From contig CALHLC010000050.1 of the NCBI GenBank assembly GCA_938034385.1, positions 1-44,858 of the forward strand: 44,858 nt of DNA, read 5' to 3'. The position numbers and the translations under genes were made by a program. The stretch is from an uncultured Bacteriovoracaceae bacterium. Lineage in GTDB: Bacteria > Bdellovibrionota > Bacteriovoracia > Bacteriovoracales > Bacteriovoracaceae. Below, piece by piece: positions 1-44,858 of this stretch. Below the pieces are notes generated by a model. The model was not told the DNA's origin and ran no database searches. It worked only from the letters and a program-made list of their open reading frames with translations. Numbering within the stretch: position 1 is the first letter of the stretch; each line of letters opens with the position of its first letter.

Positions 1-64
1 ATAAGGATTCAATACCTCTTAGAATCTTAATGATTTGTTCTGGTTTAAAGTTTTTCCTTCCCAT
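1..64 (-). CDS. IS3-family transposase OrfA, N-terminal fragment
   Basis: Only the first 21 codons are in the window. They read MGRKNF-KPEQIIKIL-RGIESL, which matches the start of the small helix-turn-helix OrfA of IS3-family elements, where the PEQII-K-LRE-E pattern is characteristic. OrfA binds the element ends and is normally joined to the DDE integrase OrfB by a programmed -1 frameshift; that part is off the window. ATG at 64 is preferred because GGAGAAG lies just upstream. An in-frame ATG at 76 is the alternative. Assignment rests on a short stretch but agrees with the terminal repeat beside it. Confidence 0.65.
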   Translation of the reverse strand, partial: MGRKNFKPEQIIKILRGIESL

Positions 65-141
65 TTTCTTCTCCATTTGTTGCGTCCAGATAACGCAATG
101 CTTACGACATAGCGACTGGACTAGTCAATGGGGGAAGGTCA
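1..141 (-). mobile_element. Terminal part of an IS3-family insertion sequence
   Basis: Read on the minus strand the segment opens with TGACCTTCCCCCATTGAC, a TG-starting, C-rich end of the sort found as the terminal inverted repeat of IS3-family elements. It is followed 60 to 80 bases in by the start of a transposase OrfA. The open halogenase frame begins directly after base 141, which fixes this as the element's left end. An end at 143 is possible, because TG also occurs there. The rest of the element lies outside the window, so the second inverted repeat and the target duplication cannot be seen. Confidence 0.7.
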
Positions 142-798
142 CATATAGAAACACTAACTCCTACCAAATGGGATAATCAAAAAATTCTTATTGGTGTAGA
201 CCAACAAGACTATAAGACCTGGTTTTGGGGAATTCCTTTAGGGAAAAATCAATATAGCCTCGGAGTTATCACTCATCATATCCCCGAATCTATAAAAGAA
301 TCTGAAGTGTTAGAGTATTATATTAATAGAAATCCATCCATCAAAGAATCAATTGGTCCATATACTCCACTTTTTGAACAAAAATCTATTTATAATTATG
401 CTTCAGCGATAGAAAAATCTTATGGGGAGAAATTTGTATGTATAGGAAACGCTGGAACATTCATTGACCCAGTCTTTTCATCGGGGGCTACAATCGCACT
501 TAAGTCTGCTCAACTTGCCTCCAAAGGAATAATTAAAGACCTGAAAGGTGAGCCTTTTAACTGGGACAAGGATTACTATCAACCACTACATTTTGGAATC
601 CAAACCTTTAGTAACTTTGTAGAAGCCTGGTATGAAGAAACTCTTCAGCATATTATTTTTGATAAAATTCATGGAGGAAGAATCAGAAAACTTGTGATCA
701 GTATTCTTGCTGGTTATGCATGGGACAAGGAAAACCCTTACACTAAAAACACCTTAAAAAGACTAAGAGTCTTATCCAAAACAATATCTGAAAAATAA
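142..798 (+). pseudogene. Flavin-dependent halogenase-like gene, 5' end removed by an IS
   Basis: The frame is open from the insertion-sequence boundary to a stop at 796-798 and encodes 218 residues, less than half of a normal FAD-dependent (tryptophan-type) halogenase of roughly 450-530 residues. The preserved part has TWFWGIPL followed by YSLGVITH, the usual mid-protein strand pair of this family, then GNAGTFIDPVFSSG, the C-terminal flavin-binding segment shared by halogenases and geranylgeranyl-reductase-like oxidases. The N-terminal GxGxxG nucleotide site and the catalytic Lys region are missing, so activity is not expected. A GTG at 307 could open a 163-residue frame, but coding similarity starts well before it and no Shine-Dalgarno precedes it. 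No halogenase partner gene is in view. Confidence 0.75.
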
Positions 799-840
799 TT
801 CTTCAGAGGGAAAAAGGAGTATATTAATAAAGCTATTCTA

Positions 841-1089
841 TTATGACTTAGGCTCAACAACCTCTAGATAATGAGTATACATCCTTGATCCTCCATCATT
901 TGGTTTCACAAAAATTCGAACATTGTTATATTCAGTATCAGTACTTTTCTCTACCCAAGGCCTAAGCACATATCTATGCTCTTCTACTATAGATAAAAGT
1001 TGCTCAAGACATACATCAACATAAAACCCTTCATCTCCTGATTTAAGAGTAATCATATTTGCACCTGAATTCATATAATGTCTAGCCAT
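841..1089 (-). CDS. Small protein of unknown function (82 aa)
   Basis: I do not recognise this protein. It has no signal peptide or membrane segment, and is predicted to be cytosolic with mixed composition and a C-terminal beta-rich half (NNVRIFVKP, THYLEVVEP). The frame is open further upstream, but ATG at 1089 is chosen because AGGAGAA lies 8 bases before it, whereas the upstream extension would run through a perfect inverted repeat. That repeat (1098-1128) contains the ribosome binding site in its 3' arm, so translation may be controlled by RNA structure. It follows the secreted Cys protein gene (1186-1551) on the same strand, about 96 bases downstream. Confidence 0.55.
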   Translation of the reverse strand: MARHYMNSGANMITLKSGDEGFYVDVCLEQLLSIVEEHRYVLRPWVEKSTDTEYNNVRIFVKPNDGGSRMYTHYLEVVEPKS

Positions 1090-1097
1090 TGAAGTTC

Positions 1098-1128
1098 TCC
1101 TATGTAATCTAATATATATTACATAGGA
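1098..1128 (-). promoter_or_regulatory. Perfect 11-bp inverted repeat covering a Shine-Dalgarno site
   Basis: On the minus strand TCCTATGTAAT is followed by a 9-base loop and the exact complement ATTACATAGGA. The last bases of the 3' arm (AGGA) are the Shine-Dalgarno core for the ATG at 1089. In RNA this would fold into a hairpin that hides the ribosome binding site. The arms are A/T-rich, as in melting-type thermosensors. The same symmetry could instead be a protein-binding operator; sequence alone cannot separate the two. Confidence 0.55.
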
Positions 1129-1145
1129 CAAAACAATCGTTTTGT
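1128..1145 (-). other. Second short hairpin (7-bp stem) abutting the first
   Basis: ACAAAAC and GTTTTGT pair perfectly around the four-base loop GATT (minus-strand reading). The hairpin directly precedes the 11-bp inverted repeat. No T-run follows, so it is a poor intrinsic terminator. It may be part of a larger folded leader upstream of the 82-residue protein. Confidence 0.4.
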
Positions 1146-1185
1146 ACATCCTCAATAGCTCTTAGAAAGAACAATTTTTTGAGAT

Positions 1186-1551
1186 TTAGTGAGATCTTCT
1201 GCTTTTAAACCTAGCGAATTTTCGAATATTTTTTGTAGTTGCAATTTTCTTCCACTCTGGAACAGGTAAGCATCTATTTGCTGTCGCAACAACTTCTAAA
1301 AACTCACCTTCACCACATTTAAGATTAAATTTCTTTGCAACTTTAAAAGAACTCATTCCTTTAATCCAAATTCCACCTTTACATCGATGCTCATTAAAGA
1401 CTTCATCCTGAGCTTCCTCGGACTCTCTAAATTCATCAGAACATCTATAAAAAACTGTATGGATAACTTTTTGCTTCTTATTTGTTTTTACTATTTGAGC
1501 AAATGAGACATTCCCAAATATAAATATTAATATACATAACTTTATTTTCAT
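1186..1551 (-). CDS. Small secreted Cys-containing protein of unknown function
   Basis: The 121-residue product begins with a clear signal peptide (residues 1-18, hydrophobic core CILIFIF, likely cut at SFA-Q). The mature part is basic, with four Cys residues (in YRCS, HRCKG, LKCGE and NRCLP) that could form two disulfides in the periplasm. The C-terminus is Lys/Arg-rich (ARFKSRRSH). AAGGAG sits just before the ATG. It lies 39 bases after the giant Cys-rich lipoprotein gene on the same strand, so the two are probably co-transcribed and may act together, perhaps through disulfide chemistry or surface assembly. I find no family name for it. Confidence 0.6.
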   Translation of the reverse strand: MKIKLCILIFIFGNVSFAQIVKTNKKQKVIHTVFYRCSDEFRESEEAQDEVFNEHRCKGGIWIKGMSSFKVAKKFNLKCGEGEFLEVVATANRCLPVPEWKKIATTKNIRKFARFKSRRSH

Positions 1552-1590
1552 TATAGCTCCTTAAAAACTATTAAACTTTTCAGCTTACTC

Positions 1591-4500
1591 CTAAATACAA
1601 ATTGCCTTTGTACTACTAGGGGCTCTCTTACCATTATTACATCTCACGCTTTTCCATTGCTTAGTACAACTGTTTCTCAAACCACTTCCTGCATTACCCC
1701 CAAATGTTCTACTTTCCCACTTACACGAACTAGTACTTGTTGGAGGTCTAGTACTACAATCATTTGGATTTGATGGTCTTCTTCCATCATTACATACTAC
1801 GTTTCTCCAAGAAGGATTTTGATTTGCACAAAATAAACCTTGTCCATTAGCAAACTTTGTAGTTTTACATGAACTAGTACTTGTTGGAGGCTTCACAACA
1901 GGAGCAGACTTACACTTAAAAGAATGGATACTCTTATTGTAAACAAATCCATGCTTACAATAAGAAGACGGTGCTTTTGGAGTAGGTGTTGGCTGCCATC
2001 TTGGAGTAGGCGTTGGCTGCCATCTTGGAGTAGGCGTTGGAGTAGAAGTCGAAATACTTCCTCCTCCACAATCAAGGGTACTTACCGCTTTGTTCGTAGT
2101 TGTACAAACTTGCTTAGATCCCGTACAAGACATTGTTCCATACCTCGTTTTTGTACATTGTCCTTTAACTGTTTTACAAGTTCTTGTTGGAGTTGTTTTA
2201 GTCACTCGTCTACAGCACTTCGATCCAACTTTTAAATTAAATGTCCCTGTACAAACCTTAGGCTGAGTGACAGGAGTTGGAGTTGGAGTTACTGTACTCA
2301 CACATCTATTAATAATTCTATTCCATGATTTACCAGATCCACATACTGGCACTGTAGGAGTGGTTGGTGCAGGGTTTGATCCCGGAGCGACACAACTTGT
2401 TACTGGCTGGTTCACAAATACCGTAGAACAAACATTCTTTGTTGTCGAACTTAAACATCTTCCTCTGTAAGTACGTGTACAAACTTTAGTAGGCTTACAT
2501 ACTCTCTTAGAAACTCTATTTATTGTCTGCTTACAACATCTCGTTCCACTAGCCTTATAACCTGTCGGACAAGTTTGAGTTGAAACACACTGTCCATTAG
2601 CAAGTCTCTTTTTACCGAATCCACAACTGATATCAGAGCAAATAAACTTTCCACCAACACTTACAAGTCTTTGCCATGACTTACACGTTGGAGCTGGATC
2701 AATAACAACTATACTTTCACAAATATATTTATCTTTCGTTCCTTTTACTAGTTTTGCTTTATGGCCTTTAGGACAAACAAACTTATTCCCACACTTCGTC
2801 TCTAAGTTTCTACACTTAGGAGCATAATTTGCAGCGTGCTTTAACCCATTATCACCAATTAAATTTGCATACCAAGAATGGTCTGTCTTGTTAATCAGAC
2901 CATCTCCATTAAGATCTGGAATAGTAATACATTGCTTCTTTGCTGCATATGAAGATGCAAGTTGCCTATAAATCGCAACATCTTTTTCATCAAGAACGTT
3001 ATCAAAGTTAAGATCTATTTCACAATTAAACACTCCTGGGTCAACGCTATCTTCCATATCGCTAAAAGAACCAGGGTCTGCACAAAAATTATCAGTCAAT
3101 GACATTTCTAAATCTTCTGCTCTGTAACCAAGGTCTTCTTTCATGAATGGTGATAAGCTTCCATCTGCATGTATATGAAGAAAGTCATTTGCTGTCTTAA
3201 TATCTCTAAATCGTAATTTTCCGTATTTACTTACCATTTGATTAGAAGTTAAATCTAAACCATTTGGATCCCTAGAGTTATGTTGAACAAATGCTCCAGA
3301 GTGACAACCTGCACATGTATTAAGACTATACCTGTATAAGGCAAATGATCTTTCAGGTTCTGATAAGTTTTTCGTCGCTTGATGACCTTCTAACTCTCTA
3401 GCCCATGAATGATCTAAGAAATAAGTATTTTGCCAAGCAAGTTTGTTAACAGTATATCCTTCAAACGGATCAGCAATCTTGTTAAACTGACTTACAAAAT
3501 CATTGGCAAGATCGTTCTGGTGAACTTGCTTAAAAATTTGTTCTTCAGCTCTGATATCTCTATGCTCTCCACCATTATCAATTGGCGTAAGTGGCATTTC
3601 GACTCTTTCTAACCCATTACAACTTGCTTCTAAAGGTCTCATTTCAAATAAGGCCCATGAAGTATTTGAGTTAAAATCTAATTCCCTAAGGTCATTTACA
3701 CGAACTTGAGAAAGAGGTTTTCTCATTCTATTACACTCTTTTACCGTAGTTGTATGGCCATAAGTATCTGTCACATTCCTTGATGTACACTCTTTATACT
3801 TATGATCAGTAAAAGCAAAAGACTTAATAATATTTACTAGATGATCTTTATAAGCATCTCCTTTTAAACATTTAAGCTTTGCCCAATTGTAATGCCAGTC
3901 TAGTTCTCCTGGTAAATCATACTCAAAAATTACATGACTTGGCTCTTTGGTCACGACTTTTTTATCACATGTTTTTTCTACGACTTTTGTCGTTTTACGA
4001 CATCCATATCTAGATCCTGTACATGTATTTGTAGTCACCGTTGTATTACATGGTACTTTTACAGTTTCTTCTACGTCTTTTAACTTAAAGACAAATCTCC
4101 CTTCGCCATATGATACTATTTTTTCTTCATCATCTTGCTTTTCAAGATCTGGTCTAAAAACAATGGCAATTAACTCATAAGGTGCTCCGTCAATGAAGTA
4201 ATCTCCTGTAGCAGCATCTCTTTGCCAATGTCTATCAATAAGGTCTCTAACATTCTTTCTTGGAAGCACTTCTTTATCAGCAAGCTTTTCAAAGTTATAT
4301 CCATCAACATAAGATTGAAAAACCTTTTGTTGGCATGTTGGATTAGGAGCTAGTGCACCTAATAACCTACCAAAATTTAGAGTGAATCCTTTATAACCAT
4401 CTGCTAAAGAATTCAATATTCCTTTATTAGTAATTACAAGTGATTTAAGTTGATCTCCAATTCTATACTTTGTAGCAGTTCCCTTAGCATCACATAAACA

Positions 4501-7500
4501 TGAATAATGTTCATTAAACTTGCAAGAGTCTTTAATTACAGGTTTATAATCTAATCCCTTAATGACATCATGAAGATCTTCATCGTAATTGACTGCTTTA
4601 GGATCAATACATCCAGAAAACTTACACGTTTTATCATCTACTTCTGCTTCCGGATTAAAGTTTGTGGCACTCTTTTCAGTACAACCTTTCAAACCTGTAC
4701 ATTTATTTCTCACAATTTTACCAGAAAAACTTAAACCTAATTGTTTTAAGATGGCCTTGTATTTAGCAATTACATTATCAAAATCAGGATCAAAGCTATC
4801 ATATCTTTGATCAGTACATCCTACTAAATGACAACTACCATTTTCCTGAGCTCCTGGAACGTCGTTCTCTGCTGGTTCATAAGCACAAGCTAACTTCTCT
4901 CCACATTCTCCTGGTAATAATGTTCCATGTCCATAAGCTTTCCATGCATCTCTAATTTTCTTATCTACATCATAGTTTGCAAATCCTGGATTATTACAAG
5001 CTGTAAACTTACATTCAAAGTTAGGATCAGCTTGTGCTGTTGGATCAAAATTATCCGCTAGTTTTTCCATACATCCAATCTTATCTCCACACTGAAACTC
5101 TTTAGAGAGGTCACCCGTAGGAGCAATGTTTCCAAGAAGATTTATGTAGTCATCAACTTTCGCCTTACAGTCTTTATCAAAACCAGTAAATCCTTCCTTC
5201 GCACAACACTTAATATCACATGATCCATTTTCTTTTTTAATTCCATCATAATTATCTGCTTTCTTATAATTACAACCTAACTCTTTACCACATTTATATT
5301 TGTCATTGATTGTTCCAGTTGGACTCACTCCTAGTTGAGCAAGGATCGCAGTATATCCACTTACCGTGTTTTTACACTCAGGATCAAAGTTTTCAAACCC
5401 TTCTTTAGAACAACATTTAATGGTACAAGATCCATTTTCTTTAAAGTCCGGGTTAGAATTTTCAGCTTTGTCATAAGCACAACCTAATTGCTTACCACAT
5501 TCATGATTTTTATTAATTGCTCCTGTAAGAGGAATTTTCAATCCATTAAGTAAAGTCATATATCCATCTGCCACAGACTCACAATTGTTTTTAAAGTTTT
5601 CAAACTTATTATCTGCACAACAATTAACTATACAACTTCCATTTTCTTTTGTTCCTGGAACATGGTTTTCTGTATAGTCTGAATCATAATTACAATCTAA
5701 CTTCTTACCGCAATTAAAATTGCTATCTAATGTTCCTGATGATGTTAACCCAGCATCAGTTAATATTTTCTTATAATCATCAATTCTTTTTGAACATGCA
5801 GGATCAAAGTTTTCTGAGCCAGCATCAGCACAACACCCGATATTACAACTTCCATTTTCTACTGTTTCTTTTTCAAAGTTTGACGCCTGATCAAAAGCAC
5901 ATCCTAACTTCTCACCACATCCAACTTCTAATGAAGCCGTACCAGTATATGTTATTCCTAAAGTTGCAAGACTCGCTTTATATCCATCCAGTACTGCTTT
6001 ACATTCTTTATCAAAACCTTGCATTCCAGCAACTGAACAACATTCAAAGTCACAACTTCCATTTTCAACACCACCTGTTTTAAAATTTGTAACCCTACTA
6101 TCCATAAATGAACATTGTTCAGGCTTACAATGAGAACTTAGAATATTTACAGATCCTGTAAATGCTACTCCTATTCCCTGTATCATTGCTTGATATTCAG
6201 TCACTTTGTCTAAACAAGCTTGATCTGTCTCTCCAGAAAAACCTTCTTCACATTTTTTACACGTAAACTGACAACTTCCATCATCGAGAGTTGCTCCTGG
6301 TGTAGTGTTCGTAGCCTGAGCTGAAGTACATCCTTTCTTCTTTCCACATTGATAACTTGTATTAATTGAACCTGAAAGAGTTACTCCTAAACTAGATAGT
6401 AATGAGTTATATCCATCAACTTTAACCTTACAATTCGGGTCATAGTTTTCAAAACCAGACTGAGCACAACATTGAATGATACAACTTCCATTTTCTTTAC
6501 TTCCAGCTTCTGTATTAATTGCTCCAGCATATGAACATCCTAATTTCTTACCAGGACAATACATTGAATTTACTTCACCTTGGGCAGCAATATTTAATCC
6601 TGCTAAAATCCCTTTATACTCATTAAATTTCTTCAAACAATTAGGGTCATATGAATCATTACTTTGATCTGAACAACATAAAATTGTACAAGTACCATTT
6701 TCTTTTGTTGCTGCAGGATCAGTATTAGAAGCACCTGGGTAAGTACATCCAACTTTCCCACCACAATTAAAATTATTCGATAAATTTCCAGTAGGAGCAA
6801 TTCCCATTCCAGCTAAAATACCTTTATATGTATCTATTGTTCCCTGACAACTTGGATCATAGTTTTCCATACCTTGAATAGAACAACATTGAACATTACA
6901 AGTTCCATTCTCTTTAGAACCTGGGATATCATTATTAGCTGGTTCATAAGCACAATCTAACTTTCTTCCACAATTTAAATTATCAACAACATTTCCGCTA
7001 AGAGTTAATCCTAGGCCTTGAAGAATTGCAGTATACTCATCAATTGATTTTTTACAATTTGGATCATAATTTTCAAATCCTGCTTGTCCACAACAAGCAA
7101 TATTACATGTTCCATCTTCTTTCTTGTTCGGCGAGTAGTTTGAAACATATCCATTTTGAAAGCTACAACCATTTACTGGATAGTTACAATTAAACTTATC
7201 TGAGAATGTTCCTTTAAATGAAACATTCATTTGAACTAAAGCATTTAAATATGTTGAATACGTTTTCTTACAATTTGGATCATAGTTTGTGGCATTCTCA
7301 TCTCCACAACACCTAATATTACAACTTCCATCTTCAGCACAAGCAGTACATCCATCACCGTTACTAGAATTTGTTACATAACCAGGAGCTTTAAAATAAC
7401 ATCCAAACTTGTTTCCACAATTTGCGGCATTATTTAGATTCCCTGATTGAGTTGTCCCTGTAATATTTAATAAATTTTTATATGAATCAATAGTTGACTG

Positions 7501-8388
7501 ACATCTAGAGTTATAAAGTTCGTGACCTTCAAGTCCACAACAAGCAATATTACAACTACCATCTTCTATATTAGCACTTGGATTTGTATTACTCGCTCCA
7601 GCGAATGTACAACCAGTTGCTCCATAAGAATCACATGTTTTAATGACTTTTCCTGTAAATGATTTTCCGTTAAGAGAAGCAATATAGTTTCGAACTTCAT
7701 CAGCAAAAGCCTGACTAAAGTTCGATGCTCCGTTTACATCACAACCTCTAAAAATACATGATCCATTTTCTTCAGTTGCAGAAGCATCATAGTTTGTAAC
7801 ATTTGGACTATTATATTTACATCCTCCCATTGGAGTCTTACAAAGACTTTGATTATTTAAAACCTCTCCACCATAGTTTGATGTATATTCAGTAAAGTAC
7901 TTAAATTGTCCTGAATGAAACTCTTTATAGTTAGGGTCTGTACAAACCTCAAATCGACATGGCCCTGGAACGTCACATGCTGCACCGATAAAATCTATCG
8001 CGTCAGGATGACAACAACCTTTTCCATATTCTTTTTTCGTTTTACAAAGATCAGGTTTATCAACAACCTTTCCTCCATGTAAATCTACATAAGCTTGATA
8101 TTCTTGATGCTTTGAAAATTCTACATAATCACTATCAGCACAAGCATAAAACAAACACTCACCATATTCAGAAGTAAAAACTCCTGTATAATTCTGTCCC
8201 TCACTATGTCTACAAGTATGTCCATAAGGATCAGCCTTATCTATCATTGTGGTTGTTGTTACTTGAACACCTGTTGCTCCAGAGACAGTGTCACTACTTG
8301 ATGGTGCATTATCAAATAAATGTGCATTGTCATTGTTACAAGATACTAATTGAATAATTATCATTAAAGATAAAGCCAAACTACGCAT
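1591..8388 (-). CDS. Giant Cys-rich tandem-repeat lipoprotein with c-type heme site and dockerin-like pair (2265 aa)
   Basis: A lipoprotein signal ends in LVSC (Cys17). From about residue 50 to 1290 run some 16-18 imperfect repeats of 65-75 residues. They have the pattern GCxYxxAxN...ENGSCxIxCC...FENYDPxCK...YxxIL..LG...G...CGKKLGC, related to the A-x-NY-x-P-x-A-x-DDGSC units seen in surface proteins of Bacteroidetes and other groups. After the repeats come a roughly 500-residue domain with one CAGCH heme-c motif (1692-1696, in the context NTCAGCHSG) and two DxNxDxxxxxxxD calcium loops at about 1792 and 1825, spaced like a dockerin pair. The last 430 residues are Cys-, Thr- and Pro-rich with RWQPTPTP units. 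GAGGAA precedes the ATG. Role is unknown; an outer-surface adhesin or prey/matrix contact protein is an inference. Sole heme and many disulfides imply periplasmic or surface maturation. Confidence 0.8.
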   Translation of the reverse strand: MRSLALSLMIIIQLVSCNNDNAHLFDNAPSSSDTVSGATGVQVTTTTMIDKADPYGHTCRHSEGQNYTGVFTSEYGECLFYACADSDYVEFSKHQEYQAYVDLHGGKVVDKPDLCKTKKEYGKGCCHPDAIDFIGAACDVPGPCRFEVCTDPNYKEFHSGQFKYFTEYTSNYGGEVLNNQSLCKTPMGGCKYNSPNVTNYDASATEENGSCIFRGCDVNGASNFSQAFADEVRNYIASLNGKSFTGKVIKTCDSYGATGCTFAGASNTNPSANIEDGSCNIACCGLEGHELYNSRCQSTIDSYKNLLNITGTTQSGNLNNAANCGNKFGCYFKAPGYVTNSSNGDGCTACAEDGSCNIRCCGDENATNYDPNCKKTYSTYLNALVQMNVSFKGTFSDKFNCNYPVNGCSFQNGYVSNYSPNKKEDGTCNIACCGQAGFENYDPNCKKSIDEYTAILQGLGLTLSGNVVDNLNCGRKLDCAYEPANNDIPGSKENGTCNVQCCSIQGMENYDPSCQGTIDTYKGILAGMGIAPTGNLSNNFNCGGKVGCTYPGASNTDPAATKENGTCTILCCSDQSNDSYDPNCLKKFNEYKGILAGLNIAAQGEVNSMYCPGKKLGCSYAGAINTEAGSKENGSCIIQCCAQSGFENYDPNCKVKVDGYNSLLSSLGVTLSGSINTSYQCGKKKGCTSAQATNTTPGATLDDGSCQFTCKKCEEGFSGETDQACLDKVTEYQAMIQGIGVAFTGSVNILSSHCKPEQCSFMDSRVTNFKTGGVENGSCDFECCSVAGMQGFDKECKAVLDGYKASLATLGITYTGTASLEVGCGEKLGCAFDQASNFEKETVENGSCNIGCCADAGSENFDPACSKRIDDYKKILTDAGLTSSGTLDSNFNCGKKLDCNYDSDYTENHVPGTKENGSCIVNCCADNKFENFKNNCESVADGYMTLLNGLKIPLTGAINKNHECGKQLGCAYDKAENSNPDFKENGSCTIKCCSKEGFENFDPECKNTVSGYTAILAQLGVSPTGTINDKYKCGKELGCNYKKADNYDGIKKENGSCDIKCCAKEGFTGFDKDCKAKVDDYINLLGNIAPTGDLSKEFQCGDKIGCMEKLADNFDPTAQADPNFECKFTACNNPGFANYDVDKKIRDAWKAYGHGTLLPGECGEKLACAYEPAENDVPGAQENGSCHLVGCTDQRYDSFDPDFDNVIAKYKAILKQLGLSFSGKIVRNKCTGLKGCTEKSATNFNPEAEVDDKTCKFSGCIDPKAVNYDEDLHDVIKGLDYKPVIKDSCKFNEHYSCLCDAKGTATKYRIGDQLKSLVITNKGILNSLADGYKGFTLNFGRLLGALAPNPTCQQKVFQSYVDGYNFEKLADKEVLPRKNVRDLIDRHWQRDAATGDYFIDGAPYELIAIVFRPDLEKQDDEEKIVSYGEGRFVFKLKDVEETVKVPCNTTVTTNTCTGSRYGCRKTTKVVEKTCDKKVVTKEPSHVIFEYDLPGELDWHYNWAKLKCLKGDAYKDHLVNIIKSFAFTDHKYKECTSRNVTDTYGHTTTVKECNRMRKPLSQVRVNDLRELDFNSNTSWALFEMRPLEASCNGLERVEMPLTPIDNGGEHRDIRAEEQIFKQVHQNDLANDFVSQFNKIADPFEGYTVNKLAWQNTYFLDHSWARELEGHQATKNLSEPERSFALYRYSLNTCAGCHSGAFVQHNSRDPNGLDLTSNQMVSKYGKLRFRDIKTANDFLHIHADGSLSPFMKEDLGYRAEDLEMSLTDNFCADPGSFSDMEDSVDPGVFNCEIDLNFDNVLDEKDVAIYRQLASSYAAKKQCITIPDLNGDGLINKTDHSWYANLIGDNGLKHAANYAPKCRNLETKCGNKFVCPKGHKAKLVKGTKDKYICESIVVIDPAPTCKSWQRLVSVGGKFICSDISCGFGKKRLANGQCVSTQTCPTGYKASGTRCCKQTINRVSKRVCKPTKVCTRTYRGRCLSSTTKNVCSTVFVNQPVTSCVAPGSNPAPTTPTVPVCGSGKSWNRIINRCVSTVTPTPTPVTQPKVCTGTFNLKVGSKCCRRVTKTTPTRTCKTVKGQCTKTRYGTMSCTGSKQVCTTTNKAVSTLDCGGGSISTSTPTPTPRWQPTPTPRWQPTPTPKAPSSYCKHGFVYNKSIHSFKCKSAPVVKPPTSTSSCKTTKFANGQGLFCANQNPSWRNVVCNDGRRPSNPNDCSTRPPTSTSSCKWESRTFGGNAGSGLRNSCTKQWKSVRCNNGKRAPSSTKAICI
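1979..2042 (-). repeat. 24-bp minisatellite encoding RWQPTPTP
   Basis: Two full copies of a 24-base unit (GGAGTAGGYGTTGGCTGCCA plus TCTT on the plus strand) and a partial third lie in the C-terminal Pro/Thr segment of the giant lipoprotein. Copies differ at one base. The unit is in frame (8 codons), so changes in copy number would lengthen or shorten a Pro/Thr linker without breaking the gene. Confidence 0.75.
4500..8200 (-). repeat. Tandem array of about 16-18 Cys-rich units, about 210 bp period
   Basis: The array lies inside the giant lipoprotein gene. Each unit carries ENGSC or EDGSC followed by a CC pair, a YDPxC-like segment, a hydrophobic helix, and a closing CGKKxGC. Units near the middle are most alike, and the first and last three are more diverged. 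The repeated bases are similar but not identical, indicating old duplication with continuing divergence. Limits are approximate. Confidence 0.75.
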
Positions 8389-8525
8389 ACGTTCCTCATT
8401 GTTTAGTCTAAAAATAAATGTCTCTCAGATTATATCGGTTAGAATCCTACCAACATGAAGGAGGGAAAATTTAACTAGTAAAAAACATCTAATATCAGAC
8501 AGATAAAGTCGGTCTAACGGTCAAG

Positions 8526-8549
8526 CCTGTCACTCAAATAGTTTGCAGT
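8526..8549 (-). promoter_or_regulatory. Upstream motif shared with the gene starting at 10164
   Basis: On the minus strand ACTGCAAAC-TATTTGAGT-GACAGG lies about 140 bases before the giant lipoprotein start. It resembles ACCGCAAAC-ATATTTAGT-TGCCGATA before the peptidoglycan-binding repeat protein. It could be a shared promoter or operator. No standard sigma-70 boxes fit it well. Confidence 0.3.
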
Positions 8550-8586
8550 TTTGAAAAATAAGGGAAATTAGAGATTAATGAGTTTA

Positions 8587-9144
8587 TTAAAATCCGTAAG
8601 AAAGTCCACCTTGAAAGCTCAAAGCCTCACTATTGAAGGATTCTTCATCGTGTAGAACATCGTAGAGTATTTCTATCCCAAACCCAATACCTCCAAGGCC
8701 ACCAAGTCTATAACCTGCCCCTAAATACCAAGCGTCAGAATCTCTCTTAAAGTCCAACTTGGCACCAGAAACTAGATCTTCATTAGTAATTTTTTGCTTT
8801 AAATACTCATACCTTGTGGTTGCATAAAGATTTGGCATAAGCTTATAAAGTGCAAATACTCTCGGTCCATGAACCTTATTTGATACCTTTAAATTAGTAT
8901 TGCTATCAGAGTTAAACCCATAAGAATATCCCACTCCAGCTCCAAGCTTATTTGAAACCCTATAGCCTAATCCAGGAGAAATTAGAATATTAGTCGAGTT
9001 ACCAAAACTTAGCCCAAGATTACCTGTAAAAAATAGCTTCTCAGTAAAGCTCTTTTTTCTTGTTTCCTTTAAACCTTTCTTATCGTCTGCATAAGCTTGA
9101 GAAACAAGTACACTAAAGAATAAAAATATAAATCTCTTCTTCAT
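8587..9144 (-). CDS. Small outer-membrane beta-barrel protein
   Basis: The 185-residue product has a signal peptide (1-19, cut at AYA-D) followed by alternating hydrophobic strands (LFFTGNLGLSFG, LISPGLGYRVS, LGAGVGYSYGF, LYATTRYEYL, WYLGAGYRLGGLG, FGIEILYDVL). It ends in SYGF, the C-terminal aromatic signature recognised by the BAM machinery. The size suits an eight-stranded barrel; the exact family is not clear. GAGGG precedes the ATG. It sits just after the terminator of the upstream gene, so it may depend on read-through or a promoter within that gene's end. The giant lipoprotein gene follows after 198 bases. Confidence 0.65.
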   Translation of the reverse strand: MKKRFIFLFFSVLVSQAYADDKKGLKETRKKSFTEKLFFTGNLGLSFGNSTNILISPGLGYRVSNKLGAGVGYSYGFNSDSNTNLKVSNKVHGPRVFALYKLMPNLYATTRYEYLKQKITNEDLVSGAKLDFKRDSDAWYLGAGYRLGGLGGIGFGIEILYDVLHDEESFNSEALSFQGGLSYGF

Positions 9145-9151
9145 AAACCCT

Positions 9152-9185
9152 CAAAAAAAAAGGCCGAAAGCATAAACTTCCGGCC
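9152..9185 (-). terminator. Rho-independent terminator after the PG-binding repeat protein
   Basis: On the minus strand GGCCGGAAG, a TTTATG loop and CTTTCGGCC form a stem with one G-T pair, followed by a run of nine T. It ends transcription of the gene at 9211-10164 just before the start codon at 9144. Confidence 0.85.
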
Positions 9186-9210
9186 ATATAATTCATCGTA
9201 AAAACAATAA

Positions 9211-10164
9211 TTACATATTAATGTTTAACTTATTTAAAGTATCATAAGTTAAAGCACCAACAGAAAGACCATTTGTTCTTTGGAATTTCTTAATTGCTCT
9301 AGCAGTATCTGAACCTAAGATACCATCAATTTTACCTGGATTATAACCAGCACCTTTAAGAGCTTTTTGAACTTCTACTACAGTATTTGTATTAGAATTC
9401 GTCTTACAAAGAATTCTAGCCCATACAGTTGAAGATGGAGCTTCAAGAACTCTCTTAGTAATCTCTTTATACTTAGCTGGAATAGTAGAAGGAACTTTTT
9501 GAGCTGGCTCTAAAAGTTTCTTAACTTTAACAATCTTAGTTTTAGCTGGGATCATTTTCTTTTCAACTCTTGAAGGAGTATCAACAACTTTCTTTCTTAC
9601 TGTTTTATAAACAGCTGGAATTTCAATTTCTTTAACTCCTGCTTCAACGTCCATTACAGTCTCTTCAACAGTCTTGTAAACAGCTGGCTTTTTTACTAAA
9701 CATAAAACACCATCAGTGTTTGAATGATCAAGAGCTCCTGCCTCACCTTTTTTCCATGCAGTTGATTCAGGCTTAACCATAATTTTCTTAGTAACAGTTT
9801 TATACTTAGGAGCAGTTTTTACTAATTTAGTACCTGCTTCTTTAACTAGCATTTTTTCTTCAACCCACTTATAAGTTGCAGGGATTACTTTAAGAACTTC
9901 TCTTTCTTCTTCAACAGTAACTGTTTCATTAACAAAACCATACTTTGGAGCAACAGTTTTATAAGTAGTAGTTTCTGGTCTAGTCATAACTTTTTCAGTT
10001 GTAGTTTGATATTTTGCTGGAGTAATAACTTTTGCAAAACATTGACCAGGTTGAGCGTTTGCAGGAATATCATTCCCACTTAAATTAGCAGTAGTAACAG
10101 CTGTTTCGTCTTGATTAGCGAGTAATCCAAACGAAAAAAGTAAAGTAATTAAAAGAACTTTCAT
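9211..10164 (-). CDS. Secreted repeat protein with C-terminal peptidoglycan-binding domain
   Basis: The 317-residue product has a signal peptide (1-16, cut near LLA-N). Residues about 48-245 contain repeated segments built on PAxYKTV followed by charged strands: PAKYQT, APKYGF, PATYKW, APKYKT, PAVYKT twice, PAKTKI, PAKYKE. Residues about 262-315 are a PG_binding_1 domain (VQKALKGAGYNPG-KIDGILGSDT, then AIKKFQ), which binds cell-wall glycan and peptide. Two Cys at the edges of the repeat domain may be bridged. AAAGGAG precedes the ATG and a strong terminator follows, so it is probably monocistronic. It is likely a cell-wall-anchored periplasmic scaffold; the function of the repeats is unknown. 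Confidence 0.75.
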   Translation of the reverse strand: MKVLLITLLFSFGLLANQDETAVTTANLSGNDIPANAQPGQCFAKVITPAKYQTTTEKVMTRPETTTYKTVAPKYGFVNETVTVEEEREVLKVIPATYKWVEEKMLVKEAGTKLVKTAPKYKTVTKKIMVKPESTAWKKGEAGALDHSNTDGVLCLVKKPAVYKTVEETVMDVEAGVKEIEIPAVYKTVRKKVVDTPSRVEKKMIPAKTKIVKVKKLLEPAQKVPSTIPAKYKEITKRVLEAPSSTVWARILCKTNSNTNTVVEVQKALKGAGYNPGKIDGILGSDTARAIKKFQRTNGLSVGALTYDTLNKLNINM

Positions 10165-10236
10165 TTTGTATCTCCTTTATAAAAGTACCATTGAGTAGTA
10201 TTAACATTTAAGCCTAGAAGATAGTCCATTGCTCGG

Positions 10237-10263
10237 GTATCGGCAACTAAATATGTTTGCGGT
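10237..10263 (-). promoter_or_regulatory. Upstream motif ACCGCAAAC-N-GCCGATA before the PG-binding repeat gene
   Basis: On the minus strand ACCGCAAAC is followed by ATATTTAGTT and GCCGATAC. It lies 73-99 bases before the ATG at 10164, and a similar motif precedes the giant lipoprotein. GCCGATA resembles a FliA (sigma-28) -10 element, but the matching -35 TAAA is not at the right distance, so a sigma-28 call is not supported. Confidence 0.3.
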
Positions 10264-10294
10264 AATGACTTATTTGACCTTGCGACTCAAGGCA

Positions 10295-11692
10295 TTAATC
10301 AAGAGAGTTTCTAATTTCTTCCAGCTCGCTGGAGATGAGCTTCTCAGAGATTTCAGGAACGATTTTCCACACTTCTTGAACCAGCTCATCTGCACAAAAG
10401 TTTTTCACAATTGTGGGTAACTCTTGTCTTATTTTTTGCAAGACTTCTTTGCGAATCTCTATTTCTAGATCTTCCCTCAAGTCCTTACTTAACTTTTCAA
10501 TGATCTGGGCCTTAACATCCTCTTTTAACTCAGCTTGGAATTCCTGCTTTATCTCTTCTTTTAAACCAATTAAATCGACTTTAGCTTGATTCTTAACTTC
10601 TTGTGCCTCTTGAGAATTCAATCCTGCAAGAGAAATTGTTGTCTTTGTATTTTCATCCCAAAGGTCATCTTCCAACTCACCTAGGATTTCTTCTTTTAAC
10701 TTAGAAAGTTTTTCTTCATCAGCTTTAAGATCTAATTTCTCTAAATGAATTTTTTCTGAAGTCTGATCCAAGTTCAATGTACCTATCGGCACCAAGGAAG
10801 GAGTCTTGTCATCTACAAGCCGATCAGGCAGTTTTCCTGGATATTCCAAATCATCGTTAGAAGGCAATTTTGTATGAACAGTTTCTTCACTTTCTGATAC
10901 GGGAGGTAACTCTTGAGGCAATGCAGGTTCTGCAATCATCTCTGGAACTTGTACTTCATCTTCAATAAGCGGTGGTAAATCAGGTGCAACTACATCCGGC
11001 ATTGTCTCATCCATTCCACTTAAAGGCGGCAGCTCAGGGACCAAGTCAGAAATTTCCTCTAAAGGAGGAGGAAGATCAACTAAACTCTGATCAATAATCT
11101 CAGGAAGTTCATTTTCTAAACTTGCAGAATCAAAACCGGGATTAATACTTTTATTTTTTTCATCCAACATAGGAGGCAAGTCCATTCCCCAATCTTGTTC
11201 ACTTGTTCGCTCATCAACTGGAAAATTTTCTTGTGCATCCAATGAACTAACTATTTCGTTCATAGGGTCATTGTCTTCGAGACCTTCCGTCCCAGCTAAA
11301 CTCTTATCTATCAAATTATTAGAAGTTAAGCTTTGCAGAATTGCTTTATCATAAATATTTAAAAACTTTTCAGCATCAAAAGGCTTAAAAATATAATCTT
11401 CAATTTTATTAGCCTCAATTTTATTTTCATCAACGGCATCAAAGGTTCCAAATAGAATGATTACCTTAACATCGTTTTTATTTTTTAAAATGTTTGCAAG
11501 GTCATAGCCATCTTTATTATCACTTAAACTAAAATCAAGAAAAACAATATCAGCTTTTTTCTCTTCTAATTTTTCAAAGAGTTCAGCTTCGGATGAACAA
11601 GCTTGAATTTCACACTCTCTTTCGTCTAGAATAATTTCAACAACTTTCTGAATATTTTTACTATCATCAGCAATGATAACTTTATGAGTCAT
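10295..11692 (-). CDS. RomR-like response regulator (receiver domain, Pro-rich linker, Glu-rich helical tail)
   Basis: Residues 1-120 form a receiver domain with the acidic pair D9/D10, phosphoacceptor D53 (IVFLDFS), T83 and K103-P104, so it should accept a phosphoryl group. Residues about 125-300 are acidic and Pro-rich with repeated [DE]LPP motifs. Residues about 320-465 are long charged helices ending in VWKIVPEISEKLI, a motif I associate with the C-termini of deltaproteobacterial response regulators. REC plus Pro-rich linker plus Glu-rich tail is the architecture of RomR, the pole-marking protein of Myxococcus that is tied to MglA and to predation in Bdellovibrio. RomR identity is inferred from architecture. 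A TATACT box lies six bases from the ATG, yet the gene also closes the FHA operon (39 bases after the PP2C gene). Confidence 0.7.
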   Translation of the reverse strand: MTHKVIIADDSKNIQKVVEIILDERECEIQACSSEAELFEKLEEKKADIVFLDFSLSDNKDGYDLANILKNKNDVKVIILFGTFDAVDENKIEANKIEDYIFKPFDAEKFLNIYDKAILQSLTSNNLIDKSLAGTEGLEDNDPMNEIVSSLDAQENFPVDERTSEQDWGMDLPPMLDEKNKSINPGFDSASLENELPEIIDQSLVDLPPPLEEISDLVPELPPLSGMDETMPDVVAPDLPPLIEDEVQVPEMIAEPALPQELPPVSESEETVHTKLPSNDDLEYPGKLPDRLVDDKTPSLVPIGTLNLDQTSEKIHLEKLDLKADEEKLSKLKEEILGELEDDLWDENTKTTISLAGLNSQEAQEVKNQAKVDLIGLKEEIKQEFQAELKEDVKAQIIEKLSKDLREDLEIEIRKEVLQKIRQELPTIVKNFCADELVQEVWKIVPEISEKLISSELEEIRNSLD

Positions 11693-11698
11693 ACTAAA

Positions 11699-11704
11699 AG
11701 TATA
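11699..11704 (-). promoter_or_regulatory. -10-like TATACT directly before the RomR-like start
   Basis: TATACT, then TTTAGT, then ATG on the minus strand. Transcription would start at or next to the ATG, giving a leaderless message. No Shine-Dalgarno is present. No clear -35 was found. Confidence 0.4.
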
Positions 11705-11731
11705 TTAAGCTATTTGGGTACTTGTAAATTT

Positions 11732-12460
11732 CTAATATTCTAAAATAATAACTGACTGATTATCTTGGTTACCCTTAGTGTTATTAAGATCTAATACTTC
11801 TTCCAAGTGTTCTTGAGTAAGCTCTTTTTTACTTAACCAATTCAAAATCTCAGAATCACTTAAATGAGAAAATGCTCCATCCGTTCCCATAATGAATCTA
11901 TCGCCCTTATGTATTTCAAACTCTTTTACAAAGTATAACAAGTCAAAATTCATTCCTACAGGTGACATAGGTATATAACTCATTTGATCATCTTGGCGTA
12001 TCGAGTTTAAGCATAGATCATTTTTATAGACTGAGTGAATAACATTATTTCTAATTAAGTATGTAAAGCCTGATCCCACTGAAACAATATTTAGCTTACT
12101 TCCTGCCTGGCTAGCAAACTGTCCAGTTACTGCGGCCCTTGCGAAGTTATCCTTAGAGAGGTTTTCTTTAAAAAGATCTTTGTGAGAAAAGTGTAAACAG
12201 TTAATTAAAGAATTTAGTTCTAAGTTATAAAGATTATTAAAATAAAAAGGCATTGTAGCTTCAGGGTCTTTAGAAAACTTGAGGTAGTGATCCTTTATAC
12301 TCATCGCCGTTTTTTCTACAGCAATATCTCCAATACCAGATCCGCCCATTCCATCTAGCACTAAAAACAACAAGTGCTTCAAGTCATACAAACAAAGGTC
12401 TTCATTTACATGAAGAACAGGACCCTTCCTGGAAACTGTTATGTACTTTCTTAAATCCAT
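11732..12460 (-). CDS. PP2C-family serine/threonine protein phosphatase
   Basis: The 242-residue product carries the metal-binding motifs of PP2C phosphatases in order: NED (19-21), LDGMGG (35-40), GTDGAFSHLSD near 200, and QDNQSV near the C-terminus. These place the acidic residues for the binuclear Mn/Mg centre, so it should be catalytically competent. It is soluble, with no signal or membrane span. PP2C enzymes in such clusters remove phosphate from Thr residues read by FHA domains. Here three FHA proteins are encoded immediately upstream, and the ATG follows the last FHA gene's stop by two bases, implying translational coupling. No Ser/Thr kinase is in the window; the matching kinase must be elsewhere. 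Confidence 0.85.
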   Translation of the reverse strand: MDLRKYITVSRKGPVLHVNEDLCLYDLKHLLFLVLDGMGGSGIGDIAVEKTAMSIKDHYLKFSKDPEATMPFYFNNLYNLELNSLINCLHFSHKDLFKENLSKDNFARAAVTGQFASQAGSKLNIVSVGSGFTYLIRNNVIHSVYKNDLCLNSIRQDDQMSYIPMSPVGMNFDLLYFVKEFEIHKGDRFIMGTDGAFSHLSDSEILNWLSKKELTQEHLEEVLDLNNTKGNQDNQSVIILEY

Positions 12461-12462
12461 GA

Positions 12463-14625
12463 TTATTCAATATTATAAAATTTTATAAGTCTCTCTTTTG
12501 CTTTAGAGTAATAATAACTCCCTATCGGTGCAATTTGTAAAACTTCTTCAAATTTCTCTTTTGCATCTCTGTGTAAACTAATTGACTCAGAAATTAACCC
12601 TTCACGATAGACATTCATGGCCTTTGATTTAATTAAAATTTTTATTGAGTTCGATTCATTGATCGCTTCTACATTTGTTGGGTTCACTTTTAGCACTTCT
12701 TGGTATGACTCAAATGCATTCTTAAAGTCTTCTCCGTTTTTAAAAGCTCTTGCTTTGGATAAGTAGCTCTCTTCTTGACCAGTCATTTTCTCAAAGATCT
12801 CTTTTCTTAGCTCTTCACCTTTTAAAGTTAAAACCTCGTCAACATTAGCAATAGATCTATATTCATCCGTTTTTTTATAAGCTTTATATAATTCATTTTG
12901 TTCAAGGAAGTTATCAGTCTCTTTAAGTTTCAATAAAAACTTTTCCTTTGCTAAACGTTTTGTTTCTTTTTTCTGCTTTTCACTTTCAATAGCATTTTTT
13001 ATTAACTCTACTTCTTTCTTGATACTAACAACTTCAATGTTTTCAGGATCTATTTCATAAACCTTAGAGAGATAAGTTTCAACCAATTCGAGGTTTCGAG
13101 ATTTCAGAGCACTTTGAGCTTTTTCAATATGTACTGCAACTTTTTTACTTCTCTCAAGTCTCTCTTCTGTTTCTATTCTTTTCTTTTCAAGCTCTTCAAG
13201 ATTCTCTAGCCCTTCTTGAGAAGCTAGAACTAATTGTTGAGTTTGTTTAAAGTCTTTATCTATAGATTGCACTAAATCTAGTTCATAAAGAGACTGTGCA
13301 TAATCACCTTCTTCAAAAGCCGTTTTTGCCAGATGATAATGATCATTTAAATACTCAATTTCATCCTCAGTGAAAGTCGTTTCAAGTTCTAGAGGTTCTT
13401 CTTTGTTAATATTAGCAACCTCTCTATCTGCACTTTCTAAAACTGTCTCCGTTTTTACAACTGCTTGGCTAGCTGGTCCTTCACTTTCATCATCTAGGAC
13501 AACCCATGCTAATCCAAAAACAACAACAGTATAAATTAAATACTTTCTTTTTTGCTCACTATTACTGCCGCCATTTTTTGAAAAAAGTTTTCCAAAAAGA
13601 CTCTTACTCTTTTTTTCTGCATTTTCGCCTTCTTCAGAAAAAACAGCAACATCATCGTAACCACCCAGAGTCTCCTCTTGATAATCTATTTCTTGATCAT
13701 TGATAGGCATTAATCTTTTCAATTCATCTTCAACAAACTTACTTTCAAGATTTAGAACAAAGCTTACATTTCCTATTAAAATTTCATCACCTTTTACAAG
13801 GTTGGCCTTATTAACCTTATCACCGTTTAGATATATCCCATTTTGAGATTTCATATCTTCGATAACGATGTTCTTTCCTTTTACTTCAATCTTTGCGTGT
13901 ACTGATGAAATCTCATCATCTTCTAAAACAATATGACACTTCTTTTTACTACGCCCTATATAAATAATGTTCTTATCTATAGCATATTTTTGATTGGCAA
14001 TATCAGGACCGGAAATAATCAAAGAGTAATTTAAGAAATCTGTAATCACTGCTGTATTATCTGAGTCATAAGAATCTTCGCTTACAACTTCAACTAGATC
14101 ATTATCTAATTCATTAAAGCTATTTGAATCAAATGAATCGTCCATATCTGAAAAAGTTAACTCATCAGAGTCTTGATCTAATCCAAGCTCCTCTGATCCT
14201 TCTGACAATTTAATATCATCTGAATTTGAACCTAAGATTTCTGTTTCTTGATTTAATAAAATTGCTTCATCTTGTTGGGGGGCATCTTGCTTAATCGTTT
14301 GCTCCAACTCAACACTATGTGAAGAGACAGCTTGAGCAAATCCAGAAACTCTTATTACATAATCAAAAAACGTTAATACATCATTTTCAGAAATAATTGC
14401 TTGAGTAACATTAGAACCATTTACTTTTACATTACCTGATCCCGAAACATCCTTTAAAGATAAAATATCATTAGAATAAGAAAGAAGTATATGCTCTCGA
14501 GAAACTCTATGATCCTCAAGCGTTAGATCACATATGGCAGATCGACCTACCAATACTTCGAACTCAGAAACATCTTTTTCTAAGCTTCGTAATTCAATGT
14601 CAGTTTTGTAGACAACGAATTTCAC
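12463..14625 (-). CDS. Membrane protein with two FHA domains and periplasmic TPR-like repeats
   Basis: FHA domain 1 spans residues 1-96 (VGRS, HRVSREH, SGSGNVKVNG). An acidic Asp/Ser/Glu-rich linker runs 100-195. FHA domain 2 spans 199-294 (IGRSKKKC, EISSVHA, SQNGIYLNG). A single membrane span lies at about 361-377 after a basic Ser/Lys stretch. The rest (about 415-715) is helical with TPR-like units (AFEEGDYAQSL, ALKSRNLELVE, AFKNGEDFKNAF) and coiled coil, probably in the periplasm. FHA domains bind phosphothreonine peptides. The start is GTG at 14625, inside the preceding FHA gene (26-base overlap), with AGGGG upstream. It looks like a transmembrane scaffold relaying cytosolic phospho-signals to an envelope complex; that role is inferred. 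Confidence 0.8.
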   Translation of the reverse strand: MKFVVYKTDIELRSLEKDVSEFEVLVGRSAICDLTLEDHRVSREHILLSYSNDILSLKDVSGSGNVKVNGSNVTQAIISENDVLTFFDYVIRVSGFAQAVSSHSVELEQTIKQDAPQQDEAILLNQETEILGSNSDDIKLSEGSEELGLDQDSDELTFSDMDDSFDSNSFNELDNDLVEVVSEDSYDSDNTAVITDFLNYSLIISGPDIANQKYAIDKNIIYIGRSKKKCHIVLEDDEISSVHAKIEVKGKNIVIEDMKSQNGIYLNGDKVNKANLVKGDEILIGNVSFVLNLESKFVEDELKRLMPINDQEIDYQEETLGGYDDVAVFSEEGENAEKKSKSLFGKLFSKNGGSNSEQKRKYLIYTVVVFGLAWVVLDDESEGPASQAVVKTETVLESADREVANINKEEPLELETTFTEDEIEYLNDHYHLAKTAFEEGDYAQSLYELDLVQSIDKDFKQTQQLVLASQEGLENLEELEKKRIETEERLERSKKVAVHIEKAQSALKSRNLELVETYLSKVYEIDPENIEVVSIKKEVELIKNAIESEKQKKETKRLAKEKFLLKLKETDNFLEQNELYKAYKKTDEYRSIANVDEVLTLKGEELRKEIFEKMTGQEESYLSKARAFKNGEDFKNAFESYQEVLKVNPTNVEAINESNSIKILIKSKAMNVYREGLISESISLHRDAKEKFEEVLQIAPIGSYYYSKAKERLIKFYNIE

Positions 14626-15568
14626 CTAATTCATACCCCTGTTCTTTTTCTATTTTTTTTATATTCTTCATTGCTTGGATATATCTCACATTTTTAGGAT
14701 ATTCCTGCAACAACCTAATTATAGCACAATACGATACTAATGCCCTTTCTGCATTTATTGTAGCCAAATTTCTTTGAGCTTCAATATTATATTTGGTCAC
14801 TAGACTCTCTATACCCTCATAAGCTTTTTTCTTATAAAACCTTGCCTGACTATCTGAAGGGTTTTCATCTAAAGCGGCATTAAACTCACTTAAGGCCCTA
14901 AAATAATTACCTTCACGTAACTCTCGTCTTCCTTGTTGTATAAGAGAAAGAACTTTTGAATCTATTTTCTTGTTCTGAGACTTTGTCTCAATATTAATTT
15001 TTTTAGCCAAGCTTTCTTGATTGCTGACTTTTCGTGTAATCTTCTTTCTTGTCTTAACGACCTTCGCTTCTTCAGTTCCTTCTTCTGAAATAATTAAAAA
15101 ACCTACAATTAAAATTAAGACCCCTGAAACCAAAGGTATTATTGATTTTTTCTTAACGTTAGACTTTATAGAAGTAAGCCCCTTGCTTAGGGAATCCTCA
15201 AAAGAATGAAAGCCAGTTGTTCCATATTCAATATCAATTCTAAAAATAGTATGACCAATAATTAAACGATCATGTTTTTTTAATTTTTCTTGAATAACTT
15301 TTCTATCATTTACTATAATACCATTTTGAGACTTTAAGTCAGTAACCATAAGCTCACCATTTAACCAGACAAGCTCAGCGTGATTTCTCGATGTTTTCGA
15401 ATCATTTAGAGGAATATCACTTTTTGGATCTCGGCCTACAACTTTCCTTTGACCGTCTTTAATTGTAAATGACTGACCTCGTCTTACTCCTGTTAGAAAA
15501 GTTAGCCTAAAAAAATGCTTCGTATTTTCAATCCCAGGTGAATGTATGTTTTGTAAACCTCTATTCAT
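14600..15568 (-). CDS. FHA-domain membrane protein with TPR-like C-terminus
   Basis: The 322-residue product has an FHA domain at about 20-113 (VVGRDPKSD, SKTSRNHAEL, LKSQNGIIVND), a membrane span at 143-160 (IIPLVSGVLILIVGFLII), and a helical region with TPR-like units at about 206-300 (REGNYFRALSEFNAALDENP). The layout is a one-FHA version of the next gene's product, so the two probably arose by duplication and may form a heteromeric complex. It starts two bases after the preceding FHA-sensor gene and overlaps the following one by 26 bases. Binding of phosphothreonine is expected because the conserved Arg, Ser and Asn of the FHA loops are present. Confidence 0.8.
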   Translation of the reverse strand: MNRGLQNIHSPGIENTKHFFRLTFLTGVRRGQSFTIKDGQRKVVGRDPKSDIPLNDSKTSRNHAELVWLNGELMVTDLKSQNGIIVNDRKVIQEKLKKHDRLIIGHTIFRIDIEYGTTGFHSFEDSLSKGLTSIKSNVKKKSIIPLVSGVLILIVGFLIISEEGTEEAKVVKTRKKITRKVSNQESLAKKINIETKSQNKKIDSKVLSLIQQGRRELREGNYFRALSEFNAALDENPSDSQARFYKKKAYEGIESLVTKYNIEAQRNLATINAERALVSYCAIIRLLQEYPKNVRYIQAMKNIKKIEKEQGYELGEIRCLQN

Positions 15569-15570
15569 TA

Positions 15571-17094
15571 TTATGCCTGTTTAAATCCAATTATATGGGC
15601 CTTGGCATAACCGTCCTTACCCATCAAAGAACTCACAGTAATAGTATACTCTGTCCCACTAATATCACCTATTTCTTCACAATTCGCTCCCATTTCATCA
15701 CTTGATTGATCACATAGAGATATAATCTTGGCAACTAAAGACTGATCACGAATTATATCAGAGAGGTCTTGATCCAAAGATAAATTTTCTCTAATTCCAA
15801 TCAAGTCTTCAGCTTCCTGGTTTATTCTTTTTATCTGTTTTTCAGCATTTAATACCATCCCTGCTCCAGGATAACCTGCAACTATTTCACTGAGACTTGC
15901 AATATAATCATCATCACTTTCTAAGGAATCAAATGAAACTTCGTCCCCATTTTTCAATTCGTTTAACTGATTAATGGACTGGTTTAGAATTGCTTCTAAA
16001 GGCAACATATCCTCAAATAACATTTTCTTTTCTATTCGATTCTTATTTCCTTGTAGAACTTCATTCGCCTCTTTAATTAAAACATCAAGATGTTTTTGTG
16101 TTAAAAAGTAAATCAAGAGGTAACAAAGAAACCCAATTATAGCTGACTTCAAAAGAGCCTCTAAATAAGACACACTACTTAAGTTTTCTAACTCGATTAA
16201 ACTCTCTGGATTAAAAACAATTGAAATAACACCAACAACTTGATCTCGTTGACTTTCTAGGTTTCTTGCAAAAATTCCTTTTGCAACACCAATTCTACCC
16301 TCTCCTAAGTTTTCAACATAATGATAATTGTAATCGTTTTTGCTTTCTATCATCTGCTTAGCTTCTACTGTAAAGGGATGATTCACATAAACATTTTTCC
16401 TCTCAGTAGATTTTATAACTATGCCTTTTCTATCAAGAAGATAGTATTCAACAACACTCTTTTCTCTTTCTAAAAAATTTAGATTAATTTGATCAAACTC
16501 GTTTTGATATAAGTATGCTGAATTTCTTCGTGAGACTTCTTCTGCATGCTGTTTAACTCTGTTGATAACCTCAGAAAGAACTAATCCTTCTGTTCTATCC
16601 AATACAGATGAGACCGAAATAAAAACAACTAAAGCAATAGTCGCTGCAAGAAAGATGCTTATAAGATTCTTCCATTCTGAACCTTGGTTCATTGAAAAGA
16701 TCATAGGCATGAATTTGTTTTTAAAATAAAAACTCACCTTCCCAAATAAGGATTTCGGAACTTCTTCTTTTTCTTCAACATAAGTTTGTTTTTTAATTTT
16801 CTTTACTTGGACCTTTATTAGTTTAAATGAAGCTCCAGGAATAGAGATTACATCTCCCTCTCGTAAAGATTTTTCTTGAATAATCTTATTATTAACAAAA
16901 GTACCATTGGAACTACCTAAGTCCTTCATACTTATGAATTCTTCATTCACTAGTAATGAAAAATGCTTCTTTGATATTCCTTTAGAAGTAATTTGATGAT
17001 CTGCTCCCATATCACTACCAAAAATATTTTCTCCATCGTCCAAGGAAAATTTTTTGCCTCTCACATCTCCGGCGACCCCGACTAATCTAAACAT
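15571..17094 (-). CDS. FHA-domain transmembrane sensor with periplasmic domain and PAS-like tail
   Basis: ATG at 17094 is chosen because GGAGG lies six bases upstream; an in-frame start farther up would lie inside the DUF192 gene without a binding site. The 507 residues comprise an FHA domain (1-97; FGSDM, SKGISKKHF, LGSSNGTFVN), membrane span 1 (143-165), a periplasmic domain of about 145 residues (166-312) resembling a CACHE/double-PAS sensor, span 2 (313-332), a short helical linker, and a PAS-like cytosolic domain (about 400-507). No histidine kinase, cyclase or phosphatase output follows. The FHA Arg position is Ser in FGSDM, so phosphothreonine binding may be weakened. It probably converts an external cue into an interaction change in this FHA cluster. 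Confidence 0.75.
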   Translation of the reverse strand: MFRLVGVAGDVRGKKFSLDDGENIFGSDMGADHQITSKGISKKHFSLLVNEEFISMKDLGSSNGTFVNNKIIQEKSLREGDVISIPGASFKLIKVQVKKIKKQTYVEEKEEVPKSLFGKVSFYFKNKFMPMIFSMNQGSEWKNLISIFLAATIALVVFISVSSVLDRTEGLVLSEVINRVKQHAEEVSRRNSAYLYQNEFDQINLNFLEREKSVVEYYLLDRKGIVIKSTERKNVYVNHPFTVEAKQMIESKNDYNYHYVENLGEGRIGVAKGIFARNLESQRDQVVGVISIVFNPESLIELENLSSVSYLEALLKSAIIGFLCYLLIYFLTQKHLDVLIKEANEVLQGNKNRIEKKMLFEDMLPLEAILNQSINQLNELKNGDEVSFDSLESDDDYIASLSEIVAGYPGAGMVLNAEKQIKRINQEAEDLIGIRENLSLDQDLSDIIRDQSLVAKIISLCDQSSDEMGANCEEIGDISGTEYTITVSSLMGKDGYAKAHIIGFKQA

Positions 17095-17431
17095 CAGAAA
17101 CCTCCAAGATGGTTCCGACTTCAATCTCATATTTCCTTAAAGTTCCGCAAGGTAATTCTAGTGCTGCTTTCGCTTTTAGTTGGTACCCACTAATTCTCCA
17201 AGGCTTCATCCCTTCTATGACCTTTATAACTTTCTTATCTTTATCCCAAAAAACAATATCAATAGGCTCGCACATAAATGAAGTATGTAAGCTTCCAGGC
17301 TTCGAAAAAATCAAACCATGCTTAATGTTTTTTTGAAACATTAAGCCTTTTAAACGTTCAAAAAACGAGATCGCCCAATAAATTGGGAGTTCAATTTTTT
17401 GATTATTCGCTATTACTCTCATCTCTTTCAT
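17087..17431 (-). CDS. DUF192 family protein
   Basis: The 114-residue product matches the DUF192 (COG1430) fold: F-xER-xxGLM near residues 24-32, a conserved LHTSFMCEPIDIVFWD stretch, then a hydrophobic strand and a final LPCGTL segment. Most homologues are exported or lipidated, but this one lacks a signal peptide. The biochemical function of DUF192 is unknown. The gene starts with ATG in an ATGA overlap with the TadC-like gene and its 3' end overlaps the FHA-sensor start by eight bases, so it is a fixed member of this operon. DUF192 genes next to secretion-platform genes are worth noting; here the link is by position only. Confidence 0.75.
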   Translation of the reverse strand: MKEMRVIANNQKIELPIYWAISFFERLKGLMFQKNIKHGLIFSKPGSLHTSFMCEPIDIVFWDKDKKVIKVIEGMKPWRISGYQLKAKAALELPCGTLRKYEIEVGTILEVSDV

Positions 17432-18858
17432 CTTGTTAAATACTGTAAAGCCATCGGAGCAAAAATTACGATTACAACAGATGGCAAAATAAATACAAAT
17501 GTTGGCATTAATAATTTAGTTGCTGCAGTTGCTCCTTGCTTTTCAATCAATGCAGATCGCTTATTCCTAATTTCTCCTGATAAGTTTTTCAAGATTGGAC
17601 CAATCGAAGCTCCTACTGAGTCCGCAGCAATCAAGGTTGCACAAAAAGAAGTTACTTCCAGAGTATTTACCCTCCAAGAAAACTTCTTTAAAGCTTGAGC
17701 TCTTGTTGCTCCTAATTGAATTTCTTTAATTAACATTTCCAACTCATCAAGAAGAGCTGATTTAGGTGCTTTCTTTAACACTTTATTCATAGCTGCAATA
17801 AAGTCTAATCCTGCCTCTACTGATAAAGCCAACATATCAACCACAAAGGGTAACTGCATGATGATCTCTTTTTTCCGAGCTTCGGCACGTGATTTGATCC
17901 AAATATCAGGATAAATATATCCCAAGGCAGCCATCACTGGAACTAAGTACATCGGAAGTCCTGGATTTAAAAACTCTCTTAAAAATAAGTAGATCACAGG
18001 AAAAGTAATAATTGAAAATAGTTTAAAAGAATAGAAATCAACAGGCGTAATGAATTTCGAAATCCCAGCAGTAAAGAGTATTCTCTTGAACTTCTCTTGG
18101 ATTTTTCTTTTCCCTTTCATCCCATTAACAACTGGATTCATGTACCTTCTGAAAAATGGCGTTGAATATTTTAAAATCATTCCATCTTTAGTTGTAATGG
18201 TCTCTGTCTTTTGCTCATCAAGAGCCTCGGATGTCTTAAATTCGTTTTCGTCATCAAAAATAGATTTAGCAATACTAAAGGCTGCAAAACCTATTAATAA
18301 GATTGAGGCAATATATAAAATCAGATTCTTATTTGCGATTCCTTCAGAGATATTTCCGGCCTTCCAGATCTTGCCAGATTTAGTTTCCAGGTAGCATTCT
18401 GACTCATTGGATTTCTCATCAAAGCTTCCATCTGCTTGAAGCTTTCCTTTATAATTTAATAAACTAATCTCACTTTTTATGCCTAGACTATCTAAGTTTA
18501 CAGTTCTCTTGTCCCAAACTCCTAGGTAGTTACCAATATTTAAAGATGTACTTCTTGAGAATTCTTGTTTTTCAAAAGTTTTGAAATCAAAATGAAGCGA
18601 ACATTTATAAGCATCACTACTAGAGTCATGAAAATATAATTTTCCAAGCTTTCCTTCACTAGTCTTATAAAAATATACATCTCCATTCTTTACTGACTTT
18701 GTTGGAATGATCATTGAATTTAAATTTGATTCATTTGATTTTAAACAGTCCTTTTGAATATGGCCGAATACTTTTTCACCACAGATAGAGTCTGAATACA
18801 GATCATGACAAAAGAATATTGCCGTCAGCAATAAAAAGAGTTTACAGTTAAATTTCAC
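17428..18858 (-). CDS. TadC-like type II secretion F-domain protein with an added periplasmic domain
   Basis: A signal peptide (1-22) leads into a periplasmic domain of about 150 residues with Cys26, 38, 86 and 155. A membrane span at 177-197, spans near 277-292 and 300-317, the T2SSF/GspF domain (about 335-440, LPFVVDMLALSVEAGLDF) and a last span at 445-468 follow. The C-terminal 300 residues match TadC, the inner-membrane platform of Tad/type IVc pili. The N-terminal periplasmic domain is not part of usual TadC (about 300 residues). The start is GTG at 18858, supported by the signal peptide directly after it. TATACT lies six bases upstream. It leads the FHA/PP2C/RomR-like operon; no ATPase (TadA) or TadB gene is in the window. 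Confidence 0.75.
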   Translation of the reverse strand: MKFNCKLFLLLTAIFFCHDLYSDSICGEKVFGHIQKDCLKSNESNLNSMIIPTKSVKNGDVYFYKTSEGKLGKLYFHDSSSDAYKCSLHFDFKTFEKQEFSRSTSLNIGNYLGVWDKRTVNLDSLGIKSEISLLNYKGKLQADGSFDEKSNESECYLETKSGKIWKAGNISEGIANKNLILYIASILLIGFAAFSIAKSIFDDENEFKTSEALDEQKTETITTKDGMILKYSTPFFRRYMNPVVNGMKGKRKIQEKFKRILFTAGISKFITPVDFYSFKLFSIITFPVIYLFLREFLNPGLPMYLVPVMAALGYIYPDIWIKSRAEARKKEIIMQLPFVVDMLALSVEAGLDFIAAMNKVLKKAPKSALLDELEMLIKEIQLGATRAQALKKFSWRVNTLEVTSFCATLIAADSVGASIGPILKNLSGEIRNKRSALIEKQGATAATKLLMPTFVFILPSVVIVIFAPMALQYLTR

Positions 18859-18864
18859 GATTTT

Positions 18865-18895
18865 AGTATATCAAACCTACGACGCGTAGTTTCAA
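18865..18895 (-). promoter_or_regulatory. Candidate promoter of the TadC/FHA operon with dyad in a 19-bp spacer
   Basis: On the minus strand TTGAAA (18895-18890) and TATACT (18870-18865) are 19 bases apart. The perfect dyad CTACG-CGT-CGTAG (18889-18877) sits in the spacer. A long spacer with a central dyad is the layout of MerR-type activated promoters. The initiating G of GTG lies seven bases after the -10, so the message would be leaderless. Confidence 0.4.
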
Positions 18896-18905
18896 AACAG
18901 AAAAT

Positions 18906-19979
18906 TCAACCTCTACCCTGATTAATTTTGTCTATTAAATTTTGCCTATACTTAGAATGCTCAGAAAAAGGGAATAACCGAGCAACTTCTTCAGGGTTTA
19001 ACTTATTAAAAACAGGTATAAACTTCTTTTTACAATTTATTACTCTTTGTTCTTTTTTCTTAAAGGCACCATCCTCAAAAGTTCCATTTCCATAAACCGA
19101 CCTTAATACTTCTAAAGACTCTAAAGTTTTTTCTAGAGATCTATATTCAAGGATATCAGTCCCAGCTTGAAAAGACATGATAGTTGCATCTTCTATTGAG
19201 AAGTTATCTTTTATAGCTCCCATTTCCATATCATCGCTTATGATAATTTTTTCATATCTTAGTACATTTCTCACATAGTCATGTGCTTTTTTACTGAAAG
19301 TTACAGGATACTTCTCGTCAAAGCACTGTGCGATTACGTGTGACATCATTAAAAATTCTAACTTAGATCTCACTGCTTTTTTAAACGGAATAAATTCATT
19401 TGCCTCTAGATCTTTTAAGCTTTTTTTAACTATCGCAAACTCTACATGAGTATCTTCTAGTGTATCTCCATGCCCTGGAAAATGTTTAGCACATGACAGA
19501 ACATTCTCTACTTTTTGTCCTCTGATGGCTCCGACTAATAATTTTTCAACAATCTCAGCTTGTCTTGAAAAAGCTCTATCTCCTATTACATCATTTTTCG
19601 GATTAGAAAACACATCACAAACGGGAGATAAGTTTAGATTAATCCCACATAAACTTAACTCTTTTGCCATCAACTGATGTAACTCAAAAACTGTTTTAGG
19701 TGAATCCAACTCTCCAACATCCAGCATGGGAGGAATTATGGTAAAGGGTTCTTTAAACCTTTGAACTCGCCCACCTTCTTGATCAACACAAACAAAAAGA
19801 GGGAAACTACTTTTACAACTCTGTATATCATTTACTAGTTCACAAAGTTGTTTAACATTTTCAAAATTTCTACTAAAGAGTAAAACTCCACCGATTTCAT
19901 TATCTCGGATTTCATTTCGTTCAAAATCTCTTAAAGATGTTCCTTCAATTCCCGTGATGAAAAATTGTCCTAAATTCAT
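18906..19979 (-). CDS. nagZ: Beta-N-acetylhexosaminidase NagZ (GH3)
   Basis: The 357-residue product is a single-domain family 3 glycoside hydrolase. Visible are VDQEGGRVQR (66-74), the catalytic loop KHFPGHGDTLEDTH (165-178; Asp176-His178 acid/base dyad) and ISDDMEMGAI (247-256; nucleophile Asp249). NagZ removes GlcNAc from 1,6-anhydro-MurNAc peptides during cell-wall recycling; it is cytosolic, and there is no signal peptide here. The gene follows a lipoprotein gene and mreB in the same direction, which fits a cell-wall growth cluster. In a predatory bacterium it could also help use prey wall fragments (inference). The binding site before the ATG is weak. Confidence 0.9.
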   Translation of the reverse strand: MNLGQFFITGIEGTSLRDFERNEIRDNEIGGVLLFSRNFENVKQLCELVNDIQSCKSSFPLFVCVDQEGGRVQRFKEPFTIIPPMLDVGELDSPKTVFELHQLMAKELSLCGINLNLSPVCDVFSNPKNDVIGDRAFSRQAEIVEKLLVGAIRGQKVENVLSCAKHFPGHGDTLEDTHVEFAIVKKSLKDLEANEFIPFKKAVRSKLEFLMMSHVIAQCFDEKYPVTFSKKAHDYVRNVLRYEKIIISDDMEMGAIKDNFSIEDATIMSFQAGTDILEYRSLEKTLESLEVLRSVYGNGTFEDGAFKKKEQRVINCKKKFIPVFNKLNPEEVARLFPFSEHSKYRQNLIDKINQGRG

Positions 19980-19983
19980 AGAT

Positions 19984-20694
19984 TTATCTTAAGGTTAAAC
20001 TAAGACCTTGGGCAACCCAGTAAAATTTTTCAAACCTCATTTTTTTAGAAAAAACGAGAGAAGCAACTTGACCCGCAAATTCCAAATCAAAAAAGTGCTG
20101 GTTTTGATCTGATCTATTATAAACAAGACTTCCTCTATCAAGTAAGCTCCCAAATAAATCAGCATAGATAATTTTATTATATGGATATTGATCCCAAAAA
20201 AGCCAAAGCTTAAGTCTTGATTTCTTTCTACTTACTAAAGAATCAAGATCTAACAATTTTTCAGCACAAATATGAACCATTGAAAATGGGCACACAAAAC
20301 GAGTGTTCACAAAATTTCGAGATTCTTTTTTATTTTTAGGCAAAGATCTAATCTCATATTTTTTAGACTCTAGATTAGCTTTAATTTCACTATAATATTT
20401 TTTTTTATCAAGCCATGTAGTTGCCTGAGAAATACTTGGGAAGAAAACTCCCTTTGATTTGTTAAATTTATTAACAATATAAATTTTTTCTACAATATCG
20501 TTTTTATGATCATAAAGAATTTTTTTAAAAATCAAGTTCTTATTTTTCACAGCATATTGAGATTCCACTCTATAAGCACCAGAAATATCTTCTAGTAAAT
20601 ATTCTCTTGATTCATTTTTAGGAATCTGAGTCGCAAGGCGAGCCGAAGAACATGAAAGGAAAAAAATAACAAAAAATCTAATAATGACTTGCAA
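19984..20694 (-). CDS. Putative lipoprotein of unknown function
   Basis: The 236-residue product starts at TTG 20694, inside the last codons of mreB (17-base overlap). No ATG is available before the hydrophobic segment, and the start remains uncertain. A short signal ([13 protein letters not shown]) ends at Cys15 with -3 to -1 FLS, an acceptable but not ideal lipobox. The mature part is basic with several Trp/Tyr-rich strands ([27 protein letters not shown]). I do not recognise a family. Coupling to mreB and nagZ suggests a role in envelope growth. Being downstream of mreB it occupies the place where mreC would be expected, but it has no MreC features. Confidence 0.6.
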
Positions 20695-21724
20695 CTTTTT
20701 TCAGAAGATCAATACTATCTACAACCGTACCACAACCTCTAACAACACAAGTTGCAGGATCCTCAGCAACAGCAACAGGCAAGCCTGTCTTTTCTTTGAT
20801 AAGCACGTCTAACTCTCCAAGCTGAGCTCCACCGCCAGCTAAAATAATTCCATTATCGACGATGTCAGCTGCTAATTCTGGAGGTGTTTTTTCCAAGGTA
20901 ACTTTTATGGCTTCAACAACTTCAGCTAGTGAATCTGACAATGCTTCTCTGACTTCTTCGGCTGTCACCTCTATTGTTTTAGGCGATCCTCCAATTAGAT
21001 CTCTACCTTTTACTTCATAAGTTTCTTTATCTTTTTCAGAAGGATAGGCATTTCCAAGTTTAATCTTTATATCCTCAGCTGTTCTCTCTCCAATTAATAA
21101 AGAATATTTTTTCTTAATATAATTAATGATAGATTCGTCAAATTTATCTCCAGCGACTCTAACTGATTTAGAATAAACAATTCCACCCAGAGAAATCACA
21201 GCAACCTCAGTTGTTCCTCCTCCAATGTCTACAATCATATTTCCGCTAGGGTCAGTTATGGGCAAATTTGCTCCAATCGCTGCAGCCATCGGTTCTTCAA
21301 TTAAATAAACTTCTCTGGCTCCAGATTGTTCCGCGGCTTCTTTTACGGCCCTTCTTTCAACTTGAGTAATACCAAATGGGATACAGATAATAATCCTAGG
21401 CTTTATAAATTTTGAACCATTAAGAGATTTTTTTATAAAGTATCTAAGCATAGATTGAGTTACTTCAAAGTCAGCAATAACCCCATTTTTCATTGGCCGA
21501 ATAGCTTTGATCGAACCAGGTGTTCTACCCAACATATCTTTTGCTTCTTTTCCAACTGCTAAAACTTTCTTATCTCCACGCATTCCTTCATGAACAGCAA
21601 CAACTGAAGGTTCATTCACAATAATCCCTCGGTCTTTTGCGTATACTAAAGTATTAGCTGTTCCAAGATCTATTGCTAAATCATTATTTATCCACTCTTT
21701 AAATATATCAAAGAAATTTTTCAT
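20678..21724 (-). CDS. mreB: Rod shape-determining protein MreB
   Basis: The 348-residue product is a full-length bacterial actin. It has [13 protein letters not shown] (phosphate 1), [16 protein letters not shown] (phosphate 2), [28 protein letters not shown] and [11 protein letters not shown] (adenosine). MreB forms membrane-associated filaments that direct lateral cell-wall synthesis. ATG 21724 follows the AMP nucleosidase stop directly. Notably mreC, mreD, pbp2 and rodA do not follow; instead there is a lipoprotein and nagZ. Bdellovibrio species can have more than one mreB, so a second copy with mreCD may exist elsewhere (not visible here). Confidence 0.95.
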
Positions 21725-22783
21725 CTAATCCCACCTATAATGTCTAATAGCATCACCTCTAAGAGCAATGTCTGCTGTAATTTCAATTCCAAGCTCAATA
21801 TGTTTATCTGTATATTTTTTAAAAACACTATTAGCCGATTTTTTTGTTTTAATTCCATCTCTTTTTAAAGGACAATCAGAAACAAGTAAGAGTGCTCCAT
21901 TATTCACTTTACTAGCAAAGCCGGTAATAAATAAAGCTGCACATTCCATTTCCACTGCGATAACTCTCTCTTCATAGAGATTATTTTTAAACCCATCATC
22001 AAATTCCCAAAACCTAAGATCTGTAGAGTGAACCATTCCTGTTCTATATTCCATCCCGTGCTCTACAAGGACCTGTGATGCAAACTTTTGTATTTTAAAG
22101 GTTGGTAAAGCTGGTACTTGAGGAGGCATAAAATGCTGAGAAACACTCTCGGCTCTAATAGCTCCAATTGGTAAAATAAAATCACCAACATTTAAAGACT
22201 TATGAACTGCTCCACACATTCCAAGAAATAGAACAGCTCTAGGTTCTATTACTGCAACAAGCTCCATTACCAATGCGGCCATCGCTGAACCAATTCCAAA
22301 TTCAACAATAGTCACTCTTGCTTTAGGTGAACTTGATGCTTTGAAAGCTGACCCTTGAGTATACTTATGATCATCTAAAAGAGCATTGAACCTTTCTGTA
22401 TAATAATGAAAATTTGTCAAAATTATCTGCGGTTGAAAATCTTCGATATCATGGCCCGTATAACGCTCCAACATATCAACAGCAATTTTTCTTTTTGCAC
22501 TATTTGAATAAACCCTCTTAGACCTTAAGGCCTTTTGAAAAGTCATAAAAGAATTCGTTTTAACGATCCCTTTATCTTTTCTCTTTTCAATTTTAGAAAC
22601 TAAGCTCTTAGCAGTACTACTCAAAGTATTATTAGCAGGTGAGTTTTCAATTTCCCTATTAATCTCTTCTAAGAGAAAAGGGTTTTTTGTTTTCAAAGCA
22701 CCTTGTTTAGACTTCCTATGAACTTTTTTCTTTTTGGAAGCTTTCTTTTTTGTTTTTTTCTTTTTTCTTTTTTTATCAACCAC
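21725..22783 (-). CDS. AMP nucleosidase with a Lys-rich N-terminal extension
   Basis: Residues about 90-352 match the Bacteroidetes-type AMP nucleosidase, which splits AMP into adenine and ribose 5-phosphate: IILTNFHYYTE, FGIGSAMAALVMEL, LFLGMCGA, GDFILPIGAIR, FMPPQVPALP, AVEMECAALF and LLLVSDCPLKRDGIKT. The VEMECA segment holds the Glu of the nucleoside phosphorylase superfamily, and SDCP the catalytic Asp. The first 90 residues are an added tail, with the first 33 dominated by Lys/Arg, of unknown purpose (nucleic acid or membrane contact is possible). The start is GTG at 22783 with AAAGGA eight bases upstream. It lies 12 bases after the LpoA-like gene and abuts mreB. Confidence 0.85.
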   Translation of the reverse strand: MVDKKRKKKKTKKKASKKKKVHRKSKQGALKTKNPFLLEEINREIENSPANNTLSSTAKSLVSKIEKRKDKGIVKTNSFMTFQKALRSKRVYSNSAKRKIAVDMLERYTGHDIEDFQPQIILTNFHYYTERFNALLDDHKYTQGSAFKASSSPKARVTIVEFGIGSAMAALVMELVAVIEPRAVLFLGMCGAVHKSLNVGDFILPIGAIRAESVSQHFMPPQVPALPTFKIQKFASQVLVEHGMEYRTGMVHSTDLRFWEFDDGFKNNLYEERVIAVEMECAALFITGFASKVNNGALLLVSDCPLKRDGIKTKKSANSVFKKYTDKHIELGIEITADIALRGDAIRHYRWD

Positions 22784-22795
22784 GACAATTATCCT

Positions 22796-24724
22796 TTAAA
22801 GTTTTTCAACTTTCATTTTCTTTAACCAAAGATTCTGTTCACTATTCCATTCACCTAAATAGCTATCCAACCTACTTCTAGACATTAAGCTCTCTCCTAG
22901 CTCTTTTCTCGTAGAAAAGTTAGTACTCAAGATCTGATTTGCAAGATAGATACTCTCATAGCCAAGTGTTTCTAAAAGCTTAGGCATCATACCCATGCTA
23001 TTTTTATAATTTGTCACAAATTCGTTTTTCCTCATTCCTTCCACATCTGTTACAAAGTTTACATTTCCAAGATATTTCTTCTGACTAATAAGGCTCCTAC
23101 TTTTCCAACTAGGCCCTCCAATAAAGTTAATATCTTTAACCCCTAAGTACTTAAATGAAGGAATAATTTGTAATGCTTCTTTAGGAAAAGAAGGAATAAA
23201 AACCCAATCATATTCAAGAGTTGGTTTTAATAATTCAATTTCTTCTATCTTCTCTTCTTGGCCTTCTTGTTTATATTTTTTAACAAGCTCTCTATATTCT
23301 TTTTCTTTAGCTCTTGTATATTCAATGCCAGACAACTTCCCAATAGCTTCCCTGAAATCATTAATACCTTTTTCAAACCCAGATGTTTCAACCAATTCAA
23401 AACCATTCACATTTGCTTGGTTCCAAAACTCATCAAGATAACTATGTCCAAGTTCGTTGTTAGGATATAAAAGTGTAACTTTCCTACCAATTCTACTTGC
23501 CACTTCATTATTTAAAGCTGCATTTACTTGTGATTCAATCGATCCTTGTAATTCAACTAGTAGCTTATTTTTATTAAATCTATTTGTGTTTACCTGAGAT
23601 AATGATAAAAAGACCACTCCTCGTTTCCTGGCTGCCTCATATTCTCTTTCAGAAGTATTACTAAATAATCCTCCAATGATTAAGGATACAGTCTCTTGCT
23701 CTATAAGCTCACTTATCTTAGCAGTGGCTAAAGCAGGAATATTTTGGCTATCTCTCACTATTAATTCAAAAGGTTCCCCTATGCTCTTAAGAGCCAAAGA
23801 AACACCACTTAGGATTTTGGTTGCGAAGTTAGCTTTATCTCCAGTCAAAGGCAAAACTATTCCTACCTTTGTTCTATCAATTGCTTCGAAAAAGTTTATC
23901 TCTGAGTCGTATTGTAGGTAATCTGTTCCAATAATACCTTGTAATTCATCGACAGAATTTCGATCGCCTCTTTGCTTGAGAGCATTTCTATATGTAACAA
24001 CTAGCTCTCTCATAGCGAAATTATTTTTTTGATCCTTATATTGTTCAATGTAATTTTTTTGCTCAATTTCTTCTTGTTTGAAAAACTTCTCCTTCAAAAC
24101 AGTATAGAATTTGCTATTTAAAACACTTCCTCTATTTTCATCATTATTAAAATAATTAATTAATGCATGAATTTGTTCTTTTTCTCTTTGTAGCTTTGTT
24201 GCAATAAAATAGCTTAATAGATGTTTTTTCTTAGCGTCCTTGTAAGTGACTTTTGAAGTATCGATTTGTTGTAAATAGTTTACTGACTTTTTAATATTCG
24301 ATTTTTTATAAGCTGCGGCAGATAAATTTAGCAATAGTTGGTTTTTTAACTTTGAATTTTCTCCTGAAACTTTTGCGTATGCTTTCTGAAATAATATTTG
24401 CGATTTAGAAATCTTACCTTCGTTAAAATATACCAACCCTAAGATATTATATTTCTCAGCCTGTTCAAAAACACTTATCTCTTCATCTTTTAAAGTATTT
24501 AAAACTTTACGTGCATTTGCATAATCTTTCTTTCTTAAAAATTTCTTTGATTTTTTTACCTGTCCTATAAAAGCTTCACTATACCTAGAATCATAGTCAT
24601 CTTCTTTCGATAATTCTTTTTTCTCTGAACTACTTGGGACGTAAACTTTTTCAGAAGAATTATTAAAGGTATCTCCGCCAGCACAAGAAAAAAGAAACAG
24701 TATTAGTAATATTCTAGAAAACAT
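22796..24724 (-). CDS. LpoA-like penicillin-binding protein activator lipoprotein
   Basis: The 642-residue product is a lipoprotein (FLFSC, Cys14). Residues about 45-260 are helical TPR-like repeats (LRKKDYANARKVL, GLVYFNEGKISKS). Residues about 285-610 form a type-1 periplasmic binding fold (VGIVLPLTGDKANFATKIL, LIIGGLFSNTSERE, VTLLYPNNELGHSYLDEF). TPR plus type-1 binding fold on a lipid anchor is the design of LpoA, the outer-membrane activator of PBP1A in proteobacteria. The fold is also shared by amino-acid ABC binding proteins, so ligand binding cannot be excluded. It follows the DoxX gene with no gap and precedes AMP nucleosidase and mreB, which supports a cell-wall role. Confidence 0.75.
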   Translation of the reverse strand: MFSRILLILFLFSCAGGDTFNNSSEKVYVPSSSEKKELSKEDDYDSRYSEAFIGQVKKSKKFLRKKDYANARKVLNTLKDEEISVFEQAEKYNILGLVYFNEGKISKSQILFQKAYAKVSGENSKLKNQLLLNLSAAAYKKSNIKKSVNYLQQIDTSKVTYKDAKKKHLLSYFIATKLQREKEQIHALINYFNNDENRGSVLNSKFYTVLKEKFFKQEEIEQKNYIEQYKDQKNNFAMRELVVTYRNALKQRGDRNSVDELQGIIGTDYLQYDSEINFFEAIDRTKVGIVLPLTGDKANFATKILSGVSLALKSIGEPFELIVRDSQNIPALATAKISELIEQETVSLIIGGLFSNTSEREYEAARKRGVVFLSLSQVNTNRFNKNKLLVELQGSIESQVNAALNNEVASRIGRKVTLLYPNNELGHSYLDEFWNQANVNGFELVETSGFEKGINDFREAIGKLSGIEYTRAKEKEYRELVKKYKQEGQEEKIEEIELLKPTLEYDWVFIPSFPKEALQIIPSFKYLGVKDINFIGGPSWKSRSLISQKKYLGNVNFVTDVEGMRKNEFVTNYKNSMGMMPKLLETLGYESIYLANQILSTNFSTRKELGESLMSRSRLDSYLGEWNSEQNLWLKKMKVEKL

Positions 24725-25108
24725 TTATAACCTTTTTTTACCTAAAGAAATTTTTCCTGCACCTGTAAAACAAAGTCCAATAAAAATAATCAGCAGCTCA
24801 AGTGAGTGAGAAATTTGATTATAACCATCATCTTGATTTAAATGATATAAAGTCGCCACAACCATAGTAAAAGCTAACAAGATACAAGATGGAATAAAGA
24901 AAACTCCTAAGACCAAAAAGAGACCTCCAAAAAATTCTGCAAACCCAGCAAGAAAACCAAAAACTTCTGGAGCAAAATTAATTCCGACATGAACCATTTG
25001 TGATCCAAGCCATTCCCATTTTTCTGGATTAAATAATTTTGGATATCCATGAACCATCATTGATATACCAAGACCCAACCTAATAATTAAAAGACCAATA
25101 TCTCTCAT
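24725..25108 (-). CDS. DoxX family membrane protein
   Basis: The 127-residue product has four hydrophobic segments (IGLLIIRLGLGISMMVHG, FGFLAGFAEFFGGLFLVLG, IPSCILLAFTMVVATLY, LELLIIFIGLCFTGAG), the usual count for DoxX/DoxD proteins. Their H-G-x-x-K motif after the first span is present (HGYPKLF). DoxX proteins are linked to redox or thiosulfate-related membrane functions, but the role is not settled. GGGAGAGG precedes the ATG. It is the first gene of the lpoA-like/AMP nucleosidase/mreB/nagZ row, with its stop codon touching the next start. Confidence 0.8.
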   Translation of the reverse strand: MRDIGLLIIRLGLGISMMVHGYPKLFNPEKWEWLGSQMVHVGINFAPEVFGFLAGFAEFFGGLFLVLGVFFIPSCILLAFTMVVATLYHLNQDDGYNQISHSLELLIIFIGLCFTGAGKISLGKKRL

Positions 25109-25169
25109 ACCTCTCCCTAAACAGTTTTAATTTCTTCCTATTTCTATTCACATTGTTTACAAAAGTATA

Positions 25170-25826
25170 ATGATTAATAACGACATCGAAAACACTGGCA
25201 AGGCCTTTAATCTCAATGATTATCTTCAAGCACGCCAGAGTACACTTGAGACATTAAATAAAATCTCAAGAATGATAGAACCTGGAATCGATGAGCCTGA
25301 AGGCATAGAACTTATTAACAAGGAACTCAAAGCAGCTGGAAGCCAAAAGTTTTGGCATCCAACAAAATTCCGAATAGGCAAAAATACTCTAAAGAGCTTC
25401 GGACAAAGATCTGACCTAAGCATAAAATTACAAAAAAATGATATTTTCTTTATTGATATAGGTCCTGTTTTCTTTGATCATGAAGCAGATCTAGGACGTA
25501 CTTATCAAGTTGGCCCATCTAATGATTTCAGTGAAATCATAAAAGCCAGTGAAGAAATCTTTCAAGAAACCAAAAAGATTTGGATCGATGAAAAACTATC
25601 CGGCAAGGAACTCTATCAATACGCTAAATCGATTACTTTAAAAAAAGGTTATGAATTTAATTTCGATATGCTAGGCCATAGATTAGGAGACTTTCCTCAC
25701 GCTCTTCACTACAAAGGAAACTTATTAGACTTTAAATCCACTCCCCAAAAAAACCTTTGGGTGTTAGAAATTCTTATTAGAGATCCTTCAAATAATTTTG
25801 GTGCTTTTTACGAAGACATCCTTTAA
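25170..25826 (+). CDS. M24-family metallopeptidase (aminopeptidase P/methionine aminopeptidase fold)
   Basis: The 218-residue product is a single pita-bread catalytic domain. Metal ligands can be placed at D96 (FIDIGP), D107 (ADLGRTY), H170 (MLGHRLG), E200 (WVLEILI) and E215 (FYEDIL), all five present. H177 and H180 in FPHALH are further active-site candidates. It lacks the N-terminal domain of aminopeptidase P, so it resembles compact Xaa-Pro peptidase-like proteins. No signal peptide is present. The start has no Shine-Dalgarno and a TATAAT overlaps the ATG, which leaves the promoter unclear. An outer-membrane protein gene follows on the same strand after 34 bases. Confidence 0.8.
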   Translation: MINNDIENTGKAFNLNDYLQARQSTLETLNKISRMIEPGIDEPEGIELINKELKAAGSQKFWHPTKFRIGKNTLKSFGQRSDLSIKLQKNDIFFIDIGPVFFDHEADLGRTYQVGPSNDFSEIIKASEEIFQETKKIWIDEKLSGKELYQYAKSITLKKGYEFNFDMLGHRLGDFPHALHYKGNLLDFKSTPQKNLWVLEILIRDPSNNFGAFYEDIL

Positions 25827-25860
25827 GATTTATGAATAACAGTTTTAATTAAGGAGATTT

Positions 25861-26475
25861 ATGAAACTTTTATTATTTTTCTTATTTGCCACAACACTAA
25901 CATTTGCAAACAACCCTAAAATGGGTGTTCATCTTGGACTTAACAACCCTTTTTTCTCAAATGACCCTGAGCCTACTGATCCTAACGATGAAACAGACTC
26001 CAAGATCGGCATTGACCTAGGTGCTTCTTTTCTATACGACATTGGAGCTAGTTCAATTTTAGGAGAAGTTTCTTATGTAACTTACAATGGAGAATCTCCG
26101 GATGCCAGTGAATCATTCAAACTATCATTCTTAGAAATAAGGCCTAATTATCTCTACAATATACATCCACAGTTTTTTATTTCTGCCGGATTAAATTTTG
26201 GAATTAAGCTAAAAGCAAAGGTCTGTGAAGATAATACATGTCTTGATTTTGGTGATTTCATAGAATTAGCAAGGGTAATTGATCCCACGATAGAAGACCC
26301 ATTCAAAAGCACTAGAGTATCTATAAATGCTGGTATTGGTGCTCGATTTGATGCTGGAATGATTACGCTCTTACCAAAAATTGTTTATGATTTAGCACTA
26401 AGTGATACATTTGAAGATGATTCAAGTTCTGGAAAAGTAAGTGCTTTAAGATTTACAATCGCTACATTGTTCTAG
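25861..26475 (+). CDS. Outer-membrane beta-barrel protein
   Basis: The 204-residue product has a signal peptide (1-16, TFA-N) and a series of amphipathic strands (IGIDLGASFLYDI, SILGEVSYVTYN, FKLSFLEIRPNYLYNI, FFISAGLNFGIKLK, VSINAGIGARFDA, LLPKIVYDLAL). It closes on SALRFTIATLF with a C-terminal Phe, as expected of BAM substrates. One Cys pair in KVCEDNTCLD may form a surface loop disulfide. AAGGAG precedes the ATG. It is related in type, not necessarily in ancestry, to the other small barrels in this window. Ligand or role unknown. Confidence 0.65.
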   Translation: MKLLLFFLFATTLTFANNPKMGVHLGLNNPFFSNDPEPTDPNDETDSKIGIDLGASFLYDIGASSILGEVSYVTYNGESPDASESFKLSFLEIRPNYLYNIHPQFFISAGLNFGIKLKAKVCEDNTCLDFGDFIELARVIDPTIEDPFKSTRVSINAGIGARFDAGMITLLPKIVYDLALSDTFEDDSSSGKVSALRFTIATLF

Positions 26476-26484
26476 CTTTTATTT

Positions 26485-26523
26485 TAAAGTTAAGGGTCTT
26501 ATTGAAAAAGATCCTTAACTTTA
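26485..26523. terminator. 16-bp inverted repeat between convergent genes
   Basis: TAAAGTTAAGGGTCTT and AAGATCCTTAACTTTA pair with one G-T position around a seven-base loop. The repeat lies after the plus-strand barrel gene and covers the dnaJ stop codon. It lacks a long T-run on either strand, so it is a weak candidate for a bidirectional terminator, or a 3' stabilising hairpin. Confidence 0.45.
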
Positions 26524-27584
26524 TCAAAAAATCCTTTCGACATCGGATTTGTTGTATGTCCACTTTTTTCTTCAAGCTTTGCAAGCTCTTCAAAAATGGC
26601 TTTCTGCTCTCCGTTTAATTTTGAAGGCGTCTCGACAATTAAATTGATAATCTGATCACCAGTTCCATAACCACTTAAGTGAGTAATCCCTTTATTTCTA
26701 AGCCTCATTCTTTTGCCAGACTGAGTCCCAGTTTCAATTTTAACTATCACTTTTCCTGAAAGAGTTGGAACTTCAACTTCAGCACCAAGTGCTGCTTGAG
26801 AAAAACTAATAGGAACATCACAATAAATATCAAATTGCTCTCTATCAAAAATCGGATGCTCTTTAACTCGAACATCTACATATAAATCACCTGAAGGACC
26901 ACCTTTTAAACCAGGACTTCCTTCTCCACTAAGTTTTAGCTTTTGGCCATCATCAATTCCAGCTGGAACTTTTACACTTAGCTTAGCTTTCTTTTTTATT
27001 GTTTGAACTGACATCCCAACACCATGACATTGATAACAAGTCTGGCTCATTGTAAAAAATCCTTGTTGCCTTCGAATCTCTCCGGCTCCACCACAAGTTC
27101 CACATGTTTCAGGACTTGTACCTTCTTTTACCACTTCTTTTTGAATAACTACTTCTTTTTCACAACCAAAAGCAGCCTCTTCAAATTTTATATCTAAACG
27201 CGTGTGATGGTCTTTTCCTTTAACTGCCCTCTGACCACCTCGCCTTCTTCCACGACCTTGACCGCCTCCGCCGCCAAAAAAATCACCAAAGATATCACCA
27301 AAGACGTCTCCAAGATCTCCAAAGTCTCCAGATTGAAAACCTCCTCCAAAGCCTTGTCCATTTACTCCTGCATGTCCAAATTGATCATACTCTTGTCTTT
27401 TTTCATCGCTCAACAAACAATCAGCAGCTTCACTAGCTTCTTTAAATTTTGCTTCCGCTTCAGCGTTATCAGGATTTCTATCAGGGTGATGCTTTAGAGC
27501 TAATTTTCTATAAGCTTTCTTAATCTCATCTTTTGAAGCACCTTTAGCTACACCTAAAATTTCGTAAAAATCTCTTTTGGACAT
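26499..27584 (-). CDS. dnaJ: Chaperone protein DnaJ with only two of four zinc motifs
   Basis: ATG at 27584 gives 361 residues; an upstream TTG in the same frame is rejected because the J domain starts at [10 protein letters not shown]. The J domain has HPD at 33-35, followed by a Gly/Phe region (78-118) rich in GDxFGD. The zinc region has just CGTCGGAG (161-168) and CYQCHGVG (183-190). The first and fourth CxxCxGxG motifs, which make zinc centre I in E. coli DnaJ, are replaced by non-Cys sequence. Centre II (motifs 2 and 3), needed for cooperation with DnaK, is kept. The C-terminal substrate-binding domains are complete ([30 protein letters not shown]). It follows dnaK across a terminator. 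Confidence 0.95.
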
Positions 27585-27602
27585 CTCTTTATTCCTTAAA
27601 AG

Positions 27603-27633
27603 CAAAAAAGCGCACTCAATTTAAGAGTGCGCT
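27603..27633 (-). terminator. Terminator between dnaK and dnaJ
   Basis: AGCGCACTC, a seven-base loop and GAGTGCGCT form a perfect nine-pair stem followed on the minus strand by six T. It lies 27 bases after the dnaK stop. It probably lowers dnaJ expression relative to dnaK rather than separating them, as dnaJ has no obvious promoter of its own. Confidence 0.85.
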
Positions 27634-27659
27634 ATTTACTTAAACTTTAAACTTATTTA

Positions 27660-29570
27660 TTAAACTTCTTTAAAATCCGCATCTACTACATCTTCTTCAT
27701 TTGGCTTATCAGCTCCGGCCGTATTGTCAGCACTCTCTGCTCCAGGTTGTTCACCTTGAGTTTGACCAGCAGCATACATTTCTTGAGAAATCTGATGAGA
27801 AACATTTTGTAATCTCTCAGTTGCAGCTTTTATTTCATCCAAAACTTCAGAAGTTAATTTCGTCTTCGCTTCAGCGATAGCTCCTTCAAGCTCTGATTTT
27901 TTATCAGCTGGGATTTTATCTGGATTATCTTTAATTAGTTTTTCTGAAGAAAAAGTTAAAGAATCTAAATTGTTTCTAGCATCAACAATCTCTTTTCTTT
28001 TACCATCTGCTTCTCTATGAAGTTCAGCATCTTTTACCATTTTATCAATCTCTTCTTCACTTAATCCTGACCCACCAGTAATTCTAATTTCTTGACTCTT
28101 ACCAGTTGCTTTATCAATTGCTGAAACGTTTACAATTCCGTTTGCGTCTATATCAAAGGTTACTTCAATTTGTGGAACACCTCTTGGAGCTGGGCTAATT
28201 CCAGCAAGATCAAACTTACCTAATGTTTTATTATCATTAGAAAATTCTCTCTCTCCTTGAAGTACGTGAATACTAACAGCTGGCTGATTATCTTGAGCTG
28301 TAGAGAATACTTGAGATTTCTTTGCAGGAATCGTTGTATTTTTCTCTATAATTTTAGTCATTACTCCACCAAGAGTTTCAATCCCAAGGCTAAGTGGTGT
28401 TACATCTAATAATAGAACGTCTTTAACATCTCCAGCTAAAACTCCACCTTGAATCGCTGCACCTGCTGCAACAACTTCATCAGGGTTAACTCCTTTATTA
28501 GGTTCTTTCCCAAAAATTTCCTTCACCTTTGCTTGAACTGCTGGGATTCTTGTCGAACCACCAACTAAAATGACCTCATGAATCTCAGAAGTAGATAATC
28601 CAGAATCTTTAATTGCTGTATTACAAGGAATAGATAATCTATCAACCAAAGTTGAAATTAATTGCTCAAACTTTGCTCTCGTTAAAGTTAAGTTTAAGTG
28701 TTTTGGTCCTGTAGAATCAGCAGTAATAAATGGAAGGTTTACATCTGTTTGAGTTGTTGTAGATAACTCATGCTTTGCCTTCTCTGCAGCTTCTTTTAAT
28801 CTTTGAAGGGCCATCTTATCATTTTTAAGATCAATTCCCTGATCTTTTTTAAACTCATCTGCCATCCAATCAATTAAAACATAGTCAAAGTCTTCTCCAC
28901 CAAGAAATGTATCACCATTTGTTGACTTCACTTCGAAAACTCCATCACTTGTAATTTCAAGAACAGAAATATCAAAAGTACCACCACCAAAATCAAAGAC
29001 AGCGATGTTTTTATCTTTTTTCTCTTCTAATCCATAAGCAAGTGCAGCAGCAGTTGGCTCATTGATAATTCTTTTAACATCTAGCCCTGCAATTTTCCCA
29101 GCGTCTTTAGTGGCTTGCCTTTGAGCATCATTAAAATAAGCTGGCACTGTAATAACAGCTTCTGTAACAGGTTGCCCTAGGTAATCTTCTGCTGATTTCT
29201 TCATTTTTTCTAAAATTGCAGCAGAGATTTCTTGAGGAGAAATTTCTTTCCCATTAACTTTGACCCAAGCGTCTCCGTTGTTATTTCCAAAAATTTCAAA
29301 AGGAGCTACTTCTTTAAAACGAGTAACTTCTTCATCTGTTGCTTTTCTACCAATTAATCTTTTAATTCCAAAAAGTGTTTTTTCTGGATTCGTTACAGCT
29401 TGCCTCTTTGCTACTTGTCCTACTAGTTTTTCTGAACTACTAGAAAAAGCAACAACAGAAGGTGTTGTATTGTGACCTTCAGCATTTGGAATAATTTTAT
29501 ATTTTCCATTTTCCAACACTGAAACACATGAATTTGTTGTTCCTAAATCAATTCCGATAATCTTTCCCAT
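27660..29570 (-). CDS. dnaK: Chaperone protein DnaK (Hsp70)
   Basis: The 636-residue product is full length. Hallmarks are [12 protein letters not shown] at the N-terminus, [57 protein letters not shown]-type segment ([11 protein letters not shown]), the linker [15 protein letters not shown], and the C-terminal lid ending [12 protein letters not shown]. It binds exposed hydrophobic peptides in an ATP cycle driven by DnaJ and GrpE. TAAGGAG sits before the ATG. It is the middle gene of grpE-dnaK-dnaJ, 10 bases after grpE, and should be induced by heat through the sigma-32-like promoter upstream of grpE. Confidence 0.98.
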
Positions 29571-29580
29571 TATTTTCTCC

Positions 29581-30117
29581 TTACTTACTTACGATTACTT
29601 TTGATGCTCGAAGTACTCGACCATTTAAAATGTATCCACTTTGTTCTTGTCTAATTATTTTGTTTTCTTTTTTCCCATCTTCTTGCCCTATGGCCTCATG
29701 AAAATTAGGATCAAAGTCCACGCCTTCTTTTGTTTCTATTTTTTCTAATCCATGATTTTTAAGTGTTGATAAAAATTGATTATTCACCATATCTAAACCA
29801 ACAACGATATTTTTCACTTGCTCATCTTCAACATTTCTAACTGCTTTCAAAGTCAGCTCAAAAGTATCAACAACCTGCACCAAATCACTTAAAATGCCTT
29901 CAGTTCCAAATTTAATAATTTGAGACTTTTCTCTCTCAAGTCTTTTTCTCAAGTTATCCATCTCAGCTGCCATATAGAAGTACTTGGCCTTATAATCTAC
30001 CACTTCTTCACTCTTTTCCTCTGAAACATCAGTGTTTTCAACCACTTGAGCTTCCTCTGTATTCAACTTCTCTTCATTCGATTCGATATTGTTCATATTT
30101 TCTTCTGTATTATTCAT
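29581..30117 (-). CDS. grpE: Nucleotide exchange factor GrpE
   Basis: The 178-residue product has an acidic N-terminal tail, a long coiled-coil helix ([20 protein letters not shown]) and the C-terminal beta domain. That domain carries [22 protein letters not shown] and the closing [18 protein letters not shown] pattern that defines GrpE. It releases ADP from DnaK. ATG 30117 has no Shine-Dalgarno but lies seven bases after the sigma-32-like -10, so a leaderless message is plausible. An in-frame ATG at 30096 with weak AGAAG upstream would give 171 residues. Only the disordered tail differs between the two. Confidence 0.95.
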
Positions 30118-30124
30118 ACTTATA

Positions 30125-30152
30125 ACATGGGGGTACTTTTACTTGTGTCAAG
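30125..30152 (-). promoter_or_regulatory. Sigma-32 (RpoH) type heat-shock promoter of grpE-dnaK-dnaJ
   Basis: On the minus strand CTTGACA (30152-30146), a 13-base spacer and CCCCATGT (30132-30125) match the E. coli sigma-32 consensus CTTGAA / CCCCATNT closely. There is no CIRCE repeat nearby. Transcription would begin at about 30118-30117. Confidence 0.8.
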
Positions 30153-30201
30153 ATTTTGAGCGTAAGTATTTGTAATTTTAATCTTTTCAATACCGCGTTA
30201 A

Positions 30202-30237
30202 TTACTTAGCATTTAGTAAATACGATTACCTAAGTAA
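30202..30237 (+). promoter_or_regulatory. Inverted repeat TTACTTAG-N20-CTAAGTAA upstream of the outer-membrane protein
   Basis: Two perfect 8-base arms lie 20 bases apart and 28 bases before the start codon; inside them ATTTAGTAAAT is nearly symmetric. The repeat could be a 5' leader stem stabilising an abundant message or a regulator site. No confident sigma-70 boxes were found. Confidence 0.35.
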
Positions 30238-30264
30238 CTAAAACTCATTAAGAAGGAGGAAATT

Positions 30265-31140
30265 ATGAAATTACTTATTTTAGCGTTATTCGCTGCTACG
30301 TCTTTTGCTGGAACTATTGTTCCAAACATTAAATGGAACCAAATTGAAAAAAACAACACCGGTGCTGCTGCTGCTTGGGGAGAGAGATCAAATGCTACTC
30401 TTCATGCTGATAGGGCCACTGCTACTGATTCATGGCAATGGGGAGCTCAAGTTTTAGCAAGTTATGCTGGAGCTGCTATTGAAGCAGGAGTTCTTGCTGA
30501 TGAAGGTCTTGATAACCAAAACTTTGATTTAAATCTTGGATATGCTGTTATGCCAAATCTTGCAATTGGACTTGAGTACGACTACATAAACCATGATACT
30601 GGAATCTCTGATGCCTCAAGACCTTCTTTGTCTGTTGGTTATAAGCTGGCAAACGGAATTATTCTTGGTGGAGGTTTTGGAAGAATGCACGTAAATGGAC
30701 TTCCTGTTTCTTCTAACCAATTACACTTTGGTGTAGGTCACATGAAAGACGGTTCAACTAATGAATTAGTTTTACACTATAATCTTGAAGATGAAGATAC
30801 TGCTTCTGGTACTACAATGCTTTCTTCATGGGTTGTAAGTTTTGATCACGTTTGTCACAACATGGTATCTAAAGGTATCCAAATGGCTGCAAATGCAAAA
30901 GTTGGAAAAGTTGATGGAGGAGAAACTAATTGGAGTGTTCAACCAGAATTTGAATATATGGCAGCTAATCATTTCTTTCCAGGAATCTTTGGTGGATATG
31001 CTGATGACGGAATCGATGGTGCATGGAATGCTGGTCTTTCTTTAAGAAACACTCATGATAACTTTCAGTGGCTTGCTAAAGCAGGTTGGGCTGAAGGTGA
31101 TGAGTACAAGTTTGATTTAGACTTATCTTATATGTTCTAA
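30265..31140 (+). CDS. Outer-membrane beta-barrel protein, probably abundant
   Basis: The 291-residue product has a signal peptide (1-15, SFA-G). The mature chain is built of alternating strands and turns (WQWGAQVLASYAG, FDLNLGYAVMPNLAIGLEYDYI, LSVGYKLANGIILGGGFG, HFGVGHM, ELVLHYNL), ends LDLSYMF with the terminal Phe BAM signal, and has one Cys. GGAGG is placed well before the ATG, the leader is structured and a strong terminator follows; together these suggest high expression. It is divergently arranged with grpE. It is porin- or Omp-like, but I cannot name the family. Confidence 0.65.
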   Translation: MKLLILALFAATSFAGTIVPNIKWNQIEKNNTGAAAAWGERSNATLHADRATATDSWQWGAQVLASYAGAAIEAGVLADEGLDNQNFDLNLGYAVMPNLAIGLEYDYINHDTGISDASRPSLSVGYKLANGIILGGGFGRMHVNGLPVSSNQLHFGVGHMKDGSTNELVLHYNLEDEDTASGTTMLSSWVVSFDHVCHNMVSKGIQMAANAKVGKVDGGETNWSVQPEFEYMAANHFFPGIFGGYADDGIDGAWNAGLSLRNTHDNFQWLAKAGWAEGDEYKFDLDLSYMF

Positions 31141-31169
31141 TTAAAAGTTTTACTTTTGCTTACTACGAA

Positions 31170-31195
31170 GGGAGCCTTTTGAGGCTCCCTTTTTT
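31170..31195 (+). terminator. Rho-independent terminator of the outer-membrane protein gene
   Basis: GGGAGCC, TTTTGA loop and GGCTCCC form a perfect seven-pair G/C-rich stem followed by six T. The T-run overlaps the stop codon of the convergent HD-domain gene. Confidence 0.9.
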
Positions 31196-31817
31196 ATAAC
31201 TCTTGTTTTAAATCCTCTAAAAACTTAAGCAATACTTTCGTTCTTTTAACCGCAAAAGACTTTCCTTTTTCCGTCTGCAACATTTCAGGAAGCTTTAATA
31301 GCTTTGTATAGAAATGATCTACCGCAAACTTCTTATCATCCAATTCTCTGTTTTCTGCAAAAGGATCCATGGAATCAAATAACTTACCACCCATCATCCC
31401 TGAAACATAAAAAACCCTAGCAAGACCAATGGCTCCTATTGCTTCCATTCTATCAGCATCTTGAACAACTTTAGCTTCATTTGTTTCAGGACTTATATTG
31501 GCAGAAAAAGAATGAGTTAAGATAGCATGTTTCACAGTCTCAAGTTTTGAGACAGGAAAACCCATGCCTTTTAATATTTCTTCTGCTCGAAGGGCCGCAT
31601 GAGCTGAAGACTTTGATCTATCAGGGTGATTTTTGGGATAACTCACTATATCGTGAAAATAACATGCTGCTAAAATTGCAAGTTTATCATCATCACTATT
31701 ACAAATCTTCTCAGCAACAGACCATACTCTTCTAAAGTGCCTTATATCATGGCTCCCATCACTAAATTCTCTACCTTCAAAGAATAATTCAAACCTCTCT
31801 CTCCATTGATCTAACAT
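31194..31817 (-). CDS. HD-domain phosphohydrolase
   Basis: The 207-residue product carries the HD superfamily ligands in order: H27 (DIRHFRRVW), H55-D56 (ACYFHDIV) and D120 (VVQDADRMEAIGAIG). This pattern, with DADRMEAIG followed by GLAR, is typical of YedJ-type HD hydrolases. The substrate is not known for this group (nucleotides or phosphate esters are likely). It is cytosolic. AGGAG precedes the ATG and hemW lies seven bases upstream on the same strand, so the two are probably one transcript. Confidence 0.8.
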   Translation of the reverse strand: MLDQWRERFELFFEGREFSDGSHDIRHFRRVWSVAEKICNSDDDKLAILAACYFHDIVSYPKNHPDRSKSSAHAALRAEEILKGMGFPVSKLETVKHAILTHSFSANISPETNEAKVVQDADRMEAIGAIGLARVFYVSGMMGGKLFDSMDPFAENRELDDKKFAVDHFYTKLLKLPEMLQTEKGKSFAVKRTKVLLKFLEDLKQEL

Positions 31818-31824
31818 ATTTCTC

Positions 31825-32898
31825 CTAAATTATTTTTTCGATAAGAGTATCTAAAATAACAAATCCATTTTCATTAAAAATAAATTTATCTCCATCAAAG
31901 AATCCATAGTTGTTTTTCTCAAAAGAAGATAACTGAGACAATGCTTCCTTTGAAAACATTGAACTATTAATTCCTTCTCTTGTTCTACTCATTGTATATA
32001 ATCGCTCTAAATCTAATTGTGTCTTTGTTAATGCTTCACTTGTATAAGTTCCATCTGGGCGCCATTTAAATCGTAATCCATTGTCTTCAACAAGCAAACC
32101 TGTAGCGCTAGTTCCAAGAGCAAGATAAGAATTTTGTTTCCAGTATTTCCAATTATGTGATGATTCGAAACCATCTTTAGCATAATTAGACACTTCGTAT
32201 TGCTCAAAACCAAGACCTTTCATTGTTTGATGAACTTGAAGATACTCTTTACTAATAACTTCGTCTTCAGGAATTAAGTCTTTATGCGGGTAACTCTCCC
32301 CAACAGTTAAAATATAAAGACTCATATGTTTTGGCCCATAAACTGAAATTTTCTTTAATTCAGATTCGATATCTCTTTTTTTGCCTTGTTCTGGTAATCC
32401 AATCATAAAATCAACAGAGTAGTTAATATCTAACTTAGAAAAAAACTCTAATGACTTTCTTATTTCATCAAAATGATGAGATCGATCTAAGACTGGAAAA
32501 ATTTCACGATCAAAAGATTGAACTCCAAGAGAGAAACGATTTACTCCAAAGTCTATTAATGACTTAATAGAGTCTTCACTGAAAGTTCCGGGATCTACTT
32601 CCATTGTAAATTCAGCAGGAGAAAACTCTAATTGAAAATAATCATGAAAGAACTTCATGAATTTAATCACATCTTCGCCCCATAAACTTGGAGTCCCTCC
32701 ACCAATATAGATAGTTTCAAGAGGACCAATTTTAAATGATTTTTCTTTTAATAACCTTTCAAGAGGCTTAAGAGATTTGATCAGGTATTTAAAGAAATTT
32801 TCATTACTCTTGAGATCAAATTTTTTTTTATAAAAATCGCAATAATTACATAAATGCATACAATGCGGATAATGAATGTATAAAGATTTCACTTCCAT
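31825..32898 (-). CDS. hemW: Radical SAM protein HemW (coproporphyrinogen oxidase-like, heme chaperone)
   Basis: ATG 32898 is chosen because the conserved N-terminus begins at MEVKSLYIHYPHC; a longer frame would overlap the divergent peptidase gene. The 357 residues have CMHLCNYC (C13, C17, C20; the 4Fe-4S/SAM site in a CX3CX2C spacing), IYIGGGTPSLW, FTMEVDPGTF, RFSLGVQSF, DFMIGLPEQ and a C-terminal HemW domain. HemW is not the anaerobic oxidase HemN; it binds heme and acts in heme insertion. A TATACT box lies nine bases from the ATG with no Shine-Dalgarno, next to the oppositely oriented promoter of the M16 gene. Confidence 0.88.
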   Translation of the reverse strand: MEVKSLYIHYPHCMHLCNYCDFYKKKFDLKSNENFFKYLIKSLKPLERLLKEKSFKIGPLETIYIGGGTPSLWGEDVIKFMKFFHDYFQLEFSPAEFTMEVDPGTFSEDSIKSLIDFGVNRFSLGVQSFDREIFPVLDRSHHFDEIRKSLEFFSKLDINYSVDFMIGLPEQGKKRDIESELKKISVYGPKHMSLYILTVGESYPHKDLIPEDEVISKEYLQVHQTMKGLGFEQYEVSNYAKDGFESSHNWKYWKQNSYLALGTSATGLLVEDNGLRFKWRPDGTYTSEALTKTQLDLERLYTMSRTREGINSSMFSKEALSQLSSFEKNNYGFFDGDKFIFNENGFVILDTLIEKII

Positions 32899-32907
32899 AG
32901 AGTTGCC

Positions 32908-32915
32908 AGTATAAT
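32908..32915. promoter_or_regulatory. Overlapping divergent -10 boxes of hemW and the M16 peptidase
   Basis: The octamer AGTATAAT contains TATAAT on the plus strand (32910-32915, seven bases from ATG 32923) and TATACT on the minus strand (32913-32908, nine bases from ATG 32898). Both messages would be leaderless or nearly so. Confidence 0.5.
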
Positions 32916-32922
32916 CTGAGAA

Positions 32923-35472
32923 ATGAATATAATCGAAAAGAAAATTAATAATCTCAAAGTTTTTTTTATCCCTCAAAAAGGAGCTCCCTCCAACAGTGCA
33001 CAGTTTTGGTTCAGGGCCGGTAGCTCACTTGAAAATAAGTCTAATCAAGGAATAGCACATTTCTTAGAACATATGTTTTTTAAAGGAACAAAAAAAAGAC
33101 CCGGAGCAAAAATAGCCCATGAAGTTGAATCTTTTGGTGGAGATATAAATGCTTTTACTTCATTTGATTACACTTGTTATTATATTAATTCACCAAAGCC
33201 TAAACTTTCTAAAACAATAGAAATCTTAATGGACATGGTTAGTAACCCACTTTTTTTAGAAAAAGAATTGATACCAGAGCGAGGCGTTGTCTTTGAAGAG
33301 TATAGAAGATCTATTGATAATCCTCATCACTATAATTTTCACCAAATTCAAAAGAATACTTTCTCCCCTGGATATTCTCATCCTATATTAGGACGTGAAG
33401 ATACTATTAAAAACTTTACAAGAAAGCAGCTCGTTGAATTTAGAAAAAAATACTATAACACTAGTAACTCTGCTCTTTTAATCTCTGGTGATTTTAACTC
33501 AACAACAAACTTTGAAAAAATTATTAAAAAGTTTTCTATTCCTAAAGGACCTAAAACTAAGTATAAAAAGTTCTCTTTAAATAAATCACCTAATTCCATT
33601 CATATTCACAACAAAGACATTGTTCAGAATTCATTGACTCTTATAATACCCGCTCCTGAATATGATTCAGAGCAAGCGATCAATGAAGATCTCGCTATTA
33701 ATTGCCTAGCTTATGGAGAGACTTCTTATCTTCATCAGAAACTAGTAAAACAAAGCTCTGTCGCCACATCAACTTCAGGGTCTACGATGTTCATGAATAA
33801 AGGTGGTGCTCATTTCCTTAAAGTAGTTTATCCGAAAGAGAACCACAAAGAAGTTTTAAAAGAGCTAGCTGCACTTATAGAAGAAATTAAAACCAACAAG
33901 TTTAAAAGCAAAGATATTGAAAAAATCAAAAATCAATATATTGCATCGAAAATCTATGAACGTGAAAATCTTGAATCATTAACGTTTTCTTATGGACATG
34001 GTTTTGCCCAAAATGAAAACCTACATAGTGAACATGAGTTTATTGATCGTATAAAGAACTCGAAAAACTCTTCTATAAACGATGCTATAGAAAAGATTTT
34101 CTCAAAAAACATCTCTATACACTTGCAAATCCCTGAAAAAGAAAAAAGTAGCACTTATAAATCTTCTTTAACAAAATTAAAAAAGCAACTCACTAAAAAA
34201 TCTAAAGAGAGTAAAAAAGATTTAAAAACAATCAAATCAAAATTTGATAAAAACGTAGAGCTCCTCGAAATAAAAAAAGGGATCAAGTTTCTCTATAGAT
34301 ATAATAGTGCGACTCCTACCTTTGTAATGCACTCTTATATAAAAGGTGGGATCAGTGCAGAAAATGAGAAAGATTGCGGGAAACATTACATATTAGCTAA
34401 GCTTTTAAATTATGGTCATCATGAAAAAAGCTATAGAGAGTTAAAAGAAGACCTTGCTAATAAATCAGCAAGTCTTTCAGGCTTTTCTGGAAAGAATGCA
34501 TACGGGCTTACCATGCATGGCCTATCTAGTGATTTTGATTCTCTTACTAATGATTTTTTTCACTCTTTGATGAAACCAACAGTGAAAGAAGAATTCGTAG
34601 AACTTGAAAAGGAAATGATTCAAAGATACCTTAAAAACATTTTAAAAGATCCCGTTAAACAATGCTTTAAAAGTTTTCAAAAACATATCTTTAAAAATTC
34701 CTCTTATGCTTTAGATATCACAGGAAACTCTGAAACTCTCCCTCGATTTAGTTCCGATTTTTTAAAAGACCTTCATAGTCAAAACCTTAAAGGCAATGAA
34801 ATACTAATTACCTATTGTGGTAATCACAAAATCGATCAAGTTTTAGAAAAAATTCATTCACATCTAAATCTTGAGAACAGATCAGTTAAAAAGCATTTAA
34901 ATTTTAATAATAAATATACTCAAAAGACGTCTCATTTAGAATTTGATAGAGAACAAACTCAAATATTTATTGGTTATCCAGGATTATCTCTCCATGACAA
35001 AGATGATATCTATCTTAAGATTTTATCTACTTTTCTTTCAGGACAATCAAGTGAGTTATTTGTTGAAGTCCGTGACAGACAGGGTCTTTGTTATGCAACC
35101 CAACCTGTTCACCACACGGCCTTGCAAGCAGGGTATTGGGGAATCTATATTGGCTCAGGAGCAGACAAAGTAGATAAAGCAATTGAAGCGATAAGAAAAA
35201 TCTTGAATAGATTACAAAAAAGTGGATTATCTAAAACCGAAGTAAAGCGCCTAAAAGATACCATTAGTGGTCAAAAGCAAATGCAACTACAAAGCAATGA
35301 AGATTTTGCAAATTTTTATTCCATACCAACTCTACATGGACTTAGTCTAGATTTTGAAAATATCAATATCACTAGAATAAAAAAATTAGATCACTTAAAG
35401 ATTAATAAATTTTTAAAGAAGTTTTTAAATCAAGACCCAACAATTATTACTGCTGGGCCTTCAAAGAAGTAA
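32923..35472 (+). CDS. M16-family zinc metallopeptidase (two-domain)
   Basis: The 849-residue product has the inverted zinc motif HFLEH (H46, E49, H50) and the distal Glu at 125/126 (GVVFEEYRRS), so the N-terminal half should be catalytic. The C-terminal half (about 440-845) repeats the M16 fold without the HXXEH site and has the conserved GQSSELFVEVRDRQGLCYAT segment near residue 705-724. This is the arrangement of fused M16B or PqqL/pitrilysin-like proteases. There is no signal peptide, so it is cytosolic or unconventionally located. A Lys-rich stretch joins the halves. The peptide substrates are unknown. TATAAT is seven bases before the ATG. Confidence 0.88.
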   Translation: MNIIEKKINNLKVFFIPQKGAPSNSAQFWFRAGSSLENKSNQGIAHFLEHMFFKGTKKRPGAKIAHEVESFGGDINAFTSFDYTCYYINSPKPKLSKTIEILMDMVSNPLFLEKELIPERGVVFEEYRRSIDNPHHYNFHQIQKNTFSPGYSHPILGREDTIKNFTRKQLVEFRKKYYNTSNSALLISGDFNSTTNFEKIIKKFSIPKGPKTKYKKFSLNKSPNSIHIHNKDIVQNSLTLIIPAPEYDSEQAINEDLAINCLAYGETSYLHQKLVKQSSVATSTSGSTMFMNKGGAHFLKVVYPKENHKEVLKELAALIEEIKTNKFKSKDIEKIKNQYIASKIYERENLESLTFSYGHGFAQNENLHSEHEFIDRIKNSKNSSINDAIEKIFSKNISIHLQIPEKEKSSTYKSSLTKLKKQLTKKSKESKKDLKTIKSKFDKNVELLEIKKGIKFLYRYNSATPTFVMHSYIKGGISAENEKDCGKHYILAKLLNYGHHEKSYRELKEDLANKSASLSGFSGKNAYGLTMHGLSSDFDSLTNDFFHSLMKPTVKEEFVELEKEMIQRYLKNILKDPVKQCFKSFQKHIFKNSSYALDITGNSETLPRFSSDFLKDLHSQNLKGNEILITYCGNHKIDQVLEKIHSHLNLENRSVKKHLNFNNKYTQKTSHLEFDREQTQIFIGYPGLSLHDKDDIYLKILSTFLSGQSSELFVEVRDRQGLCYATQPVHHTALQAGYWGIYIGSGADKVDKAIEAIRKILNRLQKSGLSKTEVKRLKDTISGQKQMQLQSNEDFANFYSIPTLHGLSLDFENINITRIKKLDHLKINKFLKKFLNQDPTIITAGPSKK

Positions 35473-35473
35473 T

Positions 35474-36130
35474 TTAGCTACAGCTTCTTACAACTTTAAC
35501 GCTAGTCAGGATAGAAACATCACTCCAAGTTTTTGCCTCACCATCTTTCATATGATGAACTTTACAAATCTTTCCTAATTCTCCAAACGCTTTTGTAAAT
35601 CCAAGCTCTAAGATATCGATTGCTCCTCTTACTATTAAACGAGATTCATCGTAGTCATATTCCATTTCAACTAAATTAGTGCTTCCTCCCCATGATAGTT
35701 CCACCATTAGTGTTCTTGCATCTCCATCAACACTTTGAACTGTTCCACTAATCGTATCACCTGAGATATTTTGAAGTAATCCTTTATATATATTTGTATT
35801 CCTCGCTGGCTTTCCAAACTCTAAAGACTTCTCAACCATTTCAAAACTAGTAGTTTGTAAAAGGTCTTCCAAACTCTCTCCAGATTCTTTTATATTTAAG
35901 GTCCAATCTTTAAATGTCCCTGTCACTCCAGTCTTGGATACAAATTTATATCCTGTAATATCTAGCTTTCGATCTTGAGTATCAACTGAAAAAACACAAG
36001 TTCCTGACGATTCATCATCTGTATTCTTTTCTACCTGCCCAATCTCAACTTTTTGAATTAATTCAGCTTCAGATTCTTCTGACTTAGTACAAGAAAATAA
36101 AAACAAAGTAACTAATAAAAATAATTTCAT
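35474..36130 (-). CDS. YceI-like lipoprotein
   Basis: The 218-residue product is a lipoprotein (LFSC, Cys14) with an acidic Glu-rich tether. The rest resembles the YceI lipocalin-like fold: VFSVDTQDRKLDITGYKFVSK, GVTGTFKDWTLNI, then a paired strand region with FGKPARNTNIYK. YceI proteins bind polyisoprenoids or other amphiphiles in the periplasm. Two Cys (CVFSV and the final RSCS, plus KICK) may bridge. AGGAG precedes the ATG. The gene converges with the M16 peptidase gene (one base between stops) and has no operon partner in the same direction close by. Confidence 0.65.
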   Translation of the reverse strand: MKLFLLVTLFLFSCTKSEESEAELIQKVEIGQVEKNTDDESSGTCVFSVDTQDRKLDITGYKFVSKTGVTGTFKDWTLNIKESGESLEDLLQTTSFEMVEKSLEFGKPARNTNIYKGLLQNISGDTISGTVQSVDGDARTLMVELSWGGSTNLVEMEYDYDESRLIVRGAIDILELGFTKAFGELGKICKVHHMKDGEAKTWSDVSILTSVKVVRSCS

Positions 36131-36178
36131 ACATCTCTCCTATAAATGAGATTATTCTATAAAATTTTAGGACTTAAG

Positions 36179-36748
36179 TTAAGCTGCTTTTTTAGGTTTT
36201 CGATCAATTTTCATGATAATTTTTTCTAGATAGCTTAATTTATCTTCTAACTCATGGAGTTTTAGCTCATACTCTTCCTCATTGTCAGAGTTCAACTCTA
36301 ATGAAAGACGTAAACAAAGAGCTGCTAAAATTTCAAATCTTTGTGATAGGTTCGAAAAAAATGATGGAACATCATATAGTTCAGGAGAGAGTTGATTTAA
36401 TCTAGAGTATGCACTCTTTCCAAGTTTAATATAATAATCTTTATTAATAATTTTCTTCTCAATAGAAAAAGAATAATAACTACTCATTAATAAAGATTGA
36501 TCTCCAACTTCTTTTAATATTTTCTTTTTTTCTTGAGTCTTACAAGACCCTGCTTCAAGAAACTTTATACCAAGAGGCTTTTCAGATTCAAATTTTTTAG
36601 CATCTCCATATTGATCTAATACATCACTTGAATAAAAAATAAACTCTTGAGGTAGGGGACTAATAATTCCATTATTTATTTCTTCTAAGATTTTATAAAA
36701 ATAACTCTGAAGACTCGACTCAGTAACTAGTTGCTTCTTTTTATCCAT
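36179..36748 (-). CDS. Cytosolic protein of unknown function
   Basis: The 189-residue product is soluble and helical with no signal. Its middle (GDQSLLMSSYYSFSIEKK, then KDYYIKLGKSAYSRL) recalls a deltaproteobacterial family with a GDxSL-x-SG and YYI-x-MG-x-xAY pattern, of unknown role; this recollection is not proof. The C-terminus is a charged helix (ELKLHELEDKLSYLEKIIMKI) followed by a basic tail. TAAAAT lies six bases before the ATG and no Shine-Dalgarno is visible, so it could be leaderless. It stands 89 bases after the carboxylase operon. Confidence 0.6.
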   Translation of the reverse strand: MDKKKQLVTESSLQSYFYKILEEINNGIISPLPQEFIFYSSDVLDQYGDAKKFESEKPLGIKFLEAGSCKTQEKKKILKEVGDQSLLMSSYYSFSIEKKIINKDYYIKLGKSAYSRLNQLSPELYDVPSFFSNLSQRFEILAALCLRLSLELNSDNEEEYELKLHELEDKLSYLEKIIMKIDRKPKKAA

Positions 36749-36754
36749 AACTAA

Positions 36755-36760
36755 ATTTTA
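36755..36760 (-). promoter_or_regulatory. -10-like TAAAAT six bases from the start at 36748
   Basis: On the minus strand TAAAAT, TTAGTT, ATG. Same geometry as upstream of the RomR-like and TadC-like genes. No -35 match seen. Confidence 0.3.
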
Positions 36761-36837
36761 TCAAGTTAAACTTCTCTTTATAGATCTTTGAATTTTTTTC
36801 CTAATGTATCCCGACTGATTTGATGGACTACTCTCTT

Positions 36838-37317
36838 CTAAGCATCGATTTCTTCAAGCTCGATTAATAATTGTCCTGATTCAATACTTTGATTTTCTTT
36901 AACATGTATAGATTTGATTTTAGCATCCATCCCAGACTTTATTTCATTCTCCATTTTCATGGCTTCTAGAATCAAAAGAGTTTTTCCTTTTTTAACAATA
37001 TCTCCCTCTTTAACTAAAATCTTTATAACCTTACCAGGCATTTGAGTAATAAGTGATCCAAAGTCTTCGCTTCCTTGACCTGAAGGTTTAAAGCCTGCAT
37101 TTATCAAGATTCTCTCATCTAAAATAAACGTTTCATCTATATGGTTAAGTTCTACAAGTTTGGCCCATTTTTTCTTATCAAAAGAAAAGTAATTATTTAA
37201 TCCTACTTTCTTAGTGTAGATATTATGCAATTTATTATTAAGCTCTAGAGTAAACCCTTCATCTGATTTATTTAAATCTATAACTCTCTCATTGCTTCCA
37301 GATAAATATATTCTCAT
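36838..37317 (-). CDS. Biotin carboxyl carrier protein of an acyl-CoA carboxylase
   Basis: The 159-residue product ends in a biotinyl domain (about 85-157) with the biotin attachment motif EAMKMEN; Lys121 is the modified residue. The N-terminal 80 residues are a linker with no clear fold. It carries CO2 from the biotin carboxylase to the carboxyltransferase. The ATG overlaps the biotin carboxylase stop (ATGA), making it the last gene of a three-gene operon. In most propionyl-CoA type enzymes the carrier is fused to the carboxylase, whereas here it is a separate chain. Confidence 0.9.
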   Translation of the reverse strand: MRIYLSGSNERVIDLNKSDEGFTLELNNKLHNIYTKKVGLNNYFSFDKKKWAKLVELNHIDETFILDERILINAGFKPSGQGSEDFGSLITQMPGKVIKILVKEGDIVKKGKTLLILEAMKMENEIKSGMDAKIKSIHVKENQSIESGQLLIELEEIDA

Positions 37318-38747
37318 AAACTCACCTTTGAAATCAACTCTGACATTACAAGTGTTAAGAACTCTTCATCAGTAAAAGATTTTTCTTTCAAACTTTCTTG
37401 AGGTTTTATAAGGTCAATATACTTCGTCGAATACTCCCCCTTTTTAAAACTCTCTTCATTCACAATCACTTTTTGTAATTCAATATTGTTCTTCAGGCCC
37501 ACTAACTTTAAGTGCTCTAAAGCTTCTTTCATTTTCCTTATTGCAACATCCCTATTTATTCCAAAAGTGATAAGTTTTCCTATCATAGGATCAAAGTCCG
37601 GAGTTACTTCAACTCCAGGATAAATACAATGATCAAATCTTACTCCTTGATTTAATTGATAGCTAAATCCGTTAATAACTCCTGGAGCAGGAAGTAGACT
37701 AATTGGATCTTCAGCACATATTCGACACTCAATAGCATGTCCCTTTTGAGAAATTTCGTTTTGTGAAGAAATATCCAAAGGCTCTCCGAAAGCAGATTTA
37801 ATCATATTCACTAAAAGATCTATCCCTGTGACTTCTTCAGTTATTGGATGCTCTACTTGAATTCTTGTATTCATTTCGAGGAAATAAAAAGATTTATCTC
37901 CATCCATAATAAACTCAACCGTTCCTGCAGAGTCATAATTAACCGCCTTTGCTAAGTCTACAGCTGTCTTACAAATCCTCTCCCTTAATTCTTGATCTTC
38001 TCCTATAAATGGAGACGGAGACTCTTCAACAACTTTTTGATGTCTTCTTTGAATAGAGCATTCTCTTTCATAGACATGATAAATATCATTTTTATCTGCA
38101 AGTATCTGAACCTCAATATGCCTAGGATCTAAAATATACTTTTCAATCAAAAGATCAGGGTTTCCAAATGAAGCCGCTCCTTCTCTTTTTACAGCTTCAA
38201 AGTTCTTATCAAGTTCTTGTTCATTAAAACAAACTCGCATCCCTTTCCCGCCCCCACCTGCAACAGCTTTTAATAAAACAGGAAAACCCATCTCTGAGCT
38301 TACTTTGCGGGCTTCTTCTATAGTCTCAACTATTCCCTCTGACCCTGGAACAGTCGGAACACCTGCTTTTCTTGCAAGCTTTTTAGATTTTGCTTTATCT
38401 CCCATAAGATCTATTGCGTTTGCATTAGGCCCAATAAATACCATGCCTGCTTTTTCAACACTTCTAACAAAATCAGAGTTCTCAGCTAAAAATCCATAAC
38501 CTGGATGAATAGCGTCAACCTTGTGAGCGATGGCCAGTTTAATAATTTCATCAATATTTAAAAATGTTTCAGTAATATTACTTCCAGGAAGATGCACCCA
38601 TTCTTTACAAAATTCTAAATGGTATGCTTTTGGTTCATTATCAGTCCAAAGACCAATTGAATCATGACCCAGCTCATTTACTGCTTTTGCTATTCGAATC
38701 GCTATTTCTCCTCGATTAGCAATTAATATTCTTTTAACCTTACTCAC
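37314..38747 (-). CDS. Biotin carboxylase subunit of an acyl-CoA carboxylase
   Basis: The 477-residue product has the three parts of a biotin carboxylase: N-terminal domain (ILIANRGEIAIRIAK, HPGYGFLAEN), ATP-grasp (LLKAVAGGGGKGMR, IEKYILDPRHIEVQIL, ECSIQRRHQKVVEE, FLEMNTRIQVEHPITE) and C-terminal domain (RICAEDP, YDPMIGK-like FDPMIGK). It carboxylates the biotin of the carrier with ATP and bicarbonate. The start is GTG in a GTGA overlap with the carboxyltransferase gene. Operon partners point to propionyl- or acyl-CoA rather than the fatty-acid-synthesis acetyl-CoA enzyme, whose accA/accD style genes are absent here. Confidence 0.93.
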   Translation of the reverse strand: MSKVKRILIANRGEIAIRIAKAVNELGHDSIGLWTDNEPKAYHLEFCKEWVHLPGSNITETFLNIDEIIKLAIAHKVDAIHPGYGFLAENSDFVRSVEKAGMVFIGPNANAIDLMGDKAKSKKLARKAGVPTVPGSEGIVETIEEARKVSSEMGFPVLLKAVAGGGGKGMRVCFNEQELDKNFEAVKREGAASFGNPDLLIEKYILDPRHIEVQILADKNDIYHVYERECSIQRRHQKVVEESPSPFIGEDQELRERICKTAVDLAKAVNYDSAGTVEFIMDGDKSFYFLEMNTRIQVEHPITEEVTGIDLLVNMIKSAFGEPLDISSQNEISQKGHAIECRICAEDPISLLPAPGVINGFSYQLNQGVRFDHCIYPGVEVTPDFDPMIGKLITFGINRDVAIRKMKEALEHLKLVGLKNNIELQKVIVNEESFKKGEYSTKYIDLIKPQESLKEKSFTDEEFLTLVMSELISKVSL

Positions 38748-40300
38748 AACTGTATATTCCCATGTTTTCTTTTAGGCCTAAAAACTTTCTTATTCGAAAG
38801 GGCCCTTAAATAGCTAATAATTTTTCTTCTAGTTTCCTCTGGATAAATAATCTCATCAATATAACCTAATTCTGCAGCTTTATATGGATTATTAAAGTTC
38901 TCTTCATAGTCTTTAATAAGTTCAGCTTTTCTATCATCAAACTTTTTACCTTCTAGCCCCTTAAGTTCATTTCTAAAAATAATATTAACTGCACCTTCGG
39001 CTCCCATCACTGCAATTTCAGCATTGGGATAAGCAAGGTTTATATCAGATCGGATATGCTTACTGGCCATAACATCATATGCTCCCCCGTAAGCTTTTCT
39101 TGTAATCAAAGTAATCATTGGGACGGTTGCCTCACTAAAAGCATATAATAATTTTGATCCATGCTTAATAATCCCACCATATTCTTGGACTGTTCCTGGC
39201 AAGAAGCCTGGAACGTCTACTAAAGTTAGAAGAGGAATTTCAAATGCATCACAAAACCGAATAAATCTTGCAGCTTTCATTGAAGATTCAATATCTAAAA
39301 CCCCAGCTAGAAAGTTGGGCTGATTAGCAATTATACCAATAGAGTCTCCTCCCATTGTCGCAAATCCACAAATAATATTTTTAGCAAACATGCTATGAAC
39401 TTCTAGAAAATGCTTATTATCTACTATCTCTAAGATTAGCTCTGACATATCATAAGGTTTTTTTGAATTTTCTGGGACAAATTCTTTTAACTTTAAGTTT
39501 TCTCTTCTTAAATTATCTGAGTTTTCTTTTCTCTTTACCTTTGTAAAGTTTGTATTAGGCAGAAAGTAGAGGAGTTCTCTCGTTCTCTCTAAACAATCAT
39601 CCTCATCTTTACATAGAAAGTGAGCTACTCCTGATTTTTCATTATGAGTTTTTGCTCCTCCTAAGTCTTCCTTTGTTACTTCTTCGTGAGTAACTGTTTT
39701 TATCACCTCAGGGCCAGTCACAAACATATAAGATGTTTGGTCTACCATGAAAACAAAATCAGTCATTGCAGGAGAATAGACAGCACCTCCAGCACATGGT
39801 CCCATAATTAATGAGATCTGTGGTATGACTCCTGAACATTTAACATTACGATAAAATATTTCAGCATAACCAGCTAATGATTCAACTCCCTCTTGAATTC
39901 TCGCTCCGCCTGAATCATTAATACCAATAATTGGAATTCTGTTATTTAAAGCAAAGTCCATAACCTTGCATATTTTTTTTGCATGAGCCGCTCCGAGAGC
40001 TCCTCCCCAACAAGTAAAATCTTGAGCATAAATGGCTACCTGTTGATTATTAATCTCTCCTATACCAGTAATGACTCCATCACCAAGATAGTGAGTTTTA
40101 TCCATTCCGAGGTCATGGCATTTATGAGTTACGAGTTTATCAAACTCTATAAAGCTTCCAGCATCAAGAAGACGATTCACTCTTTCTCTTGCAGTGTATT
40201 TACCTTGGTCATGTTGACGTTTTACTCGAGCTTCTCCACCACCAAGATTGGCGGCCTCACGCTTTTGTTCTAAAAGATCTCTTTTGTCGCTAGTAGTCAT
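38744..40300 (-). CDS. Acyl-CoA carboxylase carboxyltransferase (propionyl-CoA type, beta)
   Basis: The 518-residue product is a complete crotonase-fold carboxyltransferase: KYTARERVNRLLDAGSF, DFTCWGGALGAAHA, INDSGGARIQEGV, MGPCAGGAVYSPA, VDVPGFLPGTVQEYGGII and RKAYGGAYDVMASK. The Asp in GGAYDVM is the position reported to favour propionyl-CoA over acetyl-CoA in actinobacterial enzymes, so propionyl-CoA (giving methylmalonyl-CoA) is the likelier substrate. This is a family inference. The gene leads the operon with biotin carboxylase and carrier. A TATAAT lies 66-71 bases upstream and the ribosome site (GAGAG) is weak. Confidence 0.93.
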   Translation of the reverse strand: MTTSDKRDLLEQKREAANLGGGEARVKRQHDQGKYTARERVNRLLDAGSFIEFDKLVTHKCHDLGMDKTHYLGDGVITGIGEINNQQVAIYAQDFTCWGGALGAAHAKKICKVMDFALNNRIPIIGINDSGGARIQEGVESLAGYAEIFYRNVKCSGVIPQISLIMGPCAGGAVYSPAMTDFVFMVDQTSYMFVTGPEVIKTVTHEEVTKEDLGGAKTHNEKSGVAHFLCKDEDDCLERTRELLYFLPNTNFTKVKRKENSDNLRRENLKLKEFVPENSKKPYDMSELILEIVDNKHFLEVHSMFAKNIICGFATMGGDSIGIIANQPNFLAGVLDIESSMKAARFIRFCDAFEIPLLTLVDVPGFLPGTVQEYGGIIKHGSKLLYAFSEATVPMITLITRKAYGGAYDVMASKHIRSDINLAYPNAEIAVMGAEGAVNIIFRNELKGLEGKKFDDRKAELIKDYEENFNNPYKAAELGYIDEIIYPEETRRKIISYLRALSNKKVFRPKRKHGNIQL

Positions 40301-40365
40301 AATACTCTCTATCTCTATAATTTTTTGTATTTTATAAGATGAACCTATTTATTCAAGATAAAGAT

Positions 40366-40389
40366 ATTATAGTTTAATGTTCAATTGAA
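40366..40389 (-). promoter_or_regulatory. Candidate promoter and palindrome upstream of the carboxylase operon
   Basis: TATAAT (minus, 40371-40366) lies 65 bases from the ATG at 40300. Just upstream is the perfect ten-base palindrome TTCAATTGAA (40380-40389), in the place of a regulator site. The -35 is not convincing. The rest of the 243-base gap (40301-40543) shows no coding sequence. Confidence 0.4.
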
Positions 40390-40543
40390 TCGAATCTCAG
40401 GGGGTTTTTGAATTAATATCCAATCATTTTTCCAAAACGAAGATAAAGCATATTTCTATTCTTTATTAACCATTTAAACTCTAGGAGAGCTTGAAATTTG
40501 TGTAGTTTAATATTGGTTGTTGCGTCGAGTTATCTTTTTGCTC

Positions 40544-42115
40544 TTACGAAGCTTTTTTCACTCTTTTATCAAGTCCGTACTTATCAACTTTCATAATCAA
40601 TCCCGCTCGGCTGATTCCTAACTCTTTAGCTAATCGAGATTTATTAAAGTTCGTTCTTTTAAGCCCTTCTTTAATCATATAAGATTCAAGTTCTTGAAGC
40701 GCATCCTTTAGACTTCCATTTGTATTAACACCCTTAAGACCTGCAGGAGCAGAACCACCTGTTTTTTCAAGAATTCTTGCACTTAATAAATCAGGAGTAA
40801 CAACATTCTCATCACCAGCTAAAACAATAAGTCTTTCGATCTCATTTTCTAACTCTCTAATATTTCCAGGCCATGGATAATCAAGCATCTTTTCAAGACA
40901 TTTCTTTGAAAATGTTTTCACAGTGTAATCTTTTTCTTTACATTTTTTTTCTAGAAAATGCTCCATTAGTAATGGAATGTCTTCATTTCTATCTCTTAAA
41001 GGAGGAAGGTTTACATTAATAACATTTATACGATAGTAGAGGTCTTCTCTAAACTCACCTCTAGCAATCATTTCTTTTAAAGGTTTATTCGTTGCTGCAA
41101 TAATTCTAACATTTACTTTTTTAGGAGTTGTTGCTCCTACTGGGAGGAAAGTTCCTTCTTGCAAAACTCTAAGAAGTTTTACTTGCATAGTTAAACTTGT
41201 ATCACCAATTTCATCTAAAAATAATGTTCCACCATCTGCTGTTTCAAATAATCCTTTCTTATCTCTAACTGCACCAGTAAATGATCCTTTCATATGACCA
41301 AACAATTCTGAATCTAATAAGTTATCATTAAATGCTGAACAGTTTTGAGCTAAAAACAAGGAATCTTTCCTTGGTGAGTTATAATGAATTGCCTTTGCAA
41401 CTAATTCCTTACCGGTACCATTTTCTCCTTGAACTAAAATAGTAGATTCAGAACTTGAGATCTTCTCTAAGAGTGAATAGATCTGTTGCATTTTTTTCGA
41501 TTTACCAATCATCATATGGTATCGATATTTATTACTCACTTCTGAGCTTAAATCTTTAATTCTTTGCTCTCTAGATGTTATCTCGTCTTGATAAGTTGAG
41601 ATCTCATCAGAGTATAGGGCCATTAATTCTTTTAAGTACTCTAACTGAAACTTCTCCATCTTAGTCATTTTCTTACTCGCAATAGCGGCTTCCTCTGGAA
41701 GATGACCGATAGAAATCATTTTTTCTTCTAATTTTTTTTCATCATTGGATCCATAGTTTGAATCTGTAAAATTATAAGCAACGACATAACCAATTAAAGA
41801 GCCATTTGCTTTAACTTCGTTAATCATTCCCTTAACTTGGGGATAAAAAGTATCAAACTCAAGAACCTTTTCATCTGAACTATTTAATTTTATTACCGCT
41901 GCATCTATATCTTGTAGAAAAATTTCTTTTCCCTTCGATGATAATAACTGGTTTTTAAATAAGTATGAATTAAACTCAAATTTTGTAGGATCTAAATCAC
42001 TTTGAAGCTTCCCGAATTCATCTAAAAAGATCATATCAATAGAAAACCACTTCCCAAGAATTTGTTGTAATTTTTGAATAACGTGTAAATCTTTTATTGT
42101 ATCCCAATTAAGCAT
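40544..42115 (-). CDS. Sigma-54-dependent transcriptional activator
   Basis: The 523-residue product has an N-terminal sensory region (about 1-165; WDTIKDLHVIQKLQQIL... resembling a PocR-type ligand-binding domain), a coiled-coil linker (170-195), and the AAA+ domain with VQGENGTGKE (Walker A), SELFGHMKGSFTGAVRDKKG (GAFTGA loop as GSFTGA), GGTLFLDEIGD (Walker B) and NIRELENEIERL. A C-terminal Fis-type helix-turn-helix (NKSRLAKELGISRAGL) follows. It opens promoters bound by RpoN. There is no receiver domain, so it is controlled by ligand or protein contact. GAGAGGA precedes the ATG. It lies alone; whether it governs the carboxylase operon 243 bases downstream is unknown. Confidence 0.92.
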   Translation of the reverse strand: MLNWDTIKDLHVIQKLQQILGKWFSIDMIFLDEFGKLQSDLDPTKFEFNSYLFKNQLLSSKGKEIFLQDIDAAVIKLNSSDEKVLEFDTFYPQVKGMINEVKANGSLIGYVVAYNFTDSNYGSNDEKKLEEKMISIGHLPEEAAIASKKMTKMEKFQLEYLKELMALYSDEISTYQDEITSREQRIKDLSSEVSNKYRYHMMIGKSKKMQQIYSLLEKISSSESTILVQGENGTGKELVAKAIHYNSPRKDSLFLAQNCSAFNDNLLDSELFGHMKGSFTGAVRDKKGLFETADGGTLFLDEIGDTSLTMQVKLLRVLQEGTFLPVGATTPKKVNVRIIAATNKPLKEMIARGEFREDLYYRINVINVNLPPLRDRNEDIPLLMEHFLEKKCKEKDYTVKTFSKKCLEKMLDYPWPGNIRELENEIERLIVLAGDENVVTPDLLSARILEKTGGSAPAGLKGVNTNGSLKDALQELESYMIKEGLKRTNFNKSRLAKELGISRAGLIMKVDKYGLDKRVKKAS

Positions 42116-42259
42116 AATATCCTCTCTGTTTATTACTTAATGTTCTTCTCGGGTATTTTGACTAAAAACTTAACACTCTCATGTAATAATTTTTAGACAT
42201 ACATAAAGATAGTCTTTTTCAAGTGATCGGAGAGAGTTATCTCCAATAAGGAGATCTAA

Positions 42260-42829
42260 CTATTTTAAAGTGTTGAAAAAATTCATATAACTTTTTCTTA
42301 ACCAGTCTTGAGGACCGACAAACTTTCGCACACTTTTAAAAGTCTTTGTTTCAAATATATACGTTTCTGGAACTTTTGTAGTTCCAAACTTTGACGAATA
42401 AAAATCATTATCATCCATTAAGATGGATATCTTTTTATCAGAAATTGTTTTTTCAAATCTCTTAAGAAATTTATTCATTTTTTCTTTTTTATCGTTTACC
42501 GCAACCAAAATATAATGCATATTTGAATCAGACTTACTTATAGAATTTAGTAATGCTGGAAACTCTGCTTCACAAGGAGCACACCAAGTGGCCCAGAAGT
42601 GTACGAAAACATATTTCTTTCCAGAGTTAGTTGAGAGTTGCCTTATATCTTTTTCTTCCCCACTAATTTCTTTTAAAGAAATTTCAGGTAATTCTTTTAA
42701 ATCTAGATTTTTTTGTAAGGTGATTTTTTCAGACAGCTCCAAAAAGCCATTTATTTTTCTTTTTTCATACTCAGCATAAAAAAAGGCCACAACAAGTGTG
42801 GCCAATATGATTGTAAATCTTTTTAACAT
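42260..42829 (-). CDS. TlpA-like thioredoxin-family protein
   Basis: The 189-residue product has an N-terminal membrane anchor (4-18) and a thioredoxin fold with FVHFWATWCAPCEAEFPAL (catalytic C83 and C86, WCAPC). The cis-Pro strand TKVPETYIF follows, as in TlpA/ResA-type periplasmic reductases for disulfide and cytochrome c maturation. A disulfide reductase of this kind fits a genome with the Cys-rich surface proteins and c-heme protein seen here, although any link is only inferred. It starts five bases after rplQ, so it may be transcribed with the ribosomal alpha operon. Confidence 0.85.
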   Translation of the reverse strand: MLKRFTIILATLVVAFFYAEYEKRKINGFLELSEKITLQKNLDLKELPEISLKEISGEEKDIRQLSTNSGKKYVFVHFWATWCAPCEAEFPALLNSISKSDSNMHYILVAVNDKKEKMNKFLKRFEKTISDKKISILMDDNDFYSSKFGTTKVPETYIFETKTFKSVRKFVGPQDWLRKSYMNFFNTLK

Positions 42830-42834
42830 AGTCT

Positions 42835-43191
42835 TTAGTCTACAAGTGAAATGTAGCTCATTTTAGCTGCATCCCCTACTCTACCTTCAGCAAGTTTAGT
42901 AATTCTTGTGTAACCACCTGGTCTTTCTTTAAATCTTGGACCAATTTCAGCAAAAAGCTTAGTTACAGCAGGCTTATTATTAATCTTCTTAAAAGCTAAT
43001 CTTCTATTTGCTACAGTATCAACTTTAGCAATAGTAATAAGTTTTTCAATCGCTGGCTTTAAAGCTTTAGATTTTGCATGAGTTGTTTTAATTTTCCCAT
43101 GATCAATAAGCTCAATACATAAATTCTTCATCAAAGATTTTCTGTGATCTGGGCTTACGTTAATTCTATTTTTATGTTTTCCGTGTCTCAT
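42835..43191 (-). CDS. rplQ: 50S ribosomal protein L17
   Basis: The 118-residue product starts MRHGKHKNRI-NVSPDHRKSL, which is the conserved L17 N-terminus, and keeps HGKIKTTHAKSKALKPAIEKLI and GPRFKERPGGYTRI. It sits at the peptide exit side of the large subunit. It follows rpoA by two bases, the standard order at the end of the alpha operon. CAGGA precedes the ATG. Confidence 0.97.
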   Translation of the reverse strand: MRHGKHKNRINVSPDHRKSLMKNLCIELIDHGKIKTTHAKSKALKPAIEKLITIAKVDTVANRRLAFKKINNKPAVTKLFAEIGPRFKERPGGYTRITKLAEGRVGDAAKMSYISLVD

Positions 43192-43193
43192 AA

Positions 43194-44360
43194 TTAAAAT
43201 CCTGAGTTATTATTCCCGTCACCACCGAATCCACCATTATTATTTGGATCGTTGTTAAACGGATTGTTTATAGGTTGTTGTTGTGGTTGCTCAAAAGTAT
43301 TTTGTTGAGGCTGTGGATGCTGAGGAGTGATAACTGGCTGCTGACTCATCATCTGATTGTTCATGCTATTAACATCAACTTTCATACCAAGACCAAGACC
43401 CATAGTATGAAGAATTTCTTTAATTTCATTTAAAGATTTTCTACCAAAGTTCTTCGTTCTAAGCATTTCACCTTCAGTCTTAGATACTAATTCATAGATA
43501 TACTTAATATTTGCATTTTGTAGGCAATTAGCAGATCGAACAGATAATTCTAATTCTGATACTGGTCTTAATAAACCATCATTAGTTGGGTTGCTTGCAA
43601 CTTGAGTAGGCTTGTTAATTTCCATTGGAGTATCTTCGTCTTCAAAGTTTAAGAAAACTGTTAATTGATCTCTTAAAATTTTAGATGATAGTGATACAGC
43701 ATCAACAGGATCAATCCCTGCATTTGTCCATACCTCTAAAGTTAACTTATCAAAGTCAGTTCTTTTACCAACCCTTGAGTTCGTCACTGTATAATTAACC
43801 CTTGAAACAGGTGAGAATAATGAATCTAGATAAATATAACCAACAGGTAATTCATAAGTTTCTTTATTATCTCCAGCTGGAACATATCCTTTACCTAAAG
43901 CAAGAATAATTTCCATTCTAAGGTTCGCACCTGCTGATAAGTTACAGATTACATGATTAGGATTTAAGATCGTCACGTTTCCATGTTCTGAAATATCACT
44001 AGCTGTAACAGCTCCTTCAGCATTTTTTTCTAAAGTAAGTGTTACTTGTTCTTTATCATGAAGCTTAAACTGAATCTCTTTTAAGTTAAGAATAATCTCT
44101 GAAACTTCTTCTTTTACATTACTTAACGTACTGAACTCGTGCTCCGCTCCGTCAATTTTTATTGCAACAATACCTGCACCTTGAATAGATGAAAGTAAAA
44201 CTCTTCTTAATGAGTTTCCAAGTGTTAGTCCATAACCTCTCTCTAGTGGCTTAGCAACAAACTTCCCGTAATCACGAGTTAGTTCATCATTGTCAACCTC
44301 TAAGGCAACTGGTCTTATCATCTCAGTCCAATTTTTACTCATGAATTGATCCTGTAACAT
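43194..44360 (-). CDS. rpoA: RNA polymerase alpha subunit with a Gln/Asn-rich C-terminal tail
   Basis: The 388-residue product has the alpha N-terminal assembly domain (EMIRPVALEVD, LERGYGLTLGNSLRRVLLSS, VHEFSTL-type AEHEFSTL) and the C-terminal domain that binds UP elements and activators (LELSVRSANCLQNANIKYIYEL, LRTKNFGRKSLNEI). Usual length is near 330. Residues 334-388 are an added tail with 24 Gln/Asn out of 55, plus Pro and Gly (QPQQNTFEQPQQQP, then NNNGGFGG). ATG 44360 is supported by AAGGAGC seven bases upstream; an in-frame ATG six codons later has no such site. It follows rpsK by 35 bases, without rpsD between them. Confidence 0.96.
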   Translation of the reverse strand: MLQDQFMSKNWTEMIRPVALEVDNDELTRDYGKFVAKPLERGYGLTLGNSLRRVLLSSIQGAGIVAIKIDGAEHEFSTLSNVKEEVSEIILNLKEIQFKLHDKEQVTLTLEKNAEGAVTASDISEHGNVTILNPNHVICNLSAGANLRMEIILALGKGYVPAGDNKETYELPVGYIYLDSLFSPVSRVNYTVTNSRVGKRTDFDKLTLEVWTNAGIDPVDAVSLSSKILRDQLTVFLNFEDEDTPMEINKPTQVASNPTNDGLLRPVSELELSVRSANCLQNANIKYIYELVSKTEGEMLRTKNFGRKSLNEIKEILHTMGLGLGMKVDVNSMNNQMMSQQPVITPQHPQPQQNTFEQPQQQPINNPFNNDPNNNGGFGGDGNNNSGF

Positions 44361-44395
44361 TATATGCTCCTTAAACTTATATCTTTAAAATTCTA

Positions 44396-44776
44396 TTAAA
44401 CTCTTCTTCTCTTAGGTGCCCGGCATCCATTATGTGGAATAGGACTTTTATCAGCAACTGAAGAAATTCTCATACCAACACCAATAAGTGCTCGTATTGC
44501 ATTCTCTCTTCCAGCTCCTGGACCTTTAACTTTAACTTCAACTGTACTTACTCCATGCTCTTTTGCTTTTTTAGCAGCTTCTTGAGAAGCAACTTGTGCT
44601 GCAAATGGAGTTGATTTTTTAGATCCTCTGAATCCTAATCCTCCAGCACTGGCCCAAGAAATTGCATTTCCATTTGGCTCAGTAAAAGTAACGATAGTGT
44701 TGTTAAAAGATGCATGAATGTGACAAACAGCATGCGGTATATTCTTTTTAACTTTTTTCTTATTTGGCTTTGCCAT
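44396..44776 (-). CDS. rpsK: 30S ribosomal protein S11
   Basis: The 126-residue product is full length: [56 protein letters not shown] and the ending [13 protein letters not shown]11 forms part of the mRNA platform of the small subunit. TAGGAGAA lies before the ATG. It is in the usual place after rpsM. Confidence 0.97.
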
Positions 44777-44796
44777 ATCTTATATTCTCCTAAAAA

Positions 44797-44858
44797 TTAT
44801 TTCATCGACTTGATCGATTTCTTCCCTGCAATTGCAACTGCCTTCCCTTTTCTAGTTC
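44797..44858 (-). CDS. rpsM: 30S ribosomal protein S13, C-terminal fragment
   Basis: Twenty codons plus stop remain, reading TRKGKAVAIAGKKSIKSMK at the end, the basic tail of S13 after its TRKG motif. The rest lies beyond the window edge. It is followed by rpsK after 20 bases, the conserved alpha-operon order. Confidence 0.85.
   Translation of the reverse strand, partial: TRKGKAVAIAGKKSIKSMK

Follow-up and report, generated by a model that had tools for sequence, protein, structure and literature searches.

The window analysed here, a stretch of 44,858 nucleotides from an uncultured Bacteriovoracaceae bacterium, carries one half of the only Tad system of its genome, split off from the remaining Tad genes. 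Seven ORFs on the minus strand, running from 18858 to 10295, encode in this order TadC, a DUF192 protein, three FHA proteins (FHA3, FHA2 and FHA1), a PP2C-type phosphatase and a receiver protein, in agreement with the initial annotation. We read this block as the half of the single Tad (type IVb/c) pilus that provides signalling and the platform, gated by phosphothreonine and with RomR tying the machine to the cell pole, and assign this reading a probability of roughly 60%.

Features of the seven-gene block and its surroundings in the window
Feature	Position	Strand	Basis
TadC, inner-membrane platform protein, 476 aa	17428..18858	-	Pfam T2SSF E 7e-12, domain at 341-466
DUF192 protein, 114 aa	17087..17431	-	Pfam DUF192 E 2e-14
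FHA3, FHA-TM-periplasmic Cache/PAS-like-TM-cytoplasmic PAS	15571..17094 (start corrected to Met13 of 17130 ORF)	-	Pfam FHA; AlphaFold model
FHA2, FHA-TM-short TPR-like periplasmic part	14600..15568	-	Pfam FHA E 1.6e-15, TPR weak
FHA1, FHA-FHA-TM-periplasmic TPR; putative Bd0474 counterpart	12463..14625	-	Pfam FHA (two domains), TPR
PP2C-type phosphatase, catalytic Asp set complete	11732..12460	-	NCBIfam Stp1_PP2C_phos E 3e-19
Most likely RomR orthologue, receiver, acidic/Pro-rich linker and RomR-C helix region	10295..11692	-	Pfam Response_reg; RomR-C profiles; tree; synteny
Receiver, inside the RomR orthologue	~11357-11680	-	
RomR-C helix region, inside the RomR orthologue	~10298-10456	-	
GH3/NagZ-type glycosidase, upstream neighbour (context only)	18906..19979	-	Pfam Glyco_hydro_3; adjacent in most family loci
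Peptidoglycan-binding protein, downstream neighbour in the window genus (context only)	9211..10164	-	
Strong terminator-like hairpin after the peptidoglycan-binding gene (context)	9185-9162		

The genes of the block are tightly packed. From TadC to the receiver gene, the intergenic gaps are -4, -44, 2, -26, 2 and 39 bases, and placing the FHA3 start at Met13, a residue nearly invariant among relatives, turns the overlap of -44 into one of -8. Pfam profiles detected T2SSF (in TadC), DUF192, four FHA domains, TPR and Response_reg in the window ORFs. The DUF192 gene is a conserved member of the run as well. TadC carries a lineage-specific N-terminal extension of approximately 175 aa, which starts with a signal-like helix. 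This extension differs between genera and its predicted model is not confident; it was treated as variable because relatives carry other extensions or none. A strict sigma-28 (FliA) promoter pattern gave no match in the window or in the Tad locus on contig C38, and sigma-70-like sites occurred at chance frequency.

To examine conservation across the Bdellovibrionota, 40 loci were read and then re-annotated with profiles. TadC homologues were identified in 138 of 143 genomes and in 100/100 complete related genomes. The order TadC-DUF192-FHA3-FHA2-FHA1 is retained at every complete locus, with the exceptions of L061, where TadC is masked by an antisense ORF, and L076, whose FHA proteins have diverged too far to be distinguished. 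Throughout the phylum, the DUF192 gene separates TadC from FHA3 (uncalled in two loci), and a PP2C-like gene comes next after FHA1 in most loci, being unrecognised in L075, L076, L080 and L081. Since the block order is kept in the fully readable loci of the phylum, apart from these listed exceptions, the arrangement is not due to chance. The profile-annotated loci bear out that TadC, the FHA proteins and the phosphatase form a conserved unit. The proposed seven-gene order holds in part: the first six genes are found together phylum-wide, whereas all seven occur together only in Bacteriovoracaceae, with RomR located elsewhere outside this family. No published account of the phylum-wide order was found in the literature consulted, and a literature search combining Tad, FHA, PP2C and TadC returned nothing.

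The receiver protein is most likely a true RomR orthologue and the only RomR-C protein of the genome, an assignment that is strong but not absolute. RomR is the marker of the attacking cell pole. A RomR-C profile built from the C-terminal 55 residues of the receiver protein gave a single match per genome in eight family genomes, in every case the block-linked receiver. In other families, it matched a receiver protein elsewhere in 11 of 12 genomes, with one genome giving an extra marginal match; one RomR-C protein per genome was found in 18/20. This region is Glu-rich, with a Trp in nearly all and a Pro in all 20, and fits the published definition of RomR-C, which names Glu richness, an invariant Trp and an invariant Pro (PMC3441718). 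In genome G142, the RomR-type protein has D11, E12, D55 and K107, the same numbering as published for B. bacteriovorus RomR (PMC6428892). A reciprocal profile built from 11 non-family RomR proteins placed all 25 family receivers at the top among 1359 ORFs (E 1e-12 to 0.03, next 0.09), with a weak match to the window receiver (E 7e-4). In a receiver tree, which contained no Myxococcus RomR, family receivers and RomR form one clade without intruders against 28 other receivers (modest bootstrap of 72). Genomic context is also shared. In 11/11 genomes of other families, nadC and birA are immediate neighbours of RomR or only a few genes away from it, and in 17/20 fetched family loci the receiver gene has a birA homologue next to it. 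Based on the agreement of the two-way profiles, the tree and the nadC/birA synteny, the receiver is assigned as a RomR orthologue, so the RomR build and relationship first suggested for it have stood up. An MglA-like GTPase gene follows recR (L159:1943-2530), a position reported for Bacteriovorax (PMC3983030).

The RomR gene follows the block in 21/21 genomes of Bacteriovoracaceae, a family of predatory bacteria (20 fetched genomes and the window), and in none of the 11 genomes of other families (0/11). It was also found behind the block in L165, L166 and L170, which possibly overlap with the 21. From the synteny and this distribution, we take birA to be the probable ancestral neighbour of RomR, and we regard linkage to the block as a state probably derived in Bacteriovoracaceae. 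The gap between the PP2C gene and romR is 30-110 bp in the family and wider than the gaps inside the block, and romR may therefore have its own promoter. The conserved adjacency is weak evidence of function, since birA and nagZ have been conserved as neighbours as well and the romR gap is wider. RomR could thus be a mere conserved neighbour, brought there by one rearrangement on the family stem and kept without functional coupling, and the absence of the adjacency outside Bacteriovoracaceae fits this explanation. It is harder to reconcile with the persistence of the same strand and a short gap in every genome over many genera. The B. bacteriovorus RomR proxisome also includes type IV filament components (PMC11025332), which likewise speaks against a mere neighbour. 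We give this alternative somewhat less than an even chance. A more far-reaching proposal is that in Bacteriovoracaceae RomR is wired directly into the Tad pilus: it would be co-expressed with TadC and the phosphothreonine readers and would recruit them to the invasive pole. A single operon would then combine the identity of the pole, the sensing of prey contact through an FHA-linked WalK-like receptor and the switching of the pilus by threonine phosphorylation. This proposal is tentative and, on balance, doubtful. No published account of a RomR linkage to the Tad/FHA block was found in the literature consulted.

The match of the window phosphatase to Stp1_PP2C_phos is below the cut-off of that model; the protein shows the PP2C motifs NED, DGMGG, TDG and DN, with the metal-binding/catalytic residues D21, D36, D194 and D233. 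The catalytic residues are kept in 19-21 of the 21 Bacteriovoracaceae members and replaced in the Bdellovibrio group, where the protein therefore looks like a pseudo-enzyme. As the block persists there with a phosphatase that looks dead, enzymatic resetting is not universal. Neither the PP2C nature nor the decay of the last gene of the block was found described in the literature consulted.

No Ser/Thr kinase was found inside the cluster. The search for a partner kinase yielded exactly one in the window genome, on contig C21 and away from the block. A Ser/Thr kinase is present in 100/100 complete genomes; in G093 and G100, both approximately 88% complete, no kinase was detected and FHA genes are present. 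The C21 kinase shares 45% identity over 334 aa with a Bdellovibrio-type kinase of genome G142. From its map position, the latter is probably Bd3148, which has been discussed as a candidate predation kinase (PMC6733907).

The three FHA proteins had been described as phosphothreonine readers with periplasmic TPR parts. This description suits FHA1 and FHA2, the latter with a TPR-like part, and does not suit FHA3, which has a Cache/PAS-like periplasmic domain and a cytoplasmic PAS domain. FHA1 is homologous over its whole length to L072:10057-12081 (E 5e-26). The AlphaFold model of FHA3 has a mean pLDDT of 81, and its FHA domain matches OdhI with a Z of 18.6. The periplasmic domain matches WalK/CitA sensor domains with Z of 14-14.8, and residues 135-519 align to the WalK model 9a5d in a TM-Cache-TM-PAS layout with a poor overall rmsd. 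The predicted layout is therefore like that of a sensor kinase without its kinase part and with an FHA domain as the N-terminus. Judged from this model, FHA3 resembles a WalK-like receptor lacking the kinase domain, an architecture of which no published account was found in the literature consulted.

The phosphothreonine-binding residues of the FHA proteins are largely kept. The contacting Arg, Ser and Asn are present in 36/38, 37/38 and 35/38 proteins for the second FHA domain of FHA1, in 39/39, 39/39 and 38/39 for FHA2, and in 35/38, 38/38 and 38/38 for FHA3. The Arg-less FHA3 proteins are three, all from the window genus. This conservation bears on a rival explanation, in which the FHA proteins are a structural ring or scaffold of the Tad platform, similar to YscD/PscD of type III secretion and independent of phosphorylation, with the PP2C as a structural remnant. 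The Pfam family Yop-YscD_cpl indeed overlaps all FHA proteins, fold matches to the cytoplasmic domains of YscD/PscD were obtained, and the Bdellovibrio PP2C is retained as a pseudo-enzyme. A purely structural role accords poorly with the phylum-wide retention of these contact residues in 35-39 of 38-39 proteins and with the catalytic set kept by the Bacteriovoracaceae PP2C, and we regard it as unlikely.

The window genome consists of 2.67 Mb in 66 contigs. Genome-wide, T2SSF matches comprise two pairs, each within one ORF (on C12 and C30), a TadB-like protein on C38 and the window TadC, which is the only TadC of the genome. The paired matches are taken as the platforms of the type IVa pilus and of type II secretion. 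The C38 set contains two pseudopilins, CpaB, a secretin, a TadZ-TadA fusion and TadB, and lacks TadC; the window therefore supplies the missing platform protein. TadB (L007:10440-11333) has no second copy in the genome. The TadA-type ATPase (L007:11339-13450) matches TIGR03819 with E 2.6e-92 and 309.6 bits against a curated cut-off of 373, and has a MinD/TadZ-like N-terminus fused on. CpaB matches TIGR03177 over the cut-off (E 4e-42), the secretin is CpaC-like, and the two pseudopilins in L007 are TadE/F-like. TadA and TadB, looked for elsewhere in the genome, are hence both encoded on C38. TadZA was found in 100/100 complete genomes. In L065, L066, L068, L069, L077, L174 and L176, the pseudopilin, CpaB, CpaC and TadZ-TadA genes lie within a few genes after the block (L174 and L176 are from a second collection, and CpaB is uncalled in L176). 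Since the block adjoins Tad genes in several families, it was placed in the Tad system. In the window genome, the block is separated from the remaining Tad genes, as might be the case for a new secretion or polarity machine that is independent of the Tad pilus. This very improbable explanation was rejected because the sole TadC resides in the block, the C38 set has none, and block and Tad genes are contiguous in several families.

The block is consequently not the new system that the initial annotation had proposed: it makes up one half of the Tad pilus locus of this very genome, and its counterpart Bd0470-Bd0475 is an already known predation operon (PMC6561027, PMC12034629). This correspondence is inferred by us from the content and order of the genes, the sizes of the proteins and the map position. 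The Bdellovibrio-type loci L071/L072 have the same six genes in the same order, with Bd0474 showing the FHA-FHA-TM-TPR architecture. They differ in that the last gene encodes a PP2C-like protein lacking the catalytic residues and RomR (Bd2761) is encoded at another site, whereas in the window the PP2C is intact and RomR follows. In B. bacteriovorus, mutants of Bd0470 (TadC) show no attachment, killing or rounding of prey, and those of Bd0474 still attach to prey without killing it (PMC6561027). The TPR protein Bd0075 is a binding partner of Bd0474, and Bd0470-Bd0475 have been listed as a single operon (PMC12034629). Predation depends on type IVb pilins (PMC5430801).

Other known systems share parts of this organisation. 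The prey-killing Kil system of M. xanthus is also an FHA-rich Tad-type machine in two loci of a predatory bacterium, and FHA signalling of this Tad-like machine was already suggested by its authors (PMC8460266). KilF, however, has an N-terminal FHA domain, whereas the TadA of the window genome is a TadZ/MinD-like fusion without FHA match and the FHA domains are on separate membrane proteins. The RomR proteins of M. xanthus and B. bacteriovorus likewise consist of REC, a disordered linker and a Glu-rich C-terminal region in which a Trp is nearly invariant and a Pro invariant, with MglA present (PMC3441718); the window gene differs in lying behind the Tad/FHA/PP2C block and not beside nadC-birA. 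The PpkA-PppA-Fha1 threonine phosphorylation pathway of T6SS also has an FHA reader and a PP2C controlling a contact-dependent envelope machine (PMC5995506, PMC3953482). By comparison, the window cluster has no kinase, its FHA domains belong to membrane proteins that have periplasmic TPR/Cache parts, and the machine is a pilus.

In the proposed mechanism, TadC is the second platform protein and partner of the C38 TadB, which is encoded with TadZ-TadA, CpaC and CpaB. FHA1-3 would sit in the inner membrane, with the cytoplasmic FHA domains reading phosphothreonine and the periplasmic TPR/Cache parts touching or sensing the envelope side of the machine. Upon prey contact, a Ser/Thr kinase from elsewhere would phosphorylate threonines of the platform or a partner, FHA binding would assemble the pilus or switch it on, and the PP2C would reset the switch. 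In Bacteriovoracaceae, RomR would position the machine at the invasive pole or license it there. We infer the phosphorylation gating, the identity of the kinase, co-transcription of the genes and a physical contact of RomR. Several observations count against this mechanism, namely the absence of the kinase from the operon, the phosphatase of the Bdellovibrio group that looks catalytically dead, the window-genus FHA3 without the phosphate-binding Arg and the comparatively wide gap before romR.

For the switching on of the pilus at prey contact and at one pole only, this reading would provide named candidates, namely the kinase, the readers, the phosphatase, the receptor and the pole marker. It also sets up an evolutionary contrast between Bacteriovoracaceae, with an intact phosphatase and a linked RomR, and Bdellovibrio, with a non-catalytic phosphatase and an unlinked RomR. 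On this comparison, the 'hypothetical' Bd0475 would be a degenerate PP2C and Bd0472 a kinase-less sensor, and these assignments make the attach-but-not-kill phenotype of Bd0474 mutants testable. With romR directly behind the block in Bacteriovoracaceae, a link between cell polarity and the Tad pilus also becomes testable.

Outside the Bacteriovoracaceae, nadC and birA are linked to romR in all 11 Bdellovibrionota genomes examined (romR loci L104-L114). Within this family, the N-terminal extensions of TadC vary from genus to genus (window and loci L166, L168 and L169). In some other Bacteriovoracaceae genera the extension is repeat-like, possibly Sel1-like, and many have no extension at all. 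The 2265-aa protein carries a lipoprotein-like signal and numerous copies of a Cys-rich repeat unit. Homologues of the TadZ/MinD-TadA fusion were found repeatedly across Bdellovibrionota, and the second Arf/Ras-like GTPase of the window's genus was also identified in two further genomes of this genus (G002 and G003).

Features in the window and in other contigs (C38, C47) of the same genome (G000)
Feature	Location	Remarks
TadC N-terminal extension	window 17428-18858, residues 1-175	beta-rich, low-confidence region
2265-aa protein	window 1591-8388	downstream of the TadC-PP2C block, same strand
TadZ/MinD-like domain and TadA ATPase, one fused protein	L007 (C38 Tad locus) 11339-13450	
RHS/YD-repeat-like protein	L007 8744-10417	directly behind TadB
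Second Arf/Ras-like small GTPase	L163 (G000:C47) 3593-4090	in addition to MglA

In Bdellovibrio-type families, the catalytic Asp residues of the block PP2C are gone while the gene is still retained (L070-L073, L078 and L079). The terminal block gene of these families (Bd0475 in B. bacteriovorus) probably encodes a pseudophosphatase.
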